Origin: Stenotrophomonas sp. SAU14A_NAIMI4_5
GTDB lineage: Bacteria; Pseudomonadota; Gammaproteobacteria; Xanthomonadales; Xanthomonadaceae
DNA length: 64,000 bases
Reading direction: 5' to 3'
Assembly (NCBI RefSeq): GCF_003086795.1
Contig: NZ_CP026003.1
Coordinates: 1,198,777 to 1,262,776, forward strand
This document shows positions 1-64,000 of the stretch, piece after piece. The notes beneath the pieces were generated by a model. That model searched no databases. It was not told the origin of the DNA and was given only the letters and a program-made list of their open reading frames with translations. The position numbers and the translations under genes were made by a program. Every line of letters begins with the position of its first letter. The stretch's first letter is position 1.

Positions 1-123
1 TGCCCACCGCCTCACCGTGGAGAACTCCAGACCATAGCGGCGAGCAACCGCCTTGACCGATGTGGAGGTCTTGCAGGCCTCTTTGGCCACCTGCAATTTG
101 AAACGAACCTCATATCTATTCAT
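1..123 (-). CDS. IS3-family transposase OrfA, N-terminal part
   Basis: The first 41 codons of a transposase first frame are visible; the gene continues beyond base 1. The start ATG is at 123-121. The peptide begins MNRYEVRFKL and contains KAVARRYGLEFSTVRRW, the helix-turn-helix layout of IS3-family OrfA proteins, which bind the element's ends and are normally joined by frameshift to the OrfB integrase. The gene lies just inside the element end at 171. Which IS3 subgroup it belongs to cannot be told from this fragment. Confidence 0.75.
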   Translation of the reverse strand, partial: MNRYEVRFKLQVAKEACKTSTSVKAVARRYGLEFSTVRRWA

Positions 124-171
124 ATAACCCTCTGGGTTGGATCAGGTGTCCAACTCCAGGGGGTCACTTCA
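1..171 (-). mobile_element. End of an IS3-family insertion sequence
   Basis: Only the left part of a leftward-facing element lies in the window. Its outer end is placed at 171, because on the minus strand the sequence there begins TGAAGTGACCCCC, fitting IS3-family ends that start with TG. The first transposase frame starts 48 bases inside that end. The rest of the element lies outside the window, so completeness and target-site duplication cannot be judged. Confidence 0.75.
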
Positions 172-180
172 CCATGGGGG

Positions 181-449
181 CTTGGTCGCCGCATCCATGC
201 GGCTCACACCCCGCACGCCCACAGCGCCCCGCCTTCGACAGTTGGCCGGTGGCCTCGGGATTCGACCCTGGATCTGATGTGCTCCGCTCTTGGTAGGTGT
301 CGACCTTGGTCGACACAGGAGCGAGCGCAGCGACGCGATCCGCTTTTGCTTTTCTTTTTCTTTTCCGTGGCTGGACGCGCACGGAAATTGTCCGTGGCCG
401 GGCGGATGGGTTGCGCAGGGGCGTGAGCCGCATGGATGCGGCGACCGAG
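181..449. repeat. Pair of 27-bp inverted repeats around a GTAG palindrome
   Basis: Bases 181-207 and 423-449 are inverted copies of each other with one mismatch; both contain GCCGCATCCATGCGGC, itself a palindrome. The left copy begins ten bases from the IS end, so the element appears to have inserted next to, or within, a member of this repeat family. I find no gene in 172-544. Confidence 0.7.
293..316 (+). repeat. GTAG palindrome (SMAG-type)
   Basis: The sequence GTAGGTGTCGACC, a two-base gap and GGTCGACAC forms a perfect hairpin after the GTAG header. This is the layout of the GTAG (SMAG) elements known from S. maltophilia. Confidence 0.7.
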
Positions 450-499
450 CTTACAGGGATGTACTTGCAGCGTCCCCTGCGCAGCCCATCCGCCCGGCC
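396..499. repeat. Long imperfect inverted repeat (28-bp arms)
   Basis: Bases 396-423 pair with 471-499 over about 28 bases with one mismatch and one bulge. The outer core is GGCCGGGCGGATGGG. The loop of about 47 bases contains the right-hand copy of the GCATCCATGC-type palindrome. A transcript of either strand could fold into a long hairpin. Its position just downstream of murU would also suit a transcription end, but there is no clear T run. Confidence 0.6.
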
Positions 500-544
500 A
501 GACGTCAGTGATCCCAACGCATCACGCATCCAGCCACGAGGGGC

Positions 545-1255
545 TCAGCCGTTCGCTGCCAACTCCGCGTCAAGCGCCTGCAGCCGATCCACCGTCCCGA
601 CATCGGTCCAGCGCCCGCGATGGTGCTGCCCGGTCATCAACCCCTGCGCCATGAAGTGCTTCTGCAGCGGCACCACCGAGAACTTCGGTGGAACACGCTC
701 GCTGCCCGGCGCATCGCCGATCACCGCGCGCCAGTCCGCCACGATCGATGGCCGGTACACGCCGATGCCGGCATAGGTCAGGCACTGCCCGGTGCGGTCG
801 TGGTGCAGCAGGCCCTGCGCATCCAGGCGGTAATCGCCCTCGGGGTGCTGTGCCGGGTTGTCCACCAGCACCAGGTGCGCCTGGCCCTGCGGCTCGGCGG
901 GCAGGGTGGCGAAATCGAAGTCGGTCCAGATATCGCCGTTGACCACCAGGAACGGGGCATCGCCCAGCAGCGGCAGGGCATTGAGGATGCCGCCGCCGGT
1001 TTCCAGCGGGGTCTCGCCTTCGTGCACGAAGTGCAGCTGCAGGCCCCACTGGCTGCCATCGCCCAACGTGGCCGGGAACTGCTCGGCCAGCCAGGCGGTG
1101 TTGACCACCACCTCGCGCACGCCGAGTGCGGCCAGCCGCTCCAGGTGCCACACGATCAGCGGCTTGCCGGCCACCGCCAGCAGCGGCTTGGGCGTGTGCA
1201 GGGTCAGCGGGCGCATGCGCTCGCCGAGGCCGGCGGCGAAGATCAGCGCTTTCAT
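545..1255 (-). CDS. murU: N-acetylmuramate-1-phosphate uridylyltransferase MurU
   Basis: This 236-residue nucleotidyltransferase is expected to join UTP and MurNAc-1-phosphate to give UDP-MurNAc in the peptidoglycan recycling shortcut that bypasses de novo synthesis. The N-terminus MKALIFAAGLGERMRPLT with PKPLL nearby is the sugar-nucleotide transferase signature, VVNGDIW supplies the central metal-binding Asp, and GRWTDVGT lies near the C-terminus, as in MurU/RmlA-like enzymes. The start overlaps the stop of amgK by one base (TGATG), so the pair should be translationally coupled. An open frame continues upstream to 1450, but that part lies inside amgK and lacks family sequence. MurU rather than a generic glucose-1-phosphate transferase is inferred from the amgK neighbour and the short length. 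In Pseudomonas this pathway contributes to intrinsic fosfomycin resistance. Confidence 0.9.
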   Translation of the reverse strand: MKALIFAAGLGERMRPLTLHTPKPLLAVAGKPLIVWHLERLAALGVREVVVNTAWLAEQFPATLGDGSQWGLQLHFVHEGETPLETGGGILNALPLLGDAPFLVVNGDIWTDFDFATLPAEPQGQAHLVLVDNPAQHPEGDYRLDAQGLLHHDRTGQCLTYAGIGVYRPSIVADWRAVIGDAPGSERVPPKFSVVPLQKHFMAQGLMTGQHHRGRWTDVGTVDRLQALDAELAANG

Positions 1256-2280
1256 CAGCGCACCACGCGCATCGGTGCGGCCAGCTCGGCCAGCGCCGGC
1301 TTGATGCGCACGTCCAGCAGCTGCTGCAGCGTGGCCAGTTCGGGGTAGCGCGGCAGCACTTCGTCCAGGTAGCCGATGAAGCGCGGCACGTCGTCCAGAT
1401 AGTGGCCCTTGTTGTCGCGGTAACGCAGGCGGCTGAAGATGCCCAGGCACTTCAGGTGGCGCTGGATGCCCATCCAGTCGGCGTCGCGCAGGAAGGTCGC
1501 GCGGTCAGGCACCGGCAGGCCGGCGTCGAGCGCGCGCTGGTGGTACTGCGCCAGCCATGCGTCCACGCGCGGCAGCGGCCAGCTCAGGAACGCGTCCTTG
1601 AACAGGCTCACCGCGTCGTAGGCGATCGGGCCACGCACCAGGTCCTGGAAATCGAGGATGGCCGGACCATCGTCGACCGGCATCAGGTTGCGCGGCATGT
1701 AGTCGCGATGGGTCATCAGCTGGGCCTGGCCCAGCGCGTTGTCCATCAGCAGGCGCTGCGCCTGCTGCAGGCTCTCGGCCTCGGCGCTGTCGAGGGTGAT
1801 GCCCAGGTGGCGCTGCAGGAACCATTCGTCGAACAGGCCGGCGTCACGCTGCAGCAGGGCTTCGCCGAAGCGGCCGAAATCTTCCGGCACCGGGATCGCC
1901 TGCAGGCGCAGCAGCTGCTCGATGGAACGGCCAAACCAGGCATCGGCATTGCGCTCGTCCAGCACCTTGGCCAGGGTCGGGCCGCCGAGGTCTTCCAGCA
2001 GCAGGAAACCGGCCTCGAGATCCTGGGCCAGCAGCGCGGGCACGCGCAGGCCGTGATCGTGCAGCAGGCCGCGCATGCGCAGCCACGGCTGCGGGTCTTC
2101 CAGGCCGGGCGGCGCATCCATCACGATGTGGCTGCCGCGCGTGCTGGTGGTGCGCCAGTAGCTGCGCAGGCCGGCATCGACCGAGGCGCGCTCGACCACC
2201 GCGTTGGCATCGTCCAGCTGGGTGCGGGCCCACTGCAGGCGCTGCGCGCTGCGCTGGGGATCGGAAGCAGGTTCGGTCAT
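1255..2280 (-). CDS. amgK: N-acetylmuramate/N-acetylglucosamine kinase AmgK
   Basis: This 341-residue protein has the aminoglycoside-phosphotransferase fold. HRDYMPRNLM at residues 191-200 holds the catalytic Asp193, and ILDFQD at 208-213 holds the metal-binding Asp210. AmgK phosphorylates the anomeric carbon of MurNAc (and GlcNAc) using ATP, feeding MurU, whose start codon overlaps the amgK stop. The two genes form the cytoplasmic anomeric recycling route known from Pseudomonas and related gammaproteobacteria. The leftward pair probably starts just upstream of 2280. The 60 bases between 2280 and the next gene hold nothing I can name. The alternative reading, a drug-modifying phosphotransferase, is unlikely given the MurU neighbour. 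Confidence 0.9.
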   Translation of the reverse strand: MTEPASDPQRSAQRLQWARTQLDDANAVVERASVDAGLRSYWRTTSTRGSHIVMDAPPGLEDPQPWLRMRGLLHDHGLRVPALLAQDLEAGFLLLEDLGGPTLAKVLDERNADAWFGRSIEQLLRLQAIPVPEDFGRFGEALLQRDAGLFDEWFLQRHLGITLDSAEAESLQQAQRLLMDNALGQAQLMTHRDYMPRNLMPVDDGPAILDFQDLVRGPIAYDAVSLFKDAFLSWPLPRVDAWLAQYHQRALDAGLPVPDRATFLRDADWMGIQRHLKCLGIFSRLRYRDNKGHYLDDVPRFIGYLDEVLPRYPELATLQQLLDVRIKPALAELAAPMRVVR

Positions 2281-2340
2281 GCAGGCAGTTCCGGGCGCGA
2301 CGGGCGCGCCAAGCTCAGGGGGAAAGAGGGAAGAGGGGTG

Positions 2341-2616
2341 TCAGCGGCGTGGGGTGAACAGCCGCATCAGCGCCAGCACGGCCACCGCGCCGACCACCGC
2401 GCCGAGGAAACCGGCCGGCTTGCCGGGGGAATACCAGCCCATGTACTGGCCGAACCAGCCGGCCACCAGGGCGCCGACGATGCCGAGCACGATGGTCAGC
2501 AGGCAGCCCATGCGGTTGTTGCCGGGCATGAAGAAACGCCCGAGCAGGCCGACGAAGAAACCGACCAGCAGGATGTACAGCCAGCTGCTGCTGCCGAACA
2601 GACCATTCATGTGCAT
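2341..2616 (-). CDS. GlsB/YeaQ/YmgE family small membrane protein
   Basis: This 91-residue hydrophobic protein has three membrane segments, near residues 10-28, 35-56 and 66-85. The glycine-rich sequence GFFVGLLGRFFMPG and the later GAVVGAVAVL match the transglycosylase-associated (GlsB/YeaQ) family, stress-induced inner-membrane proteins of unknown mechanism. Two start codons are possible, 2616 (MHMNG) and 2610 (MNGL). It follows amgK transcriptionally only if both are read from one promoter; the 60-base gap leaves that open. Confidence 0.8.
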   Translation of the reverse strand: MHMNGLFGSSSWLYILLVGFFVGLLGRFFMPGNNRMGCLLTIVLGIVGALVAGWFGQYMGWYSPGKPAGFLGAVVGAVAVLALMRLFTPRR

Positions 2617-2678
2617 GCGTTCCGCTTGGGGTGGACGCAGCCTAGCAAGGCCAGGCTGCGTCCGTCACGGGTGTGCGA

Positions 2679-4172
2679 TCAGCAGCAGCCGTGGTCGCCG
2701 TGGCGGGTACCGCTGTCGGCAGCCACCGGCGAACCGCTGGTCTCGCCGCGCAGGCTGGCGGCGTAGTGCTCGCTGATGACCTTGGACACGCAGGCGGTGA
2801 CCTTCTTGCCCATCGGGATGTGCAGGAACTCGTTCGGACCGTGCGCGTTGGAGTGCGGGCCGAGCACGCCGGTGATCATGAACTGGGCGCCCGGGAACTT
2901 CTCACCCAGCATGCCCATGAACGGGATCGAGCCGCCTTCGCCCATGTACATCGCCGGCTTGCCGAAGAAGGCCTGGCTGGCGTCGTCGATGGCCTGGGTC
3001 AGCCACGGCGCCATGGCCGGGGCGTTCCAGCCGGTGGAGGCCTTTTCCAGGTCCAGGGTGACCTGCGCGCCGTTCGGCGGATCGCGCAGCAGCGCTTCCT
3101 TCAGCAGTTCGCCGCAGGTCTTGCCGTCGGCGGTCGGCGGCAGGCGCAGCGACAGCTTCACCGAGGTCTGCGGGCGCAGCACGTTGCCGGCCGATTCCAG
3201 CGGCGGCATGCCGCCCACGCCGGTGACCGACAGCGCCGGGCGCCAGGTGCGGTTGAGCACCAGCTCGGTCAGGTCCTCGTTCATCGGGCGCAGGCCGTCG
3301 ACCATCGGGAACTTCTCGAAGATCTCGGTATCGACCACTTCGGCGGCACGCTTGGCCTGGGCCTGGCGCTCGGCTGGGATCTCGACGTTCATGCCGTCGA
3401 TCAGGATGCGGCCGGTGTCCTGGTCCTCGATGCGCGACAGGATCTGCCGCAGCAGGCGGAAGCTGGACGGGATGACGCCGGAGGCATCGCCGGAATGCAC
3501 GCCTTCGTTGAGCACCTTGACCGTGAAATTGCCGCCGGTCAGGCCGCGCAGCGAGGTGGTGCACCACAGCTGGTCGTAGTTGGCGCAGCCCGAATCCAGG
3601 CAGACCACCAGCGACGGCTTGCCGATGCGGTCGGCCAGGTGGTCGACGTAGGCCGGCAGGTCGTAGCTGCCCGACTCTTCGCAGGCTTCGATCAGGACCA
3701 CGCAGCGGGCGTGCGGCAGGCCCTGGGCCTGCAGGGCCAGCACCGCGGCCAGCGAGCCGAAGATGGCGTAACCGTCATCGGCGCCGCCGCGGCCATACAG
3801 CTTGTCGCCACGCAGGACCGGGGTCCACGGGCCCAGGTCGTCATCCCAGCCGGTCATTTCCGGCTGCTTGTCCAGGTGCCCGTAGAGCAGGATGGTGTCG
3901 TCGCCCGTCTCGGCGCCGGTAGCCGGAATTTCCAGGAAAATCAGCGGGGTGCGGCCTTCCAGGCGGACCACTTCGACCTTCAGGCCGGGCAGCTGCTGGG
4001 CCTTGGCCCAGGTCTCCATCAGGGTGACCGCCTGTTCCATGTAGCCGTTCTGCACCCAGTTGGCGTCGAACATCGGCGACTTGTTGGGAATGCGGATGTA
4101 GTCGACCAGCTGCGGGACGATCTCGCTGTCCCACTTGTCATTGACGAATTGGCCGAGCTTGGCGCTGTCCAT
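2679..4172 (-). CDS. M20 family zinc metallopeptidase (dipeptidase-like)
   Basis: This 497-residue cytoplasmic hydrolase has the M20 metal-site layout: GHLDKQPE with His99 and Asp101, GGADDGYA with the bridging Asp132, and EACEESGS with catalytic Glu166/Glu167. A dimerisation domain interrupts the catalytic domain (roughly 210-330), as in carnosinase-like members. It probably hydrolyses short peptides; the substrate is not evident. I place the start at 4172, because GGAG lies a few bases upstream there, rather than at the longer in-frame start at 4196. The C-terminus ends in a His/Cys-bearing tail (GTRHGDHGCC), which could bind metal. The gene is divergent from the comEA-like gene; the 200 bases between should hold both promoters. 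Confidence 0.85.
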   Translation of the reverse strand: MDSAKLGQFVNDKWDSEIVPQLVDYIRIPNKSPMFDANWVQNGYMEQAVTLMETWAKAQQLPGLKVEVVRLEGRTPLIFLEIPATGAETGDDTILLYGHLDKQPEMTGWDDDLGPWTPVLRGDKLYGRGGADDGYAIFGSLAAVLALQAQGLPHARCVVLIEACEESGSYDLPAYVDHLADRIGKPSLVVCLDSGCANYDQLWCTTSLRGLTGGNFTVKVLNEGVHSGDASGVIPSSFRLLRQILSRIEDQDTGRILIDGMNVEIPAERQAQAKRAAEVVDTEIFEKFPMVDGLRPMNEDLTELVLNRTWRPALSVTGVGGMPPLESAGNVLRPQTSVKLSLRLPPTADGKTCGELLKEALLRDPPNGAQVTLDLEKASTGWNAPAMAPWLTQAIDDASQAFFGKPAMYMGEGGSIPFMGMLGEKFPGAQFMITGVLGPHSNAHGPNEFLHIPMGKKVTACVSKVISEHYAASLRGETSGSPVAADSGTRHGDHGCC

Positions 4173-4374
4173 CTGAAACTCCGGTTGCATGGGCATGTGA
4201 TCCCGCCATTCTACGCCTGTGCCGGGGGTAGGGTTTTTCCTACAACACGTCGGGTATTTGGCTGGCTTTTAGAAATCGCCGAAACCGATAGGCTGTGCAC
4301 ATGTGGTGACGGACACTGTTTCGACCGACGGGATTGCCGGTCGGGACGGCCAGAACCACAAGGAGATACACGTC

Positions 4375-4701
4375 GTGCCTTGGTCAGTCGTGTTCAGGGC
4401 GTTGGTGCTGGTGATGTGGGTGGTGGGGGCGCAAGCCGCCGAGCCGATCGACATCAACCGGGCCGATGCCCAGGCGCTGCAGCAGGGATTGACGATGGTC
4501 GGGGCCGTCAAGGCCGCGGCGATCGTCGAGCACCGGCGCAGACACGGCCCATTTCATCGCGTCGAGGACCTGACGCAGGTGAAGGGGATAGGGACAGCAA
4601 TCGTCGAACGGAATCGACAGCGGATCACCGTCGGCAACACGATGTTGCCAGCGGATCCGGTACCCGGATCGGTACCGGTGCGCTCCGTACCCAGGCGTTG
4701 A
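4375..4701 (+). CDS. ComEA-like helix-hairpin-helix protein
   Basis: This is a 108-residue exported protein. The start is the GTG at 4375, preceded by AAGGAGATACA, a strong ribosome-binding site; a longer frame starting at 4303 lacks one. A signal peptide (about residues 1-21, ending GAQAA) precedes a helix-hairpin-helix domain beginning PIDINRADAQAL, with LTQVKGIG as the second hairpin. ComEA-type domains bind double-stranded DNA in the periplasm during natural transformation and retract it across the outer membrane. Single-domain members like this are common in gammaproteobacteria and may or may not act in competence; no other competence gene is nearby. Confidence 0.75.
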   Translation: MPWSVVFRALVLVMWVVGAQAAEPIDINRADAQALQQGLTMVGAVKAAAIVEHRRRHGPFHRVEDLTQVKGIGTAIVERNRQRITVGNTMLPADPVPGSVPVRSVPRR

Positions 4702-5055
4702 CAGCAGGATCGTCGGGACCGGCAGGAGGCTGGTTCACCGGACACGGACAGGAAGGCCGGGTCCACCGACCGTCGCAGGGATGCGGCACCAATCACCAGG
4801 ATGGTGGCATCACAGACCTGTGGAAGGGGCTGAGATACAAACAGGACGAACGCGGTCGCGTGCAGGATGCAACGCCGCCCCCACAGCGCAGGATGCGAGG
4901 GGGTGGCAGCAGGCCGACAAGGACGTAACGAGTGCCCGGTACGACACATGGCTGTGTCGCCGGGCATTTCTCTTTCTGGCATGGGCAGCGTGTGGCGCGG
5001 CGCCTCACCGCCAATGGTGTAGGTTGGGGGTTCCCCACGGATTGGAACCTCCTGG
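4702..5055. other. Non-coding gap with one terminator-like hairpin
   Basis: I see no convincing gene in this 354-base stretch. It contains the hairpin at 4933-4975 and presumably the promoter of the L,D-transpeptidase gene that follows. An antisense frame with a lipoprotein-like start crosses the region but runs through two real genes and is not accepted. Confidence 0.5.
4933..4975 (+). terminator. Hairpin followed by T-rich run
   Basis: TGCCCGG pairs with CCGGGCA and, inside it, CGACACA pairs with TGTGTCG. The sequence TTTCTCTTT follows. This fits a rho-independent terminator for the comEA-like transcript, although it lies 230 bases past that stop codon. Confidence 0.6.
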
Positions 5056-6129
5056 ATGCGCCTGCCCCGCTTGCCCCTGATGCTCGCACTTGCCCTGGCC
5101 CTGCCGTTGGTGGCGCAGGCTGCGACGCCTGCCGCCAAGAGCACCACCGCAACTGCCACCGCCGAAGTACGCGGTCCGACCGATCTCAAACCCGGTGAAT
5201 ACCTGTGGCACCCGGAAGTGTCGCCGGCGGGCCCGATCGTGCTGGTGGTCAGCCTGGATGAGCAGCGCGCCTACGTGTACCGCAACGGCATCGCCATCGG
5301 CCTGAGCACGATCAGCTCGGGCAAGACCGGGCATGAAACGCCGACCGGTGTGTTCACGATCCTGCAGAAGGACAAGGACCACAAATCCAACCTCTACAAC
5401 AGCGCGCCGATGCCCTACATGCAGCGGCTGACCTGGGACGGCATCGCCCTGCACGGCGGCAGCCTGCCCGGGCACCCGGCATCGCACGGTTGCGTACGCC
5501 TGCCGCAGGCGTTCGCGCAGAAGCTGTTCAGCGAAACCCAGCGCGGCGACACGGTGGTGGTGGCTGATGCCAAGAGCGCGCCGATGACCCTGGCCTATCC
5601 GGCGGTGCTGGCACCGGTGAACGCACGCGGCCAGGCGCTTCCGGAAACCGAAGGCGCCAGCCCGACCAAGGCGTGGTGGGACGACGCGGCCGCACCGAGC
5701 GGCCAGGTCGGCATCCTGGTCAGCCTGCACGACCAGCGCCTGTACGTGCTGCGCGATGGCGTGATGATCGGCGAATCGCCGCTGCACGCCGATGCGCTGC
5801 CAGCCTTCCAGGGCACGACCCTGTTCGTGATGGGGCAGGGCTTCAGCGAAACGCCGAGCCCGCTGGACACCCAGCAGCGCCTGCACCAGTGGACCGCCTA
5901 CCCGCTGCTGGGCCAGGACCGTGCGCAGGCCACCCCGGACCTGCTGGCCACGCCGTCGCTGCCGATGGCGCTGCCCACTGATTTCGCCCGCCAGCTGTAC
6001 CAGGTGCTGGTGCCGGGCACGACCCTGCTGGTCACCTCGCTGCCGGCGGTGCGCCCAAGCGCGGCTGAATCGGGGTTGCAGCCGGTCTTGGAATCCGAGC
6101 CGGCCACGCCCACCTTGAAGAAGTCCTGA
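5056..6129 (+). CDS. Exported L,D-transpeptidase (YkuD family)
   Basis: This 357-residue periplasmic enzyme has a signal peptide (residues 1-22, ending VAQAA). The YkuD domain contains HGGS at 133 and SHGCVRL at 143-149, giving the His133/Cys146 catalytic set. L,D-transpeptidases make 3-3 cross-links in peptidoglycan or attach proteins to it. Residues 230-345 look like a second, shorter copy of the fold (GQVGILVSLHDQRLYVLRDG echoes the N-terminal IVLVVSLDEQRAYVYRNG) but lack the SHGC motif, so this half is probably non-catalytic. The gene lies 11 bases before another L,D-transpeptidase of a different family and may be co-transcribed with it. Confidence 0.88.
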   Translation: MRLPRLPLMLALALALPLVAQAATPAAKSTTATATAEVRGPTDLKPGEYLWHPEVSPAGPIVLVVSLDEQRAYVYRNGIAIGLSTISSGKTGHETPTGVFTILQKDKDHKSNLYNSAPMPYMQRLTWDGIALHGGSLPGHPASHGCVRLPQAFAQKLFSETQRGDTVVVADAKSAPMTLAYPAVLAPVNARGQALPETEGASPTKAWWDDAAAPSGQVGILVSLHDQRLYVLRDGVMIGESPLHADALPAFQGTTLFVMGQGFSETPSPLDTQQRLHQWTAYPLLGQDRAQATPDLLATPSLPMALPTDFARQLYQVLVPGTTLLVTSLPAVRPSAAESGLQPVLESEPATPTLKKS

Positions 6130-6140
6130 GTGAATACCGT

Positions 6141-6869
6141 GTGCCCATGATTGCTTCACGCACGCGCTGGCAGGCCGCCTGCGGCCTGCTTGCGCTCCTT
6201 GCCGCGGGTGGCGCGATGGCGGCGGCACCGCCGGCCACCGCCAGCACCGACGACCTGACCGCGCTGCTGGCGCGCACGGCGCCCAACGCCGACCGCCACG
6301 TACTGAAGCTGGCGGCGACGGCGTTGCGCTGCGCGCTGCAGCGGCCGGAACTGGGCATCAAGGCCGAGCGGCTGGGCGTGATCGATTATTCGCGGCCGTC
6401 CACCGAGCAGCGCCTGTGGGTGTTCGACCTGGCACGGCAGCGGCTGCTGTTCGAGGAATGGGTGGCGCACGGCCGCAACAGTGGCGGCAACCGCACCGAG
6501 CACTTCTCCAACCGCGACGGCAGCTTCATGTCCAGCATCGGCGCGTTCACCGCGCAGGAAACCTATATGGGCGGCAACGGCTATTCGCTGCGCCTGGACG
6601 GGTTGGAGCCGGGCTTCAACGACAAGGCGCGCGACCGTGCCATCGTCATCCACGGCGCGCCTTACGTGAACCCGACCATGGCCCGCCTGCAGGGCCGGCT
6701 CGGCCGCAGCCTGGGCTGCCCGGCGGTGCGCCTGTCGGTATCGCGGCCGCTGATCGATTCGCTGCGCGGCGGCACCCTGGTGTTCGCCTATTACCCTGAT
6801 CCGCAATGGCTGCAGCACTCGCAGCTGCTGGCGCCGCAGTGCGGCGAGGCAGGCGTGGCTGCGCGGTGA
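6141..6869 (+). CDS. Murein L,D-transpeptidase catalytic domain protein (YkuD_2 type)
   Basis: This is a 242-residue exported protein. It starts at GTG 6141 or ATG 6147 and has a signal peptide ending near residue 28. The catalytic region is IVIHGAP with His171 and LGCPAVRL with Cys193. This Gly-Cys-Pro arrangement marks the YkuD_2 (DUF4105-unrelated) branch rather than the SHGC branch of the neighbouring enzyme. The predicted site of action is periplasmic peptidoglycan. It follows the first transpeptidase by 11 bases, so the two probably form an operon acting on the same wall. Two different classes side by side suggest a division of labour, but the sequence does not show which cross-link each makes. 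Confidence 0.82.
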   Translation: MPMIASRTRWQAACGLLALLAAGGAMAAAPPATASTDDLTALLARTAPNADRHVLKLAATALRCALQRPELGIKAERLGVIDYSRPSTEQRLWVFDLARQRLLFEEWVAHGRNSGGNRTEHFSNRDGSFMSSIGAFTAQETYMGGNGYSLRLDGLEPGFNDKARDRAIVIHGAPYVNPTMARLQGRLGRSLGCPAVRLSVSRPLIDSLRGGTLVFAYYPDPQWLQHSQLLAPQCGEAGVAAR

Positions 6870-6903
6870 TGCGCGATCGCGCGCGGCATGATGCAATGCG
6901 CGC

Positions 6904-7509
6904 ATGGACATAGATGCTCTGCTGCGCACCCCGAGCCAGGTGATTCCCAGCCTGGACTACCGCCGCGAACGCTGGCGCAATGGCCTGGGCTGGACCCGCG
7001 AGATCCTGCGCCTGCCCGCGCAGGGCGATGACTGGGCGCTGCGCCTGTCGGTGGCCGAGATCGAACAGGACGCCGCGTTTTCCGCGTTCCCCGCCGTGGA
7101 GCGCGAGCTGGTGCTGCTTCAGGGCAATGGCGTGCGCCTGCGTTTCGCCGATGGCCGCGTGGCCGAGGTGCTGCCGCCGCACGGTCGCGTGCGCTTTGCT
7201 GGCGAAGAAGCGCTGGACGGCGAGCTGGTCGATGGAACCACCCACGATTTCAACCTGATGTGGAAGCGCGGGTTGTTGCAGGCCGAGCTGCTGCACCGGC
7301 CGCTGGTGGGGTCGATGTTCTTCTTCTGCGAACCGGGCGTGGCCTGGGCGTTGTATCTGCTGGCCGGGCATGCGGAATTCGGTGCGGACAGTGGGTTGCC
7401 GCCGATGCAGGCCGGGGATACCGCATGGTTGGCCGCCAGTGAAAGGCAACGGCATGCATTGCAGGGCGGCGGCGAGTTGTTGGCGATACGGGTAACGACC
7501 GCCGGGTAG
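6904..7509 (+). CDS. HutD/Ves family cupin protein
   Basis: This 201-residue cytoplasmic protein begins with the HutD pattern: SLDYRRERWRNGLGWTREI, then WALRLSVAEIEQDAAFSAFP. HutD proteins are beta-barrel cupins thought to cap histidine utilisation by sensing an intermediate; Ves is the E. coli relative. There is no hut operon in the window, so the role here is open. The stop codon TAG at 7507-7509 is also the TAG of a GTAG palindrome. The last 22 codons are copied as part of an 83-base direct repeat starting at 7595. Confidence 0.8.
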   Translation: MDIDALLRTPSQVIPSLDYRRERWRNGLGWTREILRLPAQGDDWALRLSVAEIEQDAAFSAFPAVERELVLLQGNGVRLRFADGRVAEVLPPHGRVRFAGEEALDGELVDGTTHDFNLMWKRGLLQAELLHRPLVGSMFFFCEPGVAWALYLLAGHAEFGADSGLPPMQAGDTAWLAASERQRHALQGGGELLAIRVTTAG

Positions 7510-7525
7510 CGCCGGGCCATGCCCG
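7443..7525 (+). repeat. Direct repeat copy 1: 3' end of hutD plus GTAG palindrome
   Basis: These 83 bases (the end of the hutD-like gene, its stop codon and most of a GTAG palindrome) recur exactly at 7595-7677, an offset of 152. Confidence 0.9.
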
Positions 7526-7710
7526 GCGTGATGGGGCGTCATGGAGCGTCATCCACGCATGGCGTGGATCTACCCATCCACGCAGGGCGTGGATAAGGCA
7601 ACGGCATGCATTGCAGGGCGGCGGCGAGTTGTTGGCGATACGGGTAACGACCGCCGGGTAGCGCCGGGCCATGCCCGCCACCGCGCAGTAGATCCACGCC
7701 ATGCGTGGAT
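7506..7710. repeat. Cluster of GTAG (SMAG) palindromes
   Basis: Members lie at 7506-7528 (GTAGCGCCGGGCCATGCCCG type), 7551-7573 (inverted, ending GTGGATCTAC), 7658-7677 and 7688-7710 (GTAGATCCACGCCATGCGTG type). A further imperfect ATCCACGC copy lies at 7575-7594. They fill the gap between the hutD-like gene and the flavoprotein gene. Confidence 0.85.
7595..7677 (+). repeat. Direct repeat copy 2: orphan copy of hutD 3' end
   Basis: This is an exact copy of 7443-7525. It carries no start codon of its own and is not expected to be translated. Confidence 0.9.
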
Positions 7711-7717
7711 GCGGTTG

Positions 7718-7756
7718 GGGGTCAGAGCCCTTTCCTGCGGAAAGGGATCCGACCCC
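7718..7756 (+). repeat. GGGGTCAGAG...GACCCC palindrome, copy 1
   Basis: This 39-base near-palindrome has the core AGCCCTTTCC/GGAAAGGGAT. It is the first of six copies of this family in the window and lies just past the stop of the leftward flavoprotein gene, where it could fold in the transcript. Confidence 0.85.
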
Positions 7757-7766
7757 GATCGGTGGG

Positions 7767-9371
7767 TCAGTACACGTCGCGCCGGTAACGACCGGCCAGC
7801 AGCAGCGCTTCCTTGCCGTCGGCACCGAGCACCTGCTCGATCACTGCGTCCACCGCTGGGGCCATGCCCTGCAGGCTGCCGCAGACCAGGATCGTGGCGC
7901 CTTCCTCCACCCACTGCCGCAGCGTTGCCGCTTCGGCCAGCAGCCGGTCCTGCACGTAACGGTGCGCGCCGCCATCGCGGCTGAACACCGCATTTAGTCG
8001 TGCCAGCGTGCCGTCGGCCAGCATCGCCTGCAGTTCGTCGCCGAAATGGAAATCGTGTGCGGCCGAGCGCTCGCCGAACAGCAGCCAGGTGCGGCGCGCG
8101 CCCGTGCGGGCGCGTTCGTGCAGGTGCGCGCGCAGGCCGGCGATGCCAGTACCGTTGCCGATCAGCAGCAGCGGTACCTCGGCAGCAACGCCGTGGAAAT
8201 TCTGGTTGCGGCGCAGGCGCAGCTGCACCGGTTCGTGCAGCACGGCGTGGTCGCACAGCCAGCCACTGCCGATGCCGGGCGTGCCGTCGGCGCGCAGCTG
8301 GCGGCGCAGCAGCAGTTCCAGCGCGCCATCGGCCATCACCGAGGCAATCGAATACTCGCGGTGCGGCAGCGGCTGCAGTGCCGCCAGCAGCCCGGGCAGG
8401 TCGCCGGGTGCCACCAGGCTGGGCAGGTGCGAGCGCACGACGCGATCCAGCAGGGTGCGGCCATCGTCCAGCGGCAGCTCCGGATTGAAGTCGCGTTCGC
8501 GCAGCCAGTCGCGCGTGCTGGACGCGGCGTGCTGCGGGCCGATCTCGGCAATATCGCCGGCCTGCCACTGCGTATCACTGCCGGCCGGTGGCTGCAGGCG
8601 CAGCCAGTACACCGGCCCGCCGAGGCTGCCGGGGTTGAGGTGTTCGCGCTGCAGCAGCGGCCACGGCTGGTAGTCGGCCGGGCTCCAGTCGGGCAGTTCG
8701 CTGGCGCCGCCGCCGATCTGCCCGAGCAGCTGCTGCCAGTGGCGCAGCGCGGCGGGATCGGCGTTGTCGACTTCGATCGCATCGAACATCGGGTGCGCGC
8801 CGTGCTGGCGCAGCCAGTCATCAAGCTGGTGGCCGAACGCGCAGAAGTGGCCGTAGCTGCGGTCGCCCAGCGCAAGCACCCCGAACTGCAGGTGGCCCAG
8901 CGTTGGCGAGGTGCTCATCACCCGGCGCAGGAAGGGCAGGGCGTGGTCAGGGGCATCGCCTTCGCCGGTGGTGCTGGCGATGAACAGTGCACGCTGGCTC
9001 TGCGCCAGCAGTGCGGCGTCGACTTCATGCAGGCCGCGCACGCGCACCGGCAGGCTGGCGGCGCGCAGGGCCTCGGCGCTGCGTTCGGCCAGTTCGCGGG
9101 CGAAGCCGGTCTGGCTGGACCACACCAGCAGCAGCGGTGCGACATCACCACTGGCGGCGTCATCGCGCGGTCGGCCGCGCCACCACAGTGCGGTGTAGGC
9201 CAGCGCGTACAGCGCCGTCGCCAGCAGCGCGCCCTGCCAATGCCGCGCAGGCGGTGCGCCCTGCCACCAGGTTTCGCCCAGGTGCAGGCGCAGCAGTGCG
9301 TAGCCGGCCACGGCCAGCAGCACCATCACGATCAGGTTGCCGAGTACGGCGCGCGACGGTCGGCTGCTCAT
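7767..9371 (-). CDS. Membrane-anchored flavodoxin/FAD/NADPH reductase
   Basis: This 534-residue protein has two membrane segments (about 9-31 and 45-65), a flavodoxin domain beginning LLLVWSSQTGFA at 81, an FAD-binding ferredoxin-reductase domain with REYSIAS near 336, and an NAD(P)-binding domain with IGNGTGIAG near 404 and LVCGSLQG near the C-terminus. The order matches sulfite-reductase flavoprotein/P450 reductase. It should take electrons from NADPH on the cytoplasmic side and pass them to a membrane partner. The start ATG overlaps the stop of apbE (ATGA). Being last in the iron-linked operon that begins with a CirA-like receptor, it is likely the electron source for a periplasmic ferric-siderophore reductase. 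Sulfite as substrate is unlikely, since no hemoprotein subunit is present. Confidence 0.85.
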   Translation of the reverse strand: MSSRPSRAVLGNLIVMVLLAVAGYALLRLHLGETWWQGAPPARHWQGALLATALYALAYTALWWRGRPRDDAASGDVAPLLLVWSSQTGFARELAERSAEALRAASLPVRVRGLHEVDAALLAQSQRALFIASTTGEGDAPDHALPFLRRVMSTSPTLGHLQFGVLALGDRSYGHFCAFGHQLDDWLRQHGAHPMFDAIEVDNADPAALRHWQQLLGQIGGGASELPDWSPADYQPWPLLQREHLNPGSLGGPVYWLRLQPPAGSDTQWQAGDIAEIGPQHAASSTRDWLRERDFNPELPLDDGRTLLDRVVRSHLPSLVAPGDLPGLLAALQPLPHREYSIASVMADGALELLLRRQLRADGTPGIGSGWLCDHAVLHEPVQLRLRRNQNFHGVAAEVPLLLIGNGTGIAGLRAHLHERARTGARRTWLLFGERSAAHDFHFGDELQAMLADGTLARLNAVFSRDGGAHRYVQDRLLAEAATLRQWVEEGATILVCGSLQGMAPAVDAVIEQVLGADGKEALLLAGRYRRDVY

Positions 9372-10339
9372 GCGGCCTGCTCGTCGAGCAGGCGCTGGAA
9401 GGCGCTGCTGAGGGTTTCGCGCGGGCCGTCGATGGCCCGTTCCAGATAGCGTGCGGCCAGGCCTTCGCGCTCGGCCAGGGCCAGGCCCTGTTCGCGGCCG
9501 AGGACGGTCAGCGCGGTGGCCCAGGCATCGGCGTGCATCGCATCGTCGGCCACCACGGTCACGGCGGCGGCGACCTGGCGCACCGGCATGCCGCTGCGCG
9601 GGTCCAGGCTGTGGCTGTAGGCCTGGCCATCGGCCTGGTACTGGTGCCAGCGGTCGCCCGAAGTGGCCACGGCCTTTCCATCCAGTGCCAGCACGCGCGG
9701 CGGCGTGCCGGTGTGTGCGTCTTCTTCCGGTGCCGATTCCACCAGCACGCGCCACGGTTGCCCATCGGGCTTGCGGCCGTAGCCGGCCAGTTCGCCGCCC
9801 ACTTCGATCAGCGCAGCGGTGATGCCCTGCGCGCGCAGCCAGGCGGCGACGTGGTCGACACCGAAGCCTTTCGCAATCGCAGAGAGATCCAGTTCCAGGC
9901 CACCGGGTTGCAGCAGCGCGTCATCGCGCCATTGCAGCTGCTGCCAGCCGCAGCGGGCGCGGGTGGCCTGCAGGGTGGCGGCGTCGGGCACGCGGCGCGG
10001 GCCGGCCTGTGCACCGAAACCCCACAGCGCGACCAGCGGGCCCAGGGTGGGATCGAAGGCACCATCGCTGGCAGCAGCAATGACCTGCGCCGCCGCCAGT
10101 ACATGGCGGGTTTCGGCCGGCAGCGGGCACCACTGGCCCGCGTCGGCGCGGTTGTAGTGGCCCAGGTCCGAACCGGCTTCCCAGGTGCTCATCTGCGCGA
10201 CCACCTCATCCAGGCGCGCCTGGATGCCGGCGTGCAGCGGGTGCAGGTCGCGCTGGCGTGGCGCCACCAGCGACACACTCCAGGTGGTGCCCATGGTGGT
10301 GCCGCCGAGGCGGGCGATATCGAGCAGGGAATCGGTCAT
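9368..10339 (-). CDS. apbE: FAD:protein FMN transferase ApbE
   Basis: This 323-residue protein has the ApbE motifs GGTTMGTTWSV near the N-terminus, LDLSAIAKGFGVD, IEVGGELAGYG and SHSLDPRSGMPV. ApbE enzymes attach FMN through a phosphoester to a Thr or Ser of periplasmic redox proteins. The start is placed at 10339 (MTDSLLDIARLG); upstream in-frame sequence is not family-like. No signal peptide is obvious from this start, so periplasmic export would need another route or a different start. The gene overlaps the reductase by four bases and lies two genes downstream of a DUF2271 protein that carries a plausible flavinylation motif (DGVTGPT), its most likely client. Confidence 0.88.
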   Translation of the reverse strand: MTDSLLDIARLGGTTMGTTWSVSLVAPRQRDLHPLHAGIQARLDEVVAQMSTWEAGSDLGHYNRADAGQWCPLPAETRHVLAAAQVIAAASDGAFDPTLGPLVALWGFGAQAGPRRVPDAATLQATRARCGWQQLQWRDDALLQPGGLELDLSAIAKGFGVDHVAAWLRAQGITAALIEVGGELAGYGRKPDGQPWRVLVESAPEEDAHTGTPPRVLALDGKAVATSGDRWHQYQADGQAYSHSLDPRSGMPVRQVAAAVTVVADDAMHADAWATALTVLGREQGLALAEREGLAARYLERAIDGPRETLSSAFQRLLDEQAA

Positions 10340-10391
10340 GGCGGGGCGTTGCAGGCGCAATGCCGGGACGGGCCCGGCACCGCGGTCCACG

Positions 10392-11195
10392 TTACTGCGG
10401 CAGCACTTCCAGGGTGGCAACGTAGCTCAGGCGGCGCTTGGCGGCCTGCTTCACCGAGGTCTTGTTGTCTTCGGTGCCGGTTTCCAGCCAGTACATACCG
10501 GCTTCCGGCCAGGTCACCTTGATCTCGCCCTTGGCGTCGCTGGTCAGCTTCAGCTCGTCCTGCGCGTTGCGGTAGCGGGTGGCGCCACGCACGATCTCGA
10601 ACTCGAGGCCGGCGGTCGGCTTGCCATCCACCAGCACGCGGAAGGTCGCTTCCTCGCCGGCGAACAGATCGTTCGGATGGCCCACGGCCACCAGTTCGAT
10701 GCCGCGGTTGGTCGGCTTCAGCGCGGTGTCGTTCGGTGCGCCGTTGGTGACGAAGGTTTCCACGCGGCCCACCGACTGGCTCACTTCCAGCTTCTTCGCA
10801 TCCTTGGGCAGTTCGCCGAAGGTGGCGGCGGTGCCGCGCCAGCGCTTGCGCTCGCCGTTCTGCTCGTAGGTGGCGAACAGGCCATCATTGACCGAGGCGA
10901 TGCGGTAGGTGCCCTGCTGCTTCAGCTCGAGGTCGAACACGCTGCGGTACTTGCCGGTGGCCGCGTTCTGGGGCTGCACGCTGCTGCCGTCCGGCGCGGT
11001 GATGACCAGCGATTCCAGGCGCAGCGGCACGTGGTTGAAATAGAACAGGTCGTTGGAGACGGCGCCGTCAACGGTGATCCACGGCGCGTTGCCGGCGATG
11101 ACGGTCTGCGAGGGCAGCAGCCAGGCCTTGTGGGCCAGGGCGGAGAACGGAAGGGCAGCGGCCAGGGCGGCGGCTAGGACGAGCGTGCGCTTCAT
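10392..11195 (-). CDS. DUF4198 periplasmic protein
   Basis: This 267-residue protein has a clear signal peptide ([21 protein letters not shown], cleavage near 21/22). The mature form begins [10 protein letters not shown], the N-terminal His signature of DUF4198 proteins, which often accompany metal uptake. It then has beta-rich repeats and ends in a C-terminal LYVATLE-like strand. The N-terminal His could contribute to metal or heme binding after cleavage. It sits between DUF2271 and apbE, all leftward, separated from DUF2271 by two palindromic repeats (11216-11306). Function within the locus is inferred only from context: a periplasmic partner in iron-siderophore handling. Confidence 0.8.
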
Positions 11196-11215
11196 GCGGA
11201 AGACTCCAGTTGGAA

Positions 11216-11306
11216 GGGGTCGGATCCCTTTCCAACGGAAAGGGCTCTGACCCCGAGGGATAGGGCAATGGGGTCAGAGCCCTTCCTGCGGAAGGGATCC
11301 GACCCC
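11216..11306. repeat. Two GGGGTCAGAG...GACCCC palindromes, copies 2 and 3
   Basis: Copy 2 (11216-11254) and copy 3 (11270-11306) lie in opposite orientation, 15 bases apart, between the DUF2271 and DUF4198 genes. Transcribed, each can form a stem of about 17 pairs; together they could also pair with each other. Confidence 0.85.
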
Positions 11307-11316
11307 GGTCAAGCAG

Positions 11317-11835
11317 TTACGGCTTGACGGCCAGGGTGACCTGGCCCAGCTCGGTAGCGCCCTGCGCCTTGCCGGTCTGTGCGGCGGTGGCCGGCCAGGT
11401 GAAGGGGATCTTCAGCAGTTCGCGGCCGCCGACTTCGCGCACCGCTTCCACCACCAGGGTGTAGCTGCCCGGGGCCAGCTGCTTCAGCGCCGGCTGCTGG
11501 TCGCTGAAGGACAGCGCGTGCTTGCCAGCCGGGCGGGTCGGACCGGTCACGCCGTCCACCGGCACCTGCAGGGTGCGGCCGCTCTTGCGCCACCACTGGC
11601 GCAGGTCGGGCAGCCACTTGGTGCCATGGCCTTCGCTGTTGCCGGTCTGCTGGTACCAGACCGACAGGTTGGCGGCGACCTTCTGGTCGGCGCCTTCCAG
11701 CCACACGGCCACATACGGGCGGTGGTATTCGGCGACGTTGAGCTTGGGCACTTCGACGTTGATGTCGAGGGTGGCCGCGTAGGCCGGCGAGGTGGCCAGC
11801 AGACCGCTGAGGGCGATGGTGAGGGTGACGCGCAT
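11317..11835 (-). CDS. DUF2271 periplasmic protein, candidate flavinylated carrier
   Basis: This 172-residue exported protein has a signal peptide (about 1-21, ending AYAA). The mature part matches DUF2271: LDINVEVP, YRPYVAVWLE-like strand, WLPDLRQWWRKSGR and VDGVTGPTRPAGKH. Residues 94-100, DGVTGPT, resemble the ApbE target pattern D-x-x-(S/T)-G-(A/P)-(S/T), in which the last Thr receives FMN; this would be Thr100. ApbE is encoded two genes downstream. I infer a periplasmic FMN-bearing electron carrier between the PepSY membrane protein and ferric siderophore. The role is not shown by experiment; the motif and gene neighbourhood are what can be seen. Confidence 0.82.
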   Translation of the reverse strand: MRVTLTIALSGLLATSPAYAATLDINVEVPKLNVAEYHRPYVAVWLEGADQKVAANLSVWYQQTGNSEGHGTKWLPDLRQWWRKSGRTLQVPVDGVTGPTRPAGKHALSFSDQQPALKQLAPGSYTLVVEAVREVGGRELLKIPFTWPATAAQTGKAQGATELGQVTLAVKP

Positions 11836-11864
11836 GGGGCGGCTCCGGAGGGAACGGATGGAAG

Positions 11865-12503
11865 TCAGTGGATCAGCAACAGGGCGATCAGCAGCGGGAT
11901 CATCAGGCCCAGGCCGACCAGCGGCCAGGTCATGCGCCGCTGCCGCGCATGCAGGTGCAGCAGGAACAGGCCGGTGATGCAGAACACCAGGCAGGCCACC
12001 GCGAACAGGTCCAGGAACCAGCCCCACGCCGGGCCGGCATTGCGGCCCTTGTGCAGGTCGTTGAGGTAGGACACCACGCCGCGCGAGGTCGATTCGAATT
12101 CCACCGCACCGCTTTCGCGGTCGATGCTCAGCCAGGCGTCGCCGCCGGGGCGCGGCAGCGACAGGTAGATCTCTTCCGGCGACCATTCGGCGGGGCGCCC
12201 GCCGATGCCGATATCCAGCTGCGCATCCAGCCATTGCCGGGCGGGCAGCGGAATGGGCGCGTTGCCGTCTTCGCGGTCACCCAGCGTGCCCAGCAGCTCG
12301 GCCGGCAGTTCCAGCTTCTGGTTCTGCACCTGCGGCTTGGCTTCGATCTTCGCCGCGTGGTTCAGGGTCAGGCCGGTGGCCGCGAACAGCAGCATGCCGA
12401 TCAGGCACACCGCCGAGCTGATCCAATGCCACTGGTGCAGCGTACGCAGCCAGAAGCCACGGCTTTGTTGCTGCTGCACGGCGGAAGAGGCGGGACGGCT
12501 CAC
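11865..12503 (-). CDS. PepSY-associated transmembrane protein (heme electron conduit candidate)
   Basis: This 212-residue inner-membrane protein has an N-terminal membrane helix at about 27-47, a periplasmic PepSY-like domain from about 50 to 150, and two C-terminal helices (160-185 and 192-211). Histidines sit at helix ends: His23 and His26 (LHQWHW), His49 (LTLNH), His151 (NDLHKG), His183 and His185 (LLHLH). This is the placement seen in heme-b-bearing PepSY_TM reductases of siderophore systems. It would carry electrons across the membrane from the flavoprotein reductase to the periplasm. A Fur-like site lies 40 bases upstream, so the five-gene reductase unit may have its own iron-responsive promoter besides read-through from the receptor gene. 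Confidence 0.8.
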
Positions 12504-12542
12504 GGCGTTTTTCGGGACGGGTGGAGACTACCCATTACAGCA

Positions 12543-12565
12543 TTAATGAGAATGGCTCGCAATTA
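12543..12565 (-). promoter_or_regulatory. Fur-box-like site upstream of the PepSY gene
   Basis: Read on the minus strand, AATTGCGAGCCATTCTCATT resembles the imperfect inverted repeat bound by Fur. It lies 40 bases upstream of the PepSY start and downstream of the receptor stop, suggesting an internal iron-regulated promoter. Confidence 0.6.
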
Positions 12566-12602
12566 GATGTCGTTGTGTATCCCGTGCAGAGGAGCCCAGG
12601 CA

Positions 12603-12626
12603 ATGCCGGCCAGCGGCCGGCACTAC
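12603..12626 (-). repeat. GTAG palindrome
   Basis: This is a GCCGGCCAGCGGCCGGC-type copy, header reading leftward (CTAC at the right end). It lies just past the receptor stop codon, between it and the Fur-like site. Confidence 0.8.
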
Positions 12627-12637
12627 TCCGAGCGCGG

Positions 12638-15055
12638 TCAGAACTTCGCGTTCAACGAGATCCAGTAACTACGGCGCTGGTCCTTGGTCGCATAGTCATC
12701 CACGCAGTTGAACTCGCTCTGGCTGATCAGCAGGCACGACTGCGAGACGAAGTTCTTGTCCAGCAGGTTGTTGATGCGTGCATTGAAGGTCAGCCACGGG
12801 GTGGCATCCCAGCTGCCGCCCAGGTGGAAGATCGTGTAGTCCTGGTAGTAGCGGTTGTGGCTGGCGCCATTGGCGTCGAGGATCGTGTCGCGGTAGCGGT
12901 CGTAGCGGCCTTCGCCGATCAGGGACAGGCTGATGGCATCGTTGAGCTGCCAGTTGAGGCTGGCATTGGCCATGTGCTTGGCCGGGGTCGTACCGGCGAT
13001 CGGCAGGCCCTTCTGCGCGCCGCTGGTCTGCTCGCTCTTGGTCCACGTGTAGTTGCCGCGCAGCTGCAGGCTGTCCAGCAGATCGACGTGCGCGGCCATT
13101 TCCACGCCACGCGTTTCGGCCTTGTCGATGTTCACGCTCTGGGTGAAGGTGCTGTAGCCCAGTTCGGCCCAGCCCGGGCCGATGTCCACGCAGTAGCCGC
13201 TGCCGGCCGGGGCCACTTCGCAGTTCGGGAAGGTGCCGCCGCTGGCGATCTTGTCCTCGAACTTGTTGATGAAGCCGGTGACGTTCAGGCCCCAGCGCTG
13301 GCCTTCGTAGTACGCGGCCAGCTCGTAGTTGGTGCTGGTTTCCGGCTTCAGGTTGGGCGAGCCCACCAGCGGCAGCACGCCCTGGCCGCCGAAGCCGCTG
13401 ATGCCGGGGAACAGCTGGTCCGGGCGCGGGGTCTTGTAGCCGGTGCTGACGCCACCCTTGAAGGTCCAGGCGTCGCTGGCATTCCACACCAGGTAGCCGC
13501 GCGGGCTGACGTGGCTGCCGAACACGTTGTGGTCGTCGTAGCGCAGGCCGAAGGTCGCGGTCAGGGTGTCGGTCAGCGACCAGTTGTCCTCGGCGAACAG
13601 CGCCCACATGCGGTGCTTCTGCTTGGTGTTGCTGCGGTAACCGGCGCCATCCATGCCGAACACGCCGTCGATCATGTCGGTGTCGTTGTACTGGCCGCCG
13701 ACAGTCAGCTTGTGCGCGCCGAAGTCCAGGTCGAGCACCGTGTCCAGCACGTAGCCTTCCAGTTCCATCGTGCGCAGCGGACGCGGCAGGAAGGCCTGCA
13801 GGCGCGCCATCTCTTCGGCGTTGAGCGCACCGAGTGCGTTGCTGCGGCCGGCCGCGCAGTTGCTGGCGGCGCCGGTGCGCTGGCAGACGTCGTTCCACAG
13901 GGTCTGCAGGTTGGCGCGCTCGTCCAGGGTCAGCGGCAGCGAGCGGCCGAGGTTGTTGCTCTTGCTGTGGGTCAGCGAGGTCTGCCAGGTGCCGAAGCTG
14001 TAGCGGCCCTGGTGGGTCAGTGACAGCTGGTCGCGCTCGTAGCGCTGGTAGGCGGTGTAGCCCACGCGCGGCTGCACCACGCGGCGGGTGATCGTGCCGT
14101 TGCCGTTCGGGTTGGGGATGACCGCGTTGCCGACGCGCCACAGGCTGGCCAGGCTGTCCAGGGTGCCGGTCTGGCCTTCACTGTTGTCGTACTTCTGCCG
14201 CGAGACGTCGTAGTCCAGCCACAGCTCGTGGTCGTCGTTGATGCGGAAGTCCAGGCGCAGGCCGGTGTTCCAGTTGGTGTTGGCCACCGACTTGCCACCG
14301 CCGCCGAAGCCGATGCTGCGCTCCCACAGCGTGCCATCGGGCAGGGTCAGCGCATCCCATTCGGGGTTGGAGGCCTTGGCATCGTAGTAGCTGCCGCGCA
14401 CGGCCATGCTGACGCGGTCCTTCAGCAGCGGGCCGCTGAGGTAGACATCGGTGGTGCGTGCATCGCCGAACTGGTCGTCCTGCTGCACGGTGAAGCCCTG
14501 GCTGAGCGACCCGTGCCAGCTGTCCTGGTTGCGGCGGGTGATGATGTTGATGACGCCGCCCATCGCATCCGAGCCGTACAGGGTGGACATCGGGCCGCGC
14601 ACCACTTCGATGCGCTCGATGGCGTCCAGCGGCGGCAGGTAGGAGAACTGGCCGCCGCCGAAGTTGTTGGGGTACAGCTGGCCGACATTGCTCTGGCGGC
14701 GGCCGTCGATCAGCACCAGGGTGTATTCGGACGGCAGGCCACGCATGGAAATGGTGGCGCGGCCGTTCTTGTCGGTGGCTTCCAGGCCGACGTCGATGCC
14801 TTCGACGTCGCGCAGCGCATCGACCAGGCTGGTGTACGGGCGCTTGGCCAGTTCCTCGCGGCTGACCACGCTGATGCTGGCCGGCGCATCGACCACCTTC
14901 TGTTCGAAACCGGCGGCGGTGACCACCACCTTGTCCAGGGTATGCGGGGCGGCGGCCTCGCCGTTGGCGAAGGCGGGGCTGGCGAAGGCGGTCAGCACGG
15001 CGCTGGTCAGCAGGTGGCGGGACAGGGACGAACGGACACGATGGCGCTGGGCCAT
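12638..15055 (-). CDS. TonB-dependent siderophore receptor, CirA-like
   Basis: This 805-residue outer-membrane protein has a signal peptide (about 1-32, ending SPAFA). The plug begins TLDKVVVTAAGFEQ and includes the TonB-box region, DAPASISVVSREEL and YTLVLIDGRRQSN, IERIEVVRGPMSTLYGSDA and GVINIITRR. These phrases follow E. coli CirA closely in order and wording, so a catecholate siderophore or its breakdown product is the likely ligand. The C-terminal residue is Phe, as in beta-barrels. The start at 15055 is chosen over 15115 because the signal peptide begins there. It is the head of the reductase genes to its left and lies under the Fur-like site near 15745. Related receptors take up catechol-cephalosporins such as cefiderocol. 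Confidence 0.9.
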   Translation of the reverse strand: MAQRHRVRSSLSRHLLTSAVLTAFASPAFANGEAAAPHTLDKVVVTAAGFEQKVVDAPASISVVSREELAKRPYTSLVDALRDVEGIDVGLEATDKNGRATISMRGLPSEYTLVLIDGRRQSNVGQLYPNNFGGGQFSYLPPLDAIERIEVVRGPMSTLYGSDAMGGVINIITRRNQDSWHGSLSQGFTVQQDDQFGDARTTDVYLSGPLLKDRVSMAVRGSYYDAKASNPEWDALTLPDGTLWERSIGFGGGGKSVANTNWNTGLRLDFRINDDHELWLDYDVSRQKYDNSEGQTGTLDSLASLWRVGNAVIPNPNGNGTITRRVVQPRVGYTAYQRYERDQLSLTHQGRYSFGTWQTSLTHSKSNNLGRSLPLTLDERANLQTLWNDVCQRTGAASNCAAGRSNALGALNAEEMARLQAFLPRPLRTMELEGYVLDTVLDLDFGAHKLTVGGQYNDTDMIDGVFGMDGAGYRSNTKQKHRMWALFAEDNWSLTDTLTATFGLRYDDHNVFGSHVSPRGYLVWNASDAWTFKGGVSTGYKTPRPDQLFPGISGFGGQGVLPLVGSPNLKPETSTNYELAAYYEGQRWGLNVTGFINKFEDKIASGGTFPNCEVAPAGSGYCVDIGPGWAELGYSTFTQSVNIDKAETRGVEMAAHVDLLDSLQLRGNYTWTKSEQTSGAQKGLPIAGTTPAKHMANASLNWQLNDAISLSLIGEGRYDRYRDTILDANGASHNRYYQDYTIFHLGGSWDATPWLTFNARINNLLDKNFVSQSCLLISQSEFNCVDDYATKDQRRSYWISLNAKF

Positions 15056-15212
15056 GGCAGTAACCTCGAAGGATGCAGGATGGTGCGATGCCGGCGCGGA
15101 ACGCGCGGCATGCACGGGGAGCCCCGGTCAGGGGCAGCAGGGATGCAGCAGGGGATGGAGCAGGCAGCGGCGCGCAGGCGCGACCGCAGGCGCGGTCACG
15201 CGGGGCCGAAGA

Positions 15213-15614
15213 TCAGGCCAGCGGCGGCGCCTGGCCGCGTTGTTGGCGACGCCCGGGCGCGTCGGCCCAGGGCATGTCCGGTGCGGCCAGCGGCCAATGC
15301 GGACGCACCCCGGCGTTGGCCGGGGCGAGGGGAAGCAGATCCAGTTCGCTGCGCAGCCACTGGCTGGCCAGCAGCAGCGGCGGTGGCGGCGACTTGTCGG
15401 CCGCCTTGGTCGGCGTGCAGACGCAGCGGCGCAGCTTGGCCGGCGCGTCTTCTTCCACCGGCACTTCACCGCCGCGGCCTTCCATCGGCTGCTGCCAGGC
15501 CTGGGCGGCGGCGTCAGCCTGCCCGTGCGGCAGCAGCGGCAGGGTGCCCAGCAGCAACGCCAGCATCGCCACCCACGCCAACAGGCTGGCCAGCGCAGGG
15601 CGATGACCGCGCAT
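15213..15614 (-). CDS. Small exported or membrane-anchored protein of unknown function
   Basis: This 133-residue protein does not match a family I recognise. Residues 10-28 are a strongly hydrophobic segment (SLLAWVAMLALLLGTLPLLP), a signal peptide or single anchor. The rest is Pro/Ala-rich with a CVCTPTK motif near 63-69, the only cysteines. It precedes the CirA-like receptor on the same strand and is the first gene behind the Fur-like site. Starts are uncertain: ATG 15614 is used, with GTG 15632 or TTG 15710 as alternatives; the TTG sits only about 33 bases from the Fur-like site. The other receptor in the window is likewise preceded by a 133-residue single-anchor protein behind a Fur-like site, though the two small proteins are not obviously related in sequence. 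Confidence 0.55.
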   Translation of the reverse strand: MRGHRPALASLLAWVAMLALLLGTLPLLPHGQADAAAQAWQQPMEGRGGEVPVEEDAPAKLRRCVCTPTKAADKSPPPPLLLASQWLRSELDLLPLAPANAGVRPHWPLAAPDMPWADAPGRRQQRGQAPPLA

Positions 15615-15742
15615 GGCGGTACCGAACTGCACGAGGCGAAGCGGGCGAGGGCGGAACGGGCGACGCAAGGCAGGCAACCCCTGGGTGTGCGCCGGGCCAT
15701 CCGACGTCAACGGGGCGTGATTGTAATGAGAGCTGTTAGCGG

Positions 15743-15764
15743 TTGCAAATGAGAATGATTGCCA
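15743..15764 (-). promoter_or_regulatory. Fur box upstream of the CirA-like receptor unit
   Basis: TTGCAAATGAGAATGATTGC is a strong Fur-box match (inverted halves around GAGAATGATT). A second half-site, TAATGAGAGC, lies at about 15724. The site is between piuC's stop and the small gene preceding the receptor, pointing leftward. Confidence 0.75.
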
Positions 15765-15791
15765 AAGTGTCGCAGGGCCGCGACGCTGGCC

Positions 15792-16469
15792 TCAGACCTC
15801 GCTCCAGCGCCGCAGCAGGTTGTGGTACACGCCGGTCAGCTGCAGCACCGCGCCGGCATCGCCGCCGGTCTGCCGCAGGCGTTCGATGGAGGTGTCCATC
15901 TCCCACAACAGGCGCCGCTGCACGTCGTCGCGGACCATGCTCTGCACCCAGAAGAACGAGGCTACGCGGGCACCACGGGTGACCGGGTTGACCTGGTGCA
16001 GGCTGCTGGACGGGTACACGATCAGGTCGCCGGCCGGCAGCTTCACTTCGTGCTCGCCGTAGGTATCGCTGATGACCAGTTCGCCGCCGTCGTACTCCTC
16101 CGGCGCGGACAGGAACAGGGTGCAGGAGATGTCCGAGCGCAGCTGCTCGCCGTGGGCCAGGTTCATCACCGCGCCATCGACGTGGAAGCCGTAGGTGCCG
16201 CCGCCGCTGTAGCGGTTGAAGCGGGGTGGCAGGATCTTCAGCGGCAGCGCGGCCGCAAAGAACAGCGGGCTGCGCCGCAGCGCGGCCAGCACGCCCTTGC
16301 CGAGCTCGGCCTTCAAGGGCGAGGCATCGGGCAGTTGTTCGTTGTGCTTCACCTGCGCGCCCTGGGCACCGACGGTTTCGCGCCCGTCGGCCCATTGCGC
16401 CGCGTCCAGCTGCTGGCGGATCAGGCTGACCTCTTCAGGCACCAGCACGTTGGGGATGTGCAGCAGCAT
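15792..16469 (-). CDS. piuC: PKHD-type Fe(II)/2-oxoglutarate hydroxylase PiuC
   Basis: This 225-residue dioxygenase has the iron triad in FHVDGA (His96, Asp98) and SSLHQV (His158), followed by Arg165/Arg168 for 2-oxoglutarate. The start at 16469 has GAGGAA upstream; the longer frame to 16565 overlaps the receptor gene and is not used. PiuC proteins are small hydroxylases genetically linked to the catecholate receptor PiuA/Fiu, and the linkage holds here: the receptor ends 53 bases upstream. Their substrate is unsettled; modification of the siderophore or receptor-linked iron release has been proposed. Iron regulation through the Fur-like site near 19413 is likely for the three-gene unit. Confidence 0.88.
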
Positions 16470-16521
16470 GCAGGTTCCTCGTTGATGGGCGGGAGAGTCC
16501 GGCTCTCCCGCGCCTTGGCCA

Positions 16522-18846
16522 TCAGAAACGGACGTCCGCGCTGAGCAGGAAGGTGCGCGGGGCACCCGGGGTGTAACGGTAGCCGCTCTTGTTGATGCTG
16601 GCCACGTACTGCTTGTCGAACAGGTTGTAGCCGTTCAAGCGCAGCGACACGTTCTCGTTGATCGCCCAGGACACCACCGCGTCGTAGACCACATACGATT
16701 TGGTGAACGCCGGGGTGCCGACGGCACCGTCGGTACCGCGGTGCATGCCATCGGCGTAGCGCACGCCACCGCCGAGGGTCAGGCCGAACGGCAGGGTGTA
16801 GCTGGTCCAGCCGGTGAAGGTGTCGGCCGGCGTGTAGGTGAGGTTGGTGGTGCCGTCCGCGGCGACGTTGGCGCCTTCCTTCACCTCGGTATCCAGGTGG
16901 CTGTAGCCGGCGGTGATCGACCAGTTGTCGGTCAGGCGGCCGACCGCGGAGAGCTCCACGCCCTTGACCCGCTTGCTGCCGGTCTGCGTCGGGTTGCCGG
17001 CGTCGTCGAGCACGGTGGTGTTGATCTCGTTGTCCACGTCGGTCTGGAACAGGGCCAGGTTCAAGGCCAGTGCATCATCGAGGAAGCCCCACTTGCTGCC
17101 GACTTCGAACGTCTTGGCCTTCTGCGGATCCAGCTTCGGGTTGTCGGCGCTGCTGGCCGAGCTGCTCAGCTGGAAGTTGGCACCGCCCGGAGGCTGCTGC
17201 GAAATTGCGTAATTGGCGTAGACGCTGACGGTGTCGCCGACCTTGTACAGGGCACCCAGCTTCCAGTTCAGCAGCGTATCGGAGGCTTCCATCGTGGGAT
17301 TGCGCAGCACGGTGCCGGTCGGGTTGCTGCCACACACCGGGCCGCCACGGCCGCCACACACCGAGGCGCTGGCGTACTCGGTCTTGTAGTGATCGGCACG
17401 CACGCCTGCGGTCAGCAGGAAGCTCTCGCCAAACGACAACGTATCGAACACGTAGGCCGAGGACGTGGTGGTCTTGCCGTGCGCGTCGGCACCGTTGTGC
17501 GCCCAGGTCAGGCCAGCCACGTTCCAGTCGGGGTCGTACAGGTTCGCCGCAGGCCAGCTGCTGCCACCGGTGGCGGCCTGGCCCTGGCTGTCCAGTTCTT
17601 CGCGGGTGAATTCCAGGCCGGCACTCAGGGCGTGGCCCACCGCGCCGGTGTTGAAGTCGGCGCGCAGGTTCACCTGGTCGGTCAGGATGGTGTTGCGCTG
17701 GTCCTTGAAGGTCGGCAGGCTGCGCGCGATCGCGTAGGTCGAGAGGTCCGCTGCGTTGGTATAAGTGATGTTGCCGGTCGGACGGCCGTTGGCGCCGCGC
17801 ACGCCGGTGCCCATGAACGCGGTCAGCAGGTAGTCCTGTTCGGTGCGGCCCCAGCGGGCGGTGTTGGTCAGGCGCACGCTGTCGTTGAAGTCATGCTCGA
17901 AGCGGAACGTGGCCATCTTCGCGGTCACGTCGTCGTGGTCTGCACGGGTGCCGTAGAAGTTTTCCGGGTCCACCGGATGGCCGGCCAGCGCTTCCAGCGT
18001 CGGCTGCGGCGTCCAGCCCGGCAGGCCCAGGGTCGGCACGCCGCCATCGGGCACGTTGTCCTGCTTCACATAGAGCAGGTTGAGGTAATAACGGGTCTCG
18101 GTGCCCAGGCCGAAGGCCAGCGACGGTGCGATGCCCCAGCGCTTGTTCTGCACGTGGTCGCGGCCGGGCTGGTCGCTGTCCTGCCACATGCCGTTGATAC
18201 GCAGTGCGCTGGTCGCCCCCAGGGACTGGTTCCAGTCGCCGGTGGTGCGGCGCTGCTGGTCGCTGCCCAGCGAAATGCTGGCCGAGGTCGCATCCTGCAG
18301 GTTGGCCTGCTTGCTGACCAGGTTGATCGCACCGGTGGGCGCCGAGCGGCCGTTGTCGGTGCCGGCCGGGCCCTTGGTCACTTCAACCTGTTCGATGTTG
18401 AAGACATCGCGCGAGATCGAGCCCAGATCGCGCACACCGTCCACGAACAGGCTGTTGGAGGTGTCGAAGCCGCGCATGAACAGCGCATCGCCGGTGGTGG
18501 TGTTGCCGTTCTCACCCGCATAGAAGGTGCCGACGCCCGGGCTGTTGCGCAGCGCTTCGGTGAGGGTGGTGGCGCCCTGCTGGTTGAACAGGTCGCTGGT
18601 GATGACCTGGATCGTCTGCGGCGTGTCCTGCAGGCGCTGGGTGAATTTCGGCGAGGCGACCTTGTCGGCTTTGTAGCCGCGCGTGGCATGCACGTCGATC
18701 TTGTCCAGCGTGCGTGCGTTGTCGGTGGCGTCTGCCATGGCCACGGCGGGGAGCGCGGCCAGGCCGAGGCCAGCGGCCAGGCTGGCGGTGGCCAGGGGCA
18801 GGGAACGAAGCGGGGAGGCGTGCTTGCGGCTCTTGATCGAGGTCAT
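16522..18846 (-). CDS. TonB-dependent catecholate siderophore receptor, PiuA/Fiu-like
   Basis: This 774-residue outer-membrane receptor has a signal peptide to about residue 39 (AVAMADA). The plug contains [55 protein letters not shown] and [17 protein letters not shown], then [17 protein letters not shown]. These follow the Fiu/PiuA pattern. The barrel ends in RF, a normal terminal aromatic. It transports ferric catecholates such as dihydroxybenzoate derivatives, and homologues are an entry path for cefiderocol. piuC follows on the same strand, and a small anchored protein plus a Fur-like site precede it. Confidence 0.9.
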
Positions 18847-18961
18847 GGGATGGGCTTTGCCGGATGCGGGAAGAGCCCGTCGGCACGGTGGTCGACGGGA
18901 CAGAAGGCGTGGGGATGGTTGGCGCGGACGCGCGGGTGCGACAGATGGGCCGGCGGGCGGC

Positions 18962-19363
18962 TCAGCTCAGCAGTGCGGGTGGTGCATGCGAGGGGGGCTG
19001 GCGGCGTGCCGCAAGGCGCAGCGGGGACACGTTACGCACAGGCACGCGCAAGGTCTGCGGGCCCGACGCTGGAACGAGAAGGCACAGGCGATGCAGCAGG
19101 GGCGTGCCATCGCCGTGGCCACCTTCTGCCCCGTACTCGATGCGCGGGGCGACAGGCTCGCGTGGCGGTGATTCGCCTGGCGGCTCGCTGGCGTTGGCAT
19201 CCAGCGCCGCCGCAGATGGCTGCAGGGTGACGTCGGTAAGGACATCGCGCCCTTCATTCAGCGCCGACCACCCCAGCCACAGCGTCAGCAGCGCGGCCAC
19301 GAGCAGTGGCCACCCCTGGCGGGCAAGCTGGCACAGCGTGGCGGTGGCTGCAGGCGAAGCCAT
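18962..19363 (-). CDS. Small single-anchor protein of unknown function
   Basis: This is a 133-residue protein with a hydrophobic segment at about 17-36 (GWPLLVAALLTLWLGWSAL), followed by a Pro/Gly-rich region predicted outside the membrane. I recognise no family. It opens the piuA-piuC unit: the start codon is 50 bases from a Fur-like site and the stop is 115 bases before piuA. It could be an accessory protein of the receptor or simply a leader gene. Codon use is like its neighbours, and the frame is intact. Confidence 0.55.
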   Translation of the reverse strand: MASPAATATLCQLARQGWPLLVAALLTLWLGWSALNEGRDVLTDVTLQPSAAALDANASEPPGESPPREPVAPRIEYGAEGGHGDGTPLLHRLCLLVPASGPQTLRVPVRNVSPLRLAARRQPPSHAPPALLS

Positions 19364-19412
19364 GGTGCGGTTCGTTACAAACCGTTACGAAGTCGGGCCG
19401 AAGGATAACATC

Positions 19413-19433
19413 AACGATAATGATTCGCATCTG
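19413..19433 (-). promoter_or_regulatory. Fur box upstream of the PiuA/PiuC unit
   Basis: AACGATAATGATTCGCATCTG contains GATAATGATT, close to the canonical Fur half-sites. It lies 50 bases before the first gene of the leftward piuA-piuC unit. Confidence 0.75.
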
Positions 19434-19510
19434 CGCGTTTGGCAGGCGTGCGTAAGCGGCGCGCAGGGGCGCTGTGAGGGCGCGCAGAGGGCGCGGGTGG
19501 CCAATCTGTA

Positions 19511-19533
19511 GTAGATCCACCCCATGGGTGGAT
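19511..19533 (+). repeat. GTAG palindrome
   Basis: A GTAGATCCACCCCATGGGTG-type copy lies between the Fur-like site and the end of the Rieske gene. Confidence 0.8.
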
Positions 19534-19544
19534 GACTGTAGGCA

Positions 19545-19556
19545 GGGGGGGGGGGG
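19545..19556. repeat. Run of twelve G
   Basis: This is an uninterrupted 12-base G tract in the 3' region of the Rieske gene, just left of a GCGGGGGCATGGGCGCCCCC hairpin. Such tracts change length by slippage; this one is not inside a reading frame. Confidence 0.85.
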
Positions 19557-19585
19557 CGGCGGGGGCATGGGCGCCCCCGCTCGGG

Positions 19586-19918
19586 TCACTCGCGGTCGTC
19601 GCGGGTCCAGATCGCGTCGTGCTCGCGCTTGGTCGGGAACTTGGGCACCGCGGTATAGGCCGGGGCGCACAGGGCGCGGCCATCACGCACGTCGAAGCGT
19701 GCACCATGCAGCACGCACTCGATGCTGCCTTCGGTGGTGTTGAACTCGCCCGAGGACAGCTCGAACTCTTCGTGCGTGCACTGGTCTTCCAGCGCATACA
19801 GCTCGCCATCGAGGTTGAACACCACGATCGGCGTGCCGGTCACTTCATCGAACACGCTCTTCATCTCGCCCGGGAGCAGCTCGGCGCCGGCGCAGACGAA
19901 GGTCCAGGTGTCGCTCAT
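19586..19918 (-). CDS. Rieske [2Fe-2S] protein
   Basis: This 110-residue soluble protein has the Rieske cluster ligands C-T-H at Cys47/His49 and C-V-L-H at Cys68/His71. The spacing fits small bacterial Rieske ferredoxins, of the type that supply electrons to dioxygenases or nitrite reductases (NirD-like). No partner oxygenase is present. Its start overlaps the stop of the acetyltransferase gene by four bases (ATGA), so they are co-translated. It could be a general electron carrier. Placement beside the Fe-S assembly genes may be chance. Confidence 0.85.
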   Translation of the reverse strand: MSDTWTFVCAGAELLPGEMKSVFDEVTGTPIVVFNLDGELYALEDQCTHEEFELSSGEFNTTEGSIECVLHGARFDVRDGRALCAPAYTAVPKFPTKREHDAIWTRDDRE

Positions 19919-20454
19919 GCCGAAGCCCCGGCCAGCGGCTTTTCCAGGATTTCAAAGCGCAGGTCGTCGCGCTTGGGAATGCCGAAGCGCTCGTCGCCAT
20001 AGGGGAACGGCTTCTTGATGCCGGTACGCTGGTAGCCGCGGCGTTCGTAGAAGGCGATCAGTTCGTCGCGCACGTCGATCACCGTCATCTGCATGACCGG
20101 CACGTTCCACTCGCGCGCGGCATGGGCTTCAGCCGCGTCCATCAGCTGCTTGCCGACGCCACCGCCCTGCTGGGCCGGGTCGACCGAGAACATGCCGAAG
20201 TAGCCCTTGCCGTCGACATCGGCGACGTGGGCGCAGGCCACCAGGCGGCCCTCGCGTTCAGCCAGCAGGATGGTCGAGCGCGGGCGGTCGAGGTCGCCCT
20301 GGATGCCCTCGGCATCGATGCGGGCGCCGTCCAGCAGGTCGGCCTCGGTGGTCCAGCCGGCGCGGCTGGCGTCGCCGCGGTAGGCCGAAGTGACCAGGGT
20401 GATCAGGGCGGGGATGTCGGCCGACGTGGCGGCACGGAAAGTCAGGGTGCTCAT
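19915..20454 (-). CDS. GNAT family N-acetyltransferase
   Basis: This 179-residue protein has a GNAT fold. The acetyl-CoA binding loop is QQGGGVGKQLMDAAE at about 103-117, preceded by the strand GMFSVDP, and the C-terminal FYERRGYQRTG is typical. The substrate cannot be told; small molecules or protein N-termini are both possible. It is translationally coupled to the Rieske protein. Confidence 0.82.
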   Translation of the reverse strand: MSTLTFRAATSADIPALITLVTSAYRGDASRAGWTTEADLLDGARIDAEGIQGDLDRPRSTILLAEREGRLVACAHVADVDGKGYFGMFSVDPAQQGGGVGKQLMDAAEAHAAREWNVPVMQMTVIDVRDELIAFYERRGYQRTGIKKPFPYGDERFGIPKRDDLRFEILEKPLAGASA

Positions 20455-20496
20455 GCCGCCATTCTAGGTGGGGCGGGGGCGCCCGCAAAATGGTTC

Positions 20497-20537
20497 GGGG
20501 TCAGAGCCCTTTCGCGGTGCGAAAGAGATCTGACCCC
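20497..20537 (+). repeat. GGGGTCAGAG...GACCCC palindrome, copy 4
   Basis: This is a variant with CTTTCGCGGTGCGAAAG at its centre. Together with copy 5 at 20885 it flanks a single gene in direct orientation. Confidence 0.85.
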
Positions 20538-20594
20538 ATCCCTGCGAAAGTGACGGCACTATGGGAACCTGGATCCAGGGAGGATCTTGAGGGC

Positions 20595-20921
20595 ATGACC
20601 ATGCGATTCGACGCTGTTGTCTCTGTTCGCTTCCTGTCGAGCGCCGAGGGTGGGAGGCAGGGTGACATCATGGGGCAGGTATACGCCTGCCCGCTGTTCG
20701 TGGCGGGCCGTGCACTTGATTGCCGCCTGCTGCTGCGGGAAGGACGCGCCGTGCTTGGGGAGAGCTACGAACTTCCCGTTGCGTTTCTGTGCCCGGAGGA
20801 GGCGCTTGCCGTGGCCAGTGTGGGAGCGGATGTCGAGCTGTGGGAGGGAAAGACGATTGCGCGCGGCCGGGTTCTGCACGTGATGGGGTCAGAGCCCTTT
20901 CGCAGTGCGAAAGGGATCTGA
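20595..20921 (+). CDS. Small beta-rich protein of unknown function, flanked by repeats
   Basis: This 108-residue protein has no clear family. VVSVRFLSSAEGGRQGDIMG and a following DCRLLL recall the third beta-barrel domain of EF-Tu (RFLSxEEGGR), which is only a fold-level hint. The starts at 20595 (MTMRFD) and 20601 (MRFD) are both possible. The last eleven residues and the stop codon TGA at 20919 are encoded by palindromic repeat copy 5, so the natural C-terminus may have been replaced by repeat sequence. A similar repeat, copy 4, lies 58 bases before the start. The whole unit sits directly before a truncated regulator gene. Confidence 0.55.
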   Translation: MTMRFDAVVSVRFLSSAEGGRQGDIMGQVYACPLFVAGRALDCRLLLREGRAVLGESYELPVAFLCPEEALAVASVGADVELWEGKTIARGRVLHVMGSEPFRSAKGI

Positions 20922-20925
20922 CCCC
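20885..20925 (+). repeat. GGGGTCAGAG...GACCCC palindrome, copy 5
   Basis: Same orientation as copy 4. It supplies the last codons and the stop codon of the gene at 20595 and ends about 15 bases before the first trace of AraC-like sequence. Confidence 0.85.
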
Positions 20926-20939
20926 ACTACCGGAGGGGC

Positions 20940-21343
20940 CGGATTCAGGCCAATGCAGCCATCGCCTCGGCCTCGGACAGCCGGCCCTTGTTGCCGCGCG
21001 CGAGCGGCAACGGGTGCTGCACGCGCGCGCGCTGCTGGATGCACGCTTCGGCGAGGAGCGGCCGCTGGAGCGGCTCGCGCGCGAGGTCGGGCTGGGCGAG
21101 AAGCGCCTTCAGGCCGGTTTCCGCGCGCTGGTGGGCACCTCGGTGCACGGCCACCTGCGCGAAGTGCGGCTGCAGGCCGCGGGCCGGATGCTGCATGGTG
21201 GACACAGCGTCACCGACACCGCGCTGGCGGTGGGGTTCTCCAGCCTCAGTCACTTCAGCAAGGCGTTCCGCACGCAGATGGGCTGTACCCCGCGCGCGTG
21301 GCAGCGCGGGGACGGTGTGGGGGCGGGCGACGCCGCACCATAG
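20940..21343 (+). pseudogene. Truncated AraC-family regulator (DNA-binding part only)
   Basis: The frame from about 20940 to 21343 encodes a typical AraC C-terminal domain: LERLAREVGLGEKRLQAGFR as the first helix-turn-helix, then VTDTALAVGFSSLSHFSKAF as the second, and TPRAW at the end. The N-terminal effector domain is missing. Upstream in the same frame the sequence runs into palindromic repeat copy 5, with no proper start codon; a GTG near 21010 would leave only the DNA-binding domain. I read this as a regulator gene cut by the arrival of the repeat-flanked unit. A functional short DNA-binding protein cannot be excluded. Confidence 0.65.
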
Positions 21344-21445
21344 CCAACGACATCGTGCTGGCCAGGCCCTCTGCAGGCGATGTGAGACGATGACGCCATC
21401 ACAGCGCCTGCCGGCATGGCCAGGCCGGAGGACATGCGGGACACC

Positions 21446-21925
21446 ATGATCGCAATGAACTGGATTCGCCAGGATGAGCAGGGGTGGCATTTCGACGCCT
21501 ACTTCGACTATCTGGCAGGGGCAGCGGCGGACTTGCCCGACACACTTCGCGAGTTCGCGCTCGATCTCGGCAACTACGCGCTGCGCGGCCGCGATTCCCT
21601 GCACGACGCGCGCATGAGCGCGTTCCGGGTTGAAAAGTCGGCTGTCGACGGTGCCGAAGGGGCGACGGTCAGCATCGAGGTGGTTCTGCTTGATCAGCAG
21701 TTCGAAGGCGAAATGCTGATGACGTACTCGGGCGTGGTGGGCTATCTCCTGCAGGAAGCGCTTTGCAGTGACGACCCCAGCGTCGATGTGCTGGTGCATG
21801 AGGTATCGGTGGTCGAACCAGGGCGCTACCGGCACACCGTGCTGTTCGACAACGGTGGCGGCTATGCAGTGGAATTCTCCGGGTTCACCCGGGCGCGCCG
21901 CGAGCGCGCGCCATCGCGCATGTAA
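21446..21925 (+). CDS. Conserved-looking hypothetical protein
   Basis: This is a soluble protein of 159 residues from the ATG at 21446; ATGs at 21416, 21434 and 21455 are in frame and equally open. The only Shine-Dalgarno-like sequence, GGAGG at about 21427, fits 21446 best. It starts MIAMNWIRQDEQGWHFDAYF and is acidic, with no signal peptide, membrane segment or recognised motif. Base composition matches the surroundings. It ends 20 bases before a bidirectional terminator shared with the suf operon. Confidence 0.6.
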   Translation: MIAMNWIRQDEQGWHFDAYFDYLAGAAADLPDTLREFALDLGNYALRGRDSLHDARMSAFRVEKSAVDGAEGATVSIEVVLLDQQFEGEMLMTYSGVVGYLLQEALCSDDPSVDVLVHEVSVVEPGRYRHTVLFDNGGGYAVEFSGFTRARRERAPSRM

Positions 21926-21941
21926 CGCAGCGGAACCAACG

Positions 21942-21968
21942 AAAAACGCCACGGTCTCCCGTGGCGTT
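21942..21968. terminator. Bidirectional terminator between convergent genes
   Basis: ACGCCACGG and CCGTGGCGT form a nine-pair stem with a four-base loop. It is preceded by AAAA on the plus strand (a T run for the leftward suf transcript) and followed by TCTGCTT. It separates the gene ending at 21925 from sufS ending at 21994. Confidence 0.8.
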
Positions 21969-21993
21969 CTGCTTCCGTCAAGCTGCCAGAGCC

Positions 21994-23250
21994 TCAGCCC
22001 AGCAGCTTGCGCACCTTGGTCAGCGCAGCCATGAAGCGCTCGATCTCGGCGTGCGTGTTGTAGAACGCCAGCGAGGCACGGCAGGTGGCGGCAACCCCGT
22101 AGTACTGCAGCAACGGGTGTGCGCAGTGCTGGCCTGAACGCACGGCCACGCCTTCCAGATCCAGCAGGGTGGCCAGGTCGTGCGCGTGCGCGCCGTCGAT
22201 CAGGAAGGACACCACGGCGGCCTTCTCCGGTGCTTCGCCGAGGATGCGCAGGCCATCGACCTTGCGCAGTTCTTCGGTGAAGTGCGCCAGCAGCTCGGCC
22301 TCACGCGCTTCCACGTGCTCCAGGCCCAGGCCCTGCAGGTAATCCACGGCCACGCCCAAGCCGATGAAGCCGGCGATGTTCGGGGTGCCGGCTTCGAACT
22401 TGTGCGGGGCGTCGTTGAACACGGTGCCGTCGAAGCTGACTTCCTTGATCATCTCGCCACCGCCGAGGAACGGCGGCATCGCGTCGAGATGCTCGCGGCG
22501 GGCCCACAGCACACCGGTGCCGGTCGGGCCGCACATCTTGTGGCCGGTGATGGCGTAGAAGTCGCAGCCGATCGCGGCCACGTCGACCTTGCGGTGCGGC
22601 ACCGCCTGCGAACCATCGACCACAGTGACGATGCCGCGCTTGCGCGCTTCACGGCAGATCTCGCGCACCGGGTTGACCGTGCCCAGCACGTTGGAGACGT
22701 GGGCCACGGCCAGCAGCTTGACCTCGGGGGTCATCGCCTTGCGCAGTGCCTCCAGGTCCAGCGCGCCATCGGGGGTGATCTCGGCCACGCGGATGGTCGC
22801 GCCGGTGCGCTGGGCGACCAGCTGCCACGGCACGATGTTGGCATGGTGTTCCATGCGCGAGACCAGGATGACATCACCGGCCTTCAGCCGCGGCAGCGCC
22901 CACGAGTACGCCACCAGATTGATGGCGAAGGTGGTGCCGCTGCACAGCACCAGCTCGTTGCTGCGCACGTTGAGGAAGCGGGCCAGCTTGTTGCGCGCGC
23001 CCTCGTAGGCGTCGGTGGCCTCGGTGCCCAGCGCGTGCACGGCACGGCTGACGTTGGCGTTGTAGCGGCGGTAGAACTCGTCCACCGCGCCGATCACCTG
23101 CACCGGCTTCTGGCCGGTGTTGGCGTTGTCGAAATACACCAGCGGCTTGCCGTGCACTTCGCGCATCAACAGCGGGAAGTCGAGGCGGACGCGGTCCCAG
23201 TCCGGCGTGCCGGCAGGGGTTTCGATCGGGCGCGGCGTGGACAGGTTCAT
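21994..23250 (-). CDS. sufS: Cysteine desulfurase SufS
   Basis: This 418-residue class V aminotransferase-fold enzyme has the PLP-lysine region AITGHKMCGPTGTGVL and the active-site Cys376 in RSGQHCAHPLL, as in group II desulfurases. SufS takes sulfur from cysteine as an enzyme persulfide and passes it to the SufBCD scaffold, usually through SufE or SufU; no SufE gene is present after it in this window. The start ATG at 23250 overlaps the sufD stop (ATGA); the longer frame to 23619 lies inside sufD. It is the last gene of the operon and ends at the bidirectional terminator. Confidence 0.95.
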   Translation of the reverse strand: MNLSTPRPIETPAGTPDWDRVRLDFPLLMREVHGKPLVYFDNANTGQKPVQVIGAVDEFYRRYNANVSRAVHALGTEATDAYEGARNKLARFLNVRSNELVLCSGTTFAINLVAYSWALPRLKAGDVILVSRMEHHANIVPWQLVAQRTGATIRVAEITPDGALDLEALRKAMTPEVKLLAVAHVSNVLGTVNPVREICREARKRGIVTVVDGSQAVPHRKVDVAAIGCDFYAITGHKMCGPTGTGVLWARREHLDAMPPFLGGGEMIKEVSFDGTVFNDAPHKFEAGTPNIAGFIGLGVAVDYLQGLGLEHVEAREAELLAHFTEELRKVDGLRILGEAPEKAAVVSFLIDGAHAHDLATLLDLEGVAVRSGQHCAHPLLQYYGVAATCRASLAFYNTHAEIERFMAALTKVRKLLG

Positions 23251-24509
23251 GCCACACCTGCCTCGGCCAGGGCCTTGTCCAGACGGCGCGCCAGCTGCTC
23301 GCGCAGGGCCTCGGGCAGCACCTTCAGCGGCTCGTGGCAGAACGCGGCGCTCAGCAGTGCCTGTGCCTGCGGCTGCGGCAGGCCGCGCGAACGCAGGTAG
23401 AACAGCGCGTTGGCATCGAGCTGGCCGACGGTGGCACCGTGGGCGGCCTTCACTTCGTCGGCGTCGATCACCAGCACCGGCTGGGTGTCGATCTCGGCGT
23501 CGGCCGACAGCAGCAGGTTCTTGTTGGACAGGTTGGCGTCGGTGCCGTCGGCGCCTTCGCGGATCTGGATGCCGCCATGGAACACCACGCGGCTGCGGTT
23601 GGCCGCCACGCCGCGCCACAGCAGCTCGCTGCTGGTATCGCGGGCGATGTGGTCGATGCCCAAGCGGGTATCGACGTGGCGGCGGCCATTGCCGAGCAGC
23701 ACGCCGTTGGCGGTCAGCTGGGCGTTGTCACCTTCCAGGCGCACGTTCAGTTCGTGGCGGCTGAGTGCAGCGCCCAGCTCCAGGTCGACGCGGTGGTACT
23801 GGGCATCGCGTGCCAGCACCGCATCGGTACGCAGGAAGCTGGTCTGGCGTGCGCTGCCGGCCTGCACGCGGGCGTGCTTGAGCACGGCATCGCGGGCGAC
23901 GTGGGCATGCAGCACGGTGTTGTCCAGGTGCGCCGAGTCGCCCACGCTGAAGCGGTGCTCGACCACGCCGAGGCTGGCGCCGGCACGCAGTTCGATCAGG
24001 TGGCGGTGGTGCCAGGCCAGGTCGGTCTCGCCGGCCACGCTGGCGAACACCAGCTGCAGCGGCACCTCGACCTGCACGCCTTCGTCCACGCGCAGCACCA
24101 CGCCTTCATCGGCCAGCGCGGCATTCAGGCGGGCGAACACCTCGTCGCTGCGCTCGTAGCGGCGGCCGAGGAAACGCGCGGCATCCTCACCGGCGGCCAG
24201 CGCCGAGGACAGCGGTTCCAGCTGCACGCCGGCCGGCAGGCCGTGGGTGTCGCTGAGCGCGTCGCTGAGGCGGCCGTTGACGAACACCAGGCGCGGCGCG
24301 GGGATGTCTTCCAGCACGGCCGCATCCAGCACCGGCGGCGACAGCGGCGCGGCGGCGAAGGCACGACGCTCCAGCTGGCGCAGCGAGGTGTACTTCCAGG
24401 CTTCGCTGCGGGCGGCCGGCAGGCCATCGCGCAGCACCGTGTCGAGCACTTCGCGGCGCGCATCGCTGCCGCAGAAGGCCTGGGCCATCGAGTCGAGCAG
24501 GGCGCTCAT
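23247..24509 (-). CDS. sufD: Fe-S scaffold protein SufD
   Basis: This 420-residue protein has the SufD features: N-terminal SEAWKYTSLRQLERR, a central beta-helix, HNLRLEG-like strands around LNVRLEGDNAQLTANG, and C-terminal ADADEVKAAHGATVGQLDANALFYLRSRGLP wording typical of the SufB/SufD interface, where a conserved His in HGATVG contributes to the assembly site. It forms the SufBC2D complex on which Fe-S clusters are built. Both ends overlap neighbours (one base with sufC, four with sufS), so the four genes should be translated together. Confidence 0.95.
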   Translation of the reverse strand: MSALLDSMAQAFCGSDARREVLDTVLRDGLPAARSEAWKYTSLRQLERRAFAAAPLSPPVLDAAVLEDIPAPRLVFVNGRLSDALSDTHGLPAGVQLEPLSSALAAGEDAARFLGRRYERSDEVFARLNAALADEGVVLRVDEGVQVEVPLQLVFASVAGETDLAWHHRHLIELRAGASLGVVEHRFSVGDSAHLDNTVLHAHVARDAVLKHARVQAGSARQTSFLRTDAVLARDAQYHRVDLELGAALSRHELNVRLEGDNAQLTANGVLLGNGRRHVDTRLGIDHIARDTSSELLWRGVAANRSRVVFHGGIQIREGADGTDANLSNKNLLLSADAEIDTQPVLVIDADEVKAAHGATVGQLDANALFYLRSRGLPQPQAQALLSAAFCHEPLKVLPEALREQLARRLDKALAEAGVA

Positions 24510-25273
24510 CAGACCGCCGCCTCGCGCACCACGCGATCCTTGAGGAAATCGTAGCCGTGCGCTTCCAGTTCCAGCGCCAGTTCCGGGCCACCGGTCTTGA
24601 CGATGCGGCCATCGGCCAGCACGTGCACCACGTCCGGCTTGATGTAGTCCAGCAGGCGCTGGTAGTGGGTGATGACCAGGAACGAACGGTCGGCCGCGCG
24701 CAGTGCGTTGACGCCGTCGGCAACGCTCTTCAGCGCGTCGATGTCCAGGCCCGAATCGGTTTCGTCGAGGATCGCCAGCTTCGGCTCGAGCACGGCCAGC
24801 TGGAAGATCTCGTTGCGCTTCTTCTCGCCACCGGAGAAGCCTTCGTTGACGCCACGGTGCAGCAGTTCGTCCTTCAGGTGCAGCACGGCCAGCTTCTGCC
24901 GCACCAGCTTCAGGAACTGCATGGAATCCAGTTCGTCCTGGCCGCGCGCCTTGCGCTGGGCATTCAGGGCCGCGCGCAGGAAGTAGGTGTTGTTCACGCC
25001 CGGGATTTCCACCGGGTACTGGAAGGCCAGGAACAGGCCGGCGGCGGCGCGCGCTTCCGGGTCCTGGTCGAGCAGGTCGCTGCCTTCGAACTGCACGCTG
25101 CCTTCGGTCACTTCATAGCCGTCACGGCCGGCCAGGACATTGCCCAGGGTGGACTTGCCGGCGCCGTTGGGGCCCATGATGGCGTGCACCTGGCCGGGCT
25201 TCACTTCCAGCGACAGGCCCTTGAGGATTTCCTTGTCGCCGATGCGGGCGTGGAGGTTTTCGATCTTCAGCAT
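24509..25273 (-). CDS. sufC: SufC ATPase of the Fe-S scaffold
   Basis: This 254-residue ABC-type ATPase has Walker A MGPNGAGKST at 33-42, the signature FSGGEKKRNEI near 148 and Walker B LAILDETDSGLD. SufC binds SufB and SufD and drives opening of the scaffold by ATP binding. The start is at 25273; the longer open frame runs antisense-like through sufB's 3' region. The stop overlaps the sufD start as TGATG. It lies 74 bases downstream of sufB. Confidence 0.95.
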   Translation of the reverse strand: MLKIENLHARIGDKEILKGLSLEVKPGQVHAIMGPNGAGKSTLGNVLAGRDGYEVTEGSVQFEGSDLLDQDPEARAAAGLFLAFQYPVEIPGVNNTYFLRAALNAQRKARGQDELDSMQFLKLVRQKLAVLHLKDELLHRGVNEGFSGGEKKRNEIFQLAVLEPKLAILDETDSGLDIDALKSVADGVNALRAADRSFLVITHYQRLLDYIKPDVVHVLADGRIVKTGGPELALELEAHGYDFLKDRVVREAAV

Positions 25274-25347
25274 GGTGGGGATTTCCGTGGGGCGGGCCGC
25301 GGCCCGCCGATAAAGAGAATGCGTTTGCGAGGGGCAGGGGCGGGCGG

Positions 25348-26823
<1,476 letters not shown>

Positions 26824-26841
26824 GGGGGGGCTGCCTACGGA

Positions 26842-27297
26842 TCAGGAGACGACGTCGACAGCGATGGTGCGGCGCTGTTCGTCATCGACAAGGGGAAGGG
26901 GGGGCAGGATCTGGGCGAGGGTGACATCGCGCAGGGCCTCGGAAACCACGTCGTTGATCAGCCGCCAGCTGCTGCGCGCACCGCATTTGGGCGCCATGTT
27001 GCACTGGTGGTGGTCGTGGCTGCATTCGGTCAGGGCCAGCGGCCCTTCCATTGCCTCGACCACCTCGAACAGCGAGATCTCGATGGACGGGCGGGTCAGC
27101 CGGTAGCCGCCGCGGACACCGCGCAGGCCTTCGACCAGGCCGGCCTGGGCCAGCGGCTTGAGCACCTTGCTGACGGTGGGCGGTTCCAGACCGGTGAATT
27201 CGGCCAGCTCGGTCGCACTCAGCACTTCGCCCGGGCGGGCGGCGAGTACGGTCAGCACGACGGTGGCGTAATCGGTGAGTTTGGTGACGCGCAACAT
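26842..27297 (-). CDS. Rrf2-family Fe-S regulator of the suf operon
   Basis: This 151-residue winged-helix protein has the Rrf2 DNA-binding domain (TDYATVVLTVLAA...LSATELAEFTGLEPPTVSKVLKPLA) and three cysteines, Cys92, Cys99 and Cys105 (ECSHDHHQCNMAPKCG), which place it with IscR/SufR-type regulators that sense an Fe-S cluster. The extra His residues between the first two Cys are notable and could contribute a ligand. It heads the operon Rrf2-sufB-sufC-sufD-sufS and probably represses it when clusters are plentiful. The usual label is SUF system Fe-S cluster assembly regulator. Confidence 0.9.
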   Translation of the reverse strand: MLRVTKLTDYATVVLTVLAARPGEVLSATELAEFTGLEPPTVSKVLKPLAQAGLVEGLRGVRGGYRLTRPSIEISLFEVVEAMEGPLALTECSHDHHQCNMAPKCGARSSWRLINDVVSEALRDVTLAQILPPLPLVDDEQRRTIAVDVVS

Positions 27298-27309
27298 GGG
27301 GGATGCGAG

Positions 27310-27345
27310 TGGTTCTTAAAGCGGACTGAAATTGTACGCTTTTCT
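27310..27345 (-). promoter_or_regulatory. Probable suf promoter/operator region
   Basis: On the minus strand, GCGTACAATTTCAGTCCGCT lies 20-40 bases before the Rrf2 regulator gene. ACAATT could serve as a -10 element, and the surrounding imperfect symmetry AGCGGACTGAAATTGTACGCT could be the Rrf2 operator. This is weak: position and partial dyad only. Confidence 0.35.
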
Positions 27346-27516
27346 TCGCCAGCATCCAACCCGGCCATTCAGGCGGCGCTGGGGGCGGTCGTCGGCCGGC
27401 CGGGAACAGGACGCCGGGGGCCACCGGGGCGTAATGCTGCGACATGCGGGTTGTTTTCGCAATCACCCGGAATGAGTGAGAATCGGGGTTCCTTTCGCTG
27501 CAGACCTCCCTTGCCG

Positions 27517-27984
27517 ATGCCCAAGAAGATCCAAGCCCGCAAGTCCGCCATCCATGGCAACGGCGTGTTCGCCGTGGCCCCGATCAAGCAGGGCGAGCGC
27601 GTGATCCAGTACAAGGGCCTGCTGCGCAGCCACGGCGACGTCGATGCCGACGACAGCGGCGACGTGGAAAGTGGCCATACCTTCCTGTTCACCCTCAACG
27701 ATGACTGGGTGATCGACGCCAACTACAAGGGCAACGACGCACGCTGGATCAACCACAGCTGCGACCCGAACTGCGAGGCGGTGATCGAGGAAGACGAGGA
27801 CGGCGACAGTCGGGGCGACAAGGTCTTCATCGAAGCGCTACGCGACATCACCGCCGGCGAGGAGCTGACCTACAACTACGGCATCGTGCTGGCCGAGCGC
27901 CACACCGCCAAGCTGAAGAAGATCTGGGAGTGCCGCTGCGGTTCGCCCAAGTGCACCGGCACGATGCTGCAGCCCAAGCGCTGA
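27517..27984 (+). CDS. SET-domain protein-lysine methyltransferase
   Basis: This compact 155-residue protein is an almost pure SET domain. IHGNGVFAV at 12-20 contributes to S-adenosylmethionine binding, NHSCDPNC at 79-86 forms the pseudoknot and cofactor site, LTYNYG at 117-122 carries the catalytic Tyr region, and the C-terminus has a post-SET zinc motif (Cys139, Cys141, Cys146 in ECRCGSPKCTG, with Cys86 or another Cys completing the site). This eukaryote-like arrangement is found in some bacteria, including Xanthomonadales. The target is unknown. Candidates include the lysine-rich HU protein encoded 3 kb away, but nothing in the sequence proves this. The start is the ATG at 27517. Confidence 0.88.
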   Translation: MPKKIQARKSAIHGNGVFAVAPIKQGERVIQYKGLLRSHGDVDADDSGDVESGHTFLFTLNDDWVIDANYKGNDARWINHSCDPNCEAVIEEDEDGDSRGDKVFIEALRDITAGEELTYNYGIVLAERHTAKLKKIWECRCGSPKCTGTMLQPKR

Positions 27985-27995
27985 CCGGTGTCTGG

Positions 27996-28056
27996 GTAGT
28001 GCCGGCCGCTGGCCGGCATGGGCCTGACTGCGATGCCGGCCAGCGGCCGGCACTAC
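27996..28056. repeat. Inverted pair of GTAG palindromes
   Basis: Copies at 27996-28019 and 28033-28056 face each other with 13 bases between. Each can fold alone, or both can pair into one long stem. They follow the SET gene's stop codon. Confidence 0.88.
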
Positions 28057-28146
28057 CGGGCCTCTCCACCTGCCGTGCACGACCGGGTCACCGCCGTGCA
28101 ATGGCCGTTCGCCGACCCTGTGTGTTCCCTCACTGGAGCACACGAC

Positions 28147-28689
28147 ATGACACAGCGTATCGCCGGCAAGCAGGTCGCCATCCTCGCGACCCACGGCTTT
28201 GAACAGTCCGAACTGATCGAACCCAAGCGCCTGCTGGAAGCGCAGGGCGCGATCGTCACCGTGGTCTCCCCCGCGCAGGAGGCCAGCATCAAGGGCTGGA
28301 AGGACAAGGACTGGGGTGGCGTGGTGGCGGTGGACCTGGCGCTGGCCGAGGCCGATGCCGGGCGCTTCGATGCGCTGGTGCTGCCCGGCGGGGTCATCAA
28401 TCCCGACACCCTGCGCACCGACGAGGCGGCGCTGGGCTTCATCCGCAGCGTGGCCGATGCCGGCAAGCCGGTGGCCGCGATCTGTCATGGCCCTTGGGTG
28501 CTGATCAACAGCGGGCTGGCCAAGGGGCGCGAGGTGACCTCGTGGCCGTCGCTGCAGCAGGACCTGGCCAATGCTGGCGCGCGTTGGCGCGATGCCGAGG
28601 TGGTGGTGGACGGCAACCTGATCACCAGCCGCAAGCCGGATGACATTCCGGCTTTCAGCGAGGCCGTGGTCAAGGCGCTGGCTGCGTGA
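28147..28689 (+). CDS. DJ-1/PfpI family protein
   Basis: This 180-residue protein of the type 1 glutamine-amidotransferase-like fold has the nucleophile elbow AAICHGPW with Cys113 and His114, and the conserved Glu in GFEQSE near residue 19. It belongs to the YhbO/PfpI group, variously described as protease, glyoxalase III or protein/nucleotide deglycase acting in stress defence. The start ATG at 28147 follows GGAGCACACGAC. No operon partner is visible; GTAG palindromes flank it on both sides. Confidence 0.88.
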   Translation: MTQRIAGKQVAILATHGFEQSELIEPKRLLEAQGAIVTVVSPAQEASIKGWKDKDWGGVVAVDLALAEADAGRFDALVLPGGVINPDTLRTDEAALGFIRSVADAGKPVAAICHGPWVLINSGLAKGREVTSWPSLQQDLANAGARWRDAEVVVDGNLITSRKPDDIPAFSEAVVKALAA

Positions 28690-28697
28690 TGGAGGGC

Positions 28698-28814
28698 CGC
28701 CGGGCATGGCCCGGCGCTACCTCCAACCGGGGCGACATGCGGTAGCGCCGGGCCATGCCCGGCGAGCGCGAAGCGCGGGAACAGAAGAAGCTGCCGGCCA
28801 GCGGCCGGCACTAC
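28698..28814. repeat. Three GTAG palindromes
   Basis: Copies lie at 28698-28720 (leftward header), 28742-28764 (rightward header) and 28792-28814 (leftward header). They fill the gap between two convergent genes, where they may help end transcription. Confidence 0.88.
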
Positions 28815-28816
28815 CC

Positions 28817-29413
28817 TTATTTGCCGAGGAGGCCGGCCGGCACCAGGTTGCCCAGGTTCTGGTTGAAGGTGACCACCAGCTTGCCGTTCTTGACCTGTGC
28901 CGACTGCACCTGCAGCGCGCCCAGCACGCCGGCCACGGCCGGGTCCAGCTTGTAGATCGGTTCGCGGCGGGCGTAATCGCTCAGCGCGGCGTTGAGCAGG
29001 CCGCGCGTACGCGAGTCGAGGCGACCGCCCTGGCTGGCCGGGGTGAAGTCATCCACGGTCGGGTCCTGCAGGTGGAAGCCCTGGGTCTGCGCGTCGTAGC
29101 GCAGGCCGCTGCTGAGCTTCACCTTGCCCAGGTTGGTCGGGGTGCCGCCGGCGGTGGCCAGTGCCAGGTCCATGCCGAGGTCGAGGCGTTCGCCGGCCGG
29201 CAGGCTCAGCTGCGGGTGGCTCATGGTCAGTGCGATCAGGCCGCCCAACGCATCCTGGGTGCGCGGGAAGCTGCCATCCAGATACTGCTGCACATCGCTG
29301 GCGCCAACCGCCAGTTCGCGCCCGGAAATCGAGGGGGCCGCCTGCGCACCGATCGCGGCGGCGATCAGCACGGTGGACGCGGCAAGGCGGGTCATCAGGG
29401 AACGCAGGCGCAT
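28817..29413 (-). CDS. DUF1439 exported protein
   Basis: This 198-residue protein has a signal peptide (about 1-25, ending GAQAA). The rest matches DUF1439 (YceB-like): ISGRELAVGASDVQQYLDGSFPRT, then LSHPQLSLPAGERLDLGMDLAL, and a C-terminal QVKNGKLVVTFN. Such proteins are predicted lipid-binding tubular-domain proteins of the envelope; unlike E. coli YceB, no lipobox cysteine is seen at the cleavage site. Function is not established. Confidence 0.78.
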   Translation of the reverse strand: MRLRSLMTRLAASTVLIAAAIGAQAAPSISGRELAVGASDVQQYLDGSFPRTQDALGGLIALTMSHPQLSLPAGERLDLGMDLALATAGGTPTNLGKVKLSSGLRYDAQTQGFHLQDPTVDDFTPASQGGRLDSRTRGLLNAALSDYARREPIYKLDPAVAGVLGALQVQSAQVKNGKLVVTFNQNLGNLVPAGLLGK

Positions 29414-29491
29414 GGCGGTGACCGGGGCGATGAATGAGGGCTACAGAGTAGCTTTGCACGCTGAATCCTGCGTGCATGCCACTGCAACGGT

Positions 29492-30034
29492 TCAGTCCAG
29501 CGTTGGTTGCAGCTGCGCCGACTGGATCTGCCAGCCCTGGCCATCGGCGCGGGGCTGCACGCGGTACCAGCCGTGGTAGCGGAACACGCCCTCGCCGGTG
29601 GAGGCGCGGATGCGTACCGGCACCTCCAGCAGGCGCGGCGGCTGCTGCTGATCGCGGGGCACGGCGGGGTCGCTGTCCAGGCGCAGGTTGCGCACGTCCG
29701 GCAGCAGGCGCAGTGCTGCATCGTCGGCACGCCGCGCGTCGGGCGGGGCGATGGCCCAGGCTGCATCGATGCCGGCCTTGTTGCGGTTGAGCAGGTCCAG
29801 CACATAGCGGTTGAGCAGCCGGGAAGGTGTTTCACCATCCGCGGCGACCGCGCCATACAACGGATCGATGGCCGGCGATGCGACGGTGGCTGCGTCGGGT
29901 GAGACAGCGGGACGGCCTGCTTCGGCCGCTGGCGCTTCGGCGGGCGGCGGCACGGCGGCGGCATCATCGGATGGTGTCTGCCTGGAACAGCCCAGCAGGG
30001 TCACCGTCATCATCAACAACAGGGCACTGCGCAT
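29492..30034 (-). CDS. Lipoprotein of unknown function
   Basis: This 180-residue protein starts with a short lipoprotein signal, with lipobox LLGC giving Cys16 and Ser at +2, so outer-membrane sorting is expected. A Pro/Ala-rich linker to about residue 55 is followed by a globular part (LYGAVAADGETPSRLLNRYVLDL, FRYHGWYRVQPRADGQGW). No family is recognised. It runs in the same direction as the DUF1439 gene and the DUF3861 gene and may be co-transcribed with them. Confidence 0.72.
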   Translation of the reverse strand: MRSALLLMMTVTLLGCSRQTPSDDAAAVPPPAEAPAAEAGRPAVSPDAATVASPAIDPLYGAVAADGETPSRLLNRYVLDLLNRNKAGIDAAWAIAPPDARRADDAALRLLPDVRNLRLDSDPAVPRDQQQPPRLLEVPVRIRASTGEGVFRYHGWYRVQPRADGQGWQIQSAQLQPTLD

Positions 30035-30090
30035 GTCTGCCTCCTCCCCGAGGCGACCTGGAGGAGGGCAGTGTATCGGCAGCGCCCGGA

Positions 30091-30399
30091 TCAGCGCGAC
30101 GTGGGCAGCTGTTCCAGTGCGTCCAGTGCCGGCAGCACCTGCGCCGCCACGGCGGCCAACGCGTGGCCGTCGGTGTCGGCGTGGCGCTGCACGATATCGC
30201 GCAGCAGCTGGGTGGCGACCACCAGGGTGGCGCGCTCGTCACCGCTGAGGCCGGCCGTGCGCGGGGCGCTTTCCAGCAGGCGCATCAGGTCGCGGCTGGC
30301 GCGATGTTCCAGTTCGATGGTGCAGCGCCCGGTGCACTGGTGCCCGTCCTTTTCGATCGGGGTCACCGAGATCCGGTAGCGGGTGGAGGGGCTGGCCAT
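30091..30399 (-). CDS. DUF3861 family protein
   Basis: This 102-residue soluble protein begins YRISVTPIEKDGHQ after a short leader and contains CTGRCTIELEHRASRDLMRLLE, which fits DUF3861. Two cysteines form C-x3-C. The start is placed at 30399; the frame is open to 30531 but upstream sequence does not look coding. Function is unknown. Confidence 0.72.
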   Translation of the reverse strand: MASPSTRYRISVTPIEKDGHQCTGRCTIELEHRASRDLMRLLESAPRTAGLSGDERATLVVATQLLRDIVQRHADTDGHALAAVAAQVLPALDALEQLPTSR

Positions 30400-30667
30400 G
30401 AGGGTGTGCTCGCCTGGGTCTGGAGGGATGTGCCCACCATAGGCAAGGCCGCGACCGGCGGCGACGGCCGGGGCTGCACGCAGTGTTCCACCCGGTCCGT
30501 TTCCGACACGGAAAAACCGGGCCACAGCCAATGCTGGTGCGGCTGTCGGCGGGGACGGTGCGGGCGCGGAAACGCTGTGTTGCGGTTTGCGCGGGGTCGT
30601 GGCGCCGGCGCAAACAAAAACGGGACGGCCTGCGCCGTCCCGTCGAAAGATGCCGTTGGGCGCGCGC
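30400..30667. other. Intergenic gap with hup terminator
   Basis: I see no gene here. It contains the hup terminator at 30612-30645 and presumably the promoter of the DUF3861 gene. Confidence 0.45.
30612..30645 (-). terminator. Rho-independent terminator of the HU gene
   Basis: ACGGGACGGC and GCCGTCCCGT form a ten-pair stem with a four-base loop. In the leftward direction it is followed by TTTTTGTTTG. It lies 22 bases past the HU-like gene stop. Confidence 0.85.
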
Positions 30668-31066
30668 TTAGAGCGCGGCGTCCTTCAGCTTCTTCAGCGG
30701 GCGCACCTTCAGCTTGGTGGTGGCCGGCTTGGCAGCGAACCACTGCTCTTCCTTGGTGAACGGGTTGATGCCCTTGCGCTTCGGCTTGGCCGGCACGCTG
30801 ACGGTGGAGATCTTCAGCAGGCCCGGCAGGGTGAAGGAGCCAGCGCCCTTCTTGTGCACCGAGGAAGCAACGGCGGTTTCAAGCGAGGCCAGCACCGCGC
30901 GCACGTCCTTGGCGACAACGCCGGACGCTTCAGCGATGTGTGCAACCAGGCCCGACTTGGTCAGCACTTCCTTGATCGGCTTCGGAGCGGCCGGCTTGGC
31001 GGCAGCCTTCGTCGCGACTTTCTTCACTGCCTTTTTCGGGGCAGCCTTCTTAGCGGTCTTTGCCAT
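30668..31066 (-). CDS. HU/IHF-family DNA-binding protein with basic N-terminal tail
   Basis: This 132-residue nucleoid protein is made of two parts. Residues 1-30 are a Lys/Ala/Pro-rich tail with repeated KKAxPKK-like units, resembling eukaryotic H1 or mycobacterial HupB tails. Residues 31-125 form an HU domain (TKSGLVAHIAEASG at the start, GAGSFTLPGLLKI before the arms, and GINPFTKEE carrying the intercalating proline). Ordinary HU has about 90 residues, so the tail is an addition seen in Xanthomonadaceae. The tail is a plausible site for lysine modification. Frame continues upstream to 31531, but the ATG at 31066 has proper initiation context and tail start. Confidence 0.88.
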   Translation of the reverse strand: MAKTAKKAAPKKAVKKVATKAAAKPAAPKPIKEVLTKSGLVAHIAEASGVVAKDVRAVLASLETAVASSVHKKGAGSFTLPGLLKISTVSVPAKPKRKGINPFTKEEQWFAAKPATTKLKVRPLKKLKDAAL

Positions 31067-31436
31067 GGTTTCCTGTTCCGTGAACGGTTGGTTGTGTGGT
31101 CGGCGCCGAACCCCGTCGGCAAGCGCAATGTAGGGCAACTCTCGAGCGCCGCCAATAGCCCGGAGCGCGGAAAGTGCATGTTTTTTCATATCCAGGCCGA
31201 TTGAGTACATGTCCGGATGCAGGAAAACGGGGCCTGCGCTGCACTGCGCAATACGCGGCGCGGACAGCAGGGACTGCGCGAAACCGCTGAAAACAAGGGA
31301 GAAATTCGTTTCGCGCTGGCGAGGAAGTGTCCAGCGGGCTGACCCGGGACAGCCGTATTGCCTGCGGCGGGGCGACGCAGGGCTAACGCGCGCCGTGCGA
31401 GGGTGGCCGTTCATCACCGCCACGCAGGAGCAGCAC
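31067..31436. other. Intergenic region between hup and osmC-like genes
   Basis: No gene or repeat is recognised in these 370 bases. It should hold two divergent promoters; the AT-richer stretch around 31170-31200 is nearest the HU gene. Confidence 0.4.
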
Positions 31437-31868
31437 ATGGGAATCTCGCGACACGCCACCGCGCACTGGGAAGGGGACCTGAAGTCGGGCAAGGGCCAGT
31501 TGAACACGCCGCAGAGCGGCCTGCTGGACAAGACCCGCTACGGCTTCAACAGCCGCTTTGGCGACGAGAAAGGCACCAACCCGGAGGAGCTGATCGCCGC
31601 CGCGCACGCCGGCTGCTTCACCATGGCGCTGTCGGCCAAACTGGGTGACGCCGGGTTTACACCGACCTCGCTGGATACCGAAGCCAAGGTCGATCTGTCG
31701 ATGGAAGGTGGCCCGCAGCTGTCGCAGATCCGGCTGAAAGTGAAGGCCGTGGTGCCGGGCATCGACGCCGCGCAGTTCCGCGCGATCGCCGATGACGCCA
31801 AGCAGAACTGCCCGGTGTCCAAGGCACTGAGCGCGGTGCCGATCAGCCTGGAGGCCGAGCTGGGCTGA
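31437..31868 (+). CDS. OsmC/Ohr-family peroxiredoxin
   Basis: This 143-residue protein fits the OsmC family: NPEELIAAAHAGCFTMAL carries the peroxidatic Cys (about residue 59) and DAKQNCPVSKAL the second Cys (about 126). These enzymes reduce organic hydroperoxides with lipoyl or thiol donors. Wording matches the OsmC rather than Ohr branch. The start ATG at 31437 follows CAGGAGCAGCAC. It stands alone and ends just before a GTAG palindrome. Confidence 0.9.
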   Translation: MGISRHATAHWEGDLKSGKGQLNTPQSGLLDKTRYGFNSRFGDEKGTNPEELIAAAHAGCFTMALSAKLGDAGFTPTSLDTEAKVDLSMEGGPQLSQIRLKVKAVVPGIDAAQFRAIADDAKQNCPVSKALSAVPISLEAELG

Positions 31869-31873
31869 GGCCG

Positions 31874-31896
31874 GTAGCGCCGGGCCATGCCCGGCG
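31874..31896 (+). repeat. GTAG palindrome
   Basis: A GTAGCGCCGGGCCATGCCCG-type copy lies between convergent genes. A degenerate CCGGGCATCGCCCGG copy follows near 31915-31930. Confidence 0.85.
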
Positions 31897-31941
31897 AGCG
31901 AAGCGGAACGGAGCCGGGCATCGCCCGGCGCCCCATCGCAA

Positions 31942-32820
31942 TCACCAATCGATGGTTCCGGCAATCACCGTCTGCACCTGTCCGCCGGACCACACCTCGC
32001 CGTCCTCATCCACGCGCAGGGTCAGCCGTGCATCGTGGCCGACCTCGCGTCCCTGGCTGACTTCATACGGTTCGCGGCCGCGCGGCAGCACGCCACGCAG
32101 GTCCAGCCACGCGGCCAGCACGGCATTGGCCGCACCCGAGGCGGCATCCTCGAAGCGCCGCCCGTTGCCGACGAAGGCGCGCACGGCCAGGTCGAAACCT
32201 TCACTGCCATCGCTGAACGCATAGGCGAACACGCCCATGCTGTCGGTGGATTCGGCCAGCGCGGCGACCGCGTCCCAGTCCGGCTGCAGCGCACGCAGCG
32301 CGGCCTCGTCAGCCACCTGCACCACCCACCAGCTGCGGCCGCCCTGCATGCGTGCCGGCGGCAGCTCACCCCGCGGCCAGCCCTGCAGCGCGGCCTGCAG
32401 GCGCGGATCATCGGCCTGCGTGGTTTCGGCCAGCTGCGCGCGCGGGGTGCGGATGGCGATGCGCTGTCCGGCGCCTTCGCCGATCACCTGCAGCGGCAGC
32501 AGCCCGGCGATGCCGTCCTGCACCAGCACGCCCTCCACCGGCGCGGCCAGGCCGGCCTGCAGCACGGCGTGGGCGGTGCCGACGCTGGGATGGCCGGCGA
32601 AGGGGACCTCCTTCTGCGGGCTGAACATGCGCAGACGGTAGCTGCTGCCAGCGGTCTGCGGCGCGAACACGAAGGTGGTTTCCGGCAGCCGGGTCCAGCG
32701 CGCAATGGCCTGCATGGCAGTGTCGTCCAGGCCCTCGGCATCGAGCACCACGGCCAGCGGATTGCCGGCGCCGGCGTGCGGCGAGAACACATCCAGTTGC
32801 AGGAAACGGCGTGCGGACAT
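31942..32820 (-). CDS. PhzF family protein, paralogue A
   Basis: This 292-residue protein has the diaminopimelate-epimerase-like PhzF fold. The N-terminus RRFLQLDVFSPHAGAGNPLAVV and LPETTFVF (catalytic Glu47 by family position), FAGHPSVGTAHAVL and SGAANAVLAAWL are standard. PhzF itself isomerises trans-2,3-dihydro-3-hydroxyanthranilate in phenazine synthesis, but most stand-alone members have unknown substrates, and no phenazine genes are present. A second PhzF gene follows upstream in the same direction with the same motif order, clearly a diverged paralogue. Confidence 0.85.
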   Translation of the reverse strand: MSARRFLQLDVFSPHAGAGNPLAVVLDAEGLDDTAMQAIARWTRLPETTFVFAPQTAGSSYRLRMFSPQKEVPFAGHPSVGTAHAVLQAGLAAPVEGVLVQDGIAGLLPLQVIGEGAGQRIAIRTPRAQLAETTQADDPRLQAALQGWPRGELPPARMQGGRSWWVVQVADEAALRALQPDWDAVAALAESTDSMGVFAYAFSDGSEGFDLAVRAFVGNGRRFEDAASGAANAVLAAWLDLRGVLPRGREPYEVSQGREVGHDARLTLRVDEDGEVWSGGQVQTVIAGTIDW

Positions 32821-32849
32821 CAGGGAAAACTCCAGGAAATGGGGAAATG

Positions 32850-32915
32850 GTAGCGCGGGGCCATGCCCCGCGAGCGCGCAGCGCGGCAAGGCCGCCGGGC
32901 ATGGCCCGGCGCTAC
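32850..32915. repeat. Inverted pair of GTAG palindromes between the PhzF genes
   Basis: Copies lie at 32850-32872 and 32893-32915. The second provides the TAG stop codon of PhzF paralogue B (32914-32912). Confidence 0.88.
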
Positions 32916-33799
32916 CAGCGGATCTGGCCGTCGATCACCGGCTGCACCTGGCCGCCGATCCACACCGTGCCTTCGGCATCGACGCGGACATGGACATGGC
33001 CGTCGCGGCCGACTTCGCGGCCCTGGCTGGCCACGTAAGCACCCGCGCCGCCGGGCAGGGCGCCACGTTCGCGCAGCCAGGCGCCGATCAGCGCATTGGC
33101 GCTGCCGGTCACCGGGTCCTCGGGCACATTCACCGCATCGCCCGGGCAGAACGCGCGCACCACGCGGCTGTGTCCCGCAGCGGGTTCATCGGCGAACACC
33201 GCCACGCCGGTCGCGCCGGTGGCGTTGGTCCAGTCGCGCAGGGCGGCCATGTCCGGGGCCAGGCCGCGCACGGCGGCGGCATCGCGCAGCGGCAGCAGCC
33301 ACCAGCGCGGGCCGTTGTCCCACAGCTCGGGGGCATGGCCGTCGGCGGCCAGGGCCAGCAGCGGTTCCGGTACCTGACCAGGGGCGGTGGGCAGGTGGCG
33401 GGCCGGCGGGCTGGCCAGTTCGATGGTCGGCGCGTCGGCCGGGCCGCTCACCCGCACCGGCAGCAGGCCGGCGGCGCATTGCTGGACCAGGGCGCCGCCG
33501 TCCCCCGGCGTGGCCAGGCCGCAGGTGACCGCCGCCCAGGCCGCGCCGACACTGGGGTGGCCGGCGAACGGCAGCTCGCTGCCCGGGGTGAAGATGCGGA
33601 TGTGGTAGTCGGCACCGGCGGCGCTGGGCTGCAGGAAGAACACCGTCTCGGACAGGTTCAGCCAGGCCGCCAGCGCCTGCATGCGCCCGGCGGACAGCCC
33701 GTCGGCGCCCAGCACTACGCCCAGCGGGTTGCCGCTGCCGGGCTGGTGGGCGAAGACATCAAGCTGCAGGTAGCGGAAGGCGGCCATCGGCGGGTCCAT
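32912..33799 (-). CDS. PhzF family protein, paralogue B
   Basis: This 295-residue PhzF-fold protein has AFRYLQLDVFAHQPGSGNPLGVV, SETVFFLQ (Glu51), FAGHPSVGAAWA and GSANALIGAWL. It resembles paralogue A across its length, including the shared ending GGQVQxVIxGxIxW. This points to tandem duplication followed by divergence. The start could be 33799 (MDPPMAAF) or 33787 (MAAF); neither has a good ribosome-binding site. The gene is divergent from lysC-lysA, whose start lies 63 bases away, so promoters overlap. Substrate unknown. Confidence 0.82.
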   Translation of the reverse strand: MDPPMAAFRYLQLDVFAHQPGSGNPLGVVLGADGLSAGRMQALAAWLNLSETVFFLQPSAAGADYHIRIFTPGSELPFAGHPSVGAAWAAVTCGLATPGDGGALVQQCAAGLLPVRVSGPADAPTIELASPPARHLPTAPGQVPEPLLALAADGHAPELWDNGPRWWLLPLRDAAAVRGLAPDMAALRDWTNATGATGVAVFADEPAAGHSRVVRAFCPGDAVNVPEDPVTGSANALIGAWLRERGALPGGAGAYVASQGREVGRDGHVHVRVDAEGTVWIGGQVQPVIDGQIRW

Positions 33800-33862
33800 T
33801 GGGCTTAGAATCGAAGGTTCCGCCCCCTCGGGCGGCTCCCCCACATTACACATAGCCTATCC

Positions 33863-36457
33863 ATGTCAGCTTCCCCCCTTGTCGATCGTTGGATCGTACT
33901 GAAGTTCGGCGGCACCTCGGTGTCGCGTCGCCACCGCTGGGACACGATCGGGAAGCTGGCGAAAAAACGCGCGGAAGAGACCGGCTCGCGCGTGCTGGTG
34001 GTGGTCTCGGCGCTGTCCGGGGTCACCAACGAACTGACCGCGATCGCCGATGGCGCACCGGACAGCCGCGACCGCGTGGCCGCCCTGGTCGAACGCCATG
34101 AGGGCTTCCTGGTCGAGCTCGGCCTGGGCCGCGAGGTGCTGGGCGAACGCCTGGCCGCCCTGCAGGGCCTGCTGGATGACCCGCGCGCAACCACCCGCCC
34201 GCTGGAATGGCAGGCCGAAGTGCTGGGCCAGGGCGAACTGCTGTCCTCGACCCTGGGTGCGGCCTACCTGCACGCCTCGGGCCTGGACATGGGCTGGATG
34301 GATGCCCGCCAGTGGCTGGACGCAATGCCGCCGCAGCCGAACCAGAGCGAGTGGTCGCAGCGCCTGTCGGTGAACTGCCAGTGGCGCGCCGACGCGGACT
34401 GGATGCAGCGCTTCCGCGCGCAGCCGACCCGCCTGCTGATCACCCAGGGCTTCATTTCCCGCCATGCCGACGGCGGTACCGCCATCCTCGGCCGCGGTGG
34501 TTCGGACACCTCGGCGGCGTACTTCGGTGCGCTGCTGGGCGCCAGCCGCGTGGAAATCTGGACCGACGTGCCGGGCATGTTCAGCGCCAACCCCAAGGAC
34601 GTGCCCGACGCGCGCCTGCTGACCCGCCTGGACTATTACGAAGCGCAGGAAATCGCCACCACCGGCGCCAAGGTGCTGCACCCGCGCTCGATCAAGCCCT
34701 GCCGCGACGCCGGCGTGCCGATGGCCATCCTCGATACCGAGCGCCCGGAACTGCCGGGCACCAGCATCGATGGCAATGCCGCGCCGGTGCCGGGGGTGAA
34801 GGCGATCAGCCGCCGCAACGGCATCGTGCTGGTGTCGATGGAAGGCATCGGCATGTGGCAGCAGGTCGGCTTCCTGGCCGATGTGTTCGGCCTGTTCAAG
34901 AAGCACGGGCTGTCGGTGGACCTGATCGGTTCGGCCGAAACCAACGTCACCGTGTCGCTGGATCCGTCCGAGAATCTGGTCAACACCGATGTGCTGGCCG
35001 CGCTGTCGGCTGACCTGTCGCAGATCTGCAAGGTCAAGGTGATCGTGCCGTGCGCGGCCATCACCCTGGTCGGCCGTGGCATGCGTTCGCTGCTGCACAA
35101 GCTGTCGGACGTGTGGGCCACCTTCGGCCGCGAGCGCGTGCACATGATCTCGCAGTCGTCCAACGACCTGAACCTGACCTTCGTCATCGATGAAGCCGAT
35201 GCCGATGGCCTGCTGCCGATCCTGCATGCCGAGCTGATCGACAGCGGTGCGATGCCGGTGGAAGAGACCGAAGTATTCGGCCCGCGCTGGCGCGAGATCG
35301 CCGGCACCGTGCGCCCGCGCGGCACGCCGTGGTGGCGTGGCCAGCGTGCGCACCTGCTGCAGCTGGCCGACGCCGGCACGCCGCGCTACGTCTACCACCT
35401 GCCCACCGTGCGTGCCCGCGCCCGTGCGCTGGCCGCGGTCAAGCCGATCGACCAGCGCTACTACGCGATCAAGGCCAACAGCCACCCGGCCATCCTGCAG
35501 CTGCTGGAAGCCGAAGGCTTCGGCCTGGAATGCGTTTCGTACGGTGAGCTGAAGCACGTGTTCCAGCACCTGCCGGAACTGTCGCCCAAGCGCGTGCTGT
35601 TCACCCCCAGCTTCTGCCCGCGCGAAGAGTACGAAGCCGGCTTCGCGCTCGGCGTCACCGTCACCGTGGACAACCTGGAAGCGCTGCAGCGCTGGCCGGA
35701 CCTGTTCCGCAACCGCGAAATCTGGCTGCGCGTGGACCTGGGCCGTGGCGAAGGCCACCATGCCAAGGTCCGCACCGGCGGCAAGGATTCCAAGTTCGGC
35801 CTGCCGATGGCGCGCGTGGACGAGTTCGTGCGCACCGCCACCGATCTGGGCACCCGCGTGGTCGGCCTGCATGCGCACCTGGGCAGCGGCGTGGAAACCG
35901 CGCAGCACTGGCGCCTGATGTGCGATGAGCTGGCCGGTTTCGCCCGCCGCATCGGCAGCGTGCAGACCATCGACATCGGCGGTGGCCTGCCGATTCCGTA
36001 CAGCGAGGAAGACGAGCCGTTCGACCTGGACGCCTGGGCCGAGGGCCTGGCCGAGGTCAAGGCGCTGCACCCGGCGTTCCGCCTGGCGATCGAGCCGGGC
36101 CGCTACCTGGTGGCCGAATCGGGCGTGCTGCTGACCCATGCCACCCAGGTGGTGGAAAAGGACGGCGTGCGCCGCGTCGGCCTGGATGCCGGCATGAACA
36201 CGCTGATGCGCCCGGCCCTGTACGACGCCTGGCACGATATCGAGAACCTCAGTCGCCAGGGCGGTTATGCCGAAGCGGCGTTCGATGTGGTCGGCCCGAT
36301 CTGCGAGTCCAGCGATGTGTTCGGCAAGCGCCGCAAGCTGCCGGTGTCGACCGCGCCGGACGACGTGATGCTGATCGCCGACGCCGGTGCCTACGGCTAT
36401 GTGATGGCCAACACCTACAACCAGCGGGCGATGCCGCGCGAAGACGTGATCGAGTGA
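33863..36457 (+). CDS. lysAC: Bifunctional aspartate kinase / diaminopimelate decarboxylase
   Basis: This 864-residue fusion joins the first and last enzymes of lysine synthesis. Residues about 10-460 are aspartate kinase: VLKFGGTSVS at 12-21, then ILGRGGSDTSAAYFG, and paired ACT domains containing VSMEGIGMWQQVGFLADVF and MISQSSNDLNLTFVID. Residues about 480-864 are PLP-dependent decarboxylase: YYAIKANSHP with Lys537 as the Schiff-base lysine, HLGSGVETA, DIGGGLPIPY and GPICESSDVFG. The fusion is characteristic of Xanthomonadales. Kinase output also supplies threonine and methionine, while the decarboxylase consumes meso-diaminopimelate, so lysine feedback on the ACT domains would tie wall precursor and lysine pools together. 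murL and murD2 follow in the same direction. Confidence 0.95.
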   Translation: MSASPLVDRWIVLKFGGTSVSRRHRWDTIGKLAKKRAEETGSRVLVVVSALSGVTNELTAIADGAPDSRDRVAALVERHEGFLVELGLGREVLGERLAALQGLLDDPRATTRPLEWQAEVLGQGELLSSTLGAAYLHASGLDMGWMDARQWLDAMPPQPNQSEWSQRLSVNCQWRADADWMQRFRAQPTRLLITQGFISRHADGGTAILGRGGSDTSAAYFGALLGASRVEIWTDVPGMFSANPKDVPDARLLTRLDYYEAQEIATTGAKVLHPRSIKPCRDAGVPMAILDTERPELPGTSIDGNAAPVPGVKAISRRNGIVLVSMEGIGMWQQVGFLADVFGLFKKHGLSVDLIGSAETNVTVSLDPSENLVNTDVLAALSADLSQICKVKVIVPCAAITLVGRGMRSLLHKLSDVWATFGRERVHMISQSSNDLNLTFVIDEADADGLLPILHAELIDSGAMPVEETEVFGPRWREIAGTVRPRGTPWWRGQRAHLLQLADAGTPRYVYHLPTVRARARALAAVKPIDQRYYAIKANSHPAILQLLEAEGFGLECVSYGELKHVFQHLPELSPKRVLFTPSFCPREEYEAGFALGVTVTVDNLEALQRWPDLFRNREIWLRVDLGRGEGHHAKVRTGGKDSKFGLPMARVDEFVRTATDLGTRVVGLHAHLGSGVETAQHWRLMCDELAGFARRIGSVQTIDIGGGLPIPYSEEDEPFDLDAWAEGLAEVKALHPAFRLAIEPGRYLVAESGVLLTHATQVVEKDGVRRVGLDAGMNTLMRPALYDAWHDIENLSRQGGYAEAAFDVVGPICESSDVFGKRRKLPVSTAPDDVMLIADAGAYGYVMANTYNQRAMPREDVIE

Positions 36458-36546
36458 TCGCTGCCCTCCGCACCCTGCACCCGCCCACCGACACGTCCTG
36501 CGCCTTCGCGCGGGGCGTGCCTGACCGCGCTTGAACTGGATCCACC

Positions 36547-37899
36547 ATGACTGCTTTCGATAAACACCAGGTTTCCCGCTTCCGCTTCGTCCGCTGCGAA
36601 TTCGCCGCGGATACCGGCGTGGCCAAGCTGGTCTACGCCTTCGACGACGGCCCGGAGATGGTGGAAACCATCACCGTGCCCGGCGCCCCGTTCGTGCTGG
36701 ACGAGGCGCGCGCGGGCGCGGTGCAGCGTGCGCTGCAGCTGCTGCACCTGATCGCCGGTGTCAGCTACTACAAGGCGGGCGTGCCGGAAACGGTCAGCAT
36801 CGACAGCTATGCCATCGATGCCGAGACCGCGGCGCTGGTGGAAACGGTCTACCTCAACGGCCTGGGCGAATTCGCCTACCGCAACGGCCTGAACCTGCGC
36901 GGGCGTTTCCGCCTGCCGGTGCAGGGCGACGCGGTGCAGGCGCCGGTGCTGGGCCTGCAGCCGCATGCGCTGGTGGCCATCGGCGGCGGCAAGGATTCGC
37001 TGGTCAGCATCGAAGCGCTGCGCCGTGCCGGCGTGGACGAGACGGTGACCTGGATCGGCGGTTCGCAGCTGATCCGCGCCTGTGCCGAGCGCACCGGCCT
37101 GCCGACCCTGAACCTGGGCCGCGCGCTGGCGCCGGAGCTGTTCGAGCTGAACCGCCAGGGCGCGTGGAACGGGCATATCCCGGTGACCGCGGTGAACTCG
37201 GCGATCATGGTGCTGGCCGCGCTGCTGCAGGGCGTGGACCAGGTGGTGTTCTCCAACGAGCGTTCGGCCAGCTACGGAAGCCAGATTCCAGGCACTGGCG
37301 AAGTGAACCACCAGTGGTCCAAGGGCTGGGCGTTCGAGCAGGCCTTCGGCAACCACGTGCAGAAGCAGGTGGCCGCCGATCTGCAGTACTACTCGCTGCT
37401 GCGCCCGATGTCGGAGCTGGCGGTGGCCCGCCAGTTCGCCAAGAGCGATTTCTACGACGCGCATTTCTCCAGCTGCAACCGCAACTTCCACATCCTTGGC
37501 GAGCGCCCGGTGAACCGCTGGTGCGGCGTCTGCCCGAAGTGCCACTTCGTGTTCCTGGCGCTGGCCCCGTTCATGCCCAAGACCCGCCTGGTGCGCATCT
37601 TCGGTCGCAACCTGCTGGACGACGCCGGCCAGGCCGGTGGCTTCGATGCGCTGCTGGAATTCCAGGACCACAAGCCGTTCGAGTGCGTGGGTGAAGGCCG
37701 CGAATCGCGCGCGGCGATGGCCACGCTGGCGCAGCGCCCGGAATGGAAGGAAGACGTGCTGGTGAAGCGCTTCTGCAACGAGATCCAGCCGCAGCTGGGT
37801 GCCGCTGAACTGGAACTGGCGCCGCTGCTGCAGCTGCAGGGCGAGCACCGCATTCCGACCGCGCTGTGGGAACGTGTGCGTGAAGATTTCACAGCTTGA
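36547..37899 (+). CDS. murL: UDP-MurNAc-L-Ala-L-Glu epimerase MurL
   Basis: This 450-residue protein has [14 protein letters not shown] near residue 145, a PP-loop-like ATP site, and [14 protein letters not shown] with Cys326, Cys329 and Cys332. This fits MurL, described in Xanthomonas, which uses ATP to epimerise the terminal L-Glu of UDP-MurNAc-L-Ala-L-Glu to D-Glu. The partner murD2 overlaps its 3' end by about 20 bases, the same pairing as in Xanthomonas, which strongly supports the call. With this route, D-glutamate does not need to be made by racemase before ligation. It follows lysC-lysA by 89 bases and may be in the same transcript. Confidence 0.9.
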
Positions 37900-39289
37900 A
37901 GGAAAGCGCGTTGCGCTGTGGGGCTGGGGACGTGAGGGCCGCGCGGCGTTTGCCGTGCTGCGCGCGCGCCTGCCCGCGCTGGCCCTGAGCCTGTTCTGCC
38001 CGGCCGCCGAGGCCGAGGCGGCGCGTACCGAAGCGCAGGGTCAGCTGGACGTGCGTGGCGAGCCCACTGCCGAGGCGCTGGCCGCGTTCGACGTGGTCAT
38101 CAAATCGCCCGGCATCAGCCCCTACCAGCCGATCGCGCTGGCGGCGGCAGGGCAGGGCACGGCCTTCATCGGCGGCACCGCCCTGTGGTTTGCCGAGCAC
38201 GCGGCTGAAGATGGCATCGTGCACGACACCGTGTGCGTGACCGGCACCAAGGGCAAGAGCACCACCACCGCGCTGGTGGCGCACCTGCTGCGCGCCGCCG
38301 GCCACCGCACCGGGCTGGTCGGCAACATCGGCCTGCCGCTGCTGGAAGTGCTGGACCCGCAGCCCGCGCCCGACTACTGGGCGGTGGAGCTGTCCAGCTA
38401 CCAGACCGGCGAAGTGGCGCGCAGTGGCGCCCGCCCGCAGGTGGCGGTGGTGCTGAACCTGTTCCCCGAACACCTGGACTGGCACGGCAGCGAGCAGCGC
38501 TACATCGAGGACAAGCTGCGGCTGGTGACCGAGGCCGCGCCGCGCATCGCCGTGCTCAACGCCGCCGATCCGCACCTGGCCGCGCTCTCGTTGCCGGACA
38601 GCGAAGTAGTCTGGTTCAACCAGCCGCAGGGCTGGCACATGCGCGGCGATATCGTGCACCGTGGCGAACAGCCCGTATTCGATACCCGCAACACGCCGCT
38701 GCCGGGCCGCCACAACCGCGGCAACCTGTGCGCGGTGCTGGCCGCGCTGGAAGCGCTGGGCCTGGATGCCGTGGCATTGGCGCCGGCGGTGCAGGATTTC
38801 CGTCCGCTGCCCAACCGCCTGCAGCGCATCGGCGAAGCCGATGGCCTGACCTACGTCAACGATTCGATCAGCACCACGCCGCATGCCAGCCTGGCCGCGC
38901 TGGAATGTTTTGCCGGCCAGCGCATCGCGCTGCTGGTGGGCGGGCACGACCGTGGCCTGGACTGGACCGATTTCATGCAGCACATGGCGCACGACGTGCC
39001 GCCGGTGGAGATCGTGACGATGGGCAGCAACGGCCCGCGCATCCACGCGATGCTGCAGCCGCTGGCCGATGCCGGCCGCTTCGGCCTGCACGCGGCCGGC
39101 GACCTGCCCGAGGCGATGGCGCTGGCACGCGCTGCGCTGGGTGCGCAGGGCGGGGTGGTGCTGCTGTCGCCGGGCGCGCCGAGTTTCGGTGCCTACCGCG
39201 ATTATGTGGCCCGCGGCCGCCATTTCGCCGAACTGGCCGGGTTCGAGCCGGATAGCATCAGCGCGATTCCGGGTCTGGGCATCGGGTAA
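37880..39289 (+). CDS. murD2: UDP-MurNAc-L-alanine:L-glutamate ligase MurD2
   Basis: This Mur ligase of 469 residues has the ATP loop [11 protein letters not shown] at about 121-131, the central [16 protein letters not shown] region, and the C-terminal [10 protein letters not shown] and [15 protein letters not shown] motifs. MurD2 adds L-Glu, not D-Glu, to UDP-MurNAc-L-Ala, after which MurL inverts it. The start is read as GTG 37880 ([20 protein letters not shown]); GTG 37874 is also in frame. The first 20 bases overlap murL, so expression is coupled. It could be mistaken for classical MurD; the overlap with murL and divergent N-terminus argue for MurD2. Confidence 0.9.
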
Positions 39290-39309
39290 GGGGTCGGCCT
39301 CGATCCACG

Positions 39310-39368
39310 GTAGTGCCGGCCGCTGGCCGGCAACCCGGGCACCGGGTCCACGCATGGCGTGGCTCTAC
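39310..39368. repeat. Two GTAG palindromes of different type
   Basis: A GTAGTGCCGGCCGCTGGCCG copy (39310-39334) and an inverted GCATGGCGTGGCTCTAC copy (39346-39368) lie between murD2 and the next gene. Confidence 0.88.
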
Positions 39369-39419
39369 TGCAGGTGAGCGTTACCATCGGCGCATTCCCG
39401 GACGGATTCGAGACGCCCG

Positions 39420-39953
39420 ATGTGCACCTTCATCACCCTGTTCCTGCCCACCTCGTTTGCGCACGTTGAAGCCGCCGCGATCTTCACCCGCAGCGGCCGG
39501 CGCCTGTTCGCGCAGGATTCGCCGAGCCTGCAGGCCGCGGTCGGGCCCGGCTGGCAGCCGTGGCTGAGCGCCGCGCACTGCGATTGCGGCACCGCGCTGG
39601 CGTCGGTGCGGGCCAAGCCGGAATGGAAGGGCGATGCCGCGCGCTGGCGGAAGAAGGGCTGGAGCGAGGCGAAGATCGCCCGCGCGCTGGCCGAGCAGTT
39701 GGCGCGGCATGCGCAGGATCAGCAGCTGCGTCGCGATGAAGCGCTGGGCGACGCCGGGCAGTGGTTGCAGCGCATCGATGCCCTGCTGCAGTCCGGGGCC
39801 GCGCGCATTGGCCTGCTGGTACGCGACTACGATGGCGCGGTGGATGCCCGGCAGCCGGCGCCGCCGGAACGTCATTGGTCGCGGGGCCAGTTGGATGCAG
39901 CGGATCTGCTGGCGCTCGCGCCGGGCACGTTGCATTGGATCGAGCGCGGTTGA
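39420..39953 (+). CDS. Hypothetical protein beginning MCTF
   Basis: This 177-residue soluble protein has a Cys at position 2 (MCTFITLFLP), which could be an N-terminal nucleophile after Met removal, as in Ntn hydrolases and NRDE/TANGO2-like proteins, although the rest does not clearly match them. Cys54 and Cys56 (HCDCGTALA) are further conserved-looking residues. The C-terminal half is Arg- and Leu-rich and helical. The gene stands alone between GTAG repeats. No function is proposed. Confidence 0.6.
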   Translation: MCTFITLFLPTSFAHVEAAAIFTRSGRRLFAQDSPSLQAAVGPGWQPWLSAAHCDCGTALASVRAKPEWKGDAARWRKKGWSEAKIARALAEQLARHAQDQQLRRDEALGDAGQWLQRIDALLQSGAARIGLLVRDYDGAVDARQPAPPERHWSRGQLDAADLLALAPGTLHWIERG

Positions 39954-39968
39954 GCCCGGGAAGCCAGC

Positions 39969-40032
39969 GGGGTCGGATCCCTTTCCGCAGGAAAGGACTC
40001 TGACCCCCCATCCACGCGTGGCGTGGCTCTAC
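39969..40032. repeat. GGGGTC palindrome copy 6 followed by a GTAG palindrome
   Basis: Copy 6 spans 39969-40007 (reverse orientation relative to copy 1). A leftward-header GTAG palindrome spans 40010-40032 and supplies the TAG stop codon (40031-40029) of the SMI1/KNR4 gene. Confidence 0.85.
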
Positions 40033-40613
40033 TCGATGAACGCGTAATCACCATCAATCAGCTGCTGCAGGTACGCATCGAAGCTGGGCGCGATGACTGC
40101 ATAGCTGTCCGGATCATGCAGGTAGCGCACCACCTGGCCGACGGTGCCGCCCGGTGCCGGGTCGAAATCCAGGTAGAGCATCGAGGTGCCGCCGTTGTTC
40201 ATGCAGTGCGAGAAGCACAGGCGGCGGTCCATCGGCAGATCGGCGTCGATGCCGTCGCCAAGGATCTCCGGCTCGTCGTCCAGCCATTCCTCGTAGATGG
40301 ACCGAATGCTGTCGTCCCACTGCTGCTGGTCTTCGAAGATCTGCGCGACCGAGCGCAGGTAGTAGGGGTAGCCGCCGTCCTCGACATCCGAACCCAGCAT
40401 GTAGACCACGACCTCGCCACCGGGATATTCGCGGAAATGCGTGCCATCCACCCGCGACAGCAACGCCAGCAGGCTCTCGGGTACCAGCGGCCACTGCGCG
40501 CGTAGGCGCTGCAGATCTTCGGCACTGGCGCCCTGGACATGTGCCCATTGCGCTGCGTCCTCGGCCGGCAGGCGCGGGACAAGGCCAGACAGAAAGCGAT
40601 CAACAAGGTTCAT
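40029..40613 (-). CDS. SMI1/KNR4 (SUKH) family protein
   Basis: This 194-residue acidic protein shows the SUKH layout: LRAQWPLVPESLLALLSRVDG at the N-terminal side, GGEVVVYMLGSDVEDGGYPYYLRS in the middle and LYLDFDPAPGGTVGQVVRYLHDPDSYAVIAPSFDAYLQQLIDG at the end, echoing yeast Smi1 wording. Bacterial SUKH proteins are often immunity proteins against polymorphic toxins, but no toxin gene is nearby, so a housekeeping or orphan immunity role is equally possible. The start at 40613 lies directly beside a 105-bp inverted-repeat element, which therefore forms its leader. Its stop codon is part of a GTAG palindrome. Confidence 0.75.
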   Translation of the reverse strand: MNLVDRFLSGLVPRLPAEDAAQWAHVQGASAEDLQRLRAQWPLVPESLLALLSRVDGTHFREYPGGEVVVYMLGSDVEDGGYPYYLRSVAQIFEDQQQWDDSIRSIYEEWLDDEPEILGDGIDADLPMDRRLCFSHCMNNGGTSMLYLDFDPAPGGTVGQVVRYLHDPDSYAVIAPSFDAYLQQLIDGDYAFIE

Positions 40614-40618
40614 GTAGA

Positions 40619-40723
40619 AGGGGACGGAGGGGATCAGGTCGTATCCAACCACACCTGCGTCACGTCGCCAATGCAGAATGCGACCCGGGAGGGCGTTCTG
40701 CGACTTAATCCCCTCCGTCCCCT
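40619..40723. mobile_element. 105-bp element with inverted ends, possible MITE or REP pair
   Basis: The ends are AGGGGACGGAGGGGAT and its inverse (16 bases perfect, further partial pairing to about 23). Inside is a second imperfect hairpin, GCAGAATGC against GCGTTCTGC. The element lies between two divergent genes and fills nearly all of their shared 5' region. The terminal motif is what one would expect of a repeat mobilised in trans, but no transposase is present. Confidence 0.6.
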
Positions 40724-40741
40724 TTTCAGTGGAGCAGGCGC

Positions 40742-41533
40742 ATGAACCGATGGCGTTGTGGTGTGGCGATGGTGCTGGGGCTGGCGGCGATGCCGGTCTG
40801 GGCGGCGATGAAGACCCAGCCGGTGGAATGGAAGCACGAGGGCACGACCTTCAGTGGCGTGCTGGTCTATGACGACAGCGACAACGACAAGCGCCCGGGC
40901 CTGGTGATGGTGCCCAACTGGAAGGGCGTGAACGAGTCCGCCATCGAGAAGGCCAAGCAGCTGGCCGGCGACGACTACGTGGTGCTGGTGGCCGATGTGT
41001 ACGGCAAGGGCGTGCGGCCGAAGACCGATGCCGAGGCGGGTCCGGTGGCGACCAAGCTGCGAAACGACCGGCCGCTGCTGCGTGCGCGCGCGCTGGAAGC
41101 GGTGAACGTGCTCAAGGCCCAGGCCGGCAAGGCACCGCTGGATGCCAGCCGGATCGGTGCGGTGGGCTTCTGCTTCGGCGGCACCACGGTGCTGGAACTG
41201 GCCCGCGCCGGTGCGCCGCTGGCGGGTGTGGTCAGCCTGCACGGCGGGCTGGGCTCGCCGCTGCCTGCACAGGCCGGTGGCAGCCATCCCTCGGTGCTGG
41301 TGCTCAACGGCGCCGACGACAAGAGTGTGACCGCCGAGGACATCGGCAGCTTCCAGAAGGAAATGGACGCGGCCAAGGTGGATTGGGAATTCACCAACTA
41401 CAGCGGCGCGGTGCACTGCTTCGCCGAGCGCGATGCCAACAGCCCGCCGGGCTGCCAGTACAACGAACGCGCGGCCAAGCGCGCGTGGAAGGCGCTGGAT
41501 GAGTTCTTCGAGGAGCGGTTCGAGAAACGTTGA
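40742..41533 (+). CDS. Exported dienelactone hydrolase family protein
   Basis: This 263-residue alpha/beta hydrolase has a signal peptide (about 1-22, ending VWAA). The nucleophile elbow is GFCFGG with Cys144, the acid Asp192 or Asp193 lies in NGADDK, and the catalytic His225 in GAVHCF, matching the Cys-Asp-His set of dienelactone hydrolases. Periplasmic members are widespread; true dienelactone is not implied, and esters or lactones in general are likely. Its promoter region is the 105-bp element upstream. Confidence 0.85.
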   Translation: MNRWRCGVAMVLGLAAMPVWAAMKTQPVEWKHEGTTFSGVLVYDDSDNDKRPGLVMVPNWKGVNESAIEKAKQLAGDDYVVLVADVYGKGVRPKTDAEAGPVATKLRNDRPLLRARALEAVNVLKAQAGKAPLDASRIGAVGFCFGGTTVLELARAGAPLAGVVSLHGGLGSPLPAQAGGSHPSVLVLNGADDKSVTAEDIGSFQKEMDAAKVDWEFTNYSGAVHCFAERDANSPPGCQYNERAAKRAWKALDEFFEERFEKR

Positions 41534-41537
41534 AAAG

Positions 41538-41637
41538 GTGTGCCGACCAACGGTCGGCACCCACCGATGTTTCAGTGCCGACCAACGGTCGGCACCCACA
41601 GGAAGAGGTAGGTGCCGACCGTTGGTCGGCACACCTT
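41538..41637. repeat. Three GTAG palindromes (GTGCCGACC type)
   Basis: Copies begin near 41538 and 41576 (GTGCCGACCAACGGTCGGCA) and at 41608 (GTAGGTGCCGACCGTTGGTC). They occupy the gap between two convergent genes. Confidence 0.85.
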
Positions 41638-41643
41638 CACCGG

Positions 41644-42642
41644 TCAGTGCGAGCGCTGCACCGCGTAACGGGCCAGGCCGCGCAGGGCCGCCACGGCATC
41701 GTTGTCGCCCAGGCCGTCGAGCGCGCGTTCGGCGGCTTCGGCGTATTCCTCGGCACGGCGGCGGCTGTAATCCAGGCCGCCGGTGGCGCGGATGGCGGCC
41801 AGCACTTCCGGCATGGCCGAGGCGTCGCCGTCCTGCACGATGCTGCGCAGGCGCTCGCGGGTGGCATCGTCCGAATGGGCCATGGCGTGGATCAGCGGCA
41901 GGGTCGCCTTGCCTTCGGCCAGGTCGTCGCCCAGGTTCTTGCCCAGTTCCTCGGCGTTGGCCGAGTAATCCAGCACGTCATCGGCAATCTGGAAGGCGTA
42001 GCCCAGGTGCATGCCGTAGTCGTACAGGGCCTGCTGGGTGGCTTCGTCCACGCCGCTGGCCAGCGCGCCCAGGCGGGTGCCGGCAGCGAACAGCACGGCG
42101 GTCTTGCGCTCGATCACGCGCAGGTAGGCCGCTTCGTCGGTGTCCGGGTTGTGCACGTGCAGCAGCTGCAGCACTTCGCCTTCGGCGATGCGGTTGGTGG
42201 TGTCAGCCAGGATCCGCATGACCGGCATGCGGTCCAGTTCCACCATCAGCTGGAAGCTGCGCGAATACAGGAAGTCGCCCACCAGCACGCTCGGCGCGTT
42301 GCCCCACAGGGCATTGGCGGTGCTGCGGCCGCGTCGCAGGCTGGATTCGTCCACCACGTCGTCATGCAGCAGGGTCGAGGTGTGGATGAACTCGATGATC
42401 GCCGCCAGCTGGTGGTGCTCCGGGCCGGCCTGGCCGACCGCGTGGCCGGCCAGCATGACCAGCATCGGGCGCAGGCGCTTGCCGCCGGCGGAAATGATGT
42501 GGTCGGCGATCTGGTTGATCAGTACGACGTCCGAGGACAGCCGGTCCCGGATCAGGGCATCGACGGCGGCCATGTCGGCCGCAGCAAGCGACTGGATCTG
42601 GGGCAGGCCCAGGGCGGGACGGGTGTCTTCGGTGATGGTCAT
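41644..42642 (-). CDS. ispB: Polyprenyl (octaprenyl) diphosphate synthase IspB
   Basis: This 332-residue long-chain prenyltransferase has the first Asp-rich motif LLHDDVVD (Asp94, Asp95, Asp98) with downstream RRG, and the second DDVLD (Asp221, Asp222, Asp225). GGKRLRP at about 53-59 binds isopentenyl diphosphate. It makes the C40 side chain of ubiquinone-8. The residues before the first Asp motif that limit chain length (IHTST) are small, consistent with long products. It is monocistronic and essential in related bacteria. Confidence 0.94.
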   Translation of the reverse strand: MTITEDTRPALGLPQIQSLAAADMAAVDALIRDRLSSDVVLINQIADHIISAGGKRLRPMLVMLAGHAVGQAGPEHHQLAAIIEFIHTSTLLHDDVVDESSLRRGRSTANALWGNAPSVLVGDFLYSRSFQLMVELDRMPVMRILADTTNRIAEGEVLQLLHVHNPDTDEAAYLRVIERKTAVLFAAGTRLGALASGVDEATQQALYDYGMHLGYAFQIADDVLDYSANAEELGKNLGDDLAEGKATLPLIHAMAHSDDATRERLRSIVQDGDASAMPEVLAAIRATGGLDYSRRRAEEYAEAAERALDGLGDNDAVAALRGLARYAVQRSH

Positions 42643-42748
42643 GCGATCAGGCTTTCAGGCTCACCACCAATTATAGGGTCTGGCCGTGAAATCGGGCGGA
42701 AACCGGCACGACCGGCCATTTCGCACGCCGTTGGCCGGACCCGCGGCG

Positions 42749-42763
42749 TGAATACGTATGCAG
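42749..42763. promoter_or_regulatory. Palindromic operator site 1 (ATACGTAT core)
   Basis: TGAATACGTATGCAG lies 95 bases before the alpha-glucosidase start. The same motif occurs at 49263 and 51520, each next to a maltose-utilisation gene. This fits the palindromic operator of a LacI-type maltose regulator. Confidence 0.7.
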
Positions 42764-42857
42764 GCAGCGCCATGGTCCGGAAGCCACCGCTAAGCTTGCG
42801 GTTGTTGGTTTTCGGCCCGCTTCCGGTGGGTCCCGCATGCCCGGAGGGGGGCTGTCG

Positions 42858-44471
42858 ATGTCGCACAATCCATGGTGGCGCGGAGCCGTCATCTACCAGA
42901 TCTACCCGCGCAGCTACCTCGACGCCAGCGGCGACGGGGTGGGCGACCTGCCGGGCATCATCCAGCGCCTGGACCACATCGCGGCGCTGGGCGCCGATGC
43001 GATCTGGATCTCGCCGTTCTTCAAGTCGCCGATGGCCGATTTCGGCTATGACATCGCCGATTACCGCGATGTCGACCCGCTGTTCGGCAGCCTGGAGGAC
43101 TTCGACCGCCTGCTGGCCAAGGCGCATGGCCTGGGCCTGAAGGTGATGATCGACCAGGTGCTCAGCCACACCTCGCTGGAGCATGCCTGGTTCCGCGAGA
43201 GCCGCCAGGACCGCACCAACCCCAAGGCCGACTGGTACGTGTGGGCCGACCCGCGCGAGGACGGCACCCCGCCCAACAACTGGCTGTCGCTGTTCGGTGG
43301 CGGCGCCTGGCAGTGGGAACCGCGCCGCGAGCAGTACTACCTGCACAACTTCCTGGTCGACCAGCCGGATCTGAACTTCCATAACCCGGACGTGCAGCAG
43401 GCCACGCTGGACAACGTGCGGTTCTGGCTGGACCGCGGCGTGGACGGCTTCCGCCTGGACGCCATCAACTTCTGCTTCCACGACGCGCAGCTGCGCGACA
43501 ACCCGCCCAAGCCGGCGGACAAGCGCGTGGGCCGCGGCTTCAGCCCGGACAACCCGTACGCCTACCAGTACCACTACTACAACAACACCCAGCCGGAAAA
43601 CCTGCCGTTCCTGGAGCAGCTGCGTGCGCTGCTGGACGAGTACCCGGGCGCGGTGAGCCTGGGCGAGATTTCCTCGGAGGACTCGCTGGCCACCACCGCC
43701 GAGTACACCCAGGACGGCCGCCTGCACATGGGCTACAGCTTCGAGCTGCTGGTGGACGACTACAGCGCGGCCTACATCCGCGATACGGTCTCGCGCCTGG
43801 AAGCGGTGATGACCGAGGGTTGGCCGTGCTGGGCGGTGTCCAACCATGACGTGGAGCGGGCCGTGAGCCGCTGGGGCGGCCGCCCGTCCGACCCGCGCCT
43901 GGCCCGCATGCTGGTGGCGATGCTGTGCAGCCTGCGCGGTTCGGTCTGCCTGTACCAGGGCGAGGAGCTGGGCCTGGCCGAGGCCGAGGTGGCCTTCGAG
44001 GACCTGCAGGACCCCTACGGCATCACCTTCTGGCCGAACTTCAAGGGCCGCGACGGCTGCCGCACGCCGCTGCCGTGGACCGACGCCCCGCTGGCCGGCT
44101 TCACCACCGGCAAGCCCTGGCTGCCGATCCCGGCCGAGCACCGGGCGGCGGCGGTGGCGGTGCAGGACGCCGACCCGGGTTCGGTCCTGGCGGCCTTCCG
44201 GGCCTTCCTGGCCTGGCGGCGGACCCAGCCGACCCTGCAGCACGGGGACATCCGTTTCCTGGACAGTGCCGAGCCAGTGCTGCTGTTCGAGCGTATGCTT
44301 GCAGATGAAACCCTCCTGCTGGCCTTCAACCTGTCGGCCGAGGCGGTCAGCCATCCGCTGCCGGCCGGTACCTGGCAGCAGCTGGACGTGCCGGGCCCGG
44401 ATGCGGGCACGGTCGAGGGCACTGAACTGCGGCTGCCGCCGCGCGCGGTGTATTGCGCACGACGCAGCTGA
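42858..44471 (+). CDS. GH13 alpha-glucosidase (Xgt/AglA-like)
   Basis: This 537-residue cytoplasmic GH13 enzyme has GVDGFRLDAINF with nucleophile Asp201, LGEISSE with acid/base Glu270, and SNHDVERA with Asp331. The positions and length agree with the Xanthomonas alpha-glucosyl-transfer enzyme and Halomonas HaG (GH13_23). These cut maltose and other alpha-glucosides and can transglucosylate. The start ATG at 42858 follows GGAGGGGGGC. There is no signal peptide. It lies 2 kb from the maltodextrin cluster but shares its operator motif, so it is expected to finish degradation of maltose imported by the MFS transporter. Confidence 0.9.
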   Translation: MSHNPWWRGAVIYQIYPRSYLDASGDGVGDLPGIIQRLDHIAALGADAIWISPFFKSPMADFGYDIADYRDVDPLFGSLEDFDRLLAKAHGLGLKVMIDQVLSHTSLEHAWFRESRQDRTNPKADWYVWADPREDGTPPNNWLSLFGGGAWQWEPRREQYYLHNFLVDQPDLNFHNPDVQQATLDNVRFWLDRGVDGFRLDAINFCFHDAQLRDNPPKPADKRVGRGFSPDNPYAYQYHYYNNTQPENLPFLEQLRALLDEYPGAVSLGEISSEDSLATTAEYTQDGRLHMGYSFELLVDDYSAAYIRDTVSRLEAVMTEGWPCWAVSNHDVERAVSRWGGRPSDPRLARMLVAMLCSLRGSVCLYQGEELGLAEAEVAFEDLQDPYGITFWPNFKGRDGCRTPLPWTDAPLAGFTTGKPWLPIPAEHRAAAVAVQDADPGSVLAAFRAFLAWRRTQPTLQHGDIRFLDSAEPVLLFERMLADETLLLAFNLSAEAVSHPLPAGTWQQLDVPGPDAGTVEGTELRLPPRAVYCARRS

Positions 44472-44497
44472 CCGATTTCTCCGGTGGCGGTACTTGC

Positions 44498-44530
44498 GGG
44501 GACGGGGCCGAAGCGCCCCGTCCCTTTTTT
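44498..44530 (+). terminator. Rho-independent terminator after the alpha-glucosidase
   Basis: GGGACGGGGC and GCGCCCCGTCCC pair around CGAA and are followed by TTTTTT. It lies 26 bases past the stop codon. Confidence 0.9.
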
Positions 44531-44624
44531 GTGGGTGGCCGATGGCCGTCACTTTCCAACTATTGGAATGGAATCGGCCGGGGTGGGCGTGGACACTGGT
44601 GGCCCCCTCCGTGGTGGACCTCCG

Positions 44625-45413
44625 ATGCGTTTCTTTACTTCCCTGATGCGGGTGTTGTTGCTGGCAGCGGCACTTTCGGCTGCCCACCCTCTCTCCGCTA
44701 CGCCCATCATGATCGTGGGCCCCGCGCTGGAGGATGCCTTCGAGGGTTCGGACGTGGTGCCTGGCTTGAAGCAGTTGCTCGGACCGGAGTACGCGGCATT
44801 CCGGCGCAACTTCGATGAGTCGGCGGTGTCGGTGCCGCTCAAGAGTGGTGGCTTGATGCTGGTCGGATGGCGGCTGGGCTTTCCTGATTCCTACGGAGCT
44901 GTGGTGGTCCTGCACCCAGACGGAAGCCTGGACGCGGCTTACTACAATGCGGGCGAGCGTGCTCCGCGTTACTTCTCGAATTCAGCCCAGCCTCACCACC
45001 GGGCGCTGCGGGCCTGGGCCAGGCAATACGTTGGCGATACGCCGCAGGCCTTTCCGGACGGTTGGGATTCGCAAGTTGCTGTGGATCTTCCCAGCGAAGA
45101 AGACCAGGCGGCCATGCGCGCCGTTGCCGCTGCGATCTGGTCGCCGCCCCTGGCGCAGGGCTGGAACATGAACACCGAGGTGGGCCGCGTCCTTGGTGAG
45201 ACAACCAAGTACATCATGGACTGCTCTGCTGCCTTCAGCCTCGTGCCAAAGCCGGTGGGTTGGGTGCCCGGCTGGGCGTATGTCGCAACGAAGTCAGTCC
45301 AGATCGTCGCCTATGTTACGGGGGCCTCGGCGCATCGGGTCTATCGAACCTGTGTCATCGGCACCGCCAGCCGCCAGCGGCCTTTCATCGAGCTGGCGTC
45401 TGCCGAGATCTGA
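44625..45413 (+). CDS. Exported protein of unknown function
   Basis: This 262-residue protein has a signal peptide (about 1-26, ending PLSAT). The central part (GGLMLVGWRLGFPDSYGAVVVLHPDGSLDAAYYNAGERAPRYFSN) faintly recalls Ivy-type lysozyme inhibitors, which have a similar strand-turn-strand arrangement, but the diagnostic Cys motif of Ivy is missing, so this is only a suggestion. Base use is somewhat less GC-biased at third positions than in neighbouring genes, possibly acquired. The start ATG at 44625 follows a GGTGGACCTCC stretch. A 44-residue membrane protein gene follows by 18 bases. Confidence 0.65.
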   Translation: MRFFTSLMRVLLLAAALSAAHPLSATPIMIVGPALEDAFEGSDVVPGLKQLLGPEYAAFRRNFDESAVSVPLKSGGLMLVGWRLGFPDSYGAVVVLHPDGSLDAAYYNAGERAPRYFSNSAQPHHRALRAWARQYVGDTPQAFPDGWDSQVAVDLPSEEDQAAMRAVAAAIWSPPLAQGWNMNTEVGRVLGETTKYIMDCSAAFSLVPKPVGWVPGWAYVATKSVQIVAYVTGASAHRVYRTCVIGTASRQRPFIELASAEI

Positions 45414-45431
45414 GCGACGGGTGCCGCTTCC

Positions 45432-45566
45432 ATGTGGGAACTGCTGGGCGAGATCGCTTCCCTTGCTCTGAACCATGTTGGTCACGCGCTTGGTCGATTC
45501 AGTGGGCGCATCCTGCTGGTGCTGATGCTGGTCATCGCGATCGGCTGCGCGCTGATGGTCTCATGA
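45432..45566 (+). CDS. 44-residue single-span membrane protein
   Basis: The frame ATG 45432 to TGA 45566 encodes MWELLGEIASLALNH at its start, followed by an amphipathic stretch (GHALGRFSGR) and a hydrophobic helix at about 27-42 (ILLVLMLVIAIGCALM). It begins 18 bases after the stop of the exported 262-residue protein and reads in the same direction. Short size makes coding status uncertain. If real it may be a partner of the upstream protein or a small inner-membrane peptide. Confidence 0.45.
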   Translation: MWELLGEIASLALNHVGHALGRFSGRILLVLMLVIAIGCALMVS

Positions 45567-45580
45567 TCTCCTTCTGAGTG

Positions 45581-45683
45581 AATCCATGCATGGCGTGGAT
45601 CCACGGAATCCACGCATGGCGTGGATCTACTGGAATCCATGCATGGCGTGGATCTACGGAATCCGCGCATGGCGTGGATCTAC
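45581..45683. repeat. Four tandem GTAG palindromes
   Basis: Four units of the ATCCACGCATGGCGTGGATC type start at 45581, 45607, 45634 and 45660, spaced 26-27 bases, all with leftward header (CTAC at the right end; CCAC in the first). This is the only tandem array of the family in the window. Confidence 0.88.
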
Positions 45684-45928
45684 GGGAGGACGTTGGCCGT
45701 GGTGGGGGCGGACCGTTGATCTGTGCGATGTCGCGCAGAAGATCGACGTCGCCAAGCATGGCGCAGCGTGGCGCGTTGGATGCCGTCGAACGGCCGTGTG
45801 CATCCTGCCGATGTGAAGTCCATCGCGGTCCTCGTCAGTCGGCCTCGCATTTGCAACAAGTCCGATGGCCTCGCGGCGGGTCGACAGCAAATACTCGGGC
45901 CTCCTCAATCGATGGACAGGAGAACCCG
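45684..45928. other. Intergenic region, no gene recognised
   Basis: Several short frames cross this stretch, but none has a start context or composition that convinces me. It should contain the promoter of the Cys-rich secreted protein gene. Confidence 0.4.
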
Positions 45929-46231
45929 ATGAAGTTCACTTCGGTTTTTGCAGCAGCAGCCGTCGCATGCATCGTCTTCGCAGAAACGGCAACGGCGCAG
46001 ACATCGCCGCCCGACAGCCAGCAGCAGACCTGTCAGACCGCGTGGTATCAGTCTGAGGCTTCCCGCAGCTGTTCGCTCAACTACATGTTTTCGTTCCCGC
46101 CGGACTTCTGCAAGGTCAGTGCGGACTGCGTCCGCGCGGACGGCAGCAGGCAGGGGAACGTAGAGCAGACACGGCTGCAGAACGTCCCGTCGCTCCGCAA
46201 CTGCGACGGTCGTCTGGGCTTCAACTGCTGA
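45929..46231 (+). CDS. Small secreted six-cysteine protein
   Basis: This 100-residue protein has a signal peptide (about 1-23, ending ETATA). The mature part has six cysteines (Cys35, 48, 61, 67, 92, 100), enough for three disulfides, and ends in a Cys. The start ATG at 45929 follows GACAGGAGAACCCG. No family is recognised. Codon use is weaker in third-position GC than in core genes, suggesting acquisition or rapid evolution. A strong terminator follows. Confidence 0.65.
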   Translation: MKFTSVFAAAAVACIVFAETATAQTSPPDSQQQTCQTAWYQSEASRSCSLNYMFSFPPDFCKVSADCVRADGSRQGNVEQTRLQNVPSLRNCDGRLGFNC

Positions 46232-46265
46232 GGTCTGGCGCGAGCGATGTCGAACGGGCCAAAAG

Positions 46266-46292
46266 AAAACCCGCTGCCTGCGCAGCGGGTTT
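46266..46292 (+). terminator. Terminator after the six-cysteine protein gene
   Basis: AACCCGCTGC and GCAGCGGGTT form a ten-pair stem with loop CTGC and TTT at its end. Confidence 0.85.
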
Positions 46293-46316
46293 CCGGTCCT
46301 GCTCCCCGTGTTGCGT

Positions 46317-46370
46317 CGCCGGGCATGGCCCGGCGCTACCGGTGGGTTGCCGGCCAGCGGCCGGCACTAC
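46317..46370. repeat. Two GTAG palindromes
   Basis: Copies lie at 46317-46339 and 46348-46370, both with leftward header, just past the receptor gene's stop. Confidence 0.88.
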
Positions 46371-46379
46371 CGATCGTGG

Positions 46380-49139
46380 TTAGAACTTGTAGTTCACGCC
46401 CAGCACGTAGGTGCGGCCCCACTCGATGTATTCCAGCGGGCGGTCCTTGGTGCCGGCGTAGGTGCGGTACGGCTCGTTGGTCAGGTTGCTTCCCTGCAGC
46501 AGCAGGGTCAGGCCACGCATGGCGCTGCTGTCGCTGAAGGTGTAGCTGATCTGCGCATCGGTCACGTTCTCGCCCACCACGTAACGCAGCGTGCGGTTGC
46601 CGTTGAAGTTGCCGATCTCACCGATGAAGTCCGAACGACGGCGCTGGCTCACGCGTGCTTCGAAACCATTGCGCTCGAAGTAGGCGGTGAAGTTGTACAC
46701 GCGGTCGGACAGGCCGGGCAGGCTGATCGGATCCGAACCCACGCTGGAGGCGCTTTCCGGGTCGAGGATCTTGATGTCGCTCTTGTTGAAGGTGGCGCTG
46801 GCCTGCACGCCGAAGCCACGCAGGCTCTCGGTCAGCATGTCCAGCGGGAACGATGCGGTCAGTTCCAGGCCCTTCAGCGTGCCGCCCTTGCCGTTTTCCG
46901 GGGTGGAGAACGTACCGGTGGTCAGCACCGGCACGGTCATGCCCGGCGGCGGCACGTAGCTGCCCAGCAGGTCGGTGAAGTCGTAGTCGTCCACCGACTG
47001 GGTGTAGACGTAGCTTTTCAGGTCCTTGTAGAAGATCGCGGCGGCCACGTAGGCCTTCTCACCGAAGTACTTCTCGTAGGACAGGTCGAGCGCGGTGGCA
47101 CGCCACGGATCCAGCAGCGGGTTGCCGCCGCTGCCGCCGGGCTTGCCGGTGGCCGTATCCACGCCGAATTCCAGGCCGGCACGCATCTGGTCCACGCGCG
47201 GGCGCGCGACCTGCTTGGCCGCGGCGAAGCGCAGCGTCTGCTGGTGCGGGAACATGAAGGCCAGGTTCAAGCTCGGCAGCCAGTCGTTGTAGGTCTTGCC
47301 GTTGGAATACGGCTGGATGTTGCTGCCGGCCGGCTGCGAGCTGTCCCAGTAGCGCGAATCCGAGCTCTGGTCGGTGTGCTGCATCTGCACGCCGATGTTG
47401 CCGCGCACGCCCACTTCACCGATGTCGGTGTTGAGGTTCAGGCGCGCCCAGGCGGTGGTGATCTTTTCCTGCACGACCCACGACTTCGGGATCAGGTAAT
47501 CGAGGTTGTCGACCGGATCGAAGGTCATGTAGCGGCCGACGGCCGCCGGCACGTTCCAGGCCGGGATGTAGCCGATGCCGGCAAAGCCCAGATTGACCGG
47601 CGAATACTGCAGGTCCGAGGCGATGTTGGCATCGCCCTGTGCGCCCAGCAGGATGTTGCCTTCGGACTGGGTCTTCACCTTGCGGCGGTCGGCGTAGTTC
47701 ACGCCCACATCGATGTCCGGCGCCCACGAGGCAACGGCCTCGGGCAAGGCAATCGTCGCGGCCAGCTTGGCACCCTTCAGGCGGTCTTCCACCTGCGGCA
47801 CCTTGCCGTAGCCGGAGCCGTAGATGGTGTTGGTCAGGAACAGCGCATCGGGGTTGGAGTAATCCAGGCCCGGGGTGATCTGCGAGAAACCATTCGGGCG
47901 GATCTGCAGGCCGATGGTGTCCAGCTGCGGCATCGGGGTGAGCTGCAGGTTGTTTTCCAGGTTCAGCTCATCGCGCGTGGCCTTGGAGTAGTTCACATCG
48001 GCGACCAGCTTGACGCTGCCGAAGGTGAACTCGTTGTTCCAGCCGAACGCATCGATCTTGTCCTTGCGCTTGTTGTACATGCCGCGCACCAGCGGGTACA
48101 CGCCGCTGGCGGTGCCACCGGTGAAGGTGCCATCGGCATTGACCTGCGGGTTGCTGATCAGCAGGCCCGGGGTATAGCCACCGTTGTAGTTGCTCAGGTT
48201 GAGCTCGAACTGGTTGGCGGTGTCGATCTGCTCGGCTTCGGTGTGGAACGCATCGAAGGTGCTGGTCCAGGCGTTGTTCGGCCGGAACTGGATGGTGGCC
48301 ATCACGCCGTCGCGCTTGTTGTTGCCGGTACGGCGCAGCGCCTTGATGCCATCGGAGAAGTAGGTGCCCGCGGCCACGCCCGGACGATTGCCGTTGGTGG
48401 TCTGCTCGGTGGTCCACGGCTCGTACAGGCCGACCTGGTTTTCCTGGATCGGGTTGTCGCTGTGCGCGTAGCCGATCGAGATGCCCAGGGTTTTGTCGAA
48501 GAACTGGTCGATGTAGCTGGCGCTGAAGCGGTTGCCGAATTCATCGACGTTGGCGGCTTCGCCGAGCGAGCTCTTCTGCAGGCGGCCGCTCACCGCGATC
48601 ACGCGGTCGGGGAAGCTGAGCGGACGCACGGTCTGCATGTCGATGGTGCCCGACAGGCCCTGGCCGACCAGGGCGGCGTCCGGGGTCTTGTAGACGGTCA
48701 CGCCGTTGACCAGTTCCGAGGGGTACTGGTCGAACTCGACGCTGCGGTTGTCGCCGGTGCTGACCACTTCACGCCCGTTGAGCAGGGTGGTGGCGAAGTC
48801 GGGCGAAAGGCCGCGCACGCTGATGACCTGGGCACGGCCGGCCACGCGCTGGGCGGCCAGGCCGGGCAGGCGGCCCAGCGATTCGGCGATGCTGACGTCG
48901 GGCAGCTTGCCGATGTCTTCGGCCGAGATCGCTTCGACCACCGACGTGGCGTCCTGCTTGATCGCGATGGCGTTCTCGATGCCGCGGCGGATGCCGGTGA
49001 CCTGCACGGTGTCCAGGTTGGTGGCGGACGTACCGGTGGTGGCGGTTTCAGTGGACTGCGTGGACTGTGCCGATGCCAGCGACGGCACCAGTACAACGGC
49101 CAGCGCCAGACTCAGCGCGGTGCGCTTGTGGTTCAACAT
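46380..49139 (-). CDS. TonB-dependent receptor for malto-oligosaccharides
   Basis: This 919-residue outer-membrane receptor has a signal peptide (about 1-24, SLASAQ). The plug starts DTVQVTGIRRGIENAIAIKQ with ISAEDIGKLPDVSIAESLGRLPGL, the pattern of the large carbohydrate-type TonB receptors, and the barrel ends in F. The start is ATG 49139, preceded by GGGAGGGGAAA. It lies next to maltodextrin-degrading enzymes and has the ATACGTAT operator 124 bases upstream, so starch oligosaccharides are the expected cargo, as with Caulobacter MalA. It is the only gene in its transcript before two GTAG repeats. Confidence 0.9.
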   Translation of the reverse strand: MLNHKRTALSLALAVVLVPSLASAQSTQSTETATTGTSATNLDTVQVTGIRRGIENAIAIKQDATSVVEAISAEDIGKLPDVSIAESLGRLPGLAAQRVAGRAQVISVRGLSPDFATTLLNGREVVSTGDNRSVEFDQYPSELVNGVTVYKTPDAALVGQGLSGTIDMQTVRPLSFPDRVIAVSGRLQKSSLGEAANVDEFGNRFSASYIDQFFDKTLGISIGYAHSDNPIQENQVGLYEPWTTEQTTNGNRPGVAAGTYFSDGIKALRRTGNNKRDGVMATIQFRPNNAWTSTFDAFHTEAEQIDTANQFELNLSNYNGGYTPGLLISNPQVNADGTFTGGTASGVYPLVRGMYNKRKDKIDAFGWNNEFTFGSVKLVADVNYSKATRDELNLENNLQLTPMPQLDTIGLQIRPNGFSQITPGLDYSNPDALFLTNTIYGSGYGKVPQVEDRLKGAKLAATIALPEAVASWAPDIDVGVNYADRRKVKTQSEGNILLGAQGDANIASDLQYSPVNLGFAGIGYIPAWNVPAAVGRYMTFDPVDNLDYLIPKSWVVQEKITTAWARLNLNTDIGEVGVRGNIGVQMQHTDQSSDSRYWDSSQPAGSNIQPYSNGKTYNDWLPSLNLAFMFPHQQTLRFAAAKQVARPRVDQMRAGLEFGVDTATGKPGGSGGNPLLDPWRATALDLSYEKYFGEKAYVAAAIFYKDLKSYVYTQSVDDYDFTDLLGSYVPPPGMTVPVLTTGTFSTPENGKGGTLKGLELTASFPLDMLTESLRGFGVQASATFNKSDIKILDPESASSVGSDPISLPGLSDRVYNFTAYFERNGFEARVSQRRRSDFIGEIGNFNGNRTLRYVVGENVTDAQISYTFSDSSAMRGLTLLLQGSNLTNEPYRTYAGTKDRPLEYIEWGRTYVLGVNYKF

Positions 49140-49262
49140 TTTCCCCTCCCAGGCAATGTTGTAGAGCATCTTGTGGTCGTCCCGGCGGTGCCGTGGACGT
49201 GCGACGCGGTGGCCGCTGTCGTCGCCGCTATGGTAGGCAGCGGCTTCTCCGCGGGAATCACC

Positions 49263-49277
49263 CTGCATACGTATTCA
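49263..49277. promoter_or_regulatory. Palindromic operator site 2 (ATACGTAT core)
   Basis: CTGCATACGTATTCA is the inverse of site 1 (exact over 15 bases). It lies 124 bases upstream of the maltodextrin receptor gene. Confidence 0.75.
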
Positions 49278-49327
49278 ATGGCTTTCACAGCGTTGTAATC
49301 GATTCCAGTGCCCGGATCCCGGTGGCG

Positions 49328-49386
49328 CCTGCCGCTGGCCGGCAACCACGTGATGCGGATGGATGCCGGCCAGCGGCCGGCACTAC
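49328..49386. repeat. Facing GTAG palindromes, one degenerate
   Basis: A partial copy with GCCGCTGGCCGGC (49328-49346) faces a full copy (49363-49386) just past the GH97 stop codon. Confidence 0.75.
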
Positions 49387-49394
49387 CGTTCCAA

Positions 49395-51446
49395 TCAGAG
49401 CGGGGTGAACCGGATCGCCTGGCCACCGCCCGGTGCCAGCACCAGGGTCAGTGCATCGGCGCTGGTCACCTCGCGCGTCTCGCGCTTGAACGCGAACGGA
49501 TTGCTGCGGAAATCCGCGCCTTCGCCATCGCGGTAGATCTCGGCGCGATAGCGCACGCCCGGTTCCAGGAAGCCCAGCGACACCGGCAGCACGCGGCCGT
49601 GCTCATCGGTGATGCTGCCCAGGAACCAGTCGCGGCTGTTGCGGTCGCGTCGCACGATGGTCACGTAGTCGCCCACTTCGCCATCGAGCACGCGGCTCTG
49701 TTCCCAGTCCACCGCCACATCCTCGATGAACCGGAACGCTTCGCGGTGCTGCAGGTAATGCTCGGGCAGGTCGGCGGCCATCTGGATCGGGCTGTACAGC
49801 ACCACGTACAGCGCCAGCTGGCGGGCCAGCGTGCTGGGAATGGCCTGGCCGTGGCGGCCCTTCAGGCTGAGGATGCCGGGCGTGTAATCGAACGGCCCGG
49901 ACAGCATGCGGGTGAACACCAGGTTGACCTCGTGTTCGGGCGGGTTCGGCGGCTGGCCCCAGGCGTTGTACTCCATGCCGCGCGCGCCTTCGCGCGAGAT
50001 CCAGTTCGGGTAGGTGCGGCGCAGGCCGGTGTCCTTGATCGGCTCATGCGGGTTCACCGACAGGTGCCGCTGTGCGGCTTCCTGCACCACCTTCAGATGA
50101 TGGCGGGCCATGAACTGGCCGTCGTGCCACTCGCGCCACAGCGGGCCGCCGGCCGGATTGCGGCGGTCGATCTGGCCGTCATCGCAGACGTAGCCGGTCT
50201 TGAACTGGTCAATGCCCAGCCGCGCATACAGGTCCAGCGCGGCGCCCAGCTGGTCCTCGTAATGCTCGATGGCGCAGCCGGTTTCGTGGTGGCCGATCAG
50301 GTGCACGCCCTTCTTCAGGCCGTAGGCGGACAGCGCCTCGATATCGAAATCGGGCGTGGCGCGGGTGAAATCGAAGTCGTAACCGTTGCCTACCCACATG
50401 CCGTCCCAGCCGGGATTCCAGCCTTCCACCAGCACGCCGCGGAAGCCGTGGGCAGCGGCGAAGTCGATCACCTTCTTCGTCTTGGCGGTGGTGGCGGCAT
50501 GCTTCGGGCCGGTCGCCCAGCTTTCGTTGTCCAGGTGCATCGACCACCACACGCCCAGATACTTGGCCGGCTTCACCCAGCTCACGTCGCCCAGCGCATT
50601 GGGCTCGTTGAGGTTGAGGATCAGGTCCGACTCGACCAGGCCGCCGGCGTGGTCGGCGATCTGCAGGGTGCGCCACGGCGTGGCGAAGGGCAGGGCGCGG
50701 CGCACCTTCCAGCCTTCGGCCGAGGGCGAAAGCTGCGCGCGCAGGCGCTGGCCCTCGGTGCGGCGCAGCCACATGCCGGCGTAGTCCACCAGCGCTGCCT
50801 CGTGGATGGCCACGTGCAGGCCGTCGTGGCTGCGCAGGGTCATCGGCGTGTGCACCAGCGGTACTTCGCGCAGCGGCGTGCGCTGGTACAGGTATTCGTA
50901 GTGGATCGGTTCGCCGGCCGGAATCCACCAGGCGGTCGAGTCGGGCGCGATGGCGAACTCGGTCAGCTCGTCATCGATGATCGCCTCGCGCAGGTTGGGC
51001 TGCTCGGGGAACACATAGCGGAAGCCGAGCCCGTCGTCGTACACGCGGAACACCACGTCCAGGCGGCGCTTGCTGCCGGTGGTCTCGGCCAGCTGCACGG
51101 TCAGCTCGTTGAAGTGGTTGCGGGTGACCCGGCGCTCGCCCCAGGGCTGTTCCCAGGTGTCATCGACGCTGCGCCGCTGCTGGCCGAGCAGGGCGAAATC
51201 GCGGTCGAGGCGGCCGTCGCGCAGTTCGAAGCCGAGCTTGGAATCGGCCACCACGGGTTCGCCGAAGCGTTCGACGCGGTAGCGCGCGGTGCCACCGTCC
51301 AGCACCAGCCTGACCGTGAGCACCTTGCCCGGTGATTCAACGCTGGCGACCTGTGGCGCGGCCTGGGCAAGGGTGGCCAGGCCCAGCAGGGCCAGCCCGG
51401 ACAGATGCGCGAACACCGCGCGTAGTGCAGCAGATGAAGCCGGCAT
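49395..51446 (-). CDS. GH97 alpha-glucosidase (SusB-like)
   Basis: This 683-residue periplasmic enzyme has a signal peptide (about 1-29, LAQAA). It has an N-terminal beta-sandwich (to about 270), a TIM barrel (GFRGVLVEGWNPGWDG, IGHHETG with Glu388, VNPHEPIKDTG with Glu468) and a C-terminal sheet. Two Glu in these positions match inverting GH97 members such as SusB, which release glucose from maltodextrins. The start at 51446 has GGGAGGGGAA, the same initiation sequence as the receptor gene. It is divergent from the six-hairpin glycosidase, with operator site 3 between them. Confidence 0.9.
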   Translation of the reverse strand: MPASSAALRAVFAHLSGLALLGLATLAQAAPQVASVESPGKVLTVRLVLDGGTARYRVERFGEPVVADSKLGFELRDGRLDRDFALLGQQRRSVDDTWEQPWGERRVTRNHFNELTVQLAETTGSKRRLDVVFRVYDDGLGFRYVFPEQPNLREAIIDDELTEFAIAPDSTAWWIPAGEPIHYEYLYQRTPLREVPLVHTPMTLRSHDGLHVAIHEAALVDYAGMWLRRTEGQRLRAQLSPSAEGWKVRRALPFATPWRTLQIADHAGGLVESDLILNLNEPNALGDVSWVKPAKYLGVWWSMHLDNESWATGPKHAATTAKTKKVIDFAAAHGFRGVLVEGWNPGWDGMWVGNGYDFDFTRATPDFDIEALSAYGLKKGVHLIGHHETGCAIEHYEDQLGAALDLYARLGIDQFKTGYVCDDGQIDRRNPAGGPLWREWHDGQFMARHHLKVVQEAAQRHLSVNPHEPIKDTGLRRTYPNWISREGARGMEYNAWGQPPNPPEHEVNLVFTRMLSGPFDYTPGILSLKGRHGQAIPSTLARQLALYVVLYSPIQMAADLPEHYLQHREAFRFIEDVAVDWEQSRVLDGEVGDYVTIVRRDRNSRDWFLGSITDEHGRVLPVSLGFLEPGVRYRAEIYRDGEGADFRSNPFAFKRETREVTSADALTLVLAPGGGQAIRFTPL

Positions 51447-51519
51447 TTCCCCTCCCAAGGCGCCATTGGCAGACCCGGACCATAAGCCAGCGCGGCGGCC
51501 TGTCTTCACGCAACGGCGA

Positions 51520-51534
51520 TGAATACGTATGCAA
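51520..51534. promoter_or_regulatory. Palindromic operator site 3 (ATACGTAT core)
   Basis: TGAATACGTATGCAA sits between the divergent GH97 and six-hairpin glycosidase genes, 74 bases from the former, and could control both directions. Confidence 0.75.
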
Positions 51535-51681
51535 CTGGCCGCAGGCCGCAGCGCCGCGTCTACCATGGGGCCAAGGCACCTTGAGGGAGGCGCCGCGCCC
51601 GCGCACCGTCATGGTGGCGCGGACCCACAACGGTGCAGAGAGGGAGGGAGGTCGACGGGCGCAAGCCGGTCTGCCGCTTCG

Positions 51682-53874
51682 ATGCTGAAGATCATTTGCC
51701 TGACGGCTGCCCTCGGGGCAGCGCTGGGAACGACCGCGCACGCGGCCGACCTGGAATTCAACGGCCGCCATGCGCGCGCCGAAGCCGCTGCCAAGGGCAG
51801 CTTCGTGCTGCATGCGCCCAAGGGTGAGGTGCAGGTTGCTGCCGCGCCCATGCGCAGCCAGACCGCCAGCGTGATGTTCGACGCGCTGTTCGCACTGGCC
51901 CAGCAGGAAATGGACCAGGACCGCGTCGATGCGATCCGCGATCCGTCCTTCGATGAAGGTCGCCCGGTGCCGTGCGAGTGCTTCCAGACCGGCGCGCGCT
52001 GGCCCTATGTGTGGACCCGCGATCTCAGCTTCGCCGCCGATCTGGCGCTGGCGAAGCTGGACCCGCAGCGCACCCGGCAGTCGCTGCAGTTCAAACTGTC
52101 GGCCGCGCGCGATGGCCATACCCCCGGCCTGTTCGTGGCCCAGGACACCGGCTCCGGTGGCAGCTGGCCGATCAGCAGCGACCGCGTGGTGTGGTTCCTT
52201 GCCGCGCGCCACCTGCTGGATGATCCAGCCTTCGCCGACCAGGTCTGGCAGGCGCTGCAGGGCACCCTGGCGCAGGACCGGGCAATGGTGTTCGACGCGC
52301 AGATGGGCCTGTACCGCGGCGAGACCTCGTTCCTGGACTGGCGCGAGCAGACCTACCCGGACTGGACGCGCGAGAACGTGCGCTTCATCGGCGATTCCTA
52401 CGCGCTGTCCACCAACGTGCTGCACTACCAGGCCCTGCGCCTGGGCCAGCAGATGGCCGCGCAGCTGGGCGACGAGCGCAGCGAGCAGTACAAGGCCTGG
52501 GCCGATGCGCTGGCGCTGCAGATCGACGCACGCTTCTGGCGGCAGGACATGGGCCAGTACATGAGCTACATCGGCGAAGCGGCGCACCCGGTGCCCTACG
52601 CCAAGGTCGACCTGCTGGGCCTGTCGCTGGGCATCCTCGCCGACGTGCTGCCGGCCGAACGCGCGCAGCGTGCGCTGGCCGCCTACCCGATGGGGCCGGC
52701 CGGCAGCCCGGTGGTGTGGCCGCAGGAAGCGCAGCAGCCGATCTACCACAACCGCGCCATCTGGCCGTTTGTCAGCGCCTATTCGCTGCGCGCCGCGCGC
52801 AAGCTTGATGATGCCCCGCGCATCGCCGCCGAGATCCGTTCGCTGATGCAGGGCGCGGCGCTGGCTGGTTCCAACATGGAGAACTACGAACTGGTCACCC
52901 AGGCCGTGCACGTGGACGAAGGTGCGCTCAGCGGCCCGGTGGTCAATTCCGAACGCCAGCTGTGGTCGGTGGCCGGTTACCTCGCCATGGTCAGCGAAGG
53001 CGTGTTCGGCCTGCAGGACGATGGCAGCGTGCAGCCCAAGCTGCCGGCCAGCCTGGTGCCGGACCTGTTCGGAAAGCAGCGCCACATCAGCCTGGATGCC
53101 AACGGCAAGCGCTACGTGCTGGAGCGGCCGAAGCAGCTGGGCGAGGGCCTGCTGGTGGCCGGCAAGGTCAAGACCCGCGGTACCACCACCACCGTGCAGC
53201 TGGTGCCGGCCGCTGCCGCGCCGCGCGCAGCCGTGGCCAGCGCCGATGCCAATGCACGTGCACCGGCGACGCCGGCCGCGCCGCAGGCCAAACGCAGTGG
53301 CAAGGCCTGGACCGTGGCCGTGGCCGCCGACCAGGTGCTGTGGCAGGACGGCAAGGCCGTGCAGCCAGCCAAGGGCGTGGCGCGCGTGGGCGACGATGGC
53401 CTGCAGCATTGCCTGAGCCTGACCCGTCGCGAGGGCATGCTTGAATCGCTGCACAGCCCGATGCTGTGCGTGGGCCCGCAGCAGGTGCTGCGCGGTGACC
53501 GCCAGTGGCGCTTCACCACGGCCAAGGCCGGCCACGTGCGCCTGCGCCTGCAGTACAACAACCCGAACGGGCCGATCAACACCGGCGTGACCGCGGCCGT
53601 GAAGCAGTTGAACCTGCAGTGCGCGGCCCAGCCAGCGCAGCGCCAGACCGTCACCCTGCCGCACAGTGTGGCCGCGCAGGAATCCACGGCGGTCAGCTTC
53701 GCCGTGCCCAAGGGCCGTTGTACGGTCACGCTTGAGGAAGGCTTCAACATGAGCGCACTGCAGCACTTCGCGCACTACACCGGCGGCAAGGGCGGGCGCG
53801 AGGGCGTGCTCAACCAGGCCCAGGTGCAGGCGCTGAAGGTGGCACCGGTCGCGGCCGTCGAGGGCGTACGATGA
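51682..53874 (+). CDS. Six-hairpin glycosidase-like protein (glucoamylase-type fold)
   Basis: This 730-residue exported protein has a signal peptide (about 1-22, TAHAA). Residues about 50-470 form an (alpha/alpha)6 domain with GARWPYVWTRDLSFAADLAL, in which the Trp-Thr-Arg-Asp motif is typical of glucoamylase-type clan enzymes, and PVVWPQEAQQPIYHNRAIWPF. The C-terminal 200 residues are beta-rich after a Pro/Ala linker (about 530-555). It presumably trims oligosaccharides in the periplasm. A purine-rich AGGGAGGGAGG lies 30 bases before the ATG at 51682, too far for a usual ribosome-binding site, and no better in-frame start exists. The stop overlaps the transporter start (ATGA). Confidence 0.82.
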   Translation: MLKIICLTAALGAALGTTAHAADLEFNGRHARAEAAAKGSFVLHAPKGEVQVAAAPMRSQTASVMFDALFALAQQEMDQDRVDAIRDPSFDEGRPVPCECFQTGARWPYVWTRDLSFAADLALAKLDPQRTRQSLQFKLSAARDGHTPGLFVAQDTGSGGSWPISSDRVVWFLAARHLLDDPAFADQVWQALQGTLAQDRAMVFDAQMGLYRGETSFLDWREQTYPDWTRENVRFIGDSYALSTNVLHYQALRLGQQMAAQLGDERSEQYKAWADALALQIDARFWRQDMGQYMSYIGEAAHPVPYAKVDLLGLSLGILADVLPAERAQRALAAYPMGPAGSPVVWPQEAQQPIYHNRAIWPFVSAYSLRAARKLDDAPRIAAEIRSLMQGAALAGSNMENYELVTQAVHVDEGALSGPVVNSERQLWSVAGYLAMVSEGVFGLQDDGSVQPKLPASLVPDLFGKQRHISLDANGKRYVLERPKQLGEGLLVAGKVKTRGTTTTVQLVPAAAAPRAAVASADANARAPATPAAPQAKRSGKAWTVAVAADQVLWQDGKAVQPAKGVARVGDDGLQHCLSLTRREGMLESLHSPMLCVGPQQVLRGDRQWRFTTAKAGHVRLRLQYNNPNGPINTGVTAAVKQLNLQCAAQPAQRQTVTLPHSVAAQESTAVSFAVPKGRCTVTLEEGFNMSALQHFAHYTGGKGGREGVLNQAQVQALKVAPVAAVEGVR

Positions 53875-55358
53875 GCCGTCCCGCCAAGCCGCAGCTGTCG
53901 TTCTGGCAGATCTGGAACATGTGTTTCGGCTTCCTCGGCATCCAGTTCGGGTTTGCCCTGCAGAACGCCAACGCCAGCCGCATCTTCGAAACATTGGGCG
54001 CATCGCAGGACGCGGTGCCGGGGCTGTGGATTGCCGCGCCGCTGACCGGCCTGCTGGTGCAGCCGGTGGTGGGTTATCTGTCCGATCGCACGTGGACGCG
54101 CTGGGGCCGGCGCCGCCCGTTCTTCATGATCGGTGCGGTGCTGACCACGCTGGCCCTGCTGGTGATGCCGAACTCGCCCACGCTGTGGATCGCCGCCGGC
54201 ACGCTGTGGGTGCTGGATGCTTCCATCAACGTGTCGATGGAACCGTTCCGTGCCTTCGTCGGTGACCAGCTGGCGCCCCGCCAGCGTCCCACCGGCTATG
54301 CGATGCAGAGCTTCTTCATCGGCGTCGGCGCCATCGTCGCCAGCTTCCTGCCCTTCATCCTTACCCACTTCGGGGTCGGCAACACAGCGGCGCCGGGCGA
54401 AGTGCCCGATTCGGTGCGCTACGCGTTCTACTTCGGTGCGGTGGTGCTGCTGGCGGCGATCAGCTGGACGGTTTTCAGCACGCGCGAGTATTCGCCCACC
54501 GAACTTGCGTCCTTCGACGATGCCGAACCGCCGGCGCACCATGCCGGCGCCACCATCACCGGGCCCGCGCCGTGGGGCCAGGTGGCGCTTTGGCTGGGCC
54601 TGGGCGTGCTGCTGGCGGCACTGATCGCCTGGCGCCAGGGCGACAAGATGCTGTACGTGCTGGCTGGCCTGTGCGCGGGCTACGGCCTGCTGCTGGCACT
54701 GGCCCGCGCGCTGCCCGGCACGCACATGCTGGCCGCCATCGTCGGCGACCTGCGGGCGATGCCGGTGACCATGCGGCGCCTGGCCTGGGTGCAGTTCTTC
54801 TCGTGGTTCGCGCTGTTTGCCATGTGGATCTTCACCACCGCTGCGGTGGCGGGTACCCACTTCGGTTCCACCGATCCGCAGTCGGCGGCCTACAACGAAG
54901 GCGCCAACTGGGTGGGAGTGCTGTTCGGTGCCTACAACGGTTTCGCCGCGCTGGCCGCGCTGCTGATCCCGCCGATGGTGCGCGCGCTGGGCCTGCGCTG
55001 GAGCCACCTGGTCAACCTGTGGCTGGGCGGGGCAGGGCTGATCTCGATGATGTTCATCGATGATCCGCGCTGGCTGCTGCTGTCGATGGGCGGTGTCGGT
55101 TTCGCCTGGGCCTCGATCCTGTCCCTGCCGTATGCACTGCTGTCGGACAGCGTGCCGGCGGCGAAGATGGGCGTGTACATGGGCATCTTCAATTTCTTCA
55201 TCGTGATCCCGCAGCTGGTCGCGGCCAGTGCGCTGGGCTTTGCCCTGCGTGCGTGGCTGGGTGACCAGCCGATCCATGTGCTGGTGCTGGGCGGCTGCAG
55301 CCTGCTCGTCGCCGGCCTGTGCGTGCTGCGGGTTCCGTCCCGTCCGGAGGTGGTGTGA
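53871..55358 (+). CDS. MFS sugar transporter (maltose/sucrose type)
   Basis: This 495-residue membrane protein has 12 predicted spans and the GPH-like MFS start FWQIWNMCFGFLGIQFGFALQNANASRIFETLG, followed by the loop motif GYLSDRTWTRWGRRRPFF. The family includes SuxC of Xanthomonas and MalY of Caulobacter, which bring disaccharides across the inner membrane with protons. It is translated together with the glycosidase before it (four-base overlap) and the amylase after it (TGATG). Maltose import, followed by cleavage by the cytoplasmic GH13 alpha-glucosidase, is the expected role. Confidence 0.9.
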   Translation: MSRPAKPQLSFWQIWNMCFGFLGIQFGFALQNANASRIFETLGASQDAVPGLWIAAPLTGLLVQPVVGYLSDRTWTRWGRRRPFFMIGAVLTTLALLVMPNSPTLWIAAGTLWVLDASINVSMEPFRAFVGDQLAPRQRPTGYAMQSFFIGVGAIVASFLPFILTHFGVGNTAAPGEVPDSVRYAFYFGAVVLLAAISWTVFSTREYSPTELASFDDAEPPAHHAGATITGPAPWGQVALWLGLGVLLAALIAWRQGDKMLYVLAGLCAGYGLLLALARALPGTHMLAAIVGDLRAMPVTMRRLAWVQFFSWFALFAMWIFTTAAVAGTHFGSTDPQSAAYNEGANWVGVLFGAYNGFAALAALLIPPMVRALGLRWSHLVNLWLGGAGLISMMFIDDPRWLLLSMGGVGFAWASILSLPYALLSDSVPAAKMGVYMGIFNFFIVIPQLVAASALGFALRAWLGDQPIHVLVLGGCSLLVAGLCVLRVPSRPEVV

Positions 55359-57073
55359 TGCGTGGTGTGTTGGCTGTTGCTGTTTCCCTTGCCCTGTTTG
55401 CCGGTCAGGCCGTGGCCGCGCCGCGCCCGGACTATGTCGGCACCACCGAGCCGTTCGCCAGCGATGCGGTGTACTTCGTGGTCACCGACCGCTTCGTCAA
55501 CGGTGATACCTCCAACGACCACCGCGACCAGGGCGGCAAGCACCGCACCTTCGATATCCCGGTGCCGTGCCCGGACAAGGTCGACGGCAACATCGGCTAC
55601 CTCGGCGGCGACTTCCGTGGCGTGCTCGACAACGCGCAGTACATCCGCAACCTCGGCTTCGGCGCGGTCTGGATCACGCCCATCGTCGACAACCCGGACG
55701 AGGCGTTCACCGGCAGCAAGCCGATCAGCTGCACCAGCACGCTGACCGACCGCGGCAAGACCGGCTACCACGGCTACTGGGGCATCAACTTCTACAAGCT
55801 CGACGAACACCTGCCGAGCAAGGATCTGGATTTCGCCGGCCTCAACAAGGGCCTGCACGATGCCGGCCTGAAGGTGGTGCTGGATATCGTCGGCAACCAT
55901 GGTTCGCCGGCATGGACCATGCCCAAGCGGCAGCCGCAGTTCGGCCAGATCTTCGACAAGGACGGCACGCTGATCGCCGACCACGAGAATCTGCCGCCGC
56001 AGAAGCTGGACCCGAAGCACAACCCGCTGCACGCGTTCTACAACAACATCGGCCCGGTCGACAGCAAGGACGGTTCGATCTTCGATGGCAACCTGGCCGA
56101 GCTGTCCGATTTCAACCAGGACAACCCGGCGGTGATGGACTACCTGGTTGGGGCCTACCTGCAGTGGACCGCGCAGGGCGTGGACGCGCTGCGCATCGAC
56201 ACCATCGGCTGGCTGCCGCATCCGTGGTGGCACGAGTTCGTCAAGCGCATCCGTGCCGCGCATCCGGGCATGTTCATGTTTGGCGAGGCGTTCGACTACA
56301 ACGCGGCCAGCATCGCCGAACACACCTGGCCGGCCAATGCCAACGTCAGTGTGCTCGACTTCCCGCTGCGTGGCGCACTGGAGCAGACCTTCGGCACCAC
56401 CGGCAAGGGCTTTGAAACCCTGGCCGAACCGCTGCACCTGACCGGTGGCCCGTACGCCAACCCGTACGAGCTGATGAGCTTCTACGACAACCACGACATG
56501 CCGCGACTGCGGGCCAGCGACACCGGCTTCATCGACGCGCACAACTGGCTGTTCACCGCGCGCGGCATCCCGGTGGTCTATTACGGTTCGGAAACCGGCT
56601 TCATGCGCGGCCGCGCCGAGCACGCCGGCAACCGCGCCTACTTCGGCCAGCAGCGCGTGGATGACGCACCGCAGAGTCCGATTTTCGCGCCGCTGCAGCG
56701 CATCGCCAAGCTGCGCGAGGCGACCCCGGCCCTGCAGCGCGGCCTGCAGGTGAACGAGCGCCTGCAGGGCGACGAAGCGGTGTTCTTCCGCGTGCTGCAG
56801 CACGGCGACGTGGCGCAGACCGCGCTGGTGCTGCTGAACAAGGGCGATGCCGCGCGCAGCATCGAGGTGGATCGCTACCTGCAGCCCGGCACCTGGCGCG
56901 ACGCGCTGGGCGGCGGCGAGCTGAAGGTGAAGCGCTCGCTGAAGGTAGAGGTGCCGGCGCACGGCGTGAAGGTCTTCGTGCTGGATGCACCGGTGCAGCA
57001 GCCGGCCCTGCAGGCCGAGCTGGACAAGGCCGTGGCCGACCAGCAGGCGCGCGACCAGCGGTTGAAGCGGTAG
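55358..57073 (+). CDS. Exported GH13 alpha-amylase (cyclodextrinase/CGTase-like)
   Basis: This 571-residue enzyme has a signal peptide (about 1-20, GQAVAA). The GH13 set is VDALRIDTIGW with nucleophile Asp281, MFGEAF with Glu310 and YDNHDMPR with Asp380. Early sequence YFVVTDRFVNGDTSND resembles calcium-site wording of CGTase-type amylases, but the extra C-terminal CGTase domains are absent, so it is a simple amylase or maltogenic enzyme. The start overlaps the transporter stop by one base. Its TAG stop is the TAG of a GTAG palindrome. As the last gene of the operon, it would cut long chains in the periplasm. Confidence 0.88.
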   Translation: MRGVLAVAVSLALFAGQAVAAPRPDYVGTTEPFASDAVYFVVTDRFVNGDTSNDHRDQGGKHRTFDIPVPCPDKVDGNIGYLGGDFRGVLDNAQYIRNLGFGAVWITPIVDNPDEAFTGSKPISCTSTLTDRGKTGYHGYWGINFYKLDEHLPSKDLDFAGLNKGLHDAGLKVVLDIVGNHGSPAWTMPKRQPQFGQIFDKDGTLIADHENLPPQKLDPKHNPLHAFYNNIGPVDSKDGSIFDGNLAELSDFNQDNPAVMDYLVGAYLQWTAQGVDALRIDTIGWLPHPWWHEFVKRIRAAHPGMFMFGEAFDYNAASIAEHTWPANANVSVLDFPLRGALEQTFGTTGKGFETLAEPLHLTGGPYANPYELMSFYDNHDMPRLRASDTGFIDAHNWLFTARGIPVVYYGSETGFMRGRAEHAGNRAYFGQQRVDDAPQSPIFAPLQRIAKLREATPALQRGLQVNERLQGDEAVFFRVLQHGDVAQTALVLLNKGDAARSIEVDRYLQPGTWRDALGGGELKVKRSLKVEVPAHGVKVFVLDAPVQQPALQAELDKAVADQQARDQRLKR

Positions 57074-57141
57074 TGCCGGCCGCTGGCCGGCAACCCCCTG
57101 ATTCCTGACACCTGCGGATGCCGGCCAGCGGCCGGCACTAC
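57070..57141. repeat. Facing pair of GTAG palindromes
   Basis: Copies lie at 57070-57094 and 57118-57141, facing each other. The first includes the amylase stop codon, so the pair forms the end of the maltodextrin transcript. Confidence 0.9.
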
Positions 57142-57194
57142 CGGGTCAGGCCGCATCCGGCACAATGGTCACCCTCACGCGCCGCCGTACCGCC

Positions 57195-57581
57195 ATGACC
57201 GATCTTGCCCCGCAGACCCCGATCGAAACCCTGCTGAAGGCCGCCATGGATGGAGCCGTACCGATCCGCGCCTTCATGGAAGCCTTCGTGGCCTCCGAGG
57301 TGGTGCTGCTGACCGGCAGCCTGGTCACCCCCGATGGCAGCGGCTTCGACCCGCTGCTGTTCGACAAGCAGGGCACCCTGCACGTGGCGGTCTTCACCGA
57401 TCCGGCGCGGGTGGGCATCCACAGCCAGCAGGCCCCGCACCAGATCCGCTGGCTGATGCTGGACGTGCTGCGTCGCGTTCCCGGTGGCTACGGCGTGGTG
57501 GTCAACCCCGGCACCACGCTGGGCTTCGAGATCTCCGCCAGCGGCGTGGGCGAGATCCTGAAGGATTTCGCGCAGGGCTGA
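57195..57581 (+). CDS. SseB-like N-terminal domain protein
   Basis: This 128-residue soluble protein matches the SseB N-terminal domain: LLFDKQGTLHVAVFTDPARVG, then VPGGYGVVVNPGTTLGFEISASGV. SseB was named for enhanced serine sensitivity and has no defined activity. The start is ATG 57195, with an upstream GTG frame to 57165 less likely. The last 13 codons are copied at 57901-57939 behind the next gene. Confidence 0.75.
   Translation: MTDLAPQTPIETLLKAAMDGAVPIRAFMEAFVASEVVLLTGSLVTPDGSGFDPLLFDKQGTLHVAVFTDPARVGIHSQQAPHQIRWLMLDVLRRVPGGYGVVVNPGTTLGFEISASGVGEILKDFAQG
57543..57581 (+). repeat. Direct repeat copy 1: 3' end of the SseB-like gene
   Basis: The last 28 bases (GATCCTGAAGGATTTCGCGC onward) recur exactly at 57912-57939. 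With two mismatches the match extends to 39 bases. Confidence 0.88.
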
Positions 57582-57593
57582 GCAGGATCTCCC

Positions 57594-57878
57594 ATGGATT
57601 CGATTGATCGCACCGCCTCCCAGCATGAACGTCGGGCCGCGACCTGGCTGCTGACGGGCGTGGCTGTGTCGCTGGCGACAGGGCTGACGCTGGGCTTCGG
57701 CTTCGATATCCACGATACGCCCGCACCCCTGTTGGCATGGGTAGGCAGTTGGGGGGCGGCCTGGCATCTGTACCAGGGTGCGCGATTGAAGGGACGGCGC
57801 GCATGGCTGTGCGGTGGCCTTGCTGTGCTGGGGCCAGTGCCTGCGCTCATGGTCCATGTGTGGTTGCGCAGGGCGTAG
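57594..57878 (+). CDS. Small two-span membrane protein, paralogue 1
   Basis: This is a 94-residue protein with two to three hydrophobic stretches (about 19-37, 45-60, 72-90). It resembles the protein at 58549: both share GAAWHLxQxARxxGRxAWxxGG. It is flanked by two copies of the 3' end of the SseB-like gene, suggesting insertion or duplication of a small cassette. No function is known. Confidence 0.6.
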   Translation: MDSIDRTASQHERRAATWLLTGVAVSLATGLTLGFGFDIHDTPAPLLAWVGSWGAAWHLYQGARLKGRRAWLCGGLAVLGPVPALMVHVWLRRA

Positions 57879-57900
57879 GCACTGCTTGCCCGTTGGCTAA

Positions 57901-57939
57901 GGCGTTGGCGGGATCCTGAAGGATTTCGCGCAGGGCTGA
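57901..57939 (+). repeat. Direct repeat copy 2: orphan SseB-like 3' end
   Basis: This is a copy of 57543-57581 with two mismatches, not attached to any gene. Confidence 0.88.
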
Positions 57940-58087
57940 TACGCCCCTGGCTTCCCTGGCGTCGAGCCATGCTTGATGCTACCTCGTGGCCAGTCGCGCT
58001 CCCTTCCGGCTGGATTGAAACAATTTGCAGTGACATCGACCGGCGCCTGTGATTGTCTTGACAGATCATCTGAGCTGAGGTCCCACC

Positions 58088-58552
58088 ATGGAATTCAGGA
58101 TCGTGTCCGCCGATGCACCGGAACGACAGCAATTGGCGCAGTGGTACCACGCCGAATGGGGTCAGCACGCCGGCTTGTCGCTGGAACAGGAACTGCATCG
58201 GCTGAACGTGACGCAGGATGCCGATGGTTTTCCGCAGTTGATCGGCGCTTTCGATGATGGTCAGGTCGTTGGCGCAGTGCAGCTGAAACGCCGGGAGATG
58301 CAGGCCTTCCCGCAGTACGAGCATTGGCTGGGAAGTGTGTTCGTAGCCGACAGCCATCGGGGCCGCGGACTGGCCAGCGGACTTGTCGAGCAGGCCGTGG
58401 CGCTTGCGCTGCGGATGGGCATCTGCGACCTGTACCTGCAGACCGAAGCTCTGGATGGTGGACTGTATGCGCGACTGGGCTGGAAAGCGCTGCAGGAGAC
58501 CGACAATCACAGCTTACGGGTACTTGTGATGGTGCGTAGGCTGTCCACATGA
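58088..58552 (+). CDS. GNAT family N-acetyltransferase
   Basis: This 154-residue protein has the acetyl-CoA loop SHRGRGLASGLVEQAV at about 92-107, preceded by LGSVFVAD, and ends YARLGWKALQETDN, the usual GNAT tail. Substrate unknown. It overlaps the small membrane-protein gene at 58549 by four bases (ATGA), so the two are coupled. A TTGACA hexamer about 30 bases upstream is a possible -35 element. Confidence 0.8.
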   Translation: MEFRIVSADAPERQQLAQWYHAEWGQHAGLSLEQELHRLNVTQDADGFPQLIGAFDDGQVVGAVQLKRREMQAFPQYEHWLGSVFVADSHRGRGLASGLVEQAVALALRMGICDLYLQTEALDGGLYARLGWKALQETDNHSLRVLVMVRRLST

Positions 58553-58851
58553 ATCTCTACACAGCACGCCATTCCCGTAACGCGCTGATCTTCCTGATCG
58601 CAGCCATCGTCGCAGCGCTTCTTGCCCTGCCGCTGCTGCGCGCCATCGGCATGGCGCAGTGGCCGGTGTTCGCCCTTGCCTGGCTGATCAACCTGGGCGC
58701 CGCCTGGCATCTCGGCCAATGGGCGCGGCAGCAGGGCCGTCCGGCCTGGGCCTTCGGTGGGCCTGCGCTGCTGGGCACGGTCGCTTCGATCGTGGTGTAT
58801 ATGTTGCTGGCGTTGCTGGGGCCGAAGCGTGGGGCAACGCCACGGGGGTGA
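58549..58851 (+). CDS. Small two-span membrane protein, paralogue 2
   Basis: This 100-residue protein has hydrophobic stretches at about 14-31, 39-54 and 70-90. It shares NLGAAWHLGQWARQQGRPAW with paralogue 1 at 57594 (GSWGAAWHLYQGARLKGRRAW). Coupled translation with the acetyltransferase suggests a membrane-linked partner, though nothing shows they interact. Its last two codons lie in a 57-base direct repeat. Confidence 0.65.
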   Translation: MNLYTARHSRNALIFLIAAIVAALLALPLLRAIGMAQWPVFALAWLINLGAAWHLGQWARQQGRPAWAFGGPALLGTVASIVVYMLLALLGPKRGATPRG

Positions 58852-58984
58852 TGCGGGCGAGCTCTGCCAGGCATGGCCTGGCACTACTGGGATCAGTTCG
58901 GGCCTAAGCGCGTGGCATCGTCGCAGGGGTGATGCGGGCAACCGCTGCCAGGCATGGCCTGGCACGACTGGCATCAGTTCGGGT
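58847..58984. repeat. Imperfect direct repeat carrying GTAG-type palindromes
   Basis: Bases 58847-58903 and 58928-58984 are about 57-base near-copies, each with a TGCCAGGCATGGCCTGGCAC palindrome (at 58865 and 58946). The repeat spans from the stop of the small membrane protein to the stop of the next convergent gene. Confidence 0.75.
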
Positions 58985-59273
58985 AGTAGAGCAGGGCGGA
59001 GCCCTCGGCCAGTGCTTCTTCGTAGAAGCCGGCAAAGCGACGGTAGGCATCGGTGTTGAGCGCGTCCACCTGGAAACGGCCGCAGCGCAGGTCGCTGATC
59101 TGGTCGAAACCGAAACGCGCGCACTCGGCCTGGGCCAGGTCGAAGGCATCACGCTCTTCGTCCTGCCTCAGGAACAGCATGGCGTTGTGGACCGCACCGG
59201 GTTCAGGCGCGTTCCACTCAAACTCTGTCGCACCGCCGTAGCGGCCGGTGAATCCATAGACCATCACAATCAC
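58974..59273 (-). CDS. Hypothetical protein
   Basis: This 99-residue soluble acidic protein begins MIVMVYGFTGRYGGATEFEW and ends SALLYYPN; an internal start at MVYGF is also possible. RFGFDQISDLRCGRFQVDALN is the central region. No family is recognised. The end overlaps a direct repeat copy. It lies 58 bases from the ABC-aminopeptidase gene and reads in the same direction. Confidence 0.6.
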   Translation of the reverse strand: MIVMVYGFTGRYGGATEFEWNAPEPGAVHNAMLFLRQDEERDAFDLAQAECARFGFDQISDLRCGRFQVDALNTDAYRRFAGFYEEALAEGSALLYYPN

Positions 59274-59331
59274 GTTGCGTCTCCCTGCAGGACAGCGGAG
59301 GTGCCGGCAATCACCGGCACCTCCGCGGGCA

Positions 59332-62300
59332 TCACATCGACACCTTCTTCCGGTTGTCGTCGCTGTCGCGGTCGATCAGCTTGTTGTACGGATCGAACCC
59401 GGCCTCATCCGGCTTGCCGTCCACGGTCACGGTGATCGTCGGAGCGGCCTCGGTGATGTGCTGGCGCTGCAGGTACAGCACCTTCTGGTCGCGTTCCTTG
59501 CCGGAAGGCGCATTGGCGAACACGCCGATCTCGATCCAGTCGTCCAGCGTGGCCGGGGTTTCCTTGCCCTGGCCATCGGCATGCACCTTGGCGGCGTGCA
59601 GCTTCAGGGTGACGTCGTAGCGGCCATCCGCACGCTTCTTTGCGCTAGCCGTCTCCAGCCGGTTGTCATAGAGGGTGATCTTCTCGAACAGATCGGTCAG
59701 CAACTGCTGGCGGTCGGCCGGTGCTTCGGCACGCAGGTAGCCCAGCAGTTCGCGCGAGGTGGTGTACGGCGGCTGCTGGTAGCCCTTGTCCTGCAGGAAG
59801 CGCTTCAGTGCGCGGTTCAGGGCGGCTTCGCCCATCTCCTCGCGCAGGCGGTAGAACACCAGCGAACCCTTGCGGTAGTGGATGTACTGCTGGTTCTCCA
59901 CCCGCTCCAGCGGCAGCTCCTCGATGCGTTCGCTGCCACGCTCGGCCAGGTACCGGTCCAGTTCGGTCTTCAGGAACTGGCGCATGTGCGCGCGGCCGTA
60001 CTCCTGTTCCATCACCATCAATGCCGAGTACTGCGCCAGTGATTCGGACAGCATGGTGGCACCCTGCACGTTGGCGCCGATCACCTGGTGTGCCCACCAC
60101 TGGTGGGCGATCTCATGCGCGGTGACGTAGAACACGTAGTCCACGTTGTCCGGGTCGCGCAGGTCGGCGATGAAGCCGAGCGACTCGGAGTAGGGAATGG
60201 TGTTGGCGAAGGACTGGGCGAAGCTGCGGTAGCCCGGGAACTCGATGATGCGCACCTGGCGATGCTGGTACGGGGTGAAGTTCGCCTCGTAGTAGGCCAG
60301 CGACTTCTGCACGGCCTCGATCATCCGATCCACGTTGTAGGGGTGGGCCGGGTCGAAGTACACCTCGATCGGGATGTCCTTGTACATGCCTTTCTTCACC
60401 TGCCAGCGTGCGGACAGGTAGGCGTAGAAGTTCAGCATCGGCCGGTCCATGGCGTAGCTGAAGCAGCGCCGCCCATCCACGGTGGCTTCCTTCTGCAGGT
60501 AGCCCGGTGCCAGCGCCACCTGGTCTGGTGCGGTGCAGATGGTGGTGCGGAAATCCAGCCAGTCGGCGTCGTTGGACACGTAGTTGTTGGCGCGCGCGGC
60601 GTCATCCTCCAGCTTCGGCATGCGGATCGGCTCACCCAGCCCGCGCTTGCGCCGCTCGTTGCGATCCTTCAGCTCGCTGTTCTCGTCGTAGCCGAAGGAG
60701 GGCAGCAAGCCGCTGTTGAAGAACGTGCCGTTGTCCACGATGTTGCTGGGCGCCTGGCCAGCGGTGATGCCCTTTGGCTTCTGCTCGACGCGGAAATGTA
60801 CCGTGCGCTGTTCGCCGGGCTGCAGCGGCGCGGCCAGGCGGTAGATGCGGTAGCCCAGGTCCACGTCGTGGTAGCTCAGGGTCTGCCCGCCAAGGTCGAC
60901 CTTGATCAGCTCACGGTCGTCGCCCATCGAGATGTGGATGTCGTTGATCGGCACCGCGTGCGGATTGCGGATCGTCCAGTCGGCATCGATGGTCACCGTC
61001 TGCGTTTCCGGACGCAGGTCCACGCGGTTGTCGATGGCGATGATGCGCGGCTGCGGCAGGTTGCGGTACTTGGACAGCTCGCGCTCGTAGCGCACCTGCA
61101 GGTCACGCTGCTGGTCCGGCGACACGAACTCGTTGCGGATGTTGGTGCTCCAGTACAGCCAGCTGCCCAGGGCAACAAAGGCGACCAGCGATACAGCGAA
61201 CCCCGCGCCGGTCGGACCGCGCAGGCGGTGCATGGCCAGCTTCACCCGCTCACGCAGACCGGTGCCGACGCCGCGCACCCAGAACGCGGAGGCCAGGAAC
61301 AGCAGCGCGATCAGCAACAGGGCCCAGTAAGCCTGGAACACCAGCTGGCCCGGCAGGAAGTGGCCGTAGCCATTCATGTCCGAGTACGGGGCGTTGGGCC
61401 AGTTGCCGAAGTTGTACAGGTTCTGGGTGAAGTCCAGCAGCCCCAGTGCGACCTGGGCGATCATCACCACGATCAGCAGCGCATAGCCGAAGAACTTGTT
61501 GTTGGTCAGCACCTGCAGGACCAGTGCCAGCCCACCCATCAGGACATAGAACACCGAACCCAGCGCCAGCGCCTTCAGGTACAGCAGCGGCTCCAGGTGG
61601 GTGTAGCCCTGGGTCAGCTGCAGCGCCATCGACACCCCCGCGCCGATGGCCTGGAAGCAGGCGACGATGACCACCAGCGTGCTGAAGCGGGCCAGCAGCG
61701 GCACCCAGTTGGGCACCGGCATGGCGTCGCTCACTTCGTTCAGGCGCACCGAGCGCTCCTTCCAGACCAGCTCGCCGGAATAGAACAGCACGATGATCAC
61801 CAGCAGCCAGCTGTAGGCGCCCTGCAGTGACGTTAGCATTTCACTGGTCACCGGCCAGATGGGCGTGCCGTACATCACGTTCTGGTGCAGCGCGCCGGGA
61901 ATGAAGTTGGCCAGGCCCAGCACCAGCAGCACGATGAACGGCACGCTGCGCAGCACGCCCACGGTATCGAAGCGCACCTGCCGCAGGAACTGGTGCCAGC
62001 CGGTGGCGGCACTGAACACCGGGCGCACACGCGGCGCGACGATCTGCACCGGTCGCGCGGCATCAGCGTTGGCCACGATCTTGCGGCGGCCCCAGCGGCG
62101 GCGCCCGCTACCGGTGCGCTCGCTACGGAACAGGGCGAAGGTGGCGGCGAACAGCGCTGCGGCCACACCCAGCCACAGGGCGCGGTTGGCCAGCAGGTAA
62201 CCGGCCACCGGTGGCAGCTGCGTGTTGCTCTGCTCGGTGGCCCAGTAGCGCACGGCACGGCCCAGCGCACGCATGCCCAGCGGCTCGGTCAGCGTGGCGA

Positions 62301-62910
62301 TCCAGACGTTGTCGATGTCCTTCAGCAGCGAGGCGCTTACTCCGTACAGCACGAAGTAGCCGACCAGGCCGATGTAGACCCACAGGATCGAGCGGGTCGC
62401 CGCCGCCAGCATCGAGAGCAGGGCGGTGGTGAACACCACGTTGGGCAGGACGATCCAGGTGAACGTCCAGGCATACGCAGCCAGCGACACCGGGCCCACC
62501 CGGGCCTTGTCCACCCACGGCATGAACGGCCCCAGAAAGATGCCCAGTGCGATGACCAGGTAGACCACCAGGCTGGCGCAGATCGCGGCGAGGATGCGCC
62601 CTGCCAGGTAGTCGCGGCGCCTGATCGGGCTGGCGAAGATCAGTTCGGCGGTGCCCAGCTCGAAGTCACGCAGCAGGGCATTGCTGACGAACATCGTGGA
62701 CACCAGCATGCACACCATGGTGAAGATGCCCATGAAGCGTGCGATGACGATGGGCGCGTTGCTGTACACGTTGCCGGTGCCGCCGCCGATCTGCACGGCT
62801 TCGGTGGAAGCGGCGGCGAAGGCCAGCGCGGCGAACAGGAAGGCCAGCAGCCACAGCAGCGGCGAACGCAGCTGCTCGCGCAGCTCGAAGCGGAAGAAGG
62901 TCAGGATCAT
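59332..62910 (-). CDS. ABC-2 permease fused to M1-family aminopeptidase
   Basis: This 1192-residue protein has two parts. Residues 1 to about 570 carry about 12 membrane spans in two ABC-2 halves (beginning FRFELREQLRSPLLWLLAFLF). After a final span near 575-595 a long outside domain has the M1 zinc site HEIAHQWWAH (His932, Glu933, His936) with the third ligand in MLSESLAQY near residue 956. The exopeptidase GAMEN motif is not recognisable; TIPYSESLGF stands in its place. The ATPase gene is 12 bases upstream, so together they form one complex. The substrate is unknown: a peptide is exported or processed at the periplasmic face. The outside location of the peptidase is inferred from span count. 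Confidence 0.88.
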   Translation of the reverse strand: MILTFFRFELREQLRSPLLWLLAFLFAALAFAAASTEAVQIGGGTGNVYSNAPIVIARFMGIFTMVCMLVSTMFVSNALLRDFELGTAELIFASPIRRRDYLAGRILAAICASLVVYLVIALGIFLGPFMPWVDKARVGPVSLAAYAWTFTWIVLPNVVFTTALLSMLAAATRSILWVYIGLVGYFVLYGVSASLLKDIDNVWIATLTEPLGMRALGRAVRYWATEQSNTQLPPVAGYLLANRALWLGVAAALFAATFALFRSERTGSGRRRWGRRKIVANADAARPVQIVAPRVRPVFSAATGWHQFLRQVRFDTVGVLRSVPFIVLLVLGLANFIPGALHQNVMYGTPIWPVTSEMLTSLQGAYSWLLVIIVLFYSGELVWKERSVRLNEVSDAMPVPNWVPLLARFSTLVVIVACFQAIGAGVSMALQLTQGYTHLEPLLYLKALALGSVFYVLMGGLALVLQVLTNNKFFGYALLIVVMIAQVALGLLDFTQNLYNFGNWPNAPYSDMNGYGHFLPGQLVFQAYWALLLIALLFLASAFWVRGVGTGLRERVKLAMHRLRGPTGAGFAVSLVAFVALGSWLYWSTNIRNEFVSPDQQRDLQVRYERELSKYRNLPQPRIIAIDNRVDLRPETQTVTIDADWTIRNPHAVPINDIHISMGDDRELIKVDLGGQTLSYHDVDLGYRIYRLAAPLQPGEQRTVHFRVEQKPKGITAGQAPSNIVDNGTFFNSGLLPSFGYDENSELKDRNERRKRGLGEPIRMPKLEDDAARANNYVSNDADWLDFRTTICTAPDQVALAPGYLQKEATVDGRRCFSYAMDRPMLNFYAYLSARWQVKKGMYKDIPIEVYFDPAHPYNVDRMIEAVQKSLAYYEANFTPYQHRQVRIIEFPGYRSFAQSFANTIPYSESLGFIADLRDPDNVDYVFYVTAHEIAHQWWAHQVIGANVQGATMLSESLAQYSALMVMEQEYGRAHMRQFLKTELDRYLAERGSERIEELPLERVENQQYIHYRKGSLVFYRLREEMGEAALNRALKRFLQDKGYQQPPYTTSRELLGYLRAEAPADRQQLLTDLFEKITLYDNRLETASAKKRADGRYDVTLKLHAAKVHADGQGKETPATLDDWIEIGVFANAPSGKERDQKVLYLQRQHITEAAPTITVTVDGKPDEAGFDPYNKLIDRDSDDNRKKVSM

Positions 62911-62922
62911 GGTCTACTCCGG

Positions 62923-63822
62923 TCAGGCCGCGCGGGCACGCGCCTGCAGGCGCAGGCGCTGGAAGTAGACGTCCTCGAGATCGGGGGCCACGGCGCGGAA
63001 GCCATCGCCGGGATCGCTGGCACTGTGGATGTGGATGACCGGGCGGCCACCGACCAGACGCGTGGAGAGCACCACGTAGCGCGCCTCGTGGTCGGCCAGC
63101 TCGGACGGATCGACCTGCTTGCGCCAGACCTGGTTTGCCAGCGCTTCGATGGCATCGGTGGGGCGGCCGGTCAGCAGCACCTGGCCCTTGTTCATGATGG
63201 CCATGCTCGGGCACAGGTCGGTCACGTCCTCCACGATGTGGGTGGAGAGGATCACCGCCACGTTCTCGCCGATGGCGGCCAGCAAGTTGAGGAAGCGGTT
63301 GCGTTCCTCCGGGTCGAGGCCGGCGGTGGGTTCATCGACGATGACCAGGCGCGGGTCGCCGAGCAGGGCCTGGGCGATGCCGAAGCGCTGGCGCATGCCG
63401 CCGGAGTAGGTGCCCAGCTTGCGCTTGCGCGCGTCCCACAGGTTCACCTGCTGCAGCAGGCCGTCCACCACTTCGCGGCGCTGCGCGCGCTGGGTCAGGC
63501 CCTTGAGCACGGCGAGGTGTTCCAGCAGGTCGAGCGCGCTGACCTTGGGATAGACGCCGAAATCCTGCGGCAGGTAACCCAAGCGGCGGCGCACGGCGTC
63601 CTTGTCGCGCAGCACGTCGATCGGCGCCTCGCCGGGAATGCTCAGCACGGCAGTGCCGCTGTCGGCTTCCTGCAGCGTGGACAGGGTACGCATCAGCGAG
63701 GATTTGCCGGCACCGTTGGGGCCGAGCAGGCCGAACATGCCGCGCGGGATGTCCAGGGTGACCGCGTTCAACGCGTGGACGCCGTTGGCGTAGGTCTTGG
63801 ACAGCGAGTCGATCTGCAGCAT
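62923..63822 (-). CDS. ABC transporter ATP-binding protein
   Basis: This 299-residue ATPase has Walker A GPNGAGKSS at 34-42, Q-loop LPQDFGVYP, signature YSGGMRQRFGI near 142 and Walker B LVIVDEPTAGLD. It resembles ABC-2-type ATPases (CcmA/DrrA group). It lies 12 bases upstream of the permease-aminopeptidase gene in the same direction and is its natural partner. No other ABC gene is close. Confidence 0.93.
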   Translation of the reverse strand: MLQIDSLSKTYANGVHALNAVTLDIPRGMFGLLGPNGAGKSSLMRTLSTLQEADSGTAVLSIPGEAPIDVLRDKDAVRRRLGYLPQDFGVYPKVSALDLLEHLAVLKGLTQRAQRREVVDGLLQQVNLWDARKRKLGTYSGGMRQRFGIAQALLGDPRLVIVDEPTAGLDPEERNRFLNLLAAIGENVAVILSTHIVEDVTDLCPSMAIMNKGQVLLTGRPTDAIEALANQVWRKQVDPSELADHEARYVVLSTRLVGGRPVIHIHSASDPGDGFRAVAPDLEDVYFQRLRLQARARAA

Positions 63823-63924
63823 GCGGCGTACACCTCTTCCCTGTGTGTGAAGTGCCGTTTATCGCGCTGAATACGACGTCGGTCAATGCCGATGGTCATG
63901 GTTCCGGCAATTGGGGAGGGTCAG

Positions 63925-64000
63925 ATGATGAAATTCCTCTCCTGCCTGGCTGCGCGGTCCGTCGATTCCCGTCGTTGCGCTGATCGGTCATCATCGGGCG
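63925..64000 (+). CDS. Start of a possible gene running off the window
   Basis: ATG 63925 or 63928 follows GGGGAGGGTCAG, a good ribosome-binding site, and opens MMKFLSCLAARSVDSRRCAD. A divergent promoter region lies between here and the ABC ATPase. Too little is present to name it, and a frame of this length can be open by chance. Confidence 0.35.
   Translation, partial: MMKFLSCLAARSVDSRRCADRSSSG

Follow-up and report, generated by a model that had tools for sequence, protein, structure and literature searches.

An apparently cytosolic ApbE is encoded with a Sec-exported DUF2271 protein in a PepSY-like flavinylation operon of Stenotrophomonas

A five-gene operon of Stenotrophomonas encodes an ApbE FAD:protein FMN transferase without a recognisable signal peptide, together with its putative substrate, a DUF2271 protein with a Sec-type leader. 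The system itself is already known; the added value lies in a mismatch of compartments, the ApbE being apparently cytosolic while its putative substrate is exported by Sec. The gene set, the acceptor motif and the missing ApbE signal peptide are conserved in related loci, and many relatives encode no other ApbE and no FMN_bind protein. Because the flavin-attaching enzyme appears to stay inside the cell, DUF2271 is probably loaded before export. We consider it probable that the operon encodes an iron-responsive, PepSY-like extracytosolic electron-transfer system whose cytosolic ApbE is dedicated to DUF2271 and would flavinylate it before Sec export.

The window analysed is a stretch of 64,000 nucleotides (positions 1198777-1262776) of a 4.57 Mb Stenotrophomonas chromosome. 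Its relevant features, in window coordinates, are as follows.

12638-15115, minus strand: TonB-dependent receptor, catecholate-siderophore-receptor-like (PF00593 and PF07715); associated with the operon, not part of its core
12545-12564, minus strand: Fur-like operator, adjoining the extended -10 element TGCTGTAAT, inside the 134-base gap past the receptor gene
11865-12503, minus strand: PepSY_TM_like_2 membrane protein, 212 aa, GTG start (PF16357, 274.9 bits; also PF03929); candidate heme b electron conduit
11317-11835, minus strand: DUF2271 protein, 172 aa, Sec-type leader (PF10029, 171.1 bits); putative flavin carrier, acceptor Thr100 in DGVTGPT
10392-11195, minus strand: DUF4198 protein, 267 aa (PF10670, 193.5 bits); predicted metal binder
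9368-10339, minus strand: ApbE FAD:protein FMN transferase, 323 aa (PF02424, 274.1 bits), without a recognisable signal peptide
7767-9371, minus strand: flavodoxin/NADPH reductase, 534 aa (PF00258 and PF00175)

Transcription runs from the PepSY gene through DUF2271, DUF4198 and ApbE to the reductase. The PepSY and DUF2271 genes are separated by 29 bases, the next two gaps are 121 and 52 bases, and the reductase gene overlaps the ApbE stop by four bases. A sequence-only reading of this DNA had described such a leftward unit behind a TonB receptor, and Pfam matches confirmed all five genes. A tblastn search recovered the complete set at 78 of the 80 named loci, mostly of Stenotrophomonas, Pseudoxanthomonas and Xanthomonas; at the two incomplete loci (L016 and L020) the contig runs out.

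The same reading had proposed that electrons cross the membrane along an ApbE-dependent chain in which DUF2271 is the carrier. The gene set, the conservation of the motif and the published flavinylation of another DUF2271 favour such a chain, but the idea is not new: this electron chain, together with an iron role, had already been put forward by Meheust 2021 (PMC8238504). Because that paper, PMC3751524 and PMC11870441 already describe the system, the chain is a rediscovery. Of the 3220 PepSY-like flavinylation clusters counted by Meheust 2021, 2833 contain DUF2271, 1500 DUF4198 and 231 a TonB receptor; one or more of the target genes had to carry a signal (PMC8238504). These clusters share with the present operon PF16357/PF03929, ApbE, DUF2271, a secreted DUF4198, a proposed iron reduction and a cited Fur repression; TonB receptors and an NAD-binding reductase each occur in some of them, and both occur here. 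PF16357 and PF03929 scored above cut-off in the PepSY protein, which makes it a PepSY-like member of a flavinylation-type cluster. In Caulobacter crescentus, CC_3059-3063 comprises genes of these kinds and is regulated as a unit by iron and Fur, with a Fur-bound promoter and induction under iron limitation (PMC3751524), and transposon mutants of CCNA_03155-03159 have a fitness defect in EDTA (PMC11870441). The listed order of the Caulobacter genes (transporter, DUF2271, DUF4198, ApbE, sulfite-reductase-like flavoprotein) matches that of the present operon; as far as the descriptions in these two papers go, they name no TonB receptor and are silent on the location of ApbE. We found no mention in print of the compartment of the operon ApbE, nor any comment on its missing signal peptide in the text of Meheust 2021. 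Both the missing ApbE signal peptide and the prior publication of the system had been overlooked in the sequence-only reading.

In the chain as we picture it, electrons would pass from cytosolic NADPH to FAD and on to the flavodoxin FMN within the membrane-anchored reductase, then through the heme or hemes of the PepSY protein across the membrane to an FMN on periplasmic DUF2271, and finally to ferric iron supplied by the outer-membrane receptor. We infer heme occupancy, this direction of flow and iron or siderophore as the substrate. DUF4198 may bind a periplasmic metal ion, possibly the reduced iron. The cytosolic operon ApbE would transfer FMN from cytosolic FAD onto Thr100 of the DUF2271 precursor, the flavin-bearing precursor would then be exported by Sec, and the operon would be under Fur-type, iron-responsive control.

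DUF2271, which is 99% identical to the DUF2271 of Stenotrophomonas cyclobalanopsidis, has the leader MRVTLTIALSGLLATSPAYA as its signal peptide. Residues 94-100 of the translation are DGVTGPT, with Thr100 last and fitting as acceptor, as had been read from the DNA. In all 80 named loci, P replaces the A that precedes the acceptor Thr in the published pattern, [S/T]GA[S/T] (PMC8238504). Where the operon includes an ApbE, 107 of 110 DUF2271 proteins carry a loose form of the pattern, as against 0 of 110 PepSY proteins, 0 of 109 DUF4198 proteins and 2 of 103 reductases; a strict form, D-x(1,2)-[ST]-G-[AP]-[ST], is kept in 103 of the 110 DUF2271s. The expected conservation of the motif in apbE-linked DUF2271 proteins was thus borne out. 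Another DUF2271 was shown to be flavinylated by its ApbE, and a Thr to Ala substitution abolished the modification; in E. coli, a DUF2271 was flavinylated when it and its ApbE were both produced without signal peptides (PMC8238504). The Sec system of E. coli passes phosphopantetheinylated and biotinylated precursors (PMC3418276).

Canonical periplasmic ApbE enzymes carry a lipoprotein or other export signal. Neither is recognisable in the ApbE of the window, and no hydrophobic stretch was found from any in-frame start up to 75 residues before its domain. We scored signals with a home-made measure, which takes the best hydrophobic stretch of 10 uncharged residues that follows an in-frame start located up to 75 residues before the domain, with a cut-off of 1.8; its false rate, measured at random internal points, is 21 of 470, and 22 of 22 lipoprotein ApbEs were found. 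The cut-off was reached by 5 of 110 in-operon ApbEs, compared with 102 of 110 DUF2271 and 109 of 109 DUF4198 proteins of the same operons. All five were from survey genomes (5 of 32) and none from the named loci (0 of 78). A lipobox was present only in L139, and the other four (L128, L129, L162 and L170) were discounted by eye for their short or proline-rich leaders. No recognisable ApbE signal peptide was found in any of the 78 named xanthomonad loci holding an ApbE.

The first survey was phylum-wide and gave a DUF2271 match in 70 of 398 genomes (65 above cut-off). From these, 67 regions of operon size were retrieved, along with 29 ApbE flanks; every PF02424 match was located in 64 genomes. 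The second sample gave matches in 31 of 289 and 30 of 250 genomes, some shared with the first sample, and 32 new genomes were above cut-off. For this sample it was predicted beforehand that at least 90% of the enzymes would be signal-less, and by inspection 17 of the 18 separate in-operon ApbEs were, the exception being a lipoprotein in G840 (L275); by score alone, three of the 18 (G479, G738 and G840) reach 1.8. Over both samples, 48 of 50 surveyed operon ApbEs were signal-less by inspection, and 8 of 50 reach the score cut-off. In a second layout, PepSY and reductase form one protein (domains verified only for L181 and L176); here the ApbE scores under 1.8 at all 11 loci of the first sample and all 7 of the second. 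Among proteins in which ApbE is fused to DUF2271, 7 of 10 reach the cut-off, and the present genome also encodes such a signal-bearing fusion. The chain as originally read implies that the operon ApbE flavinylates DUF2271 in the periplasm, which conflicts with the missing signal peptide; from the latter we infer that this ApbE acts in the cytosol, on the DUF2271 precursor.

It is unlikely, in our judgement, that the chain operates exactly as published, with DUF2271 flavinylated in the periplasm by a non-classically exported operon ApbE or by a different ApbE that has a signal, for instance the fusion in this genome. In its favour, the ApbEs characterised so far are mostly lipoproteins of the periplasm, and in Salmonella the location made a difference (PMC12052999). 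Conversely to the operons above, 18 genomes (16 in the first sample, two in the second) have PepSY, DUF2271 and DUF4198 but no operon ApbE; all 18 carry a lipoprotein ApbE elsewhere (three lipoboxes read by eye), on which they presumably rely. The signal-less operon enzyme, however, is the sole ApbE (PF02424) in 27 of the 32 operon genomes of the first sample and in 7 of the 18 of the second, so that a second ApbE is missing from 34 of the 48 genomes whose operon enzyme is signal-less, and the named loci, with none at the score cut-off, likewise argue against periplasmic loading.

The sequence-only reading had likened His residues of the PepSY protein to heme b ligands. FoxB-type PepSY_TM siderophore reductases have bis-His heme sites on both membrane faces; the His residues here are suitably placed for candidate heme sites, and H26, H49, H151 and H185 are conserved. 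H26 and H151 are kept in 130 of 130 proteins, H49 in 125, H212 in 122, H185 in 114 and H23 in 108. An AF2 model with helices at 5-50, 143-152, 157-188 and 192-211 is compatible with this placing, and the structural match was weak. The ferrisiderophore reductases FoxB and HiuB (PDB 7ABW; PMC13001220, PMC13038864) share membrane helices with heme-ligating His, a periplasmic PepSY domain and an iron role. The operon reductase has two N-terminal membrane helices (by inspection), a flavodoxin (FMN) domain and a CysJ-like FAD/NADPH module, and scored 212 bits with TIGR01931 CysJ, under its cut-off of 668. The genome also encodes a PepSY-reductase fusion, whose reductase portion shares 46% identity with the operon enzyme over 474 aa. 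Such fusions, also seen in L181 and L176, count as support for an electron chain linking both proteins.

The leader of DUF4198 stops immediately ahead of a conserved His, so the mature protein is expected to start HKAWLLP. It has the fold and the mature N-terminal His of DUF4198 metal-binding proteins and is a predicted metal binder, with 14-16% identity to IsDUF4198 (9GCB) and Zcp (9MHI-9MHN). The ligands of IsDUF4198 are His1 and His18 (PMC12537917), whereas the other conserved His residues here are 34 and 152. Among DUF4198 relatives, binding of Ni is described (PMC12537917), and PDB titles name Zn, Cu and Co. These relatives, and the PepSY_TM protein CrpH, which is tied to copper (PMC13038864), would fit a system that reduces or handles a non-iron metal (copper, nickel or zinc) with DUF4198 as metal chaperone. 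We find this quite improbable, given that the Caulobacter operon is under Fur control (PMC3751524) and its mutants show an EDTA phenotype (PMC11870441), and given the conserved Fur-like site at the present locus and the siderophore-receptor-like neighbour gene.

That Fur-like site, seen earlier at the head of the unit, matches the E. coli consensus at 11 of 19 positions, and 0.28 of shuffles are as good, so it is unremarkable alone. Only its conservation in Stenotrophomonas and Pseudoxanthomonas speaks for it: the 20-base block, which adjoins a TGnTGTAAT element, is kept across 58 aligned upstream regions. At L074 it is a near-perfect palindrome, ATCAATGAGAAC-A-GTTCTCATTGAT, with 12-base arms, and at L079 and L087 the sites are near-palindromic with 11-12 matching bases; 21 Xanthomonas loci have no such site at the equivalent place (7-10 of 19). 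Fur control of the present locus is a putative part of our reading. The predicted Fur regulon of S. maltophilia includes a pepSY gene pair (PMC6240677). The receptor, previously called CirA-like, belongs with the CfrA/IrgA/CirA-like TonB receptors, but it falls short of the NCBIfam CirA model (316 of 745 bits) and is under the cut-off of each of the 25 NCBIfam models listed among 30 matches. The ferric siderophore of the sequence-only reading is a putative substrate: of the 80 named loci, 51 have a related receptor directly upstream of the operon, but the 21 Xanthomonas loci all lack one there.

The search for substrate families covered DUF2271, FMN_bind and DUF3570. FMN_bind is present in 0 of 34 sole-ApbE genomes versus 18 of 18 genomes with an ApbE-less operon, and DUF3570 in 0 of 34 versus 6 of 18; DUF2271 is therefore the only one of the three families in the sole-ApbE genomes. 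The six remaining genomes have either no FMN_bind (G000, G397 and G840) or one (G154, G328 and G389). On a PepSY+DUF2271 tree the FMN_bind contrast proves to be clustered by descent, with four switches; firm branches hold two pairs that are independent of each other, and both agree with the prediction. The cytosolic ApbEs of Klebsiella pneumoniae and kinetoplastids also lack a signal peptide, but their substrates are non-exported, soluble fumarate reductase in Klebsiella, whereas DUF2271 has a Sec leader (PMC12052999). That the operon ApbE likewise serves another cytosolic protein, with DUF2271 not its main target, has these precedents in its favour and is nevertheless very improbable, since FMN_bind, the usual substrate domain, and DUF3570 are both missing from the sole-ApbE genomes and the motif is essentially limited to DUF2271 within the operon.

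Extracytosolic flavinylation is described as mostly periplasmic and as requiring FAD outside the cytosol, and the route of FAD to ApbE has been termed obscure (PMC12052999). If DUF2271 is indeed loaded before export, extracytosolic flavinylation would be uncoupled from periplasmic FAD supply, the FAD-supply question would be answered for one widespread system, DUF2271/PepSY systems would be self-contained in bacteria without another flavinylated protein, and a covalent redox cofactor crossing Sec would have a natural example. Genome screens that keep only signal-peptide ApbEs would lose the enzyme of the DUF2271/PepSY system. For iron biology, one kind of operon with a recorded Caulobacter phenotype would unite a flavinylated DUF2271, PepSY hemes and a metal-binding DUF4198. 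The compartment mismatch is testable in E. coli by simple heterologous expression.

In an ApbE tree of 93 rows, 32 operon ApbEs form a single group (100/81) and 11 second-layout ApbEs a separate one (100/99), and both join with one long-branch row in a group supported at 94/98. The lipoprotein L139 is the first branch of the operon group, the others of which group at 94/87, and two changes of signal state are needed on the tree. We think it on balance likely that a large, old clade of cytosolic ApbEs loads FMN on unfolded or pre-export DUF2271 and that the covalent flavin crosses the Sec translocon. Key columns of the ApbE domain, among them D86, E169, G172, E173, S217, G218, H233, D261 and T265, are kept by all 31 signal-less operon enzymes compared, and these columns presumably include the catalytic residues. 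Other columns, invariant in 22-23 of 23 lipoprotein ApbEs, vary in the signal-less operon enzymes (for example Y220 12/31, P91 14/31, A189 7/31).

The genome that contains the window has a second flavinylation-type locus, and elsewhere it encodes a single protein in which a PepSY_TM domain is fused to flavodoxin and NAD-binding domains.

Features of the window and of its own genome
L092 (locus fetched from the same genome), 4233-5720 (-), plus 5796-6701, 6732-7529 (-) and 1746-4106 (-): second flavinylation-type locus
L095 (likewise), 2614-5118: single protein combining PepSY_TM with flavodoxin and NAD-binding domains
Window, 15745-15763: Fur-like site, 13/19, ahead of a small ORF that lies upstream of the receptor
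Window, 19416-19434: Fur-like site, 14/19, upstream of the second TonB receptor (16522-18846)
Window, 11196-11316, 7718-7730 and 20497-20925: nested palindromic repeat of the GGGGTCAGAGCCC family
Window, 7551-7710 and 45582-45679: ATCCACGCNNNGCGTGGAT palindromes, grouped in clusters

The second locus comprises an ApbE-DUF2271 fusion with a leader peptide, a DUF4198-like protein, a protein that is EF-hand-like by sequence, and a TonB-receptor-like ORF. In this fusion the acceptor site is altered to QGIARPT, and an altered site was also found in some other ApbE-DUF2271 fusions. Besides the operon protein and the L095 fusion, four more PepSY_TM matches were present in the genome. A Stenotrophomonas-type operon (DUF2271, 92%) was also seen in L044, a locus titled Bacillus subtilis, a title that is probably due to contamination or mislabelling.

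Both additional Fur-like sites were scored against the E. coli consensus. With at most one mismatch allowed, the GGGGTCAGAGCCC family occurred at 7 sites in the window (0.19 expected) and the ATCCACGCNNNGCGTGGAT palindromes at 8 (0.01 expected). The GGGGTCAGAGCCC repeat occupies a large part of the gap between DUF2271 and DUF4198 and is found again past the reductase.

Outside the xanthomonads, signal-less ApbEs frequently had a short RVLIP/VAIP-like motif ahead of the domain (fetched loci L128, L129, L143, L148, L155, L157, L264-L267 and L271-L273). In a Brucella ovis table, the ApbE domain is listed as beginning at residue 18, and the locus number of this ApbE adjoins those of PepSY and flavodoxin genes (PMC9045290). 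The start listed in that table would leave scant space for a signal peptide.
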